Part shown: positions 1 through 64,000 of the stretch, piece by piece
Layout of the letters: each line of letters opens with the position of its first letter
How positions within the stretch are numbered: the stretch's first letter is position 1
DNA from: Ulva prolifera
Taxonomy: Eukaryota; Chlorophyta; Ulvophyceae; Ulvales; Ulvaceae
DNA: 64,000 nt
Assembly (NCBI GenBank): GCA_023078555.1
Contig: CM041200.1
Coordinates: 3,398,177-3,462,176 of the forward strand
Reading direction: 5' to 3'
Program-made: the position numbers and the translations under genes
The notes under the pieces: model-generated
What the model saw: the letters and a program-made list of their open reading frames with translations, nothing else
The model's database searches: none
What the model was told of the DNA's origin: nothing

Positions 1-3000
1 AGCGTTGTCAAGTCTTCTGGGAAGTATGTGACGAATCTGTCGTCCGTCTCCACGTGAACGCGTCGCATCGCCATTAATGCAAAGGCAAGCGGATCTCTGC
101 AAGCAAGCGGATCACATGTTAGTCGATCACACCACGTCAGTCACATACGCATGCTTGGTTGGGGTGGACATGTGCGAATGTTAGACTCGTGTGGAGGGCA
201 AGCCACGTAGTGTGCGGGTGCATTGTCAGCTCACAAGCATAACGATAGCATTCTGGAGTAGACAAACCCATGGCACATACATGCTACATGAGCATGTGTA
301 ATTGGCATGCACCACCCTCACATGAAAACATGATGCATGTCGCGTTGAAGGTCTCGTACCCGTCTCGAAGCAATCTGAACAAAGCGCCCTTGATGCGGTG
401 TTGATCATGGACGAAGCAAATGTGCCACATCATGTTGGCGCCAGGCGGGCAGGTGAGCGCAGCAATTCGCTCCCACGGCATGACGACGTCCCTCTCCTCA
501 AATGTGACACCTCCATTTGCACGAACGGCCCGGACTCCGACGACCTTGCACGAGGATTGCAACGGATCCATGGCCGCTACATGGGGGGCATGCAGCAAGC
601 ATGTCCGAAACGGTCTCCTGGGGGTGAACATCTTTGCGGGCGGACTTCCAACGCTCGAAGAACTGGGGCAGAAGTGTCACCCACGCTTGCACTTCCTCAA
701 GCGCATGAAAGGCGTGGCGGGCGACTTTTTGTGCAATCGTCATCGGGTACCCGCCAGCACCATCGCCTGCTCCGATGTCCCACTTGAAAAAGGACATGGC
801 TTGGGTGATGGTCTCCGCCGGCCAGCCGATGTGGAATCGGAGCGAAGCACGATGGGTCATCAACTTCACATTCTCCTCTGCCGCGGCATCCGGGTATACC
901 ACATTTGGCTGGGCCTGTTGCATCACGCCGTTGCGGAAAGCGGTGCCTTCTGTAGCCATCGCCACCATGTCCTTCATCAAAGCTGTCTTGCCGCAGCCTG
1001 GTCCGCCAATCAAGAACATCATCGACGGACGAGCGCGCAACAGGGAGTACAACACCTGCAGCGGCTTCTCAACATGTGATGGTCATGACCCGAGATTTGT
1101 AGTTGTGACAACATGCGCTCCAATTGCAGCAACGATATTGTGGGTGCAAATGAATTGATAAGAGATCATCATGACTGATATGTTGCACCACGTGCCGATG
1201 CCATCACACCAGTGCATGACATGCACGAGGTGTGGCGCAACGTACCGAACCGTTCACTGGCACAACATGCTCCGGGTGATCGTCGGCGTCCATGTAGTAC
1301 TTGACATCGGCATCGCTGTTGTCGAGGCCCGCTTGCATGTGTGCCTCCGCCTCCTCACACGAGTACGGCGGAGGAAAAGCACCGGGTCCATCGGCAACGT
1401 CAGCACCTCCACCATCAGGCGCGCCACCCGGGTCATCGGGGCCGTTGGGGCCGCCATGGCCACCCGGCCCGCCATGGCTCCGGCAGTGGAAATATAGCTC
1501 CCACGCACGCACGACAGCGGTCGCACATGCCAGGGGCCACGCATGTGCCCGGTTCGGATCCAGAGTCTTGATGTCCGCAAAGATGCAGAGCGTGGCTGCC
1601 CAACAGAACACGGACAGAAACTGAGCGAGCCGGGTGCAATCGGTAAGGGGGCCTGACTCGCCTGACCCGATGCCCAGCTTCTGCAGCAGCAGTGCCGACG
1701 AAACATGGATCTCCGGCTTGCAATCGCCGTCAGAGGACCAGGCCCGCTGCGCCAACAGTTCACCCATATCGCGCACGAGTTGCACGATGTGAATGTCGAC
1801 CTTCCACAGGGTCGCACATGGGTCAAGGAGGGGGATGCCGTCGTGGACGACATCGTACGACACCGCGGCCTCCGACACCGACATGGTGAATGGCTGTCGA
1901 GAGGCCCGCCCCACTCGCACCAACAGCCGTGTACTGGTGTCGGCCTTTCGGTCCATTGGGCGATTCTTGGTCGCCTTTGGCGCCTTGGTGGTGATGCCAT
2001 GAGGCCCGAATTGGCGCACAATGTCGATGGCCGTCTTGAGACCCTCGCCGGCAGGCCGTTCTCGCACAGCAACGTAGAGCGCACTGCCCTCGCCATTCCC
2101 CTCGCGTAGCAAGCGCCTCGTGCGCAGGTGAACCTCATCGAGACTCCGAAGGACCTTCTTGTTGGGCAGCATTTCCACAAGAGACATTGCGGTTGAGGCT
2201 GCAAGCACAAGCACTGTTGTGACGATCCCGGCCCCAAAAGGCGGTTTAGCAAGAAAGCTAGCCTTGAACCAACAGAAACGAAACCACCCTGATACACTAT
2301 CAAAACATAACTCCGTTTGCCAAGCAAACACGACGGGATACCTACCAACCTCGCAGAATTGGTACCTTTTGGTTTCTCACAGCATTAAACATGCATCAGT
2401 AATGTATGTTTGCCATATATAATATATGATCTATGGTAGCCGCGCATCATTACCAATTAGCTATCACAAGCCCGTTGTGGTGAAGTTATGCATCTTAGGC
2501 TCTGACGGACGACCCCAATGGCACCATTTCAGCAATCGGAACCCCAATACCCACGATTTCATCGACAATCATAAAAAAAAACCCCCCCGCCGCGTTTGCG
2601 AAATAGACATGCAATTCCATCCGCACACAAGAACAAAAGTCGTGACGATGTACACAACTACAAGTCAACCATCAAACCAAAACAGAAACACAACCTTCCT
2701 GTAGGTGCGCACCGTATGCACAGACGCGAGAGTTGCATGGACCGCCGCGCAGCGCGTTGGCGACGATGCCGTGAGGAACACCGTATGGCACACGACCTTG
2801 CGCTGCGTTGGTAGCCACCTGTGCCGTCCTCTCGTCACGTTTCTGTTGCTTCTCACCTTCGGGCATGATGCGGTAGGCGACGCGTTTGGCATACGCGTAC
2901 GCAGCCATAGCATCGGTTTGGGTGGCTTGGCGCGGGCGTATCGTGGCGAGCTCCGAGCTTGGGAGGCACGACATTTGGAGGTGGTCTTGCAGTGTCCCTA

Positions 3001-6000
3001 CATCCATGGACGATCGACATACTATTGGATTATTAATATTGCACGCTGGCTCGGCATAGCCCTAGACGTTGCATGCAATGTATGTGTATATGTCTTATTC
3101 AATGCGGTTGCACAGTGTACGGCTACGCTGGGACGATCGGGATCACCAAGCAACATGACGCATGTCTTCACAAGGCATTGGATGTGTCGTGACATGCACT
3201 GTCAAGAAAATCTTACCTGCGCCTTTGTACAGAGCTCCCGGAACGACCGCTAAAACGTATAGGTCCAATGGCGAAGCCCCGAGGAGACACGTAGCTATGC
3301 ATGTCAAGCATGCTCCTCCGAGGCATGTGCCGGGTGTGATGGGTTTTTGGCACTGATCGCCGCGACAGGTCTCTTTGGATTGCTTCACCGGTGCAGCTAT
3401 CTCGACAACCTCCGCCACCGAGGTGATCTCCTCGCAAGGGGCATCGTCACATTGTTCACAACCGTCCGTCTCGTTGCCGTCAGAGTCCACAATCACGACG
3501 GCTGGTTCTGATGACATCGCAATGCCATCGGGCGCGTCAGCCTATTGGAGGCAATCATTTGAAGCACTGTGTGTTGGGACATCTTCGGGCACGGTGTCAG
3601 CACTTGGGGTGCTACGAGGAACCGCTGGGACATGATCGGCGTGACGGCTGCACTCGCCAACGGTGGTCCTTGCGCATGACACAACAGGGTGCAATCCCAA
3701 CCCAGGCGGCTCCACCACGACGTTTGGCGGCATGGCCGGCTGCTTGGCCAAGAAATCTGACCGTTGTGCACGCATGCCAACGCATGATGCACACATGCCG
3801 TGCTCCACTCCCGCGAGCAAACGCATGGACGCACACCCTGGACACCACCATCGCAAAGCCCCTCCGCGAACCACCACCCGATTGCGGTGCTGCTGACACA
3901 TGCCGCTCGCGTGGCCGTCATGGAAACGCGTGCCGCACGTGTTGGTAGAGCCGTGTGGTGAAAAGCAACATTGCTGCGCTTTCCGTTTGTCCGAGGTCTC
4001 GGCGGCCGTGGTAGTATCGGAGGTCTTGGAGGAGTCCCCAGGCACGGGCGGATCCGACGATCCGATGGCGAGCTCTTCACACACCCTCAACATGACGGTG
4101 TGTGCGCATGCATTCGCCGAGCACATGTGCTTGGTGACCTCTGCACACACCTTTGCGGCAAACTTTGCCGCTCGGGACGTCTTCAACCCTTGTGTACCCT
4201 TGGCCCTGCATGATGGAGAGCACCGGCCGTCACTGCTGAAGCCGTACGCCGCGCGCCACGCCCGGCACCGGAAGCAGTACATCCATAGCAATGGGCCCCC
4301 TTCTTCTCCCTCACTCGCAAGCACCGAGTGCAGATGGTGTTCACAGACTTGACTCTTGTCGTCATGTTGGTCATGCGGACACCCGTGCACCAGACACAGC
4401 TTTGATGGGGCGGCATCGTCCCCCGCACGAGGCTTCCGACGGCCACCTCGCCCACGCACCGGCGGGTCGGCCCCCACATCAATGCGCCCGCTGTGCCAGC
4501 GCAGCCACTCGTGGCCGGACGGCGCCCGCTCGCCGAAAGCATGCACGATGTTCTCGCCTCGCTGTCGCTTCGCCTTGGCAAGCCGGCCTTCCGTACAGGT
4601 CGGTCGGTGCTCCTCGCCTTCTGCCCACGCACGGACTGCTTTGAAGCAGCAGCATTGCGAGCACCAACGCACTTGCCGCCGCAAATGGGGGGTGATCTCC
4701 CAAATTGCTCGCCCCCGATGATTCGGGCACAGCTGTGACTTGTGGGGCTTGCCGCCGTCTTCATCGACGCACTTGCCGTCACAACCATGTATGCGGCATG
4801 CGGTGACATCGCGCACGACGCGATTGCCATCAGGCGGGAAGGCGTGGTCGCCACGGTAGGTGTACATCGCTGGCTCGTCACGCGGAGCTGTCGGCAATGA
4901 CGCGCTGATGTCCTCTTCGGATAAGTGGATGCAGCGGTTAGGTGCTTGCGACTCTGTGTCCGCTTTTGCACGTTTGTCGACATACAAACACCAAATACAG
5001 TGGTGTGAGTGATCGGCATCGTCCTTGCAGCCACGAGAGCGGATGGTGAATTGATGAGGTCTTTTGAAGTTGCGGCAATTGAAACAAAGCCGGCATTTGA
5101 CCCCCTCGGCATCGATCAATTCATTGGCCTGCATCACAATGAGTATGATGAGAGCATATGTTGGCTTGTACGAAGCTTCTAGTACTATTCTAGTATTACT
5201 CAAAAAGAATAATCTATAATGATTATTACTAATATTCTTTTTATTCTTACTATTATAATGATCACTACGCTTATGCTTAATCATAATCATCATTAATTTT
5301 ATTATCATTATTATGAATAAAAGTTTTACAAAATTTTCACGTGCCACCGCATACATATCCGCATGCAAATATGATGCACGTTTCACTCAAATACAACCGG
5401 TCACACACACACACACGTAAACCCAAACACAAACTCACATATCACCATGCATCAACCATCACAGAAACATTTCTATTTATGGAAGTGCGTACAGACTTCG
5501 TGTAAGCCTTCTTACATACATACATGCGTATGAGTAAACAACACATACGCTGACTAATGTGGCTCCAGACATGTGCATCCATGCATGTGGTAACACTTTG
5601 GGACCATACCTTGCTGTGTTTGTGGCACAAACCCTCCATGGTCATCACGCTTTTTGTGCAACCACGCACATCGCACTCGGTCTTGGACGACACGTCAACT
5701 CTGCCTCTGTCATCGACGCAGATGGACCCCAGCGTTGGCGCACAAGCGCCAACCGCGGCGCTTTGTTGAGCGCTCGGACGCGCCGCCACCGGAATGCGCC
5801 CGTCACATGCGCGATCATCACCCTTGTGTCTGGCGCAAACGTTCCCGAGACCTTCAAACTTGAGCAATCGAATAAGCGCCTTGCACTTGTTGCACCATCT
5901 CTTGAACACTCCCACGCCATCGGAACCCGTCTGGTCGGTCAGGATGACGCGCCCTTTTGCATGCTTTTGGCACATGTGAGCCGCGCGGTATGACGCGGAC

Positions 6001-9000
6001 GGCCCGATGTCGGCGTTGCACAGCACCACGCTTCCGTCGTCGTTGACATCGACGATGACGTTGCACATGTCCGTTGTGCGTTGGCCTCCATACAATGCTG
6101 AGGCGCGAGCTGCGGATGGCAGCAACGTGACGTCCGTCGCGCGAGCTGCACAAACGCACACACACACTATTACAATACATAGCCACCAAGTGCCCTACTG
6201 CACAATGATATGTCAAGTGCGCACAATCTGTCGTGTCATATGATTTCACAGAATGATCAAGCCTCCCATACATGGAGATCCATGCAGAGTGCCACTGTGT
6301 ACGCACATTGTACACGCCATCTATGGCAAAAAACACCCATTGCAAAATTTCCACAAAACAGACGTTCATTGTTTCATTCAAGAGAGCATACCAAGACGTA
6401 AGACCTCGATCCAGTTTGCGAGCCCATGGTCGTCGTGCGCAAGCTGCCGCATGCAATTTGCAAAGACTTCGCCTCCGCAAAACCTCTGGAAATCCCACAT
6501 GTTCAAAGCTTCTGGACGCACAGGCATCAACGGGTGTGCGCACATGGCAAGGAACGCCTTCCTGTGTTTCAGGATTGACAACATGCCCGTCCGTGTTGCC
6601 TGCAAAAGCCTGCCAATGAGGGAAGATCGATTACCATACATAACCTAGGATTAGTCAACTAAGAAAGTGCTTGATTTGCAAGGCTAGGGTTGCACACCAT
6701 GCCGCAACACCCAAAGAGCAATCCCTTCGTGGCCAACTTAAGATGAGCACACGATTCAAAGCAATCAGTGGTGTGGACACCAAAGGGCACACACTGATGA
6801 AAAGCCACACTGGTTTGAAAGCCAAAGTTGAACAAATATGATCAATCAACTACATGAGGTTCCGGTATCAATTCGCACACCTGAAATGTTTGATCGCCAT
6901 ATTTCATATTTGCAGTTTGCTCCCCATGGTATGTTGACGAAGCCCGTGCCTTTAGTGCCTGCCCCACCACGGCAGCATACGACGCATCTTCCTTGCCGAG
7001 CATCGAGTCCATGGACATCTCCAGACCCGTGCGACAAATGTCCAAAACATCAGCAACATCATCACACGAGTCTCGCATGCTCTCCGGTCGAGATGTATCC
7101 TTCATCGATGCTGCAAGCTCTTTTCGAGTTTGTCCCGCCGCAGTCTCGAGGACGTCGCCCAGTTCAAACTCGGGGTGGCTTCCGGAAAGGTGCTTCAACC
7201 ACTCCGTTTGCACGGTCTCGGAATGTCCAATGAAGCGACAAAACGCTTGCAACTCCTCTGCATGCAAGGTACGTTCACACTCGCCATCAATTCAAGATCT
7301 CCGAGTCCGATGCAATATTGTCAACACCGCCTCCTCCGTTGACTAGCTAGGCAACACCGATTGAGAGATGCAAGCATCATATGCGACGTGTTGTAGACAC
7401 TAGGGTACAGTCACCATTGTGTGATACATTGCAACCACCTCATGTTTTGGCACCGCGATGCATGGCGTACCGGGGGCATCCGCAGGTGGAGCATGTTTGA
7501 GGCGGCCCCACAGCTTCAAGGCGTTGGGCGCGCGCGTAAACATCTTGCGGATCATCGCCCACCCGTACTGAAGGATGGTCCCGGGTGTTTCAGCATTATG
7601 AGATGCGTAGGCGCGTTGCATCAATGCCCTACTTGCTTGGTCAGCATCGCACAGCAGACGTTTTCCTTCGACGGTCTTCAAGAATAGTGCGGACACCGCA
7701 GCATTCATGTAGTTTGCATGTTGTTGAGGTGCTTCTTGGCGCACTATTCGCGCCGCCGCGACCGCGTGTGCAACCAAGCCTTTGGTTAGGCTTGACGATC
7801 CACAAATGTCACGTGTAGCCTACAAGCACGAAAGGTCCCCAATGTTGATGCTTCATTTTGCGACCCACGTGGCGACAAAGCTATACATGGTTCATACATA
7901 TACCAAGGCTTGTGATGTCAGGTGCAGTGTGAATTAGACAGGTCAGCCACACTGGTGATCACATTTTGGAAAAATAGCCAATTTGCTCAACATTGAAATG
8001 CATGACACCGTAGAGACGCACCACATGAGAGTACAGGGAGTTGAAGAATGCCGGGTGCAAATAGTCACTCTTGAAGGTGGACGCATTTGGGGACCACTGT
8101 CCGGATAGAGAGATGTGAATATCATTCTGGCATTTGGTGTCATCGACTTGCGAGATCTTCATGCGATTGAAGACCATGCCGGTTCGAAGGTCACGTGCGG
8201 TGACTTTCATGTTCCCCGCCGCCCCGAATGCTCGGCAATACAAGCTGAAGGATTCTGGGCTCGAGGGCGTGCCACGCAAAGGCACCATTTCATGCCAGCG
8301 GCAAAATACAAACCTGAAACATGGCAAAATAATGAGTGCAGACCCAACAATAAGATCACAAAGATTGGTGGAACACGGATTATTCTCAACGTTCTTCACT
8401 GTGGATATCAATTCGCAACACAATCACGAAATCGCGAACTTGATGACCTTCCTTTGATACATAACACTATGCGTAACATAACCATGGTCAACGGCAACTA
8501 TCTTCAAAAACAATACCGACCGTGGACCCGCAGCATAGCAACACTACGTATCGCATCAACAATTATTGCAATTAGTGCCCAAAACTAAGTTGACACGGCA
8601 CACTTGAAAACGATGGTGATATATACATGATGTTATCTAACCATATGAAATACATAGTACGTGAATCTTGCAATGCTACAATATTTCGACATCCTGGACA
8701 TACCGGTACATGTACGCACCGGTGTTTCATCCGATCGGCCTCGACAGGGTCCCTCTTCTTCACCAACGAACGCAAAGTGAACGGTTCGCCAAGGGCCAGA
8801 CCTTTCAAGTCGCCGAGCTCGATCAAGCCCTGTCGCATTGCCAACATCAGCAGTTGGCTTCCAACGCATGCGATGCTGGCGCGCCAATCATCCTCTTCGA
8901 CCACACACCCGCTCGGATCAACCGCAAATGTCTTCTGCCCAAATTGATTGGGTGCTTTGTCCCAAGGGATGGGGCTTGTAAAGCCAAAGGCAACCTGCAT
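1..9000 (-). pseudogene. Gene S, left copy (truncated by the window edge, with stop and frameshift)
   Basis: Mirror of the right copy. Exons on the minus strand, in order: 8720-9000, 8022-8313, 7471-7819, 6881-7257, 6392-6599, 5610-6145, 3217-5128, 2695-2997, 1246-2198, 322-1055 and the start of exon 11 at 1-94. Exon 7 lacks the right-arm insertion, so it shows the native exon of 1,912 nt. Two lesions are specific to this copy: an in-frame TAG at 3,542-3,544 (right copy TTG) and one extra G in the run at about 582-587 that shifts the helicase exon. The helicase C-terminus lies outside the window. Apart from these lesions, splice sites and exon lengths agree with the right copy. Confidence 0.75.
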
Positions 9001-9155
9001 CGCCACGAGTATTTAAGCACAAACCTCTAGTTACACACGATGGCCCGCTGCGCAAATGCTTTTATATATATCATACTGTGATGGAAACATCAACATCATA
9101 CACCGGCATGCATACCCGGCGCACATACAACACTGTGCCAATGCATCTCGGTACA

Positions 9156-11031
9156 TCAGTGCATCGCAAGCAACAAAGCTTTCGCAACACCATCGCGAAA
9201 GCAGCGCACCTCCACGTCATTGGTCTCTTTGTTGTACACCGCAGTGGGGATGAACTCGATCTGATCCCATGTCCAAGCCGCAAAGACAGGGTTGCGGCAA
9301 CCACATAGGGACTTCAACGCGGCAACAATGAGCCCATAAATGGGTGTGATACCACCAGCTCGTGCGTTCTCCGCACACCTCATGATATCACCCTGCTGCA
9401 TCGGGGTGGGTTTGTCCACGATGTTGGCCCCCTGTGCTTTCATGGACATCACATGATGTTGGTACCACATTCGGTACTTGTCGAAAATCAAAGCATCTTC
9501 GAGCCGAACCTGCACCAGAGTGCCGTGAAAACGTCAGGGCACTTGGTGGTACATTACATGTCGAAATATTACCCAAATGACAGACAAACAAATACGAACG
9601 TGCCCTGATGCGGCAAGTGTATTTTCGTGCCATCAACCTCAAGCCTGAGCATACAAAGGGTAAGGAACATACTCGATCGCTGGGGTTAGCGACATTCCGA
9701 CACTGATCCACGGTGAAGCACTTGACCGCTAGCATGAGCGCAAACTTGTATTGATGTAACGTTGCAAGTTTCTTGACATGTCCAGACCACTTCAAAAGAG
9801 CAAGGGTGTTGGAGAACAGCAGTGCGGGACAATCTTGGAATGTCTTGATCACAGCGCTCATGGGAACCTCCCCTTCGGGGTGTCCCTCCAACTTCGATTT
9901 GATGGCCTTGCAAGACTTTCCATACTCACCCGGCTCATCACACCCGGACAAGACCGCCGCGATGTACGCCGTGACAAACCGATAGAATGTCGCGCCAATC
10001 CCTTTTTGGGTCTTCTCCACGCGAGCCGGGAATGTGCGCCACCAGCAACCCCCTTCGTCAATCCATTTTGCGATGTCGGTGTGGAATTGTGACTCAACGA
10101 TCGTCTGCAGCATGCTCGGTTGCACAGCATCTTTCGCAACTTGTGTGGAAGTCATAAACGCGGTTTTCACCCTGCACGGTGCGGCAGCCATGTTTGAAAG
10201 TACGCCCGGTTATCCGCAATGCGACACAATGGGTTACAATCTTGACCCTACATGACATGATAACGATCGAGCAAAAACGCACTGGCCATACCACTCGGGG
10301 CCCAGGATTTTTGAAATCTCTGGGTCCTGAGTCCATTCGTCGTCCGAGTCCTCAGCCTCGTCTTCATGCATCACGCCTTCTTCGCCCGCATCAACATGTT
10401 TCGCCATCTCTTCATCATCCGAAGCAACGAGATCGACTACATCATGCATGTCGGCACTTGGAGCACGTTTGTGTGCGCATTTGGGGGCATCACAATCCAT
10501 GTCATCACCATCTGAACTGGATTGTGGCTGGTACTCGGAAACATCATCAGTACTCCCTGTTGACGTCACAAGTGGTGTTGGAGGAAGTTATACACGAAAA
10601 TCGAGCCTCACGCAATAACAGAATGCGAAAACTCGCGTATAAAAATATGCATGCACGCAAGATCGATGCATGGCAGCTGAACAAGATCCAAAACATGGTG
10701 AATATCAAATGATATTATAAACAATATGACAACTCACGGTGGTGGATTTCCATCTCTCTATCCAAATTGGCTTCGCACCTCCACCACGCATCCGCATCAT
10801 CGACCCAATCTGATCAATTCTCGGCAAGCACAAAGGTTCCTCTTGCAACGCACGAAACAGATCGTTCAGTTTCGTCAAACGTGGGTCATCGGGTGAGATG
10901 CAATCGAAGCTGTCCTGACGCGGCATGCACTCCGGATCATCACAATGGCACGCCTCACCGATCTCACCGGGATGTGTCGGCTTTGCGTGTGGCTCCGCTT
11001 CCAAAGGGCGCTCCAACTGTTCGGTGTGCAT
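9156..11031 (-). CDS. Gene D, left copy
   Basis: Inverted copy of the right D. Exons on the minus strand: 10779-11031, 10292-10556, 9673-10171, 9156-9509. All four exons are open, and the protein is essentially the same as on the right, including the acidic stretch in exon 2. It lies between M and S, as in the right arm. Confidence 0.68.
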
Positions 11032-11257
11032 GCAATGTGTGTGTCCAGCGCAACAGCATGATTCGCCATGATCATCGGCAGGTTGTGTTGCACATGTGCT
11101 GAGGCGATGGATACATATGCGCCTACATGGAACTCATCATGTAAGTTTATGTACACTTCAACAGAAATCACCACCGTGACCAAAGGGTGCAATCATCACA
11201 ACTACACGAGCCACAAAATGCCGCGGCGAATCACACAGCATTGCCACACCAAAAAAA

Positions 11258-12921
11258 TCACCATACGGGAGCACACCCAATGATCTCGATGAGGATAGCC
11301 AAGGTTGCCGCAATCGTCTGCGCCCCCATGATGATATCGAGTGCATATGGGAACCCGCACAGAGTCCCCAATGCACCCAATACAGCCGGGCAAACAATGG
11401 GTATCATTGCAGTGTGTTCATGAATGAAGGTTGCGCGGACCACGGCGCGTGTGTACCTGAATTTATGCATACTTTTGTTGTCACCATTGCAACCCAACAA
11501 CGGTGGCAGCGACACACATTTGTTGGATGTGTCGACAATGGATGTATCAAAAACGGAACACACCCCCAGTGCTTGCGTGCAAGGAGACAAACCACAAACG
11601 CCGTGCAGAATCCGATCGTTGTCAGTGCAGCAGACACGCCTTCGCCGTTCAACCCGCCATGCAGCTGATGGATGGCTGCACCAATGGCAACACACGGTGC
11701 GTAGGCCAAGGACACCTTCACGTCGTGTCGGCTCGATGTGTCCCCGGTCATCCTCGCAAGACTGCACCGATGCCACAACTATCACCCCACCACATGAAGA
11801 GCTGCACAAGTTTGGAGCCACACACGCGTCTTGGCGACCTATACACATGGCGGTGTTCTCGGCGGTTGAGAGATGCATACCGGTAGATGCTAACGCATCC
11901 ATGCGTCCAACACAGCACGGGCACTGCGATCAAGATATGGTGTGCCACGCTGCACAGTTTGTCCGTATCAATGGCAGCCTCCATCATCCGGTCGCGCACG
12001 CCCAATGTTGTTGCCAACACCCGTAACGACCACCACACTGTTCGGCCGACCGCACGAGCAGCCATGGAAACACACCTGCACACGAGTGACACAATGAATG
12101 AAAACGACATGTCTAAACACATGCAATGGTAGCCCCACCTCTAACACAAACACCTCTGTGAACGTGATCACTCATCATGATTACACTACAATCGCATGCA
12201 TCCAAAACAACACTAGCATTGATGTATGCAAGAAGTGAGAGTGCCCGCACATGCACAAACAGGCGAACAAGACGTTCATTGTCGCCATCAGATATTCCAA
12301 CATCACGTGACTCAGTAGCATTGCAGTGCAAAGGCCAATGACACACGCCCCGTCGCATTCATGTCCACCGGAATCTTTCAATCGCAACCATGGCATCGCC
12401 GCCCCCAGTGCAACCCATGGAGCCCATGTCAAGAACGCCCGTAAAGTGGGCTTGGCTACAATGCGAACGGTCAAGGACGCAAGCCTGCAAGCATAATCCA
12501 GTTAAGCTCGTATGAGCCACAGCTCCAACATGGACAGCCGGCCAAACACATGCACGGCTTATGCATTGCAAATGATGGAGCATACCCATGCAAGCGCATG
12601 CAGAGCCATGCCACGCCAATTGCATAGAAGAGAGTCGTGAGCCCTGTGTCCCCATCGACAAGGCCAAGATACACCAAAGCCGGTAAAATTCCGACACGCA
12701 TGACGTCTCGAGGGGGGCACATCAACATAGCCACAAGGATCAATGAAACATTGACCCACGGGGCAGTTGGATGCATGCATCCACTGCACGCCGACAAATC
12801 GGAGAGATCCAAGCGATGACGCCATTTACGCCCTCTTGCAGCTCGTGCACCAAGCAGGCGCCGGCGGTCTCCACAATGCCGACGTCGACCGGCCACCAGC
12901 GGGTCGACATATGTATCATCA
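11258..12921 (-). CDS. Gene M, left copy (5'-truncated)
   Basis: Inverted copy of right M. Exons on the minus strand: 12586-12921, 12251-12484, 11881-12075, 11564-11761, 11258-11456. The exons are open and nearly identical to the right arm. As on the right, the upstream part has been replaced by the hAT remnant starting near 12,960. Confidence 0.65.
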
Positions 12922-12965
12922 CTGCACAATTGTTGTGAAAGTCTTTTGTTGACTACCCGCAGCCC

Positions 12966-14081
12966 GTGGCGATTGCACAAAAAAAATTACCAAAAATTTG
13001 GATCTACAATCCCCGTTTGTGGTGCCATGATGCTTGCATTGTGAAGCACTTTGTACAACTGTGTTGTACAATAGCTAATTATGAGCAAGACTCTGGCCCT
13101 GCCAAGGGTTTGCTTCACCACGCGCAGACCACCATTTATGGCAGGACCCGAGCCGTTCCGGTCAATGTTCCTCCGAGATTTGCCACATCGTTCTTCGTGA
13201 TGAAAGGAATTTTGAATAGCAAGGCTGCATTTATTCAAGAAGTATGTACCGATGCATGGGCTGACCGGGGGAGGGGCAGATCATCTGAGGTGTGCACACA
13301 AAACTGATAAAAATAGCAGAAAACTAACTGGATCAATGTCACAACGAATATCTCGGTGCATCGCTGATGCAAGACGTCAATCTTGATTGTTTCTACAAGG
13401 ATGTGAAGGATGCAGTCACATTCTTGCAGCCATTCTCATACTTCATCCACCCGGGTTGCATGCACATGCGAGTGTGTGTAGAAAACAGGTGCTACTCTCC
13501 AGCCAGAGTTGCCACAGTGGCATTGCACCCCACATATGCATCTACAGAGCGCAATTGGTCACTATGGGGTATAGTGTACACTGCTTCCAGATATGTACTG
13601 TCCCTTGAGCAAGCCAGAAAGATGATCACATATTGCTACAATACACGTGCTCAGCAAGCTAGCGTGGAAGACTTCAACTTGTTGCAGAGCACTGTAGAGC
13701 AACAACACAATATCATCGGAAAGTTTTGTGTACGTCGGTTCCAACGATATAAATAGCTTGCTCTGCACCTTCCCGAGCGAATTGCAGTCAATCTTGGAAA
13801 GTGAGTAAGGCATCGAGTGTTCGTCCACCCCAACCCAAAACACTCAACGATGCCTACACAACGCCTATACACCTGAAATGGATACTTTCAGTATCAACAA
13901 GCATCACGCGAGCAAGGGCTCTCTGAATACCTAATTGTTTCTGTGATCACATATTTCATCGCGTCTCTTTCACCGAAAACGTTCATTATACCTTTATCCT
14001 ATACTTCTACACCCTATGTATAAGAATATATGCCCTTATACCGGTATATGGACCCCAATGTACCCCTTGGCGCCAGCCCTA
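12966..14081 (+). mobile_element. hAT transposon remnant, left arm (3' part with terminal inverted repeat)
   Basis: Two exon-like stretches, 12,966-13,306 and about 13,331-13,756, encode the C-terminal half of a hAT-type transposase. The first has Pro-Arg-Phe-Ala-Thr-Ser-Phe followed by Leu ... Lys-Ala-Ala-Phe and Asp-Ala-Trp, as in the middle of hAT transposases. The second has Glu-Arg-Asn-Trp-Ser (about 13,547) followed by a helical Tyr-Asn ending, as in the hAT dimerisation region. The element ends at 14,081 with CCCCTTGGCGCCAGCCCTA, a typical hAT-style terminus. The 5' half and 5' terminal repeat are missing, and gene M intron sequence abuts instead. It is probably inactive. Confidence 0.7.
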
Positions 14082-14082
14082 C

Positions 14083-14520
14083 TTAAAATGAGTGCAAAAA
14101 TTCGTGGCCTGAACCGCCACGCAAAGTTTCCTGAATGGCAATGCGGTGATTGGTGAATGCCCGTGAAAGATGTTGCGACACTGCATCCATGTCCAACGTG
14201 TGCAACAATGCGCGTACTCGCAGTGCCGTCGACAATACTGTGCAACATAAGCAAGTGGCATTCCATATGGCAATGCGGCGCCCGCTGTATGCCCGTGAAA
14301 GAGCCGACTTCGATCCATCCAAATACATCGCATGCAACACAATACAACGTATGCAACATCATATGCGGCGCTGCCGTGCCCAGTGCAACTGATTACCTCG
14401 CCGATTCCCCGTGCCCTCCTTCTTTGGTGGCGGGCTGCTTCCAAACGAACCTTGTCAAGGCCTCTCTCCAAGGAAACCTACACACTACTACCGCGGTTGT
14501 CGGCAGTGTCGTTTGGCGTG
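14083..14520. repeat. Sequence flanking the hAT end, with an internal ~132-bp imperfect repeat
   Basis: Present three times (here, 39,250-39,695 and 63,420-63,867). A block with ttcacgggcat ... ccgcattgccat occurs twice, about 132 bp apart (39,476 and 39,609 in the right arm). An ORF reads through in all copies, but no protein is recognised and the repeat explains its similarity to itself. Confidence 0.5.
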
Positions 14521-14525
14521 CCTGT

Positions 14526-14987
14526 CTAAAAGCACGAGATGGGCCGCGCTATGTACAACCGGGCGAGCACCACCCGTGGTGGAAGCCACGCCTGTCGCAG
14601 CGGCCATAGCAGTCTACGCAACACACACCAGTGCCATCGCTGGTGCTTACTGATTACTCGTGCGCAAGCTCGAAGGCATGGGTCGGAGACGGTGAAGGGA
14701 GCTGCCACCGCAACCAACCTGTACCGGGCCTTGGCCAGCCCTCCGCGCACGAGCGACATCGCACAGACAGCGAGCTTTGCAATCCTTTGATATGGCATCG
14801 CGGCAGCGGCTGGTCCGTGCGGCGCGCACCCTTGTGGAACGCACCCTCGCGCGAGCGTGGCGCACAGCGACACGACGCAGTCCAGGGCGACCAGCATCCA
14901 GACGAACAGTTCCACGCTACCGAAACATGATACCAGAACCTCCTCCGCTATCCGGCCAAAGCCGGACAGCAAGTCCAGTATGAACAT
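14526..14987 (-). CDS. Small membrane-type ORF, left arm
   Basis: An ATG-started ORF of about 153 residues with one strong hydrophobic segment (ELFVWMLVALDCVVSLC) and a basic C-terminus. It recurs at 62,960-63,400 (longer reading, then a frameshift) and as a 5'-truncated copy at 38,826-39,251. The family is unknown. Because the copies are nearly identical, conservation does not prove that it is a gene. Confidence 0.35.
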   Translation of the reverse strand: MFILDLLSGFGRIAEEVLVSCFGSVELFVWMLVALDCVVSLCATLARGCVPQGCAPHGPAAAAMPYQRIAKLAVCAMSLVRGGLAKARYRLVAVAAPFTVSDPCLRACARVISKHQRWHWCVLRRLLWPLRQAWLPPRVVLARLYIARPISCF

Positions 14988-15070
14988 GGCTGCGCTCACG
15001 GGTGTAGATGTATCTGTGTACTAGCGTGCCATCAGGGCGAGACTGACGCTGTTTTGGCTGTGAAACGCTG

Positions 15071-15094
15071 CCTGCGCCGTGTTTACACCCGGCG
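15071..15094. other. 24-bp near-palindrome in the region upstream of the small ORF
   Basis: Outer arms TGCGCC/GGCGCA with inner GTGT/ACAC. The same sequence is at 62,851-62,874. It is absent from the right arm because of the 390-bp deletion. Function unknown. Confidence 0.35.
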
Positions 15095-15179
15095 CAGAAA
15101 CGGCCTTGGCAGGATACTTCATATCCACAATGCATCAGGCGCTGTTGTAGCGTTTCCCAGACATCCTCGCCCCGCAGCG

Positions 15180-16660
15180 TGCCGGAGCGTCGGCCCTGCC
15201 TCCCCATCCCCAGCGACAGCCGCACCCTCCAGGGGCCTGCTAGCGCGATCAATGCTCCAGATCTGCATCATCTAACGTCCCAGTCCGTGTCCGTAGCCCG
15301 GACAAGCCCGGCGCCTCTGTGTGAACAGCGCCTGCACGCTGACAGCACCAGCGGGGCTGCTCGTGGCAGCACAGATCCATGCCAGCCCCATCGATTCCAT
15401 CCCTCGATCCCACTGGCGGTGCCTGCGGTGATCTGTAGACGCGGGTCGCCTCGAGCAGCGCCGGTGTCCGCACATGTGCAACGACGCTGCGTCAGCCCTG
15501 TCTCCGAAGGCCCTGCGCCAGCCTGCCACACCATCGGCCCGCTTCCGACATCCACCGCTCCATCTCTGATCCATTCAATGTTCCGATCGTTGTTCGCGGC
15601 CGCGCGTGCCCGGCTCCTCTGTGTGAACAGCGCCTGCACGCTGACAGCACCAGCGGGGCTGCCCGTGGCAGCACACATCCATGCCAGCCCCATCGATTCC
15701 ATCCCTCGATCCCACTGGCGGTGCCTGCGGTGCTATGTAGACACGGGTCGCCTCGCAGCGGCGCAGGTGCCCGCACATGTGCAACGACACCGCGCCAGCC
15801 CCGTCTCCACAGGCCCTGCGACAGCCTCGAGCTCCGACGGCCCGCTAGCAAAGTCCACTGCGCGCCAGATCCGCATCCTCCAGTGTCCTGGTTCGTGTCA
15901 GCGGCCGGCTGCGCCCCGCGCCTCTCTGCGAGCATCGCCTGCACGCTTAAAGCACCACCTTGGCTGCCACCCGCAGCGCGCATCCTGAATACCCCCGCTT
16001 CTGACACGATCTGCTATCCTTTTGGTCTTCTGTGCCGCGGTTCCCGCTTCAAGTTGGGACAGCATCGCGCGGCTCACGCTCGACCGATGACCCGCCACAG
16101 GCCTGTCTCCGAAGGCCCTGCGCCAGCCTGCCACACCATCGGCCTGCTACCTAATTCCACTGCTCCATTTCCAATCCATCCAATGTTCCAGTCGTTGTTC
16201 GCGGCCGCGCATGCCCGGCGCCTCTCTGCGAGCATCTGACCGCTGTGGCCCTGTCTCCAGGCCAGGCGACGCCCACCTGCACCAGCGGCCCCCTGTCCCG
16301 ACTCCAGCCTTCGATTTCCAACCATCCGATTCTGCCAGTCCGTGGTCGTGCGGCCCGCGACGACCTCGCTGCCGCACCCACCGCCTGGCAGTGCTCGGTT
16401 GGAACGATGCCTGCCTGTCGCACCGCTCCACGCGCGCCAGCTCGCCATACCACCCCAAAAGCGTTGGCTTGCATTCGTCCTGGCGTCGTGCACGGCGAAA
16501 TTGCGTGTACGTCGCGCTTGCAATCGGAGCGGTCCGGTGACGCGGACGCGTGACCACAGGGGGCCCCCGCGCGCGCCATGCACCGACGAAAAACCTCCCC
16601 TCACCCCCCCCCCCCCCCCCCCCCGCGCCCCGCGCCGGCCCGGGCCGGTCGCCGCGGTTT
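15180..16660. repeat. R3: GC-rich tandem repeat of ~300-bp units, left arm
   Basis: Imperfect units start at about 15,321, 15,621, 15,930 and 16,231, each beginning with a shared 'cctctgtgtgaacagcgcc'-like or 'cctctctgcgagcatcgcc'-like start and containing cggccgcgcgtgcccgg. A run of 21 C follows at 16,604-16,624. Long ORFs through this block are shadows of the tandem repeat: several frames are open at once. Related blocks are at 21,928-23,141, 37,490-38,823 and 61,275-62,700. Confidence 0.8.
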
Positions 16661-16671
16661 TGATATCGCGT

Positions 16672-17256
16672 ACCGACAAAATAGGAAATGGCCGGTGTGG
16701 CCACCGCGGGGCCGCGCCGCCACGCACCGACGAAAAACGCCCGCCGCCCCCGAAACCCCTCCCCCCGGCGGCCGCGGCCGGTCGCCGCGGGGTTGGGGGC
16801 GCGCACCGACGGTTATTAGTAAAAAAATCGGCCACGCACCGACGAAAAACGCCCGCCCCCGCGAGAACGCCAGCCCCCAGCCGGTCGCCGCGGGGTTGGG
16901 GGCGCGCACCGACGGTGATTAGTAAAAAAATCGGCCACGCACCGACGAAAAACGCCCGCCCCCGCGAGAACGCCAGCCCCCGGCCGGTCGCCGCGGGGTT
17001 GGGGGCGCGCACCGACGGTTATTAGTAAAAAAATCGGCCACGCACCGACGAAAAACGCCCGCCGCCCCCGAAACCCCTCCCCCCGGCGGCCGCGGCCGGC
17101 CGCCGCGGGGTTGGGGGCGCGTACCGACGGTTATTAGCGGCCACGCACCGACGGTTATTAGTAAAAAAATCGGCCACGCACCGACGAAAGACGCCCGCCC
17201 CCGCGAGAACGCCAGCCCCCGGCCGGTCGCCGCGGGGTTGGGGGCGCGCACCGCCG
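16672..17256. repeat. R1: GC-rich ~102-bp tandem array, left copy
   Basis: About five units, each containing 'ggggttgggggcgcgcaccgacgg', an AT island 'ttattagtaaaaaaatcgg' and 'ccacgcaccgacgaaaaacgcc'. Orientation is opposite to the central array. The array ends abruptly against the gene S exon 3 fragment at 17,256. Confidence 0.85.
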
Positions 17257-18556
17257 GCATTCATGTAGTTTGCATGTTGTTGAGGTGCTTCTTGGCGCAC
17301 TATTCGCGCCGCCGCGACCGCGTGTGCAACCAAGCCTTGGGTTAGGCTTGACGATCCACAAATGTCACGTGTAGCCTACAAGCACGAAAGGTCACCGATG
17401 TTGATGCTTCAATCTACGACCCTCATGGCGACAAAGCTATACATGGTTCATACATATACCAAGGCTTGTGATGTCGGGTACAGTGTGAATTGGACAGGTC
17501 AACCACATCAGTGATCACATTGTGAAAAATAGCCAATTTGTTCAAGCGTTGAAATGCATGACACCGTAGAGGCGCACCACATGGGAGTACAGGGAGTTGA
17601 AGAATGCCGGGTGCAAATAGTCACACTTGAAGGTGGACGCATTTGGGGACCACTGTCCGGATAGGGAGATGTGAATATCGTTCTGGCATTTGGTGTCATC
17701 GACTTGCGAGATCTTCATGCGATTGAAGACCATGCCTGTTCGAAGGTCACGCGCGGTGACCTTCATGTTCCCCGCCGCCCCGAATGCTCGGCAATACAAG
17801 CTGAAGGATTCTGGGCTCGAGGGCGTGCCACGCAAAGGCACCATTTCATGCCAGCGGCAAAATACATACCTGAAACATGGCAAAATAATAAGTGCAGACC
17901 CAACAATAAGATCACAAAGATGGGTGGAACAAGGATTATTCTCAACGTTCTTCACTGTGGATATTGATTCGCAACGCAATCACGAATGCGCGAACTTGAT
18001 GACCTTCCTTTGATACATAACACTATGCGTAACATAGCCATGGTCAACGGCAACTATCTTCAAAAACAATACCGACCGTGGACCCGCGGCATAGCAACAC
18101 TACGCATCGCATCAACAATTAGTGCAATTAGTGTCCAAAACTAAGTTGACACGGCACACATGAAAACGATGGTGATATATACATGATGTTATCTATACAT
18201 ATAAAATACATGGTATGTAAATCTTGCAATGCTACAATATTTCGACATCCTGGACATACCGGTACATGTACGCACCGGTGTTTCATCCGATCGGCCTCGA
18301 CAGGGTCCCTCTTCTTCACCAACGAACGCAAAGTGAACGGTTCGCCAAGTGCCAGACCTTTCAAGTCGCCGAGCTCGATCAAGCCCTGTCGCATTGCCAA
18401 CATCAGCAGTTGGCTTCCAACGCATGCGATGGTGGCGCGCCAATCATCCTCTTCGACCACACACCCGCTCGGATCAACCGCAAATGTCTTCTGCCCAAAT
18501 TGATTGGGTGCTTTGTCCCAAGGGATGGGGCTTGTAAAGCCAAAGGCAACCTGCAT
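17257..18556 (-). pseudogene. Gene S 5' fragment (second left copy)
   Basis: Direct duplicate of about 7,700-9,000, shifted by about 9,556. It contains exon 1 (18276-18556), exon 2 (17578-17869) and the start of exon 3 (from about 17,375 down to 17,257). The copy ends in R1 tandem repeat at about 17,256. It shares the TATA box and start codon of full S, so it could still be transcribed as a truncated message. Confidence 0.75.
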
Positions 18557-18715
18557 CGCCACGAGTATTTATGTAAGCACAAACCTCTAGTTACACACGA
18601 TGGCCCGCTTTGCAAATGCTTTTATATATATCATACCGTGATGGAAACATCAACATCATACACCGGCATGCATACCCGGCGCACATACAACACGGTGCCA
18701 ATGCATCTCGGTACA

Positions 18716-20591
18716 TCAGTGCATCGCAAGCAAAAAAGCTTTCGCAACACCATCGCGAAAGCAGCGCACCTCCACGTCATTGGTCTCTTTGTTGTACACC
18801 GCAGTGGGGATGAACTCGATCTGATCCCATGTCCAAGCCGCAAAGACAGGGTTGCGGCAACCACATAGGGACTTCAACGCGGCAACAATGAGCCCATAAA
18901 TGGGTGTGATACCACCAGCTCGTGCGTTCTCCGCACACCTCATGATATCACCCTGCTGCATCGGGGTGGGTTTGTCCACGATGTTGGCCCCCTGTGCTTT
19001 CATGGACATCACATGATGTTGGTACCACATTCGGTACTTGTCGAAAATCAAAGCATCTTCGAGCCGAACCTGCACCAGAGTGCCGTGAAAACGTCAGGGC
19101 ACTTGGTGGTACATTACATGTCGAAATATTACCCAAATGACAAACAAACAAATACAAACGTGCCCTGATGCGGCAAGTGTATTTTCTTGCCATCAACCTC
19201 AAGCCTGAGCATACAAAGGGTAAAGAACATACTCGATCGCTGGGGTTAGCGACATTCCGACACTGATCCACGGTGAAGCACTTGACCGCTAGCATGAGCG
19301 CAAACTTGTATTGATGTAACGTTGCAAGTTTCTTGACATGTCCAGACCACTTCAAAAGAGCAAGGGTGTTGGAGAACAGCAGTGCGGGACAATCTTGGAA
19401 TGTCTTAATCACCGCGCTCATGGGAACCTCCCCTTCGGGATGTCCCTCCAACTTCGATTTGATGGCCTTGCAAGACTTTCCATACTCACCCGGCTCATCA
19501 CACCCGGACAAGACCGCCGCGATGTACGCCGTGACAAACCGATAGAATGTCGCGCCAATCCCTTTTTGGGTCTTCTCCACGCGAGCCGGGAATGTGCGCC
19601 ACCAGCAACCCCCTTCGTCAATCCATTTTGCGATGTCGGTGTGGAATTGTGACTCAACGATCGTCTGCAGCATGCTCGGTTGCACAGCATCTTTCGCAAC
19701 TTGTGTGGAAGTCATAAACGCGGTTTTCACCCTGCACGGTGCGGCAGCCATGTTTGAAAGTACGCCCGGTTATCCGCAATGCGACACAATGGGTTACAAT
19801 CTTGACCCTACATGACATGATAACGATCGAGCAAAAGCGCACTGGCCATACCACTCGGGGCCCAGGATTTTTGAAATCTCTGGGTCCTAAGTCCATTCGT
19901 CGTCCGAGTCCTCAGCCTCGTCTTCATGCATCACGCCTTCTTCGTCCGCATCAACATGTTTCGCCATCTCCTCATCATCCGAAGCAACGAGATCGACTAC
20001 ATCATGCATGTCGGCACTTGGAGCACGTTTGTGTGCGCATTTGGGGGCATCACAATCCATGTCATCACCATCTGAACTGGATTGTGGCTGGTACTCGGAG
20101 ACATCATCAGTACTCCCTGTTGACGTCACAAGTGGTGTTGGAGGAAGTTATACACAAAAATCGAGCCTCACGCAATAACAGAATGCGAAAACTCGCGTAT
20201 AAAAATATGCATGCACGCAAGATCGATGCATGGCAGCTGAACAAGATCCAAAACATGGTGAATATCAAATGATATTATAAACAATATGACAACTCACGGT
20301 GGTGGATTTCCATCTCTCTATCCAAATTGGCTTCGCACCTCCACCACGCATCCGCATCATCGACCCAATCTGATCAATTCTCGGCAAGCACAAAGGTTCC
20401 TCTTGCAACGCACGAAACAGATCGTTCAGTTTCGTCAAACGTGGGTCATCGGGTGAGATGCAATCGAAGCTGTCCTGACGCGGCATGCACTCCGGATCAT
20501 CACAATGGCACGCCTCACCGATCTCACCGGGATGTGTCGGCTTTGCGTGTGGCTCCGCTTCCAAAGGGCGCTCCAACTGTTCGGTGTGCAT
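18716..20591 (-). pseudogene. Gene D, third copy with a nonsense codon
   Basis: Direct duplicate of 9,156-11,031, shifted by 9,560 bp. Exons correspond to 20339-20591, 19852-20116, 19233-19731 and 18716-19069. One base change turns the Gln codon after Glu-Trp-Thr in exon 2 into TAG at about 19,887-19,889, just after the acidic run. The other exons remain open and nearly identical. With S and M truncated on either side, this copy is part of an incomplete cassette. Confidence 0.75.
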
Positions 20592-20817
20592 GCAATGTGT
20601 GTGTCCAGCGCAACAGCATGATTCGCCATGATCATCGGCAGGTTGTGTTGCACATGTGCTGAGGCGATGGATACATATGCGCCTACATGGAACACATCAT
20701 GTAAGTTTATGTACACTTCAACAGAAATCACCACCGTGACCAAAGGGTGCAATCATCACAACTACACGAGCCACAAAATGCCACGGCGAATCACACAGCA
20801 TTGCCACACCAAAAAAA

Positions 20818-21927
20818 TCACCATACGGGAGCACACCCAATGACCTCGATGAGGATAGCCAAGGTTGCCGCAATCGTCTGCGCCCCCATGATGATATCAA
20901 GTGCATATGGGAACCCGCACAGAGTCCCCAATGCACCCAATACAGCAGGGCAAACAATGGGTATCATTGCAGTGTGTTCATGAATAAAGGTTGTGCGGAC
21001 CACGGCGCGTGTGTACCTGAATTTATGCATACTTTTGTTGTCACCATTGCAACTCAACAACGGTCGCAGCGACACACATTTGTTGGATGTGTCGACAATG
21101 GATGTATCAAAAACGGAACACACCCCCAGTACTTGCGTGCAAGGAGACAAACCACAAACGCCGTGCAGAATCCGATCGTTGTCAGTGCAGCAGACACGCC
21201 TTCGCCGTTCAACCCGCCATGCAGCTGATGGATGGCTGCACCAATGGCAACACACGGTGCGTAGGCCAAGGACACCTTCACGTCGTGTCGGCTCGATGTG
21301 TCCCCGGTCATCCTCGCAAGACTGCACCGATGCCACAACTATCACCCCACCACATGAAGAGCTGCACAAGTTTGGAGCCACACACGTGTCTTGGCGACCT
21401 ATACACATTGCGGTATTCTCGGCGGTTGAGAGATGCATACCGGTAGATGCTAACGCATCCATGCGTCCAACACAGCACGGGCACTGCGATCAAGACATGG
21501 TGTGCCACGCTGCACAGTTTGTCCGTATCAATGGCAGCCTCCATCATCCGGTCGCGCACGCCCAATGTTGTTGCCAACACCCGTAACGACCACCACACTG
21601 TTCGGCCGACCGCACGAGCAGCCATGGAAACACACCTGCACACGAGTGACACAATGAATGAAAACGACATGTCTAAACACATGCAATGGTAGCCCCACCT
21701 CTAACACAAACACCTCTGTGAACGTGATCACTCATCATGATTACACTACAATCGCATGCATCCAAAACAACACTAGCATTGATGTATGCAAGAAGTGAGA
21801 GTGCCCGCACATGCACAAACAGGCGAACAAGATGTTCATTGTCGCCATCAGATATTCCAACATCACGTGACTCAGTAGCATTGCAGTGCAAAGGCCAATG
21901 ACACACGCCCCGTCGCATTCATGTCCA
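20818..21927 (-). pseudogene. Gene M, third copy, truncated by R3 repeat
   Basis: Direct duplicate of 11,258-12,367, shifted by 9,560. It retains the last three exons (20818-21016, 21124-21321, 21441-21635) and part of the second (21811-21927). Homology stops abruptly at 21,927/21,928, where GC-rich R3 repeat begins. Confidence 0.75.
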
Positions 21928-23141
21928 CGTGCGCAACGACGCTGCGTCAGCCCTGTCTCCGAAGGCCCTGCGCCAGCCTGCCACACCATCGGCCCGCTTC
22001 CGACATCCACCGCTCCATCTCTGATCCATTCAATGTTCCGATCGTTGTTCGCGGCCGCGCGTGCCCGGCTCCTCTGTGTGAACAGCGCCTGCACGCTGAC
22101 AGCACCAGCGGGGCTGCCCGTGGCAGCACACATCCATGCCAGCCCCATCGATTCCATCCCTCGATCCCACTGGCGGTGCCTGCGGTGCTATGTAGACACG
22201 GGTCGCCTCGCAGCGGCGCAGGTGCCCGCACATGTGCAACGACACCGCGCCAGCCCCGTCTCCACAGGCCCTGCGACAGCCTCGAGCTCCGACGGCCCGC
22301 TAGCACAGTCCACTGCGCGCCAGATCCGCATCCTCCAGTGTCCTGGTTCGTGTCAGCGGCCGGCTGCGCCCCGCGCCTCTCTGCGAGCATCGCCTGCACG
22401 CTTAAAGCACCACCTTGGCTGCCACCCGCAGCGCGCTTCCTGAATACCCCCGCTTCTGACACGATCTGCTATCCTTTTGGCCTTCTGTGCCGCGGTTCCC
22501 GCTTCAAGTTGGGACAGCATCGCGCGGCTCACGCTCGACCAATGACCCGCCACAGGCCTGTCTCCGAAGGCCCTGCGCCAGCCTGCCACACCATCGGCCT
22601 GCTACCGAATTCCACTGCTCCATTTCCACTTCATCCAATGTTCCAGTCGTTGTTCGCGGCCGCGCATGCCCGGCGCCTCTCTGCGAGCATCTGACCGCTG
22701 TATACATATGTGGCCCTGTCTCCAGGCCAGGCGACGCCCACCTGCACAAGCGGCCCCCTGTCCCGACTCCAGCCTTCGATTTCCAACCATCCGATACTGC
22801 CAGTCCGTGGTCGTGCGGCCCGCGACGGCCTCGCTGCCGCACCCACCGCCTGGCAGTGCTCGGTTGAAACGATGCCTGCCTGTCGCACCGCTCCACGCGC
22901 GCCAGCTCGCCATACCACCCCGAAAGCATTGGCTTGCATTCGTCCTGGCGTCGTGCACGGCAAAATTGCGTGTACGTCGCGCTCGCCATCGGAGTTGTCC
23001 GGTGACGTGGACGCGTGACCACAGGGGGCCCCCGCGCGCGCCATGCACCGACGAAAAACCTCCTCTCCCCCCCCCCTGGTGCCCCGCGCCGGTCCAGACC
23101 GGTCGCCGCGGGATAGATATCGCGTACCAACAAAATAGGAG
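21928..23141. repeat. R3 repeat, second copy
   Basis: Direct match to about 15,480-16,680 (shift about 6,455) with an 8-bp 'atacatat' insertion near 22,700 and a shorter C run (10 C at 23,067-23,076). It joins truncated gene M at its left end and gene S exon 7 at its right end. Confidence 0.85.
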
Positions 23142-25552
23142 ACTTGTGGGGCTTGCCGCCGTCTTCATCGACGCACTTGCCGTCACAACCATGTATGCGG
23201 CATGCGGTGACATCGCGCACGACGCGATTGCCATCAGGCGGGAAGGCGTGGTCGCCACGGTAGGTGTACATCGCTGGCTCGTCACGCGGAGCTGTCGGCA
23301 ATGACGCGCTGATGTCCTCTTCGGATAAGTGGATGCAGCGGTTAGGTGCTTGCGACTCTGTGTCCGCTTTTGCACGTTTGTCGACATACAAACACCAAAT
23401 ACAGTGGTGTGAGTGATCGGCATCGTCCTTGCAGCCACGAGAGCGGATGGTGAATTGATGAGGTCTTTTGAAGTTGCGGCAATTGAAACAAAGCCGGCAT
23501 TTGACCCCCTCGGCATCGATCAATTCATTGGCCTGCATCACAATGAGTATGATGAGAGCATATGTTGGCTAGTACGAAGCTTCTAGTACAATTCTAGTAT
23601 TACTCAAAAAGAATAATCTATAATGATTATTACTAATATTCTTTTTATTCTTACTATTATAATGATCACTACGCTTATGCTTAATCATAATCATCATTAA
23701 TTTTATTATCATTATTATGAATAAAAGTTTTACAAAATTTTCACGTGCCACCGCATACATATCCGCATGCAAATATGATGCACGTTTCACTCAAATACAA
23801 CCGGTCACACACACACACACACACACACGTAAACCCAAACACAAACTCACATATCACCATGCATCAACCATCACAGAAACATTTCTATTTATGGAAGTGC
23901 GTACAGACTTCGTGTAAGCCTTCTTACATACATACATGCGTATGAGTAAACAACACATACGCTGACTAATATGGCTCCAGACATGTGCATCCATGCATGT
24001 GGTAACACTTTGGGACCATACCTTGCTGTGTTTGTGGCACAAACCCTCCATGGTCATCACGCTTTTTGTGCAACCACGCACATCGCACTCGGTCTTGGAC
24101 GACACGTCAACTCTGCCTCTGTCATCGACGCAGATGGACCCCAGCGTTGGCGCACAAGCGCCAACCGCGGCGCTTTGTTGAGCGCTCGGACGCGCCGCCA
24201 CCGGAATGCGCCCGTCACATGCGCGATCATCACCCTTGTGTCTGACGCAAACGTTCCCGAGACCTTCAAACTTGAGCAATCGAATAAGCGCCTTGCACTT
24301 GTTGCACCATCTCTTGAACACTCCCACGCCATCGGAACCCGTCTGGTCGGTCAGGATGACGCGCCCTTTTGCATGCTTTTGGCACATGTGAGCCGCGCGG
24401 TATGACGCGGACGGCCCGATGTCGGCGTTGCACAGCACCACGCTTCCGTCGTCGTTGACATCGACGATGACGTTGCACATGTCCGTTGTGCGTTGGCCTC
24501 CATACAATGCTGAGGCGCGAGCTGCGGATGGCAGCAACGTGACGTCCGTCGCGCGAGCTGCACAAACGCACACACACTATTACAATACATAGCCACCAAG
24601 TGCCCTACTGCACAATGATATGTCAAGTGCGCACAATCTGTCGTGTCATATGATTTCACAGAATGATCAAGCCTCCCATACATGGAGATCCATGCAGAGT
24701 GCCACTGTGTACGCACATTGTACACGCCATCTATGGCAAAAAACACCCATTGCAAAATTTCCACAAAACAGACGTTCATTGTTTCATTCAAGAGAGCATA
24801 CCAAGACGTAAGACCTCGATCCAGTTTGCGAGCCCATGGTCGTCGTGCGCAAGCTGCCGCATGCAATTTGCAAAGACTTCGCCTCCGCAAAACCTCTGGA
24901 AATCCCACATGTTCAAAGCTTCTGGACGCACAGGCATCAACAGGTGTGCGCACATGGCAAGGAACGCCTTCCTGTGTTTCAGGATTGACAACATGCCCGT
25001 CCGTGTTGCCTGCAAAAGCCTGCCAATGAGGGAAGATCGATTACCATACATAACCTAGGATTAGTCAACTAAGAAAGTGCTTGATTTGCAAGGCTAGGGT
25101 TGCACACCATGCCGCAACACCCAAAGAGCAATCCCTTCGTGGCCAACTTAAGATGAGCACACGATTCAAAGCAATCAGTGGTGTGGACACCAAAGGGCAC
25201 ACACTGATGAAAAGCCACACTGGTTTGAAAGCCAAAGTTGAACAAATATGATCAATCAACTACATGAGGTTCCGGTATCAATTCGCACACCTGAAATGTT
25301 TGATCGCCATATTTCATATTTGCAGTTTGCTCCCCATGGTATGTTGACGAAGCCCGTGCCTTTAGTGCCTGCCCCACCACGGCAGCATACGACGCATCTT
25401 CCTTGCCGAGCATCGAGTCCATGGACATCTCCAGACCCGTGCGACAAATGTCCAAAACATCAGCAACATCATCACACGAGTCTCGCATGCTCTCCGGTCG
25501 AGATGTATCCTTCATCGATGCTGCAAGCTCTTTTCGAGTTTGTCCCGCCGCT
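23142..25552 (-). pseudogene. Gene S middle fragment (exons 4-7, partial)
   Basis: Direct duplicate of about 4,737-7,143, shifted by 18,404-18,412. It holds part of exon 4 (about 25,291-25,552), exon 5 (24802-25009), exon 6 (24022-24557) and the first part of exon 7 (23142-23532), with SBP-like modules 1 and 2 and the start of module 3. Both ends are abrupt: exon 7 meets an R3 repeat terminus at 23,141, and exon 4 meets M2 at 25,552/25,553. The intron with the CA repeat is longer here than in the main copies. Confidence 0.78.
23806..23828. repeat. CA/GT microsatellite in gene S intron 6, longest allele
   Basis: The intron between exons 6 and 7 of S contains a CA/GT run that is longer here than in the left arm (about 5,404-5,416) and right arm (about 48,362-48,376). 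A second CA run in intron 5 is shorter here than in the left arm. Confidence 0.7.
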
Positions 25553-26556
25553 TCGTAATTGCCAAACCATCGCGATCCAAGTGCACCTGCACCAATCACA
25601 ACACATCCACACCATATACATGCATTAACGGGCAACTTCATCCCTCATCAAAGGCCGTACAAACCACAAGACAAGAGCAAACACACCTCAAGATGAAAGG
25701 TACCATAGTACACGCGACAACAAAGTCATGCGGCAAAGTGCTTGTCAGGATTGCCAAGGTGATACTGACAACGTAATGGGTTGTAGTCAATCCGGCATCG
25801 ATGCTTTGCAAGCACCCCAAGGCCACGCCAAGGGCAGCAAGCGGTTGAGACGCGGCCACACACCACATGAACGGTGGAAAGAAGAATCTGCACATGCGGT
25901 GTCAAATCAAACATGCGATTTTGACCTTCACCTAGCCTAGGTCAAGCAAACTGTACAAAACGACATATGCGCATCACATATTGCATGAGCCTGCAATACT
26001 GGGGCATGCCGTACCCGTATGTGACAGCGATGGTGACAGCTGCAATGAGTTTTGCCACTTGCAGTATGAAACTGCATGGCAACCATGCGGTCCTGCAAGG
26101 AAACCGGGAAATTACCCGATGCCGTCGTTATGCAATCATCATGGATGACTTGATCACCATTGCGCATACATCTTATGCAAAGCAGCCCATGAAGGTTCAA
26201 GGATGAGAAATGTTACACACCGATGGAAGCGCAGGCACAGCCATGCCACGAACAGAGCCCGCATGTGTTGAGCCATGTCTGACGTTCCGCCGTCCACAAG
26301 CGCAAGATAAATGATGAGCGGCAAGAAGCCGACACGGTTCACATCCCCATGCGAAGAGGCCAATGTCGCGACAAGCATGCCCCACATTGCTGAGGATGGC
26401 CGGGCAGTGAAGACGTTGGCTTGGGGGTACGAGGCCGAGATGTCCACACGGTGACGCCACTTGCGCACGTCTGCAGCATGTTCGCCACGGAGACGGCGAT
26501 CATCCCCAAGGCGCATGCGTTGACCCGCCACCAAGCGCCCTCGACGACATACGGAA
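25553..26556 (-). pseudogene. M2: paralog of gene M, truncated at both ends
   Basis: Exons on the minus strand: 26221-26556, about 26015-26092, 25687-25887 and 25553-25586 (cut by the junction with S). The first exon is 336 nt, exactly the length of the equivalent M exon, starts in the same phase, and shares Leu-Val-Ala-Gly, KWRHR-hydrophobic-Asp and Leu-Val-Asp-Gly with M. Several hydrophobic segments follow. The sequence is clearly diverged from M, unlike the recent duplicates. An upstream exon is again missing: the acceptor TGTAG at the 5' side has no visible partner. Confidence 0.6.
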
Positions 26557-26599
26557 CTACACAACAGAGGGAATGTAAAGCAAAGGAACACGATGCATT

Positions 26600-28010
26600 G
26601 TTCACTGGCATCTAAAAAATAATATCCAGCATCATGTATGTATGTTTGTATCTATCATAAGTATAATATTCAACATCGTGTATGTATGTATGTATCTATC
26701 TATGTATCGATTGTCCGCCGTGTCTCTGCAGCGGTGTCAGGCGTCGGAGTTGGGTTGCACCTCTGGCCACGCGCCTTTCAACAGCGCTCCACCACGGATG
26801 CGGCCGCTTTTGGGCCTGATAAAGCATACCATATGCTGATTAAGTTATGTACATCATATTTAGTGCACGCTGGCTGCAGCGCTCCGCCACGGATGCGACC
26901 GCTTCGGAGCCACCCGATGCATCACAGCACTTATGGGTAGCGTTTGCACTGGTTTCAAGGTGTCAGGCATCACTTGCATCAGCTTCAAGCATCACTCCTC
27001 TCAAGCGTCAAAGCCTGACAGGTCCCCCGTCAAAGCCCCCCTTCGGGCCACGTCAACTAGATGTCGAGCTTTTCCGCGGCGCTCCGCCACGTTCGCGCCC
27101 GCTGAAATATCACATATTCTGATCATGTCCTTTGCATTATATTTACTGGGCAGAATTCGACTGCATTGAGCGCCGAGCACCATGGATCGAGCAGCAGAGC
27201 GCCGCAGCTACGATACACCTGTGTCTCTAGAGCTCCCGTACAGATGCACATGCGCTTTGCCAGTGTAGATTCAGATGACAGATGGACTTATTTGTTCCGT
27301 GAGCGTTGCACAGTGCGTATGCTTTGTCATGGACGCCATGTTGCCGCACCAGAGCAGTGCATGCCGGTACAATTACATGTATTGCATTTGCGCCGGAATC
27401 CGGCTGCCGTGCAGTGCTTCATCAGCAGCTCGGCGTGATGTCGACAGTAGCTGTAGTACGTGGAGTCTACTTACAGTACATGGAGCAAAACTCGCACGGT
27501 TCTCCTGAGCAATACGACTCTGGTTCCGATATGAATTGTCATCACACTGCATCAAAAGAACACCGACCGAAAAGGATTGAGGTCGACTTTGCTGATTTTG
27601 TATCGGTTAAATATCACATGGTAATTGCCCTTGGTCAAACACACTTCAGACTTCGTGCCCTAGTATTGCTGATTGGTTCATGGGTACCGGTGGTGTTCAT
27701 TCAGCGACCGAATCAAATGCATACAACTGCAACTGATTGGCAGCTCTGAGGAATTCGATTCGGCAGTGCCGTGGATGCTACCGATCAGATGCATCCGCGG
27801 AGTGACGTGCACCTCGTCCGTGCCTACAAGGCCGCCCATCAGGGACACCAGCCACGCAGCTCCTCCCGTGCTAGGCCACCAACGCAGCGAAAACCAGACC
27901 AAGTCAATGATGCTTTGGGTGGCTGTACCGGTGGGCCGATCGATTATGCCACTTCTATGCAGCCGGCGACGTCGATGACACCGTGTCCGCTACAACAATA
28001 CCACTTGGTG
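26600..28010. other. Left half of the older palindrome, outer part
   Basis: Begins with a TATG/TATC microsatellite (26,630-26,710). Then come blocks sharing cagcgctccgccacggatgcg-like sequence at about 26,782, 26,876 and 27,080. The remainder (27,060-27,900) is weakly similar, inverted, to 35,480-36,830. No gene is recognised. Confidence 0.4.
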
Positions 28011-29160
28011 TGATAAGGTTCCAACATACGTGAATAAATATTTAATCAATATTAATACAACCGCAGCAACAGCTCAATACAACTCTGATCGCTGTTGTGA
28101 TGTAAGGAGCTGCGGCACCTCGGTGTCACCACATGCTCGTCCTCCTCCTTGGTTTGCGACGAGGGCCTGCAAGCAACTACACCATGTGTATACCCACTCT
28201 CGTTAGACTTGCATCAGTTGCACTCGGCTGCGATGCCAGGTGGGCTGCGCGCGCCTGGTGAGCCGCGCATGAATGATGAAACGCACCGCGACAAGCAGGC
28301 ATGGCTCAGTCCGACCGCCAACCACAACAGCAATTTCACCAAGAGGTAAAACAGTGGACGTGACGTGCCGTCCGCCCAGTCCAAGCTGGGCCACGCCATC
28401 CTTGACAACAGTAACGCGGACTTGTTATCCTGCCTAGCTAGCTGCCGTTCTGTGCACACAACGTCACGGACGCTGTTCTCGCCGCAGCGGAAACCGGCAC
28501 GCCGTGATACGTGCGCCAGAACACTCACAGCAGACACTATTGTACTGCCAATGTGACGTCAGGTGCTGCTGCCGTTTCTCAGATATCCTCGAGCACCTCG
28601 CTGCAACAAGGCCCACCGGGGCCTTGGAGCATGGTCCTGCGCCATTGGGCCTTTCACCATGCCTTCCGACCGGCCTCTCGTTCTCTTGACACCTCTCTGT
28701 CGTCCATCACATGTCCGCGTGCGCGCGACTCGGACCGGCAGCGTTTCCGTGTGCTGGACAGCGTTTCCGTGTGCTGGACAGGCTCCGTTCCGCGACACAG
28801 CGGCCCGCAGCACGCCGTGGCAAAATGCAGCCTTACTGTACGATGTTTACGATCGTTATTTCCGCATGCACGCTCACTGCGACTGCCTTGCTCGTGCCAC
28901 GGCGGGCAGCTCCGCACACAGCGCCAGTACATGCAGCACCGTCTCTGATCACACGCACATGCGGCAACCGACGCCTGGTTTGAAACGGTGCCAATGCCAT
29001 ACGATACCACATGTGCTTGCGTCCTCAGATGCGTCGGCGTGACCCCACCGCGGGCCAACGTTGACGGTACCACGGTACCGGTGTGCGCTGTCCTCAGGCG
29101 CTCCAAAGCCCCGTGCCATGCGTTCCGCCACCATCTGGTCGCCTCGGGTCACGAATAATG
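28010..29160. repeat. Left half of the older palindrome, inner part (inverted, diverged R6)
   Basis: Reverse complement is similar, with many substitutions, to 34,240-35,350. It includes a conserved short hydrophobic ORF on the minus strand at about 28,271-28,402. Confidence 0.6.
28271..28402 (-). other. Short hydrophobic ORF, conserved in three places
   Basis: About 44 codons starting Met-Ala-Trp-Pro-Ser-Leu, with a hydrophobic core (YLLVKLLLWLAVGL). Counterparts at 34,943-35,074 and 60,657-60,788 have the same core with synonymous changes in the Leu and Lys codons. It could be a single-span exon or small protein. It has no stop immediately after the conserved part, so its limits are unclear. 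Confidence 0.35.
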
Positions 29161-29280
29161 AACCGTGCGGTCACCAGCTCGCAACATGCTGCCGGGGTCC
29201 ACCGTTGCTGTCAGCAGTGGCGCATCTGGCACGACATGCTGCCACTCACTGAGCAGCGACCGACGCCACTGCAATGTGCA

Positions 29281-29850
29281 GTTGAGCCTTGCAAGCACAC
29301 ATACTGCATCTGCAGACTTGCGTATCCCTCTGTTCCAGCCTTCGCGTGCACGCGGGCTGGTTGCTGTGTCACTGTGTGTACCAACTGTTATTTTCACTCG
29401 TGCACGCCCCTCCACTTCGTCCTCAACTACGCGCGCTTTCCCGGAACCACAGTTGAGCCTTGCACGCACATACTGCATCTGCAGACCTGCGTATCCCTCT
29501 GTTCCAGCCTTCGCGTGCCTGCGGGCTGGTTCCTGTGTCACTGTGTGTACCAACTGTTTTTTTCACTCGTGCACGCCGCTCCACTTCGTCCTCGACTACG
29601 CGCGCTTTCCTGGAACCACAGTTGAGCCTTGCACGCACATACTGCATCTGCAGACCTGCGTATCCCTCTGTTCCAGCCTTCGCGTGCCTGCGGGCTGGTT
29701 CCTGTGTCACTGTGTGTACCAACTGTTATTTTCACTCGTGCACGCCGCTCCACTTCGTCCTCGACTACGCGCGCTTTCCTGGAACCGCAGTTGAGCCTTG
29801 CCTGCTCATACCGCATCTGCAGATCGCGGCTAATACTCGGCTATCGGTAC
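29281..29850. repeat. Tandem repeat with ~169-bp period
   Basis: Units begin gttgagccttgc at 29,281, 29,452, 29,621 and 29,790 (periods 171, 169, 169; last unit partial). Long ORFs on both strands repeat the same peptide in shifted frames, as expected when 169 is not a multiple of three, so I do not treat them as genes. Confidence 0.88.
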
Positions 29851-30837
29851 AGTAGTTGCTAAAAGGCTCTCCGGGAGCTACATAACGCGTTCTCCCGTGT
29901 CCACGGTCGGTGCGCGTGGCATGTGCTGATCGATTACCTCGCGGGGCCACAGGTGCACTTGCTACAGGTCCCAGGCGTATTCACGCCACGCTCCACGGTC
30001 GTTGCACGCAGCCACTGCTATACGCAGGCTTCAACTGCGTGGGTTCGCCTCGCACGCACCCAGGCAAACCTCCGCTTTGCTGCTCGCTTGAGTGCGTGGG
30101 TTCTCGTGAGCCTGTCCATTCGTTTCGACAGCCGCGGCAGCGGCAGAGGGCCTCATCTGCGTCCAGCCGTCAGGCGCGGTTCTGCCGTAACACGTCGCTT
30201 TACATCTCTCTTCTTATCCCCCTTCACCATTCTCCGGGGCCGTGTAGTTGCTCGTTACGCGCGGCCTCGGCAGGTCTCCAGCGCCATTCGATCGAGGGCA
30301 TGGTCGTCATGTGCGCTCAGCTATCCAACGGCATGAGCAAGCGTACAGTTGCCTAAACGTGTGTTCGGGGCGGTGAAGCTGACCTGGCAGTTCTGTGTTG
30401 TTGCGGGCGGTACAGCGCATGCTCTGCCATGTTTGCTTCTCTGGGACGCTTCCGACCGCGTCCCTAGGAGCTGGTCCGCACAGAATACTAACCGGAGATA
30501 TTAGAGATGCCTGTTCGGGCTGGCGAGCCTTTTGCTTGCCCTCTGTCGATGTAGATGTGCAGATCTGGCGTTGCATTTTGGGGTACTCCATAGCGGTGGG
30601 CATTGTCAACAGTTATTCACGACAGCACCAGGCACAGACCCAGCAGCACACGAGATCGGCACGACATGATAGCATATGTGACACTTGTCTTTCCGTCCAC
30701 CTTACGTGTGACGACCGTGTTTCCTACGTGTATGTCTCTGTGCCATGGGAGAGCACTGTATCGCCCTCATCAGCAGATCAGGCAGTGTTCGGGACCATGG
30801 CAGGCTGTCTCCCATAACACTGTACTGCATGCTGGTG
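29851..30837. other. Unassigned spacer
   Basis: No recognised gene or repeat. ORFs up to about 148 codons exist on both strands but have neither splice context nor recognisable domains, and no other copy in the window was noticed. Confidence 0.4.
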
Positions 30838-31198
30838 TGTCGGTGCGCGCCCCCAACCCCGCGGCGACCGGCCGCGGCCGCCCCTCTCCTATTTTGTCGG
30901 TACGCCCCTCTCCGACTTTTTTACTAATAACCGTCGGTACGCCGCCCCAACCCCGCGGCGACCGGCCGGGGGCTGGCGTTCTCGCGGGGGCGGGCGTTTT
31001 TCGTCGGTGCGTGGCCGATTTTTTTTACTAAAACCGTCGGTGCGCGCCCCCAACCCCGCGGCGACCGGCCGGGGGCTGGCGTTCTCGCGGGGGCGGGCGT
31101 TTTTCGTCGGTGCGTGGCCGATTTTTTACTAATAACCGTCGGTATGCGCCCCCAACCCCGCGGCGACCGGCCGCGGCCGCCCGGGGGCTGGCGTTTGG
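30838..31198. repeat. R1 array, central block 1
   Basis: About three to four units of the ~102-bp GC-rich repeat. The first part carries the terminus CCTATTTTGTCGGTACGC at about 30,887. It ends where R2 sequence (caacaattctgg) begins. Confidence 0.85.
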
Positions 31199-31417
31199 GG
31201 GCAACAATTCTGGTGCACAGTTGTCGTCCACAACCATACAGTCCCAGACACAAGATGAAAGCCACTCATGTCCACATTTATTCAGCCGATGTGCCACTCT
31301 AGCACCGATGTTGCTGGTGCGTTGGCACCGGTGTATGCTGAACCACTGCACCAGGCTTCATCTGTTCACCGCTCAGCACTACACGTTTATGCAGGTGCAC
31401 AGGTTTATCAGGTGAAA
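31199..31417. repeat. R2 segment, copy 1
   Basis: Matches 58,635-58,849 closely (caacaattctggtgcacag to caggtgaaacaa). In this copy R1 begins immediately after gtgaaacaa, whereas at 58,850 the sequence continues differently. Confidence 0.8.
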
Positions 31418-32626
31418 CAAACCGTCGGTGCGCGCCCCCAACCCCGCGGCGACCGGCCGGGGGCTGGCGTTCTCGCGGGGGCGGGCGTTTTTCGTCGGTG
31501 CGTGGCCGATTTTTTTACTAATAACCGTCGGTGCGCGCCCCCAACCCCGCGGCGACCGGCCGGGGGCTGGCGTTTCTCGGGGGCGGGCGTTTTCCATCGG
31601 TGCGTGGCCGATTTTTTACTAATAACCGTCGGTACGCCGCCCCAACCCCGCGGCGACCGGCCGGGGGCTGGCGTTCTCGCGGGGGCGGGCGTTTTTCGTC
31701 GGTGCGTGGCCGATTTTTTTACTAATAACCGTCGGTGCGCCGCCCAACCCCGCGGCGACCGGCCGGGGGCTGGCGTTCTCGCGGGGGCGGGCGTTTTTCG
31801 TCGGTGCGTGGCCGATTTTTTTACTAATAACCGTCGGTACGCGGCCCCAACCCCGCGGCGACCGGCCGCGGCCGCCGGGGGGAGAAGTTTCGGGGGCGGG
31901 GGGCGTTCGTCGCCGGCGCGTGGCCGTGCATGGAATCGGAAGATTGATAATGCGTCGACGTGATTGTTAATAACCGTCGGTACGCGCCCCCAACCCCGCG
32001 GCGACCGGCCGGGGGCTGGCGTTCTCGCGGGGGCGGGCGTCTTTCGTCGGTGCGTAGCCGATTTTTTTACTAATAACCGTCGGTGCGCGCCCCCAACCCC
32101 GCGGCGACCGGCCGCGGCCGCCCGGGGGCTGGCGTTCTCGCGGGGGCGGGCGTTTTTCGTCGGTGCGTGGCCGATTTTTTTACTAATAACCGGCGGTACG
32201 CGCCCCCAACCCCGCGGCGGCCGGGGGGCTGGCGTTCTCGGGGGGCGGGCGTTTTTCGTCGGTGCGTGGCCGATTTTTTTACTAATAACCGTCGGTGCGC
32301 GCCCCCAACCCCGCGGCGACCGGCCGCGGCCGCCCGGGGGCTGGCGTTCTCGCGGGGGCGGGCGTTTTTCGTCGGTGCGTGGCCGATTTTTTTACTAATA
32401 ACCGTCGGTGCGCGCCCCCAACCCCGCGGCGACCGGCCGGGGGCTGGCGTTCTCGCGGGGGCGGGCGTTTTCGTCGGTGGCGTGGGCCGATTTTTTTGTA
32501 ATAATAACCGTCGGTGCGCGCCCCCAACCCCGCGGCGACCGGCCGCGGCCGCCGGGGGGAGGGTTTCGGGGGCGGCGGGCGTTTTTCGTCGGTGCGTGGC
32601 GGCGCGGCCCCGCGGTGGCCACACCG
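31418..32626. repeat. R1 array, central block 2
   Basis: About eleven units with starts near 31,421, 31,524, 31,624, 31,728 and 31,830 and onward; period 100-104 bp. One unit (31,880-31,975) carries a variant with tggaatcggaagattg that also occurs at 58,140-58,340. Every frame reads through, so ORFs here are not genes. The axis of the older palindrome falls within this block. Confidence 0.88.
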
Positions 32627-32837
32627 GCCATCAGCACAGCAGAGGCACGGGGCCTTCAGCTCGACATAGCGTCGACGTGCTTCTGGGACGCCCTGGGTAG
32701 CTCTGATAGGCGGCTGTGTATACGCGATCGCAATGCTGACGAAGCATGACGAGCGATACTTATCTGTAGCTGGTACGTCCACATTGTGACCGGCTGTGCA
32801 ACAATTCTGGTGCACAGTTGTCGTCCACAACCATACA
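32627..32837. repeat. R2 segment, copy 2
   Basis: Starts with atcagcacagcagaggcacgg and ends with ccacaaccataca, where R1 block 3 begins. Matches 58,463-58,674 and 33,166-33,346. Confidence 0.8.
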
Positions 32838-33165
32838 TAACCGTCGGTACGCGCCCCCAACCCCGCGACCGGCCGGGGGCTGGCGTTCTCGCGGGGGCGG
32901 GCGTTTTTCGCCGGTGCGTGGCCGATTTTTTTACTAATAACCGTCGGTGCGCGCCCCCAACCCCGCGGCGACCGGCCGGGGGCTGGCGTTCTCGCGGGGC
33001 GGGCGTTTTTTTGTCGGTGCGTGGCCGATTTTTTTACTAATAACCGTCGGTGCGCGCCCCCAACCCCGCGGCGACCGGCCGCGGCCGCCGGGGGGAGGGG
33101 TTTCGGGGGCGGCGGGCGTTTTTCGTCGGTGCGTGGCGGCGCGGCCCCGGTGGCCACACCGGCCA
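32838..33165. repeat. R1 array, central block 3
   Basis: Three units flanked on both sides by R2 sequence. Confidence 0.85.
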
Positions 33166-33346
33166 TCAGCACAGCAGGCACGGGGCCTTCAGCTCGACAT
33201 AGCGTCGACGTGCTTCTGGGACGCCCTGGGTAGCTCTGATAGGCGGCTGTGTATACGCGATCGCAATGCTGACGAAGCATGACGAGCGATACTTATCTGT
33301 AGCTGGTACGTCCACATTGTGACCGGCTGTGCAACAATTCTGGTGC
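33166..33346. repeat. R2 segment, copy 3
   Basis: Nearly identical to copy 2 but shorter at its start by a few bases. It joins R6 sequence near 33,346-33,390. Confidence 0.8.
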
Positions 33347-33355
33347 CGGCTATTC

Positions 33356-35558
33356 CGTGTCGTCCACCTGGTACGGCATCCCGCTACTCCGACTGGAGCT
33401 CCGTGGCCACCGTGGGACAAACTACAGATGTTTCGTCGTGATGCCTCACATGCATACGCACCCATAACATTGCCGAAACATGCCCGTTCCGCACCACAGC
33501 GACATCCATGAAAACAGCAGGAACTACACCACCTGCGAGGCCAATCCGCGCTCCATTTAGGGCTCGTTTCTTCAAATTCACATGTCCTCAGCCCGTCGCT
33601 CATCCTGGTTGCTCACCCCTTGGTGAGCCAACTTGCTGCAACTCCTGTGCAGGCCCACGCAGATTAAGAATGGGCGGTCGGTCTCTCGAGATCTAGATCT
33701 AGCTGGCTTGCCACCCACAACTCTGCTGCAAGCATTCTCACCACTATGCTACAACAACGCTCACCACACCTACATCTTGCACGTGAGCGCTGCAGCGGTA
33801 CCGCAGGTGGTCTTGCATGAGGCAGGCAATAGAACACTGTGGTGATGGCACCCCTGCAGCACACTCACCACTGCACAAAGCCACATATGTCCTCAGAAAT
33901 CAAACATGACAACCTTCAACGGGGCTCCCAAGCACAGCCCGTGGCAGAGAGCTCCACATCAGCATTGGCATTCAGGCCCTTTGCAGAGGAGCTCCCAGCG
34001 GGCACTGGACTACACAACCAAGCCTAGCCACGGCAATGGAAACCACACGTCATGAAGCGCTTCCAAAAGCCTCACCACATGCTAATGCAGTGAGCACAGA
34101 TGCCGGTTACCACGAACTGCAGACACCAGCTATAGGCATCCTCTTGTGCACTGGCATGAGGATCGCCATCAGCATCGGCGGAGCAGACACATTGCGATGG
34201 AAACAGCCCACTGATGTATGTATGTCCGTTCATGCACGGCACGGGGCGTCGGGGCGCCTGAGGACAGCGTACCGCTGTGGTGCGGATGGCTCGCCCGCGG
34301 AGGGCTGCACGCCCACGCAGGTGGCGACACACGCACATGTGTTGTCGTATGTCACAGGCATCGCCTTGAACCAGGCGTCGCTCGCCGCATGTGCGCGTGA
34401 TCAGCGGTGGAACAGCACGAACTGGCTCCGTGTGCGGTGCAGTCCACCGTGGCACGGGCGTGGCAGCTAGCCGGCGCGAGCACGCGGACAACGCCCTCGC
34501 AAGAGAGGGCTGCATGTTTGTCAAGCCGGGGGTCGCGTCGCGGCTAGCTGCGGGCCGCTGTGTCGCGGAACGGAGCCCGTGCAACACCCGGACAAGCTGC
34601 TGGGCGGAGCAGCGTGCACACGTACGTCGCAACAATTGTCAGTGAAGTGTCAGTACAACAAAGTGCCGGTGAGAAGGCGTGGTGAATGGCACAACGGCAC
34701 GGGACGATGCTCCAGGGCCTGGTGGCCCTGTCGCAGCGCGGTGCTCGAGGATATCTGAGAAACGGCAGCAGCACCTGACGTCACCTTTACAGTAGAGTTG
34801 TGTCTGCTGTGCGTGCTCTGGAGCACGTATCCAGGCATGCCGGCTTCCACTGCGACCAGAACAGCGTCCGCGACGCTGAGTGCACGGAACGGCAGGCAGC
34901 TAGGCGGACTGATACTGAGTTACTGAGTTGCTATTGGCAAGCATGGCGTGGCCCAGCTTAGGTAGGGCAGATGGCACGTCGCCATTGCTGCTGTACCTCC
35001 TGGTGAAGTTGCTGTTGTGGCTGGCGGTCGGACTGGGCTATGCCTGCTTGGCGCGGTGCGCTTCATCAGTCATGAGCGACATCCATTGCTCAACCACGCA
35101 CACGCTCCACACGCATAGACACACACCCACACACGGTAGCCTGCGTGCCGTCGCATGTAGGTGTTTCGCAAGGGTGGGTTCAAACAGAGCGTGGTTCCTT
35201 GCAGGCCCTCGTCGCGAACGAAGGGAGAGGACGAGCATGAGGTAACACCGAGGTACCGCAGCCCCCGGAATCGGAACAGAGACCAGAGCTGTATTGAAAT
35301 GTTGCTGCGGATGTATTCATTCACATGTGTTGGAATCCCATCACACCGAGTGGTATTGTTTTAGCGGACACGGTGTCATTGATGCGACGGCCACATAGAA
35401 ATGGCTTAATCGCTCGGCGCACCATTACAGCCACGCAAATCGTTCACCTGGACCGGTTTGCGCTCCTGCCAGCCCGGGAGGAGCTGCGTGGATGGTGTTC
35501 TCGATGGGCGGATGTAGGAACGGACGAGGTGCACGAAACTCCGTGAATGCCTCTGTCC
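33356..35558. repeat. R6 segment, copy 1
   Basis: Nearly identical to 59,106-61,260 (shift about 25,710). Differences include a 9-bp insertion agatctaga-like at about 33,690 and small indels near 34,400-34,570. Apart from the short hydrophobic ORF no gene is recognised. Confidence 0.85.
34943..35074 (+). other. Short hydrophobic ORF, plus-strand copy
   Basis: See the copy at 28,271-28,402. Here the ORF continues to about 35,245 into low-complexity acacac sequence, which is unlikely to be coding. Confidence 0.35.
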
Positions 35559-36830
35559 GGCTGCATCCACGGAACTGCCGAAATAAATCAATCGTTGCCG
35601 ACAATGCAAGTAGTCGCAGATGTATGAATTTGGTTCGGTCGCTCCAGCGACACCACCGGCACCCACGTACCGAACGGCGATGCTTGGGAACGAAGTTTCC
35701 AAGTATCCAACACAGTCCAACACAGTCCAGTGTTGGACCAAGGGCAATTACCATGTGATAATTAATCAATACAAAACCTGCCGAGGTCCAGCTGAACGCT
35801 ATTTTGTCTTAGTCTATTGATGCAAAGCGATGACAATCCGTATCGGAATACGAGTTGTATCAACAGGAAGATCCGAGCGAGTTCTTCCCGTGTAATGTAG
35901 GTAAGCCAGGTTCTGCGGTATATAAATGAGGAAATGTACCCGGTATATGGGAATATTCCACGTATGTCGGTACATCATATATTCCGGACCCAAGCAAAAC
36001 ACAAACATGCAGTAAATTATCAACTAGAGAACGTTTGCGCATTTGATCATCTGCACAGGTTTTTCATCGCCTTTAGGCACCTTGGGATGAAGTTGCAGCT
36101 GTGATGGACCAAGGGGCATTGATGTGTGACGCAATTGATCAATTCAGATGTTGACTTGGTGCCATTGATGCAATTTGATGACAAATCAGATCGAAACAAG
36201 AGTCATATCAATAGAAAGAACGGAGCAAGTCCTTTCTAGCTAGACTTAGATTATGTGACCATGATAAGGAGCAATGAATATACACACAAGTATGTGCTCG
36301 TGTACCACCCCGAAAACCTGCAGCCGGCTGGGTATGCGTGTGCCCAGTCACCCCTGTGCCACCATAAATGCAACCCCAATCAACGAAGCACTGCTCAACA
36401 ATCCTTGGAATATAGTTAGGGACAACATCATGTTTTGGTGACGTCGAAGAGGCACCTCGCAAAAAGAGATGCCGATGCAAAGGCAGGACAGATAGCTGCA
36501 CTAAACCTGCGTGGCATGATGGCGTACATGACACAACATACGCACTGCACAATACTCACGGCATCATTTAGCCCATATGTTAACCGGATCTTCACAGGAA
36601 TAGAGCATGTGCACACCGTACGGCAGTTCTAGACACACTGTTGACACGATGTTGGCGGGCAAGGCGCAAGAGGTGACGTTGCGGTATCCTTCGCGATCTC
36701 GTGTCCAAGAGGTATATAGTGCATATGGTTGAATCAGAATGTTTGGAGGCCTCGGCGGCGCCAGATCCGTGGCGGGGCGTCGCTGAAAAGCTCGACAACC
36801 ACTAGACGAAGCCTGCATGGGAGCTCGAAA
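35559..36830. other. Right half of the older palindrome, outer part
   Basis: Weakly similar, inverted, to 26,740-27,900. Includes AT-rich non-coding sequence (35,750-36,260). No gene is recognised. Confidence 0.4.
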
Positions 36831-36885
36831 GGGGCATGCGCTTCCCATTGATAGATCTGTGCCTGACCTTCCCCTTAATGTGTAG

Positions 36886-37488
36886 TTCGGTATGTCGTCG
36901 AGGGAGGTTGGTAGCGGGTCAACGCTTGCGCCTTGGGGATGATCGCCGTCTCCGTGGCGAACATGCTGCAGACGTGCGCAAGTGGCGTCACCGTGTGGAC
37001 ATCTCCGCCTCGTACCCCCAAGCCAAAGTCTTCACTGCCAGGCCATCCTCGGCAATGTGGGGCATGCTTGTCGCGACATTGGCCTCTTCGCATGGGGATG
37101 TGAACCGTGTCGGCTTGTTGCCGCTGATCATTTATCTTGCGCTTGTGGACGGCGGAACGTCAGACATGGCTCAACACATGCGGGCTCTTTTCGTGGCATG
37201 GTTGTGCCTGCGCTTCCATCGGTGTGTAACATTTCTCAACCTTGAACCTTCATGGGTTGCTTTGCGTTCATGTGTTGTATGCGCAATGGTGATTAAGTCA
37301 TCCATGATGATTGCATAACGACGGCACCGGGTGACTTCCCGCTGTCCTTGCAGGACCGCATGGTTGCCATGCAGTTTCATACTGCAAGTGGCGAAACTCA
37401 TTGCAGCTGTCATCATCGCTGTCACGTACGGGTACGGCATGCCCTAATATTGCAGGCTCATGCAGTATGTGATGTGCACATGTCGTTT
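36886..37488 (+). pseudogene. M2': inverted partner of M2
   Basis: Exon 36886-37221 (336 nt, open) and exon 37354-37431 correspond to the first two M2 exons, in opposite orientation and about 95% similar by eye. Homology ends at about 37,488, where R3 repeat begins, so the 3' half is lost. M2 and M2' form the outer part of the older palindrome centred near 31.7 kb. Confidence 0.6.
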
Positions 37489-37489
37489 T

Positions 37490-38823
37490 GTATTTTGTCG
37501 GTACGCGATATCAAAACCGCGGCGACCGGCCCGGGCCGGCGCGGGGCGCCGGGGGGGGGGGGGGGGTGAGGGGAAGTTTTTCGTCGGTGCATGGCGCGCG
37601 CGGGGGCCCCCTGTGGTCACGCGTCCGCGTCACCGCACAGCTCCGACGGCGAGCGCGACGTACACGCTATTTCGCTGTGCACGACGCCAGGACGAATGCA
37701 AGCCAACGCTTTTGGGGTGGTATGGCGAGCTGGCGCGCGTGGAGCGGTGCGACAGGCAGGCATCGTTCCAACCGAGCTCTGCCAGGCGGTGGGTGCGGCA
37801 GCGAGGTCGTCGCGGGCCGCACGACCACGGACTGGCAGAATCGGATGGTTGGAAATCGAAGGCTGGAGTCGGGACAGGGGGCCGCTGGTGCAGGTGGGCG
37901 TCGCCTGGCCTGGAGACAGGGCCACAGCGGTCAGATGCTCGCAGAGAGGCGCCGGGCATGCGCGGCCGCGAACAACGACTGGAACATTGGATGGATTGGA
38001 AATGGAGCAGTGGAATTAGGTAGCAGGCCGATGGTGTGGCAGGCTGGCGCAGGGCCTTCGGAGACAGGCCTGTGGCGGGTCATCGGTCGAGCGTGAGCCG
38101 CGCGATGCTGTCCCAACTTGAAGCGGGAACCGCGGCACAGAAGGCCAAAAGGATAGCAGATCGTGTCAGAAGCGGGGGTATTCAGGATGCGCGCTGCGGG
38201 TGGCAGCCAAGGTGGTGCTTTAAGCGTGCAGGCGATGCTCGCAGAGAGGCGCGGGGCGCAGCCGGCCGCTGACACGAACCAGGACACTGGAGGATGCGGA
38301 TCTGGCGCAGTGGACTGTGCTAGCGGGCCGTCGGAGCTCGAGGCTGTCGCAGGGCCTGTGGAGACGGGGCTGGCGCGGTGTCGTTGCACATGTGCGGGCA
38401 CCTGCGCCGCTGCGAGGCGACCCGTGTCTACATAGCACCGCAGGCACCGCCAGTGGGATCGAGGGATGGAATCGATGGGGCTGGCATGGATGTGTGCTGC
38501 CACGGGCAGCCCCGCTGGTGCTGTCAGCGTGCAGGCGCTGTTCACACAGAGGAGCCGGGCACGCGCGGCCGCGAACAACGATCGGAACATTGAATGGATC
38601 AGAGATGGAGCGGTGGATGTCGGTAGCGGGCCGATGGTGTGGCAGGCTGGCGCAGGGCCTTCGGAGACAGGGCTGACGCAGCGTCGTTGCACATGTGCGG
38701 ACACCGGCGCTGCTCGAGGCGACCCGCGTCTACAGATCACCGCAGGCACCGCCAGTGGGATCGAGGGATGGAATCGATGGGGCTGGCATGGATCTGTGCT
38801 GCCACGAGCAGCCCCGCTGGTGC
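37490..38823. repeat. R3 repeat, right arm (inverted)
   Basis: Reverse complement of about 15,345-16,680, with 16 G at 37,551-37,566 in place of the C run. It begins at the terminus CCTATTTTGTCGGTACGC-like sequence next to M2' and ends at a deletion junction at about 38,823. Confidence 0.85.
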
Positions 38824-38825
38824 TG

Positions 38826-39251
38826 ATAGCGGAGGAGGTTCTGGTATCATGTTTCGGTAGCGTGGAACTGTTCGTCTGGATGCTGGTCGCCCTGGACTGC
38901 GTCGTGTCGCTGTGCGCCACGCTCGCGCGAGGGTGCGTTCCACAAGGGTGCGCGCCGCACGGACCAGCCGCTGCCGCGATGCCATATCAAAGGATTGCAA
39001 AGCTCGCTGTCTGTGCGATGTCGCTCGTGCGCGGAGGGCTGGCCAAGGCCCGGTACAGGTTGGTTGCGGTGGCAGCTCCCTTCACCGTCTCCGACCCATG
39101 CCTTCGAGCTTGCGCACGAGTAATCAGTAAGCACCAGCGATGGCACTGGTGTGTGTTGCGTAGACTGCTATGGCCGCTGCGACAGGCGTGGCTTCCACCA
39201 CGGGTGGTGCTCGCCCGGTTGTACATAGCGCGGCCCATCTCGTGCTTTTAG
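38826..39251 (+). pseudogene. Small membrane-type ORF, right arm, 5' end deleted
   Basis: Same ORF as 14,526-14,987 but its start and about 390 bp of upstream sequence are deleted. R3 repeat joins it at about 38,823, and the reading frame happens to continue from the repeat. Confidence 0.4.
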
Positions 39252-39695
39252 ACAGGCACGCCAAACGACACTGCCGACAACCGCGGTAGTAGTGTGTAGG
39301 TTTCCTTGGAGAGAGGCCTTGACAAGGTTCGTTTGGAAGCAGCCCGCCACCAAAGAAGGAGGGCACGGGGAATCGGCGAGGTAATCAGTTGCACTGGGCA
39401 CGGCAGCGCCGCATATGATGTTGCATACGTTGTATTGTGTTGCATGCGATGTATTTGGATGGATCGAAGTCGGCTCTTTCACGGGCATACAGCGGGCGCC
39501 GCATTGCCATATGGAATGCCACTTGCTTATGTTGCACAGTATTGTCGACGGCACTGCGAGTACGCGCATTGTTGCACACGTTGGACATGGATGCAGTGTC
39601 GCAACATCTTTCACGGGCATTCACCAATCACCGCATTGCCATTCAGGAAACTTTGCGTGGCGGTTCAGGCCACGAATTTTTGCACTCATTTTAAG

Positions 39696-40811
39696 TAGGG
39701 CTGGCGCCAAGGGGTACATTGGGGTCCATATACCGGTATAAGGGCATATATTCTTATACATAGGGTGTAGAAGTATAGGATAAAGGTATAATGAACGTTT
39801 TCGGTGAAAGAGACGCGATGAAATATGTGATCACAGAAACAATTAGGTATTCAGAGAGCCCTTGCTCGCGTGATGCTTGTTGATACTGAAAGTATCCATT
39901 TCAGGTGTATAGGCGTTGTGTAGGCATCGTTGAGTGTTTTGGGTTGGGGTGGACGAACACTCGATGCCTTACTCACTTTCCAAGATTGACTGCAATTCGC
40001 TCGGGAAGGTGCAGAGCAAGCTATTTATATCGTTGGAACCGACGTACACAAAACTTTCCGATGATATTGTGTTGTTGCTCTACAGTGCTCTGCAACAAGT
40101 TGAAGTCTTCCACGCTAGCTTGCTGAGCACGTGTATTGTAGCAATATGTGATCATCTTTCTGGCTTGCTCAAGGGACAGTACATATCTGGAAGCAGTGTA
40201 CACTATACCCCATAGTGACCAATTGCGCTCTGTAGATGCATATGTGGGGTGCAATGCCACTGTGGCAACTCTGGCTGGAGAGTAGCACCTGTTTTCTACA
40301 CACACTCGCATGTGCATGCAACCCGGGTGGATGAAGTATGAGAATGGCTGCAAGAATGTGACTGCATCCTTCACATCCTTGTAGAAACAATCAAGATTGA
40401 CGTCTTGCATCAGCGATGCACCGAGATATTCGTTGTGACATTGATCCAGTTAGTTTTCTGCTATTTTTATCAGTTTTGTGTGCACACCTCAGATGATCTG
40501 CCCCTCCCCCGGTCAGCCCATGCATCGGTACATACTTCTTGAATAAATGCAGCCTTGCTATTCAAAATTCCTTTCATCACGAAGAACGATGTGGCAAATC
40601 TCGGAGGAACATTGACCGGAACGGCTCGGGTCCTGCCATAAATGGTGGTCTGCGCGTGGTGAAGCAAACCCTTGGCAGGGCCAGAGTCTTGCTCATAATT
40701 AGCTATTGTACAACACAGTTGTACAAAGTGCTTCACAATGCAAGCATCATGGCACCACAAACGGGGATTGTAGATCCAAATTTTTGGTAATTTTTTTTGT
40801 GCAATCGCCAC
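39696..40811 (-). mobile_element. hAT transposon remnant, right arm
   Basis: Inverted copy of 12,966-14,081. It begins at the terminus TAGGGCTGGCGCCAAGGGG (39,696) and is cut at about 40,811 next to gene M. The transposase exons are identical in content to the left copy. No target-site duplication can be identified because only one end survives. Confidence 0.7.
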
Positions 40812-40855
40812 GGGCTGCGGGTAGTCAACAAAAGACTTTCACAACAATTGTGCAG

Positions 40856-42519
40856 TGATGATACATATGTCGACCCGCTGGTGGCCGGTCGACGTCGGCA
40901 TTGTGGAGACCGCCGGCGCCTGCTTGGTGCACGAGCTGCAAGAGGGCGTAAATGGCGTCATCGCTTGGATCTCTCCGATTTGTCGGCGTGCAGTGGATGC
41001 ATGCATCCAACTGCCCCGTGGGTCAATGTTTCATTGATCCTTGTGGCTATGTTGATGTGCCCCCCTCGAGACGTCATGCGTGTCGGAATTTTACCGGCTT
41101 TGGTGTATCTTGGCCTTGTCGATGGGGACACAGGGCTCACGACTCTCTTCTATGCAATTGGCGTGGCATGGCTCTGCATGCGCTTGCATGGGTATGCTCC
41201 ATCATTTGCAATGCATAAGCCGTGCATGTGTTTGGCCGGCTGTCCATGTTGGAGCTGTGGCTCATACGAGCTTAACTGGATTATGCTTGCAGGCTTGCGT
41301 CCTTGACCGTTCGCATTGTAGCCAAGCCCACTTTACGGGCGTTCTTGACATGGGCTCCATGGGTTGCACTGGGGGCGGCGATGCCATGGTTGCGATTGAA
41401 AGATTCCGGTGGACATGAATGCGACGGGGCGTGTGTCATTGGCCTTTGCACTGCAATGCTACTGAGTCACGTGATGTTGGAATATCTGATGGCGACAATG
41501 AACGTCTTGTTCGCCTGTTTGTGCATGTGCGGGCACTCTCACTTCTTGCATACATCAATGCTAGTGTTGTTTTGGATGCATGCGATTGTAGTGTAATCAT
41601 GATGAGTGATCACGTTCACAGAGGTGTTTGTGTTAGAGGTGGGGCTACCATTGCATGTGTTTAGACATTTCGTTTTCATTCATTGTGTCACTCGTGTGCA
41701 GGTGTGTTTCCATGGCTGCTCGTGCGGTCGGCCGAACAGTGTGGTGGTCGTTACGGGTGTTGGCAACAACATTGGGCGTGCGCGACCGGATGATGGAGGC
41801 TGCCATTGATACGGACAAACTGTGCAGCGTGGCACACCATATCTTGATCGCAGTGCCCGTGCTGTGTTGGACGCATGGATGCGTTAGCATCTACCGGTAT
41901 GCATCTCTCAACCGCCGAGAACACCGCCATGTGTATAGGTCGCCAAGACGCGTGTGTGGCTCCAAACTTGTGCAGCTCTTCATGTGGTGGGGTGATAGTT
42001 GTGGCATCGGTGCAGTCTTGCGAGGATGACCGGGGACACATCGAGCCGACACGACGTGAAGGTGTCCTTGGCCTACGCACCGTGTGTTGCCATTGGTGCA
42101 GCCATCCATCAGCTGCATGGCGGGTTGAACGGCGAAGGCGTGTCTGCTGCACTGACAACGATCGGATTCTGCACGGCGTTTGTGGTTTGTCTCCTTGCAC
42201 GCAAGTACTGGGGGTGTGTTCCGTTTTTGATACATCCATTGTCGACACATCCAACAAATGTGTGTCGCTGCAACCGTTGTTGGGTTGCAATGGTGACAAC
42301 AAAAGTATGCATAAATTCAGGTACACACGCGCCGTGGTCCGCGCAACCTTCATTCATGAACACACTGCAATGATACCCATTGTTTGCCCGGCTTTATTGG
42401 GTGCATTGGGGACTCTGTGCGGGTTCCCATATGCACTTGATATCATCATGGGGGCGCAGACGATTGCGGCAACCTTGGCTATCCTCGTCGAGATCATTGG
42501 GTGTGCTCCCGTATGGTGA
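40856..42519 (+). CDS. Gene M, right copy: polytopic membrane protein, 5' end missing
   Basis: Five exons: 40856-41191, 41293-41526, 41702-41896, 42016-42213, 42321-42519, all with compatible phase. Together they encode about 386 residues ending at TGA 42,517-42,519. The first recognisable exon starts at an acceptor (TGCAG) and needs two bases from a lost upstream exon, so the gene is 5'-truncated where it meets the hAT remnant. About ten hydrophobic segments are visible: roughly three in the first exon, two in the second, one in the third, two in the fourth and two in the last. The reading frame of the first exon is chosen because the paralog M2 differs mainly at third positions in it (conserved KWRHR motif). 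The family is not recognised; a transporter- or channel-like protein is only a guess. Confidence 0.65.
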
Positions 42520-42745
42520 TTTTTTTGGTGTGGCAATGCTGTGTGATTCGCCGCGGCATTTTGTGGCTCGTGTAGTTGTGATGATTGCACCCTTTGGTCA
42601 CGGTGGTGATTTCTGTTGAAGTGTACATAAACTTACATGATGAGTTCCATGTAGGCGCATATGTATCCATCGCCTCAGCACATGTGCAACACAACCTGCC
42701 GATGATCATGGCGAATCATGCTGTTGCGCTGGACACACACATTGC

Positions 42746-44621
42746 ATGCACACCGAACAGTTGGAGCGCCCTTTGGAAGCGGAGCCACACGCAAAGCCGA
42801 CACATCCCGGTGAGATCGGTGAGGCGTGCCATTGTGATGATCCGGAGTGCATGCCGCGTCAGGACAGCTTCGATTGCATCTCACCCGATGACCCACGTTT
42901 GACGAAACTGAACGATCTGTTTCGTGCGTTGCAAGAGGAACCTTTGTGCTTGCCGAGAATTGATCAGATTGGGTCGATGATGCGGATGCGTGGTGGAGGT
43001 GCGAAGCCAATTTGGATAGAGAGATGGAAATCCACCACCGTGAGTTGTCATATTGTTTATAATATCATTTGATATTCACCATGTTTTGGATCTTGTTCAG
43101 CTGCCATGCATCGATCTTGCGTGCATGCATATTTTTATACGCGAGTTTTCGCATTCTGTTATTGCGTGAGGCTCGATTTTCGTGTATAACTTCCTCCAAC
43201 ACCACTTGTGACGTCAACAGGGAGTACTGATGATGTTTCCGAGTACCAGCCACAATCCAGTTCAGATGGTGATGACATGGATTGTGATGCCCCCAAATGC
43301 GCACACAAACGTGCTCCAAGTGCCGACATGCATGATGTAGTCGATCTCGTTGCTTCGGATGATGAAGAGATGGCGAAACATGTTGATGCGGGCGAAGAAG
43401 GCGTGATGCATGAAGACGAGGCTGAGGACTCGGACGACGAATGGACTCAGGACCCAGAGATTTCAAAAATCCTGGGCCCCGAGTGGTATGGCCAGTGCGT
43501 TTTTGCTCGATCGTTATCATGTCATGTAGGGTCAAGATTGTAACCCATTGTGTCGCATTGCGGATAACCGGGCGTACTTTCAAACATGGCTGCCGCACCG
43601 TGCAGGGTGAAAACCGCGTTTATGACTTCCACACAAGTTGCGAAAGATGCTGTGCAACCGAGCATGCTGCAGACGATCGTTGAGTCACAATTCCACACCG
43701 ACATCGCAAAATGGATTGACGAAGGGGGTTGCTGGTGGCGCACATTCCCGGCTCGCGTGGAGAAGACCCAAAAAGGGATTGGCGCGACATTCTATCGGTT
43801 TGTCACGGCGTACATCGCGGCGGTCTTGTCCGGGTGTGATGAGCCGGGTGAGTATGGAAAGTCTTGCAAGGCCATCAAATCGAAGTTGGAGGGACACCCC
43901 GAAGGGGAGGTTCCCATGAGCGCTGTGATCAAGACATTCCAAGATTGTCCCGCACTGCTGTTCTCCAACACCCTTGCTCTTTTGAAGTGGTCTGGACATG
44001 TCAAGAAACTTGCAACGTTACATCAATACAAGTTTGCGCTCATGCTAGCGGTCAAGTGCTTCACCGTGGATCAGTGTCGGAATGTCGCTAACCCCAGCGA
44101 TCGAGTATGTTCCTTACCCTTTGTATGCTCAGGCTTGAGGTTGATGGCACGAAAATACACTTGCCGCATCAGGGCACGTTCGTATTTGTTTGTCTGTCAT
44201 TTGGGTAATATTTCGACATGTAATGTACCACCAAGTGCCCTGACGTTTTCACGGCACTCTGGTGCAGGTTCGGCTCGAAGATGCTTTGATTTTCGACAAG
44301 TACCGAATGTGGTACCAACATCATGTGATGTCCATGAAAGCACAGGGGGCCAACATCGTGGACAAACCCACCCCGATGCAGCAGGGTGATATCATGAGGT
44401 GTGCGGAGAACGCACGAGCTGGTGGTATCACACCCATTTATGGGCTCATTGTTGCCGCGTTGAAGTCCCTATGTGGTTGCCGCAACCCTGTCTTTGCGGC
44501 TTGGACATGGGATCAGATCGAGTTCATCCCCACTGCGGTGTACAACAAAGAGACCAATGACGTGGAGGTGCGCTGCTTTCGCGATGGTGTTGCGAAAGCT
44601 TTGTTGCTTGCGATGCACTGA
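42746..44621 (+). CDS. Gene D, right copy: acidic protein of unknown function
   Basis: Four exons: 42746-42998 (or to about 43,039), 43221-43485, 43606-44104, 44268-44621. The three downstream junctions agree in phase. With the GTGCGA donor at 42,999 the total is 1,371 nt, or 456 residues; the stronger-looking GTGAGT donor at 43,040 breaks the frame, so exon 1's end is uncertain. The N-terminus is charged with a His-Cys-rich patch. Exon 2 is very acidic with Asp-Asp-Glu and Ser-Asp-Asp runs. Exons 3-4 encode about 280 residues of helical, Lys- and Trp-containing sequence without a recognised domain. There is no signal peptide or membrane segment. It sits 226 bp after M and 155 bp before S on the same strand. 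Confidence 0.68.
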
Positions 44622-44706
44622 TGTACCGAGATGCATTGGCACAGTGTTGTATGTGCGCCGGGTATGCATGCCGGTGTATGATGTTGATGTTTCCATCACA
44701 GTATGA

Positions 44707-44718
44707 TATATATAAAAG
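44707..44718 (+). promoter_or_regulatory. TATA box upstream of gene S
   Basis: TATATATAAAAG lies 59 bp before the chosen ATG, after the stop of gene D at 44,621. The same element is present in the inverted and direct copies at 9,059-9,070 and 18,619-18,630. Its position supports a separate promoter for S and the choice of first exon. Confidence 0.6.
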
Positions 44719-44776
44719 CATTTGCGCAGCGGGCCATCGTGTGTAACTAGAGGTTTGTGCTTAAATACTCGTGGCG

Positions 44777-47385
44777 ATGCAGGTTGCCTTTGGCTTTACA
44801 AGCCCCATCCCTTGGGACAAAGCACCCAATCAATTTGGGCAGAAGACATTTGCGGTTGATCCGAGCGGGTGTGTGGTCGAAGAGGATGATTGGCGCGCCA
44901 GCATCGCATGCGTTGGAAGCCAACTGCTGATGTTGGCAATGCGACAGGGCTTGATCGAGCTCGGCGACTTGAAAGGTCTGGCCCTTGGCGAACCGTTCAC
45001 TTTGCGTTCGTTGGTGAAGAAGAGGGACCCTGTCGAGGCCGATCGGATGAAACACCGGTGCGTACATGTACCGGTATGTCCAGGATGTCGAAATATTGTA
45101 GCATTGCAAGATTCACGTACTATGTATTTCATATGGTTAGATAACATCATGTATATATCACCATCGTTTTCAAGTGTGCCGTGTCAACTTAGTTTTGGGC
45201 ACTAATTGCAATAATTGTTGATGCGATACGTAGTGTTGCTATGCTGCGGGTCCACGGTCGGTATTGTTTTTGAAGATAGTTGCCGTTGACCATGGTTATG
45301 TTACGCATAGTGTTATGTATCAAAGGAAGGTCATCAAGTTCGCGATTTCGTGATTGTGTTGCGAATTGATATCCACAGTGAAGAACGTTGAGAATAATCC
45401 GTGTTCCACCAATCTTTGTGATCTTATTGTTGGGTCTGCACTCATTATTTTGCCATGTTTCAGGTTTGTATTTTGCCGCTGGCATGAAATGGTGCCTTTG
45501 CGTGGCACGCCCTCGAGCCCAGAATCCTTCAGCTTGTATTGCCGAGCATTCGGGGCGGCGGGGAACATGAAAGTCACCGCACGTGACCTTCGAACCGGCA
45601 TGGTCTTCAATCGCATGAAGATCTCGCAAGTCGATGACACCAAATGCCAGAATGATATTCACATCTCTCTATCCGGACAGTGGTCCCCAAATGCGTCCAC
45701 CTTCAAGAGTGACTATTTGCACCCGGCATTCTTCAACTCCCTGTACTCTCATGTGGTGCGTCTCTACGGTGTCATGCATTTCAATGTTGAGCAAATTGGC
45801 TATTTTTCCAAAATGTGATCACCAGTGTGGCTGACCTGTCTAATTCACACTGCACCTGACATCACAAGCCTTGGTATATGTATGAACCATGTATAGCTTT
45901 GTCGCCACGTGGGTCGCAAAATGAAGCATCAACATTGGGGACCTTTCGTGCTTGTAGGCTACACGTGACATTTGTGGATCGTCAAGCCTAACCAAAGGCT
46001 TGGTTGCACACGCGGTCGCGGCGGCGCGAATAGTGCGCCAAGAAGCACCTCAACAACATGCAAACTACATGAATGCTGCGGTGTCCGCACTATTCTTGAA
46101 GACCGTCGAAGGAAAACGTCTGCTGTGCGATGCTGACCAAGCAAGTAGGGCATTGATGCAACGCGCCTACGCATCTCATAATGCTGAAACACCCGGGACC
46201 ATCCTTCAGTACGGGTGGGCGATGATCCGCAAGATGTTTACGCGCGCGCCCAACGCCTTGAAGCTGTGGGGCCGCCTCAAACATGCTCCACCTGCGGATG
46301 CCCCCGGTACGCCATGCATCGCGGTGCCAAAACATGAGGTGGTTGCAATGTATCACACAATGGTGACTGTACCCTAGTGTCTACAACACGTCGCATATGA
46401 TGCTTGCATCTCTCGATCGGTGTTGCCTAGCTAGTCAACGGAGGAGGCGGTGTTGACAATATTGCATCGGACTCGGAGATCTTGAATTGATGGCGAGTGT
46501 GAACGTACCTTGCATGCAGAGGAGTTGCAAGCGTTTTGTCGCTTCATTGGACATTCCGGGACCGTGCAAACGGAGTGGTTGAAGCACCTTTCCAGAAGCC
46601 ACCCCGAGTTTGAACTGGGCGACGTCCTCGAGACTGCGGCGGGACAAACTCGAAAAGAGCTTGCAGCATCGATGAAGGATACATCTCGACCGGAGAGCAT
46701 GCGAGACTCGTGTGATGATGTTGCTGATGTTTTGGACATTTGTCGCACGGGTCTGGAGATGTCCATGGACTCGATGCTCGGCAAGGAAGATGCGTCGTAT
46801 GCTGCCGTGGTGGGGCAGGCACTAAAGGCACGGGCTTCGTCAACATACCATGGGGAGCAAACTGCAAATATGAAATATGGCGATCAAACATTTCAGGTGT
46901 GCGAATTGATACCGGAACCTCATGTAGTTGATTGATCATATTTGTTCAACTTTGGCTTTCAAACCAGTGTGGCTTTTCATCAGTGTGTGCCCTTTGGTGT
47001 CCACACCACTGATTGCTTTGAATCGTGTGCTCATCTTAAGTTGGCCACGAAGGGATTGCTCTTTGGGTGTTGCGGCATGGTGTGCAACCCTAGCCTTGCA
47101 AATCAAGCACTTTCTTAGTTGACTAATCCTAGGTTATGTATGGTAATCGATCTTCCCTCATTGGCAGGCTTTTGCAGGCAACACGGACGGGCATGTTGTC
47201 AATCCTGAAACACAGGAAGGCGTTCCTTGCCATGTGCGCACACCCGTTGATGCCTGTGCGTCCAGAAGCTTTGAACATGTGGGATTTCCAGAGGTTTTGC
47301 GGAGGCGAAGTCTTTGCAAATTGCATGCGGCAGCTTGCGCACGACGACCATGGGCTCGCAAACTGGATCGAGGTCTTACGTCTTG
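44777..47385 (+). CDS. Gene S exons 1-5: unrecognised N-terminal region
   Basis: These five exons encode about the first 502 residues. The start at 44,777 is the first ATG after the TATA box, in the sequence GTGGCGATGCAG. I do not recognise a domain. The segment is soluble-looking, with no signal peptide or membrane span, and has several Trp- and Met-rich helical stretches. Exon 2 is rich in Ser, Asn and His near residues 150-190. Exon 4 is strongly charged and looks helical (Lys-Glu-Leu and Asp-Asp runs, about residues 340-430). The exon 3 donor is the least certain; GTACGC at 46,307 is chosen because it is the one that restores frame into exon 4. Confidence 0.55.
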
Positions 47386-50300
47386 GTATGCTCTCTTGAA
47401 TGAAACAATGAACGTCTGTTTTGTGGAAATTTTGCAATGGGTGTTTTTTGCCATAGATGGCGTGTACAATGTGCGTACACAGTGGCACTCTGCATGGATC
47501 TCCATGTATGGGAGGCTTGATCATTCTGTGAAATCATATGACACGACAGATTGTGCGCACTTGACATATCATTGTGCAGTAGGGCACTTGGTGGCTATGT
47601 ATTGTAATAGTGTGTGTGTGCGTTTGTGCAGCTCGCGCGACGGACGTCACGTTGCTGCCATCCGCAGCTCGCGCCTCAGCATTGTATGGAGGCCAACGCA
47701 CAACGGACATGTGCAACGTCATCGTCGATGTCAACGACGACGGAAGCGTGGTGCTGTGCAACGCCGACATCGGGCCGTCCGCGTCATACCGCGCGGCTCA
47801 CATGTGCCAAAAGCATGCAAAAGGGCGCGTCATCCTGACCGACCAGACGGGTTCCGATGGCGTGGGAGTGTTCAAGAGATGGTGCAACAAGTGCAAGGCG
47901 CTTATTCGATTGCTCAAGTTTGAAGGTCTCGGGAACGTTTGCGCCAGACACAAGGGTGATGATCGCGCATGTGACGGGCGCATTCCGGTGGCGGCGCGTC
48001 CGAGCGCTCAACAAAGCGCCGCGGTTGGCGCTTGTGCGCCAACGCTGGGGTCCATCTGCGTCGATGACAGAGGCAGAGTTGACGTGTCGTCCAAGACCGA
48101 GTGCGATGTGCGTGGTTGCACAAAAAGCGTGATGACCATGGAGGGTTTGTGCCACAAACACAGCAAGGTATGGTCCCAAAGTGTTACCACATGCATGGAT
48201 GCACATGTCTGGAGCCACATTAGTCAGCGTATGTGTTGTTTACTCATACGCATGTATGTATGTAAGAAGGCTTACACGAAGTCTGTACGCACTTCCATAA
48301 ATAGAAATGTTTCTGTGATGGTTGATGCATGGTGATATGTGAGTTTGTGTTTGGGTTTACGTGTGTGTGTGTGTGTGACCGGTTGTATTTGAGTGAAACG
48401 TGCATCATATTTGCATGCGGATATGTATGCGGTGGCACATGAAAATTTTGTAAAACTTTTATTCATAATAATGATAATAAAATTAATGATGATTATGATT
48501 AAGCATAAGCGTAGTGATCATTATAATAGTAAGAATAAAAAGAATATTAGTAATAATCATTATAGATTATTCTTTTTGAGTAATACTAGAATAGTACTAG
48601 AAGCTTCGTACAAGCCAACATATGCTCTCATCATACTCATTGTGATGCAGGCCAATGAATTGATCGATGCCGAGGGGGTCAAATGCCGGCTTTGTTTCAA
48701 TTGCCGCAACTTCAAAAGACCTCATCAATTCACCATCCGCTCTCGTGGCTGCAAGGACGATGCCGATCACTCACACCACTGTATTTGGTGTTTGTATGTC
48801 GACAAACGTGCAAAAGCGGACACAGAGTCGCAAGCACCTAACCGCTGCATCCACTTATCCGAAGAGGACATCAGCGCGTCATTGCCGACAGCTCCGCGTG
48901 ACGAGCCAGCGATGTACACCTACCGTGGCGACCACGCCTTCCCGCCTGATGGCAATCGCGTCGTGCGCGATGTCACCGCATGCCGCATACATGGTTGTGA
49001 CGGCAAGTGCGTCGATGAAGACGGCGGCAAGCCCCACAAGTCACAGCTGTGCCCGAATCATCGGGGGCGAGCAATTTGGGAGATCACCCCCCATTTGCGG
49101 CGGCAAGTGCGTTGGTGCTCGCAATGCTGCTGCTTCAAAGCAGTCCGTGCGTGGGCAGAAGGCGAGGAGCACCGACCGACCTGTACGGAAGGCCGGCTTG
49201 CCAAGGCGAAGCGACAGCGAGGCGAGAACATCGTGCATGCTTTCGGCGAGCGGGCGCCGTCCGGCCACGAGTGGCTGCGCTGGCACAGCGGGCGCATTGA
49301 TGTGGGGGCCGACCCGCCGGTGCGTGGGCGAGGTGGCCGTCGGAAGCCTCGTGCGGGGGACGATGCCGCCCCATCAAAGCTGTGTCTGGTGCACGGGTGT
49401 CCGCATTACCAACATGACGACAAGAGTCAAGTCTGTGAACACCATCTGCACTCGGTGCTTGCGAGTGAGGGAGAAGAAGGGGGCCCATTGCTATGGATGT
49501 ACTGCTTCCGGTGCCGGGCGTGGCGCACGGCGTACGGCTTCAGCAGTGACGGCCGGTGCTCTCCATCATGCAGGGCCAAGGGTACACAAGGGTTGAAGAC
49601 GTCCCGAGCGGCAAAGTTTGCCGCAAAGGTGTGTGCAGAGGTCACCAAGCACATGTGCTCGGCGAATGCATGCGCACACACCGTCATGTTGAGGGTGTGT
49701 GAAGAGCTCGCCATCGGATCGTCGGATCCGCCCGTGCCTGGGGACTCCTCCAAGACCTCCGATACTACCACGGCCGCCGAGACCTCGGACAAACGGAAAG
49801 CGCAGCAATGTTGCTTTTCACCACACGGCTCTACCAACACGTGCGGCACGCGTTTCCATGACGGCCACGCGAGCGGCATGTGTCAGCAGCACCGCAATCG
49901 GGTGGTGGTTCGCGGAGGGGCTTTGCGATGGTGGTGTCCAGGGTGTGCGTCCATGCGTTTGCTCGCGGGAGTGGAGCACGGCATGTGTGCATCATGCGTT
50001 GGCATGCGTGCACAACGGTCAGATTTCTTGGCCAAGCAGCCGGCCGTGCCGCCAAACGTCGTGGTGGAGCCGCCTGGGTTGGGATTGCACCCTGTTGTGT
50101 CATGCGCAAGGACCACCGTTGGCGAGTGCAGCCGTCACGCCGATCATGTCCCAGCGGTTCCTCGTAGCACCCCAAGTGCTGACACCGTGCCCGAAGATGT
50201 CCCAACACACAGTGCTTCTGATGATTGCCTCCAATTGGCTGACGCGCCCGATGGCATTGCGATGTCATCAGAACCAGCCGTCGTGATTGTGGACTCTAGA

Positions 50301-53300
50301 TATGGATATCCCACAACAGTGGGAGTCAGGTTCCGTAGCCTGTGTGCACTTACATGTGCATCACTGGGATGAACAGAAATGCGCTGGGCATGAAGCTCAT
50401 TGGGTGCCCAATGCCAGCACCATCTCCCCGATCTGAATGTGCGTGAAATCCTTCTCAAGTCTATTGCAAAATCTGCAAGGGGCAATTATTCCACACCAGT
50501 CCATCACTTACGCGGACTGACCACAGCTGTAATAATAGCTGTCAATCTGGTAGGAAAACAGTACGTGTGCCTCCGGCTGTGATCAAGGTCGAATACAACA
50601 AGTACCGAGCGGCAGACTAAACACGACAGCGCTTGCGTCATTGATGTGGCAGTGAGCAACTTCCACACACGCACAGGGCAAGACAAGACAGAACTGACAG
50701 GTCTGATGGGCAAAGCTTGCTGATTTGGCAGAGGTGGGTGGCTCCGATCGGCGCAACAAGCCAGCTACGACTGCTGCTGCGTCTAGTGTTGTTGGCATGT
50801 GTGCCCTGAGAGGCTGCCATAGAACATGATTTATGCGAAGCCCTCTCCTACAGGTGTGGACAGGCTGTGAAGTTTCGGAATTTACCTCACCGCCAAGCGA
50901 AGGTCAATGAAACACAGTGTGCTGGCGGGTGGCATGTGTTGGCGCACACACCCCTCTCCTCGCAGCGGAGAAGTCGCGCCACAGCTACAAACGAGGCTCG
51001 GCATGGTGGCAGCTGAGATATCCCTCGACCTGTTTCGCGCGCCTGTAGACTTACGAAGGGGCTGCTGTGACACTGCCCGCGCATGGCTGANAACCATGTG
51101 ACGATGCCCTTGCGAGGAGATCACCTCGGTGGCGGAGGTTGTCGAGATAGCTGCACCGGTGAAGCAATCCAAAGAGACCTGTCGCGGCGATCAGTGCCAA
51201 AAACCCATCACACCCGGCACATGCCTCGGAGGAGCATGCTTGACATGCATAGCTACGTGTCTCCTCGGGGCTTCGCCATTGGACCTATACGTTTTAGCGG
51301 TCGTTCCGGGAGCTCTGTACAAAGGCGCAGGTAAGATTTTCTTGACAGTGCATGTCACGACACATCCAATGCCTTGTGAAGACATGCGTCATGTTGCTTG
51401 GTGATCCCGATCGTCCCAGCGTAGCCGTACACTGTGCAACCGCATTGAATAAGACATATACACATACATTGCATGCAACGTCTAGGGCTATGCCGAGCCA
51501 GCGTGCAATATTAATAATCCAATAGTATGTCGATCGTCCATGGATGTAGGGACACTGCAAGACCACCTCCAAATGTCGTGCCTCCCAAGCTCGGAGCTCG
51601 CCACGATACGCCCGCGCCAAGCCACCCAAACCGATGCTATGGCTGCGTACGCGTATGCCAAACGCGTCGCCTACCGCATCATGCCCGAAGGTGAGAAGCA
51701 ACAGAAACGTGACGAGAGGACGGCACAGGTGGCTACCAACGCAGCGCAAGGTCGTGTGCCATACGGTGTTCCTCACGGCATCGTCGCCAACGCGCTGCGC
51801 GGCGGTCCATGCAACTCTCGCGTCTGTGCATACGGTGCGCACCTACAGGAAGGTTGTGTTTCTGTTTTGGTTTGATGGTTGACTTGTAGTTGTGTACATC
51901 GTCACGACTTTTGTTCTTGTGTGCGGATGGAATTGCATGTCTATTTCGCAAACGCGGCGGGGGGGTTTTTTTTTATGATTGTCGATGAAATCGTGGGTAT
52001 TGGGGTTCCGATTGCTGAAATGGTGCCATTGGGGTCGTCCGTCAGAGCCTAAGATGCATAACTTCACCACAACGGGCTTGTGATAGCTAATTGGTAATGA
52101 TGCGCGGCTACCATAGATCATATATTATATATGGCAAACATACATTACTGATGCATGTTTAATGCTGTGAGAAACCAAAAGGTACCAATTCTGCGAGGTT
52201 GGTAGGTATCCCGTCGTGTTTGCTTGGCAAACGGAGTTATGTTTTGATAGTGTATCAGGGTGGTTTCGTTTCTGTTGGTTCAAGGCTAGCTTTCTTGCTA
52301 AACCGCCTTTTGGGGCCGGGATCGTCACAACAGTGCTTGTGCTTGCAGCCTCAACCGCAATGTCTCTTGTGGAAATGCTGCCCAACAAGAAGGTCCTTCG
52401 GAGTCTCGATGAGGTTCACCTGCGCACGAGGCGCTTGCTACGCGAGGGGAATGGCGAGGGCAGTGCGCTCTACGTTGCTGTGCGAGAACGGCCTGCCGGC
52501 GAGGGTCTCAAGACGGCCATCGACATTGTGCGCCAATTCGGGCCTCATGGCATCACCACCAAGGCGCCAAAGGCGACCAAGAATCGCCCAATGGACCGAA
52601 AGGCCGACACCAGTACACGGCTGTTGGTGCGAGTGGGGCGGGCCTCTCGACAGCCATTCACCATGTCGGTGTCGGAGGCCGCGGTGTCGTACGATGTCGT
52701 CCACGACGGCATCCCCCTCCTTGACCCATGTGCGACCCTGTGGAAGGTCGACATTCACATCGTGCAACTCGTGCGCGATATGGGTGAACTGTTGGCGCAG
52801 CGGGCCTGGTCCTCTGACGGCGATTGCAAGCCGGAGATCCATGTTTCGTCGGCACTGCTGCTGCAGAAGCTGGGCATCGGGTCAGGCGAGTCAGGCCCCC
52901 TTACCGATTGCACCCGGCTCGCTCAGTTTCTGTCCGTGTTCTGTTGGGCAGCCACGCTCTGCATCTTTGCGGACATCAAGACTCTGGATCCGAACCGGGC
53001 ACATGCGTGGCCCCTGGCATGTGCGACCGCTGTCGTGCGTGCGTGGGAGCTATATTTCCACTGCCGGAGCCATGGCGGGCCGGGTGGCCATGGCGGCCCC
53101 AACGGCCCCGATGACCCGGGTGGCGCGCCTGATGGTGGAGGTGCTGACGTTGCCGATGGACCCGGTGCTTTTCCTCCGCCGTACTCGTGTGAGGAGGCGG
53201 AGGCACACATGCAAGCGGGCCTCGACAACAGCGATGCCGATGTCAAGTACTACATGGACGCCGACGATCACCCGGAGCATGTTGTGCCAGTGAACGGTTC

Positions 53301-56114
53301 GGTACGTTGCGCCACACCTCGTGCATGTCATGCACTGGTGTGATGGCATCGGCACGTGGTGCAACATATCAGTCATGATGATCTCTTATCAATTCATTTG
53401 CACCCACAATATCGTTGCTGCAATTGGAGCGCATGTTGTCACAACTACAAATCTCGGGTCATGACCATCACATGTTGAGAAGCCGCTGCAGGTGTTGTAC
53501 TCCCTGTTGCGCGCTCGTCCGTCGATGATGTTCTTGATTGGCGGACCAGGCTGCGGCAAGACAGCTTTGATGAAGGACATGGTGGCGATGGCTACAGAAG
53601 GCACCGCTTTCCGCAACGGCGTGATGCAACAGGCCCAGCCAAATGTGGTATACCCGGATGCCGCGGCAGAGGAGAATGTGAAGTTGATGACCCATCGTGC
53701 TTCGCTCCGATTCCACATCGGCTGGCCGGCGGAGACCATCACCCAAGCCATGTCCTTTTTCAAGTGGGACATCGGAGCAGGCGATGGTGCTGGCGGGTAC
53801 CCGATGACGATTGCACAAAAAGTCGCCCGCCACGCCTTTCATGCGCTTGAGGAAGTGCAAGCGTGGGTGACACTTCTGCCCCAGTTCTTCGAGCGTTGGA
53901 AGTCCGCCCGCAAAGATGTTCACCCCCAGGAGACCGTTTCGGACATGCTTGCTGCATGCCCCCATGTAGCGGCCATGGATCCGTTGCAATCCTCGTGCAA
54001 GGTCGTCGGAGTCCGGGCCGTTCGTGCAAATGGAGGTGTCACATTTGAGGAGAGGGACGTCGTCATGCCGTGGGAGCGAATTGCTGCGCTCACCTGCCCG
54101 CCTGGCGCCAACATGATGTGGCACATTTGCTTCGTCCATGATCAACACCGCATCAAGGGCGCTTTGTTCAGATTGCTTCGAGACGGGTACGAGACCTTCA
54201 ACGCGACATGCATCATGTTTTCATGTGAGGGTGGTGCATGCCAATTACACATGCTCATGTAGCATGTATGTGCCATGGGTTTGTCTACTCCAGAATGCTA
54301 TCGTTATGCTTGTGAGCTGACAATGCACCCGCACACTACGTGGCTTGCCCTCCACACGAGTCTAACATTCGCACATGTCCACCCCAACCAAGCATGCGTA
54401 TGTGACTGACGTGGTGTGATCGACTAACATGTGATCCGCTTGCTTGCAGAGATCCGCTTGCCTTTGCATTAATGGCGATGCGACGCGTTCACGTGGAGAC
54501 GGACGACAGATTCGTCACATACTTCCCAGAAGACTTGACAACGCTCGGTGCAGCTGCATGGGGTATGAAGCCCTTCCACCACGGGCAAGAACACCAGGGC
54601 CCGCGCACCTCCGATGCCAATGTCCACCCGGCCTACAAAATGTCGGGGCCCGGACTGGACAGGCGGACACGCCTTCCGACCACCATTTTCATCGCGGAGA
54701 CGAAGGAGCAATGCCAAGATATCGTCGAGCGCCTCCGCCGCCGAGCGGATTACCTCGCTTTGTTCGGCCATGCAGTATGGGGCATTGCGATGGTGGTCCC
54801 TTGCGCGAATCGGCTCGTTCGCGCGGCAGACGCCTATGCCTTTGAGTATGCTACCCTATCCCCTACATGAATGCGTGCACATGCAATATATACATGCTGA
54901 ATTCATGCGTACGAAACCGTGCGCACTACACACCATAGATATACATGCCTATGTGCCACGTGGACCTTGGTCATCCCATTTCCATCATGCATGCCGGATT
55001 GACTGTTGTCATTTGCAGTGTGCGTGTGAATGCAACATACATTTCGGGGCTTCCATGAGGGGGTTCAGATAACCCCCATGCCTCGTTGCAACCTGCACTT
55101 CGGGGTTTCCACAAAAATAATAATAATAATAAAAACTAGACTGTCGCGTCTTGCAGGTGTCACACTCCTGAAGGTCAGCGAAACGTGAAGGAGCTCGACA
55201 ACTACACCTTGACGACGTGGGACAAGATTCGCCTCCATGTTGGGGAACCGATGCTCTTGACCACAAAAGTTTCGGAGACCATGCCCAATGGCTCGCCGTG
55301 TGTCATCAAGCGCTTCGAAGTCGTTCTCAAGGATGCAGCACGAAGAACAATCTTGGGCAAGTGCTCACAAGCGCTGAGGCAGGTCTACCAGCGACCATCC
55401 GCATGGTCGCCCGTGACGTTTGTGGGGCCCTCTCCGGGCGTACCTGAGGGCGGATATCATCAAACTAACCATGCGACTGTGGATGATGTCATCACCACGA
55501 CAGTGAATCGGTTCCTCGATCGGATCACCATGACGGACGTTTACGAGAACCATGTCTTCCTTCCAGCATGTCAAGTTCGCACCCCAGCTGACGTTGTGGC
55601 TGACACCGTCTACCACCCTGCCCCGGAGCTGGTCTTCGACCGAAGCAACAATCTCGTGGCTTGCCGGGTCACGTTCCCGCTCGTGCCATCTGCGGCGAGA
55701 GTGGCGACTTCGATGCTGAGCTCCACCATCGAGCTTGGGGAAGCACGTTGTGTGGCGCACTCGATGTCGAGCGCCGATACGACGCTCGATCCCAATGCCC
55801 ACAATGCGGCTTTGTATGTCGCGTCCACCAGGGTTCGCGACATGGCCGATCTAGCCATCACCCACGACACCGTGCTCCACCCCAACATGTTCAAACCCCG
55901 ACAGCCACTCCGGAATGTGGTGCGAGAAATGCGTGTGTATGGTGGGTACGTGCGGGTGTACCATTGCCGGTCGTTGTCACTGGTGCCAGAGCATGTGGCG
56001 CGTGATGATGCTGTGCATGATGCGAAATTGAACGCCCAGATGGGGGCTGGCATGTTTGAGGCGCCTATCGCTCTCGGTGAGCAACTCTTGGCCGCAATGC
56101 CGGATGAAGAGTAG
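44777..56114 (+). CDS. Gene S, right copy: multi-exon protein with SBP-like zinc modules and PIF1-like helicase (split by an insertion)
   Basis: Twelve exons can be joined with compatible phase at every junction: 44777-45057, 45464-45755, 45958-46306, 46520-46896, 47178-47385, 47632-48167, 48651-51330, 51550-51852, 52349-53301, 53492-54224, 54452-54845, 55157-56114. Ten of eleven donors have G at +5. Replacing exon 7 by its uninterrupted left-arm length (1,912 nt) gives 7,296 nt, a multiple of three, or about 2,431 residues. Residues 1-500 are unrecognised, about 530-1130 hold five SBP-like zinc modules, about 1320-1737 are unrecognised, and about 1738-2431 look like a PIF1-type helicase. A TATA box lies 60-70 bp before the ATG. 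As assembled, exon 7 is broken by foreign sequence at 50,298-51,095, with a stop at 50,370-50,372. The locus could alternatively be two or three adjacent genes; the weakest joins are exons 3-4 and 10-11. Confidence 0.72.
47632..50297 (+). CDS. Gene S exons 6-7: array of five SBP-like zinc-binding modules
   Basis: Each module repeats the SBP pattern: a C-x4-C pair (or similar), a later C-x2-H, then C-x2-C preceded by an aromatic or basic residue, then a final Cys or His. Approximate residues are 530-609, 659-715, 792-859, 925-988 and 1067-1130. Modules 2, 3 and 4 have first pairs CDVRGC, CRIHGC and CLVHGC, close to the CQVEGC type of plant SBP domains. C-x2-H sites include CQKH, CHKH, CPNH, CEHH and CQQH. 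The second knuckles include CNKC, CFNC, CSQC, CFRC and CPGC. Module 2 is split by intron 6 between its two zinc-binding halves, so it appears only after splicing. In known SBP proteins this domain binds DNA with a core GTAC; whether these divergent modules do so is inference. Confidence 0.75.
48436..48600. other. AT-rich block inside gene S intron 6
   Basis: A stretch dominated by ataatgataataaaattaatg-like sequence between the GT microsatellite and the exon 7 acceptor at 48,650. It is conserved in the copies at about 5,180-5,340 and 23,590-23,740. An ORF of about 60 codons upstream of exon 7 runs through it and is not coding. Confidence 0.5.
50298..51095. mobile_element. ~0.8 kb insertion (R7) in right gene S exon 7
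   Basis: Absent from the left-arm S, where exon 7 is continuous across 29 bp that are replaced here. Positions 50,319-51,089 match 57,307-58,077 (shift 6,988) almost perfectly. An ambiguous base (n) stands at 51,091, right at the join. No transposase, terminal repeats or target duplication is seen. It may be a real duplicative insertion or a misjoin. Confidence 0.7.
51096..53301 (+). CDS. Gene S exons 7 (3' end), 8 and 9: unrecognised middle region
   Basis: After the insertion, exon 7 resumes near 51,096 and ends at the strong donor GTAAGA (51,331). It contains further Cys pairs and a hydrophobic stretch near the donor. Exon 8 (51550-51852) is Ala- and Arg-rich. Exon 9 (52349-53301) encodes about 317 residues with a mixed alpha/beta look, then a low-complexity Gly-Pro-Asp linker (about 53,075-53,160) and an acidic tail leading into the helicase. 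I looked here for a HUH relaxase motif, as in Helitron Rep proteins, and saw none. Splice phases fit on both sides (1-nt leftover into exons 8 and 9, phase 0 into exon 10). Confidence 0.6.
53492..56114 (+). CDS. Gene S exons 10-12: PIF1-like superfamily-1 helicase region
   Basis: Exon 10 opens with a hydrophobic strand and a Walker A loop, GGPGCGKT (about residues 1754-1761), as in PIF1/RecD helicases. Near its end is a His-Arg followed by a Leu-rich helix and Arg-Asp-Gly, resembling the PIF1 HR-x-LL-x-R-x-G region. Exon 12 has LHVGEPMLL ... NGSP, matching the PIF1 pattern VG-x-P-VML ... NG, and later ALYVASTRVRD, matching helicase motif VI (LYVALSRVR). I could not place a clear Walker B/DE motif, so activity is uncertain. 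The exon 10-11 junction uses donor GTGAGG and the second of two adjacent AGs. The gene ends with TAG at 56,112-56,114. By family, the role would be ATP-driven unwinding of DNA. Confidence 0.72.
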
Positions 56115-56119
56115 TGTCT

Positions 56120-56590
56120 ATGCGTAGGATGCTTAGGTTAGACAATTCGGACTTGATTGAAAAGGTTGTCCTACTTTGTTTCCACCCTTCACGGTATATC
56201 AGAGATCAGAGCTGACTTGAGCTGTTGCTGCTGTTGTATTCTTTCTCATGTGTTGCAATCACATCACACCAAGTGGTATCGTTGTAGTTGACACGGCGTC
56301 ATTCGTGGCCGCATGGAAGCGGCATGTCCAGGATGCGCACCGTTGCAGCTTTGCAAAGCATCATTCACTTGGTTCAATTTTTGCTGCATTAGCGATCCAG
56401 CACAGTTGCGCAAACGTTGTTCTTCATGGGTGGCCTTAGCCACGAGTGGCACATCCACGAACATCCGAAATGAGTTGACCAGAACTGCACCAGCAAGCGA
56501 ATGTATGTGAGGTGTGGCTGCACATGACAATGTGTCATTAATACATGTCGCCTTCTGAAATGCGTCGCGATCTACGATTGTTGAATACAC
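56120..56590. other. Spacer after gene S with dispersed repeat R5
   Basis: About 56,190-56,330 resembles 35,270-35,390 and, inverted, about 27,960-28,090 (motif tcacacc-aagtggtat-gt). The copies are diverged from each other. There is no gene before the M3 fragment. Confidence 0.45.
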
Positions 56591-56648
56591 TACATTCTAG
56601 TGCACAATGCATCGTGTTCCTTTGCTTTACATTCCCTATGTTGTGTAG

Positions 56649-57090
56649 TGTATGGGGTTCGGTGGGGGGATGTAGAGTATGTCACACCGTTGTCTTTTTG
56701 TTTGCTTGCCTGTATTCAAATTTTGGACGTCGGCATTCGGTGCACTGGTGCCCGCAGAAGTGGGAGCCGTGCTGGGGTAGGCTGCCTTGTGTGCACGCTC
56801 TGCCTGAGTTCTGTGGACTTTGTAACGTGTCTGTCGGAATGGGAGCCATGGGAATCGCCATGCATGATGGGAACCAAGATACTAGAACTGCATCGTGCGT
56901 GTTCGGTGCACAAAACATGCATGTCGGCGCTGTGGTACTCGCCTACCCAGTGCGAGCATGGCCACAAACATACACGTCGCCGCCAGGTATCCGTGCGGGG
57001 GCTAGTGGTCAGCATTCAAATGATGTACCATGTATCCCGCTGGCCGTTTCCTGTCTAGGAGTCTGTGCTCGGCAGAGTGATGTCTTGTAG
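56649..57090 (+). pseudogene. M3: possible third M-family fragment
   Basis: The intron end and acceptor (about 56,600-56,648) closely match the sequence just upstream of the M2 first exon (26,557-26,615, opposite strand). The following sequence is open to 57,090 and has a hydrophobic stretch early on, but resembles M2 only weakly. It may be a decayed M-family exon downstream of S. Confidence 0.3.
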
Positions 57091-57306
57091 ATCACGCAAC
57101 TTGGTGATGCTGTGTGGTGGTTGTGTTGTATTGAAATTGGGGTCCGACCGTATCGTGTGGAACCATGCAACGTGTGTTTGGGATTGCATGTGGGCGAATG
57201 GTCACACACTCATGAGGTTGCTGCAGGGTTTGGGTCTATAACACGCAACACACCTGATACTGATTCGTAGTACTTAGATTCGTGTCGCCATGCGCTTGCT
57301 CATGCT

Positions 57307-58077
57307 GTGGGAGTCAGGTTCCGTAGCCTGTGTGCACTTACATGTGCATCACTGGGATGAACAGAAATGCGCTGGGCATGAAGCTCATTGGGTGCCCAAT
57401 GCCAGCACCATCTCCCCGATCTGAATGTGCGTGAAATCCTTCTCAAGTCTATTGCAAAATCTGCAAGGGGCAATTATTCCACACCAGTCCATCACTTACG
57501 CGGACTGACCACAGCTGTAATAATAGCTGTCAATCTGGTAGGAAAACAGTACGTGTGCCTCCGGCTGTGATCAAGGTCGAATACAACAAGTACCGAGCGG
57601 CAGACTAAACACGACAGCGCTTGCGTCATTGATGTGGCAGTGAGCAACTTCCACACACGCACAGGGCAAGACAAGACAGAACTGACAGGTCTGATGGGCA
57701 AAGCTTGCTGATTTGGCAGAGGTGGGTGGCTCCGATCGGCGCAACAAGCCAGCTACGACTGCTGCTGCGTCTAGTGTTGTTGGCATGTGTGCCCTGAGAG
57801 GCTGCCATAGAACATGATTTATGCGAAGCCCTCTCCTACAGGTGTGGACAGGCTGTGAAGTTTCGGAATTTACCTCACCGCCAAGCGAAGGTCAATGAAA
57901 CACAGTGTGCTGGGGGTGGCATGTGTTGGCGCACACACCCCTCTCCTCGCAGCGGAGAAGTCGCGCCACAGCTACAAACGAGGCTCGGCATGGTGGTAGC
58001 TGAGATATCCCTCGACCTGTTTCGCGCGCCTGTAGACTTACGAAGGGGCTGCTGTGACACTGCCCGCGCATGGCTGT
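57307..58077. repeat. R7 segment, second copy
   Basis: Duplicate of the insertion in gene S. Contains a short direct repeat of 'agctgt' around taataat but no recognised gene. It runs directly into the R1 variant block. Confidence 0.8.
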
Positions 58078-58084
58078 GCGACGG

Positions 58085-58462
58085 TGCAGCCCACCGCAGG
58101 GCCACCCGCTGTGAAAACAACGGGGGGCGTTCGTCGCCGGCGCGTGGCCGTGCATGGAATCGGAAGATTGACATAGCGTCGACGTGATTGATAATAACCG
58201 TCGGTACGCGTCTTCAACCCCGCGGCGGCCGGCCGCGGCCGCCGGGGGGAGGGGTTTCGGGGGCGGGGGGGGGTTCGTCGCCGGCGCGTGGCCGTGCATG
58301 GAATCGGAAGATTGATAATGCGTCGACGTGATTGATAATAACCGTCGGTACGCGTCCCCAACCCGCGCGGCCGGCCGCGGCCGCCGGGGGGAGGGGTTTC
58401 GGGGGCGGGGGGCGTTCGTCGCCGGCGCGTGGCGTCGCGGCCCCGCGGTGGCCACACCGGCC
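58085..58462. repeat. R1 variant block, right
   Basis: Three diverged units containing gcgttcgtcgccggcgcgtgg and a tcggaagattga spacer, followed by R2. It joins the end of the R7 segment. Confidence 0.75.
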
Positions 58463-58849
58463 ATCAGCACAGCAGAGGCACGGGGCCTTCAGCTCGACAT
58501 AGCGTTGACGTGCTTCTGGGACGCCCTGGGCAGCTCTGATAGGTGGCTGTGTATACGCGATCGCAATGCTGACGAAGCATGACGAGCGATACTTATCTGT
58601 AGCTGGTACGTCCGCATTGTGACCGGCTGTGCAACAATTCGGGTGCACAGTTGTCGTCCACAGCCATACAGTCCCAGACACAAGATGAAAGCCACTCATG
58701 TCCACATTTATTCAGCCGATGTGCCACTCTAGCACCGATGTTGCTGGTGCGTTGGCACCGGTGTATGCTGAACCACTGCACCAGGCTTCATCTGTTCACC
58801 GCTCAGCACTACACGTTTATGCAGGTGCACAGGTTTATCAGGTGAAACA
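58463..58849. repeat. R2 segment, copy 4 (most complete)
   Basis: Combines the parts found separately at 32,627-32,837 and 31,199-31,417, and so shows the sequence before R1 units separated them. Confidence 0.8.
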
Positions 58850-59105
58850 ACGTAAACAGAAAATTGCGTAGCAAAAGCTACAAACCAGTTTTGGGCAAGC
58901 GTTCTCCGGTATCTTGGTGTACACAGTATCAAGTTTGACACTAGGTGTGTTGCCATCCCGTGTTGCTATCGGGTTGAGACCCGGGCCTGAGTGTGTGGCA
59001 TGCGGAAAATCAAAGCAGTGTGCATGAAGGCGGATCAGCAATTGACAGCATCTCGGCATGGACAGCTCGTCGCATCTGAGCACCGTTGAGGAATTTTTAC
59101 ACAAC
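58850..59105. other. Single-copy spacer
   Basis: Continuation of R2 beyond the point where R1 inserts in copy 1. No gene or repeat is recognised. Confidence 0.35.
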
Positions 59106-61260
59106 TCGGGCTACTCCGACTGGAGCTCCGTGGCCACCGTGGGACAAACTACAGATGTTTCGTCGTGATGCCTCACATGCATACGCACCCATAACATTGC
59201 CGAAACATGCCCGTTCCGCACCACAGCGACATCCATGAAAACAGCAGGAACTACACCACCTGCGAGGCCAATCCGCGCTCCATTTAGGGCTCGTTTCTTC
59301 AAATTCACATGTCCTCAGCCCGTCGCTCATCCTGGTTGCTCACCCCTTGGTGAGCCAACTTGCTGCAACTCCTGTGCAGGCCCACGCAGATTAAGAATGG
59401 GCGGTCGGTCTCTCTAGCTGGCTTGCCACCCACAACTCTGCTGCAAGCATTCTCACCACTATGCTACAACAACGCTCACCACACCTACATCTTGCACGTG
59501 AGCGCTGCAGCGGTACCGCAGGTGGTCTTGCATGAGGCAGGCAATAGAACACTGTGGTGATGGCATCCCTGCAGCACACTCACCACTGCACAAAGCCACA
59601 TATGTCCTCAGAAATCAAACATGACAACCTTCAACGGGGCTCCCAAGCACAGCCCGTGGCAGAGAGCTCCACATCAGCATTGGCATTCAGGCCCTTTGCA
59701 GAGGAGCTCGCAGCGGGCACTGGACTACACAACCAAGCCTAGCCACGGCAATGGAAACCACACGTCATGAAGCGCTTCCAAAAGCCTCACCACATGCTAA
59801 TGCAGTGAGCACAGATGCCGGTTACCACGAACTGCAGACACCAGCTATAGGCATCCTCTTGTGCACTGGCATGAGGATCGCCATCAGCATCGGCGGAGCA
59901 GACACATTGCGATGGAAACAGCCCACTGATGTATGTATGTCCGTTCATGCACGGCACGGGGCGTCGGGGCGCCTGAGGACAGCGTACCGCTGTGGTGCGG
60001 ATGGCTCGCCCGCGGAGGGCTCCACGCCCACGCAGGTGGCGACACACGCACATGTGTTGTCGTATGTCACAGGCATCGCCTTGAACCAGGCGTCGCTCGC
60101 CGCATGTGCGCGTGATGCAGCGGTGGAACAGCACGAACTGGCTCCGTGTGCGGTGCAGTCCACCGTGGCACGGGCGTGGCAGCTAGCCGGCGCGAGCACG
60201 CGGACAACGCCCTCGCAAGAGAGGGCTGCATGTTTGTCAAGCCGGGGGTCGCGTCGCGGGAGCTGCGGGCCCTGTGTCGCGGAACGGAGCCCGTGCAACA
60301 CCCGGACAAGCTGCTGGGCGGAGCAGCGTGCACACGGACGTCGCAACAATTGTCAGTGAAGTGTCAGTACAACAAAGTGCCGGTGAGAAGGCGTGGTGAA
60401 TGGCACAACGGCACGGGACGATGCTCCAGGGCCTGGTGGCCCTGTCGCAGCGCGGTGCTCGAGGATATCTGAGAAACGGCAGCAGCACCTGACGTCACCT
60501 TTACAGTAGAGTTGTGTCTGCTGTGCGTGCTCTGGAGCACGTATCCAGGCATGCCGGTTTCCACTGCGACCAGAACAGCGTCCGCGACGCTGAGTGCACG
60601 GAACGGCAGGCAGCTAGGCGGACTGATACTGAGTTACTGAGTTGCTATTGGCAAGCATGGCGTGGCCCAGCTTAGGTAGGGCAGATGGCACGTCGCCATT
60701 GCTGCTGTACCTCCTGGTGAAGTTGCTGTTGTGGCTGGCGGTCGGACTGGGCTATGCCTGCTTGGCGCGGTGCGCTTCATCAGTCATGAGCGACATCCAT
60801 TGCTCAACCACGCACACGCTCCACACGCATAGACACACACCCACACACGGTAGCCTGCGTGCCGTCGCATGTAGGTGTTTCGCAAGGGTGGGTTCAAACA
60901 GAACGTGGTTCCTTGCAGGCCCTCGTCGCGAACGAAGGGAGAGGACGAGCATGAGGTAACACCGAGGTACCGCAGCCCCCGGAATCGGAACAGAGACCAG
61001 AGCTGTATTGAAATGTTGCTGCGGATGTATTCATTCACATGTGTTGGAATCCCATCACACCGAGTGGTATTGTTTTAGCGGACACGGTGTCATTGATGCG
61101 ACGGCCACATAGAAATGGCTTAATCGCTCGGCGCACCATTACAGCCACGCAAATCGTTCACCTGGACCGGTTTGCGCTCCTGCCAGCCCGGGAGGAGCTG
61201 CGTGGATGGTGTTCTCGATGGGCGGATGTAGGAACGGACGAGGTGCACGAAACTCCGTGA
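59106..61260. repeat. R6 segment, copy 2
   Basis: Duplicate of 33,356-35,558, truncated by R3 at 61,265. Confidence 0.85.
60657..60788 (+). other. Short hydrophobic ORF, third copy
   Basis: Part of the near-identical R6 duplicate, so its identity to 34,943-35,074 is explained by recent duplication. Confidence 0.3.
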
Positions 61261-61274
61261 ATGCCTCTTTTTCC

Positions 61275-62700
61275 TATTCCTATTTTGTCGGTACGCGATA
61301 TCAAAACCGCGGCGACCGGCCCGGGCCGGCGCGGGGCGCCGGGGGGGGGTGAGGGGAGGTTTTTCGTCGGTGCATGGCGCGCGCGGGGCCCCCTGTGGTC
61401 ACGCGTCCGCGTCACCGCACAGCACCGACGGCGAGCGCGACGTACACGCTATTTCGCCGTGCACGACGCCATGACGAATGCAAGCCAACGCTTTTGGGGT
61501 GGTATGGCGAGCTGGCGCGCGTGGAGCGGTGCGACAGGCAGACATCGTTCCAACCGAGCACTGCCAGGCGGTGGGTGCGGCAGCGAGGTCGTCGCGGGCC
61601 GCACGACCACGGACTGGCAGGATCGGATGGTTGGAAATCGAAGGCTGGAGTCGGGACAGGTGGCCGCTGGTGCAGGTGGGCGTCGCCTGGCCTGGAGACA
61701 GGGCCACAGCGGTCAGATGCTCGCAGAGAGGCGCCGGGCATGCGCGGCCGCGAACAACGACTGGAACATTGGATGAATTGGAAATGGAGCAGTGGAATTG
61801 GTAGCAGGCAGGTGGTGTGGCAGGCTGGCGCAGGGCCTTCGGAGACAGGCCTGTGGCGGGTCATGGTCGAGCGTGAGCCGCGCGATGCTGTCCCAACTTG
61901 AAGCGGGAACCGCGGCACAGAAGACCAAAAGGATAGCAGATCGTGTCAGAAGCGGGGGTATTCAGGATGCGCGCTGCGGGTGGCAGCCAAGGTGGTGCTT
62001 TAAGCGTGCAGGCGATGCTCGCAGAGAGGCGCGGGGCGCAGCCGGCCGCTGACACGAACCAGGACACTGGAGGATGCGGATCTGGCGCAGTGGACTGTGC
62101 TAGCGGGCCGTCGGAGCTCGAGGCTGTCGCAGGGCCTGTGGAGACGGGGCTGGCGCGGTGTCGTTGCACATGTGCGGGCACCTGCGCCGCTGCGAGGCGA
62201 CCCGTGTCTACATAGCACCGCAGGCACCGCCAGTGGGATCGAGGGATGGAATCGATGGGGCTGGCATGGATGTGTGCTGCCACGGGCAGCCCCGCTGGTG
62301 CTGTCAGCGTGCAGGCGCTGTTCACACAGAGGAGCCGGGCACGCGCGCCGCGAACAACGATCGGAACATTGAATGGATCAGAGATGGAGCGGTGGATGTC
62401 GGTAGCGGGCCGATGGTGTGGCAGGCTGGCGCAGGGCCTTCGGAGACAGGGCTGACGCAGCGTCGTTGCACATGTGCGGACACCGGCGCTGCTCGAGGCG
62501 ACCCGCGTCTACAGATCACCGCAGGCACCGCCAGTGGGATCGAGGGATGGAATCGATGGGGCTGGCATGGATCTGTGCTGCCACGAGCAGCCCCGCTGGT
62601 GCTGTCAGCGTGCAGGCGCTGTTCACACAGAGGCGCCGGGCTTGTCCGGGCTACGGACACGGACTGGGACGTTAGATGATGCAGATCTGGAGCATTGATC
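61275..62700. repeat. R3 repeat, fourth copy
   Basis: Same orientation as the right-arm copy, with 9 G at 61,341-61,349. It starts at CCTATTTTGTCGGTACGC (61,279), directly after the segment that duplicates 33,356-35,558. Confidence 0.85.
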
Positions 62701-62959
62701 GCGCTAGCAGGCCCCTGGAGGGTGCGGCTGTCGCTGGGGATGGGGAGGCAGGGCCGACGCTCCGGCACGCTGCGGGGCGAGGATGTCTGGGAAACGCTAC
62801 AACAGCGCCTGATGCATTGTGGATATGAAGTATCCTGCCAAGGCCGTTTCTGCGCCGGGTGTAAACACGGCGCAGGCAGCGTTTCACAGCCAAAACAGCG
62901 TCAGTGTCGCCCTGATGGCACGCTAGTACACAGATACATCTACACCCGTGAGCGCAGCC

Positions 62960-63400
62960 ATGTTCATACTGGACTTGCTGTCCGGCTTTGGCCGGATAGC
63001 GGAGGAGGTTCTGGTATCATGTTTCGGTAGCGTGGAACTGTTCGTCTGGATGCTGGTCGCCCTGGACTGCGTCGTGTCGCTGTGCGCCACGCTCGCGCGA
63101 GGGTGCGTTCCACAAGGGTGCGCGCCGCACGGACCAGCCGCTGCCGCGATGCCATATCAAAGGATTGCAAAGCTCGCTGTCTGTGCGATGTCGCTCGTGC
63201 GCGGAGGGCTGGCCAAGGCCCGGTACAGGTTGGTTGGTGCGGTGGCAGCTCCCTTCACCGTCTCCGACCCATGCCTTCGAGCTTGCGCACGAGTAATCAG
63301 TAAGCACCAGCGATGGCACTGGTGTGTGTTGCGTAGACTGCTATGGCCGCTGCGACAGGCGTGGCTTCCACCACGGGTGGTGCTCGCCGGTTGTACATAG
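62960..63400 (+). pseudogene. Small membrane-type ORF, third copy with 3' frameshift
   Basis: Matches the left copy with an in-frame 3-bp insertion at about 63,237 and a 1-bp deletion at about 63,389 that changes the last residues and ends the ORF early. Confidence 0.4.
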
Positions 63401-63867
63401 CGCGGCCCATCTCGTGCTTTTAGACAGGCACGCCAAACGACACTGCCGACAACCGCGGTAGTAGTGTGTAGGTTTCCTTGGAGAGAGGCCTTGACAAGGT
63501 TCGTTTGGAAGCAGCCCGCCACCAAAGAAGGAGGGCACGGGGAATCGGCGAGGTAATCAGTTGCACTGGGCACGGCAGCGCCGCATATGATGTTGCATAC
63601 GTTGTATTGTGTTGCATGCGATGTATTTGGATGGATCGAAGTCGGCTCTTTCACGGGCATACAGCGGGCGCCGCATTGCCATATGGAATGCCACTTGCTT
63701 ATGTTGCACAGTATTGTCGACGGCACTGCGAGTACGCGCATTGTTGCACACGTTGGACATGGATGCAGTGTCGCAACATCTTTCACGGGCATTCACCAAT
63801 CACCGCATTGCCATTCAGGAAACTTTGCGTGGCGGTTCAGGCCACGAATTTTTGCACTCATTTTAAG

Positions 63868-63999
63868 TAGGGCTGGCGCCAAGGGGTACATTGGGGTCCA
63901 TATACCGGTATAAGGGCATATATTCTTATACATAGGGTGTAGAAGTATAGGATAAAGGTATAATGAACGTTTTCGGTGAAAGAGACGCGATGAAATATG
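63868..63999 (-). mobile_element. hAT transposon terminus, third copy (runs off the window)
   Basis: The same terminus as at 39,696 starts at 63,868 and the following bases match the right-arm hAT remnant to the end of the window. The flanking sequence before it is also the same, so this is part of a larger duplicate and not an independent insertion. Confidence 0.7.
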
Positions 64000-64000
64000 T

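Follow-up and report, generated by a model that had tools for sequence, protein, structure and literature searches.

Does one gene of Ulva prolifera join an array of SBP-like zinc modules to a helicase-like motor, and if so, what kind of genetic entity would carry it? The question was raised by a sequence-only reading of a 64,000-nt stretch of contig CM041200.1 (hereafter the window), which proposed a single 12-exon gene at 44777-56114 that joins an SBP-like zinc array to a PIF1-like helicase. Our analysis shows that the gene itself is real, though it is not single-copy: it sits within a large multi-copy repeat, inverted and tandem, of which four copies (A-D; the gene described here is that of copy B) and one fragment (F) lie in the window.

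Exon chain and extent of the gene

A simple, splice-aware gene finder, trained on obvious long exons, found one long chain of exons on the + strand from 42746 to 56114. Its last 12 exons are those of the gene proposed earlier, running in phase from 44777 to a TAG at 56112-56114 once three splice ends had been adjusted by hand after the run. The introns of the genes are GT-AG, which marks the stretch as eukaryotic, and after adjustment the 11 exons up to the interruption of exon 11 contain no stop when joined. In the 16-exon model that starts at 42746 (8,553 nt, about 2,850 residues), all 15 donors carry G at +5 and all 15 acceptors AG, sites that the scorer itself favours; 11 of the 15 acceptors end in GCAG.

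Held-out scoring points to the same chain. With codon statistics drawn from exons at 47637 and later only, the + strand of 42500-47500 gave a 9-exon chain with a score of 46.1, vs. 0 for the − strand; the mean and the maximum of 100 Markov surrogates were both 0.0, and five other regions of the window scored at most 1.6 on either strand. With a fuller training set, stretches outside the copies scored up to 5.6, the highest of these values being due to fragment F, which lay at the border of one such stretch; a 4-exon, 1,056-nt chain obtained with this set over the left-end repeats (37591-39299) was taken as spurious.

All exons lie on the + strand. No domain was recognised in the products of exons 1-4 (42746-42998, 43221-43485, 43606-44104 and 44268-44567) or exons 5-9 (44783-45057, 45464-45755, 45958-46306, 46520-46896 and 47178-47385). 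Exon 10 (47632-48167) encodes SBP-like module 1 and the first part of module 2; the first part of exon 11 (48651-50297) encodes the remainder of module 2 and modules 3-5. The rest of exon 11 (51092-51330), exon 12 (51550-51834) and exon 13 (52349-53301) again show no recognised domain. Exon 14 (53492-54186) encodes the P-loop GGPGCGKT and the AAA_19-like start of an SF1-type motor, and exons 15 and 16 (54450-54845 and 55157-56114) encode the motif-VI-like YVASTRVRDMAD and end at the stop.

The proposed single gene is present as an exon chain in phase, but with four more exons upstream and within an inverted and tandem repeat. From 44777 onward its 12 exons total 7,242 nt if exon 11 is given the length it has in copy A (1,912 nt). 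The 7,296 nt reported before exceeds this by 54 nt, so at least one junction must differ; no single splice end accounted for the excess in a check of splice sites, and the earlier exon 11 acceptor was rejected as its source, the sequence having no AG there. In place of a product of about 2,431 residues, we favour one of about 2,850 residues encoded by 16 exons.

Where the gene begins, and whether it is one gene, can be judged from the junctions. The ATG at 44777 lies inside an acceptor, GATGCAG/GTT, whose exon starts at 44783; the start proposed there is probably part of this splice acceptor and not a true start. The donor GAG/GTGCGC at 44567 and the acceptor at 44783 join in phase 0. Because the ATG falls inside an acceptor and exon 44268-44567 ends in a donor of matching phase, we favour a single gene from 42746 that would include the four constrained, phase-matched exons at 42746-44567. 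The same stretch could instead hold two adjacent genes, one with exons at 42746-44621 and a stop at 44619-44621, the other running separately over 44777-56114: the open reading frame does continue to a stop ending at 44621, an ATG is present at 44777, and copies D and B differ at 8 of the 155 positions of 44622-44776, as a spacer might. Given the phase-0 join and the position of the ATG within the acceptor, however, we consider this arrangement unlikely. Still less credible, in our view, is that the zinc array and the P-loop protein belong to separate transcripts that are joined on paper only. The join between array and motor was read from DNA alone, and its junction lies outside the diverged copies D and F, which leaves room for such an error; yet exons 10-14 are in phase, their donors match the consensus, and the exons from array to motor keep the same order in copy A. 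The phase of the junctions leads us to favour array and motor as parts of one gene.

The zinc array and the P-loop motor

The SBP-like nature of the zinc array was borne out by profile comparisons. Against Pfam SBP (PF03110), the array piece matched in three stretches at 5.9e-5, although its 23.7 bits are below the 27-bit cut-off. The open reading frame of exon 10 matched the same family at 3.3e-4. A profile built from all five modules placed seven SBP entries as the first seven of 16 PDB hits (7.3e-6 to 0.54), with the next match at 6.9. When module 1 was left out, SBP entries were the first three of 26 hits, at 0.0028, 0.003 and 0.041, and six of the first eight, two RNA polymerase subunits coming fourth and fifth; a single-sequence PDB search with the array piece also ranked SBP first, at 0.16 only. 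These rankings show, at the level of profiles, that the five modules descend from SBP domains.

The modules are nevertheless degenerate. According to passages of PMC4606839, the SBP domain has two zinc sites, Cys-Cys-Cys-His and Cys-Cys-His-Cys, and SBP genes occur in green plants from algae up and not in prokaryotes, fungi or animals; this distribution is the chief reason for inferring a green-algal host. The canonical second site (Cys-Cys-His-Cys) is not matched in any of the five modules: by eye, its defining His is replaced in each of them (by I, K, K, R and R), and HMMER alignments of the modules with SBP set the His of CSRFH against a non-ligand column. A C-terminal Cys/His pair could conceivably stand in for the lost His.

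Passages of PMC4606839 give GTAC as the core to which the SBP protein CRR1 binds. GTAC was not enriched in the GC-rich arrays or the left ends of the repeat (8 observed vs. 9.3 expected in the largest array), and the idea that the SBP array binds GTAC at the element's own arrays finds no backing in these counts. The motif is enriched in the gene body (46 vs. 29.3 expected) and in the window as a whole (213 vs. 158.5), a distribution that lends no support to a terminal target.

The C-terminal part is, in our judgement, probably a diverged SF1B/PIF1-like motor. Exon 14 has the Walker A sequence GGPGCGKT, and its best Pfam match is AAA_19 at 6.7e-5 (23.5 bits vs. a cut-off of 25.1). In hhalign against eight Dda-related helicases from phages and plasmids, the P-loop was found at 7.7e-6 and AALYVASTRVRDMAD was aligned with the columns of motif VI (0.088); the score of this second match, 20.9, barely tops the maximum of 20.7 among 50 shuffles. 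FHALEEVQ, VGEPMLL and VTFPL, read by eye, we take to be further PIF1-like features; FHALEEVQ would be the likely Walker B, and it lacks the usual D. Exon 15 gave no match to the Dda-related alignment, and an attempt to align the C-terminal part with helicases end to end by force was unsuccessful. PF05970 (PIF1) was not among the Pfam matches at E<=5, whereas the control, T4 Dda, matched it at 7.6e-12. What stands of the PIF1-like helicase proposed earlier is the Walker A and the suggestive, motif-VI-like YVASTR; the PIF1 part of the Pfam check that the sequence-only reading had set for itself fails. Searches of PDB sequences with the C-terminal part returned nothing meaningful, and AlphaFold2 models of exons 14 and 16 made without an alignment were uninformative (mean pLDDT 35.2 and 35.3).

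Copies of the repeat, their selection and their damage

Copies A, B and D and fragment F carry all or part of the gene; copy C shows only the shared left end. Copy A (1-16686, − strand) is cut by the window edge. Copy B begins with the left end TATTTTGTCGGTACGCG, followed by divergent tandem repeats of about 300 bp (37488-38831, +). Copy C is represented by its left part (61278-64000, +; equivalent to 37491-39828 of copy B), as the window ends before its gene would be reached. Copy D (17249-23140, −) retains its left end, lacks the equivalent of 38697-41409 and ends at the equivalent of 46083, having lost its right end. Fragment F (23141-25551, −; equivalent to 46636-49042) abuts the left end of copy D. 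The copies are about 96-99.9% alike across their overlaps: A and B share 99.8-99.9% identity across two long blocks, and the main block of D has 98.1%. Blocks outside the gene are also duplicated (33383-35554 and 59110-61268, 99%).

The 20-base left end occurs five times in the window at <=3 mismatches, vs. 0 expected: at 16686 (−), 23140 (−), 30887 (+), 37488 (+) and 61278 (+), with 0, 0, 1, 2 and 0 mismatches, respectively. The occurrence at 30887 heads an array, and the other four head copies. Four of the five begin with TC, the exception being copy B. The sequences that flank them differ: a GC-rich array for A, fragment F for D, a gene-like block for B, and for C a block shared with 33383-35554. 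The block upstream of the left end of B recurs at 26585-25956, where it continues, at 25954, into different sequence with no left end. Folding of the left end as a stable hairpin was no better than that of shuffles (z 0.54).

Several other repeated elements accompany the copies. GC-rich, satellite-like arrays lie at 30873-33355, 16688-17257 and 58121-58850, with units of 99-113 bp, typically about 103 bp. Arrays of these ~103-bp units resemble the left end (58200-58274 vs. 37497-37567, 76%), and GTCGGTRCG is common to arrays and left ends. All 12 occurrences of the 9-mer GTCGGTACG in the window fall within left ends or arrays, a confinement that follows from the sequence these have in common. 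Just inside each left end, units of about 300 bp that share roughly 67-74% of their sequence are repeated in tandem (37934-38831, 61716-62760, 15187-16236 and 21926-22691), and 29279-29823 holds about three tandem units of 169 bp. Related gene-like blocks at 36857-37490 (+), 40879-41196 (+) and 26585-25956 (−) share about 60-93% DNA identity; their translated exons are hydrophobic by eye, and the left end of copy B directly follows one of them. A further family of blocks, at 34234-35903 (+), 29121-27468 (−) and 56200-56467 (+), has 66-73% identity, with one member just past the stop of the gene; this family may indicate where the repeat ends on the right. Two protein-like open stretches inside copy B (40021-40838, −) have what we assume to be a likeness to hAT-type transposases; they gave no Pfam match at E<=5.

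Comparison of the copies shows that past selection acted on exons 1-7. These are the exons covered by the alignment of copies D and B (D, − strand, 17249-21928), in which 20 of 2,010 exonic nt differ, vs. 81 of 2,659 nt elsewhere (Fisher p 1.1e-6). The exonic substitutions are at codon positions 1, 2 and 3 in 3, 3 and 13 cases; synonymous changes number 13 and nonsynonymous ones 6 (p 8e-5 on the assumption that one in four would be synonymous), one of the 6 being a stop in D. Within exons 1-4 there are 7 differences in 1,317 exonic nt, of which 5 are synonymous and one is the stop in D. Fragment F reaches part of exons 8-11, and each of its two exonic differences from B is at codon position 2; for exons 12-16 the window offers no diverged copy. 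The recent copies look unselected, because of the 8 exonic changes that separate A from B upstream of 50297, five are at codon position 1, two at position 2 and one at position 3.

None of the gene copies in the window is both complete and intact. An interruption of 794 bp (50298-51091, +) splits exon 11 in copy B; it consists of 21 bp, a 771-bp repeat (50319-51089) and an N at 51091, and the reading frame stops at 50372; the 771-bp repeat recurs at 57307-58076 with 99.7% identity. Exon 11 of copy A is uninterrupted, and 25 bp of that copy (3457-3481) have no counterpart at the interruption in B, which is also one base shorter than A at 51106. Copy A has a stop at the equivalent of 50236 and one extra base relative to B in a C run at the equivalent of 53958, which shifts the frame. 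Copy D, besides its truncation, has a stop at the equivalent of 43448. Errors of assembly could account for the N and the C runs.

Nature of the repeat and comparison with known systems

We give about even chances to the reading that a mobile-like repeat was recently amplified in the nuclear genome of a green-lineage host and that this gene encodes its main protein. This reading is supported by the copies that start with the same left end (five occurrences against none expected) and by the block at 26585-25956, which runs on without one. It is weakened by the unmatched Pfam PIF1 profile and by the lack of any recombinase, HUH, DDE or reverse-transcriptase match, in Pfam for the pieces scanned and in NCBIfam and PHROGs for three pieces; no nuclease, recombinase or transposase was recognisable in the scanned exons, and the three pieces gave weak P-loop matches only in NCBIfam and PHROGs. 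Segmental duplication, moreover, could also give tandem and inverted copies.

Relatives were sought in viral, prokaryotic and phage collections. Protein scans with one exon each, which detect close relatives only, found none in viral contigs or prokaryote genomes; the pattern of the left end had no relative in viral contigs, and tblastn of the C-terminal piece against phages gave no relative and two P-loop matches at E 8. In the window, ARAGORN found no tRNA and Rfam gave no match at gathering scores. No SBP-helicase fusion was found in the literature, in a search outside which lay Repbase and most subscription papers.

Two other identities have to be weighed. The gene could belong to a host or chromosome-end family spread by segmental duplication and not by transposition, presumably comparable to the subtelomeric helicase genes of yeasts and fungi. 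Multi-kb tandem and inverted copies with satellite-like arrays, and the duplication of blocks outside the gene, are what such a history would leave; however, the same left end starts copies beside four different sequences, and none of six telomere-type motifs occurs as a tandem of two units on either strand of the window; we regard this origin as doubtful.

More doubtful still is a rolling-circle element, be it a diverged Helitron or another kind, in which the nuclease part has escaped recognition. The PIF1-like end with zinc modules, the tandem placement, the loss of the right end in copy D with its left end kept, and the TC at four of five left ends would all suit it. Truncated tandem Helitrons are described in passages of PMC5148889, which give Helitron ends as 5'-TC and 3'-CTRR with a 3' hairpin, or as paired Helitron2 ends. 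Against this, the pieces scanned gave no Rep/HUH match in Pfam and have HxH triplets only inside the zinc array, the left end folds no better than shuffled sequence, and the 3' end is not defined.

The multi-copy repeat agrees with the earlier suggestion of a candidate replication or transposition protein, which had been made with no mention of the repeat. The product may be a replication or transposition protein of an undescribed repeat, whose mobility we infer. It would have about 2,850 residues from 16 exons, in which an N-terminal third that is uncharacterised precedes the five degenerate SBP modules, and a second uncharacterised stretch separates these from the C-terminal P-loop motor. 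The SBP modules would form a zinc-bound, DNA-binding array that binds DNA of the element, possibly at the left end that the copies share or at the GC-rich arrays related to it, while the motor, if it is an active helicase, would unwind the bound DNA during copying or strand transfer. Since no strand-cutting domain was recognised, one could lie in the ~939 residues before the array or after the array, or could be borrowed.

A bolder proposal, which we advance tentatively and think rather improbable, is a mobile-element class of the green lineage without a known transposase type, in whose replication protein a plant transcription-factor domain was multiplied fivefold to address the element's own DNA. 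SBP domains are otherwise described as parts of plant transcription factors; their presence, as a degenerate array, on a helicase-like protein encoded by an amplified repeat would, if true, show where these domains can go. The combination of array and motor could then serve as a marker for finding an undescribed class of selfish elements in algal genomes and, if the array binds the ends of the element, would provide a testable case of a host transcription-factor domain recruited for self-recognition.

Three known systems are close enough for comparison. With SBP/SPL factors, the array shares profile-level homology across the whole module, together with the C-x4-C of the first site (three of the five modules), and the C-x2-H of that site and the C-x2-C of the second (all five); it differs in having five modules in series, in the loss of the second-site His from every one, by eye, in a module 1 without the first Cys, and in its attachment to a P-loop motor within a multi-copy repeat. 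With the SF1B helicases of the PIF1/Dda type (PF05970, AAA_19, AAA_30), the C-terminal part shares the Walker A and the AAA_19 stretch that follows it, with the motif-VI-like YVASTR in the right order; unlike them, it gives no significant PIF1 match, its motifs II and V are degenerate by eye, and its activity is uncertain. Helitrons resemble the repeat in their helicase-like C-terminus, zinc modules, and tandem and truncated copies, whereas here no Rep/HUH nuclease was found and only a putative left terminus is recognised.
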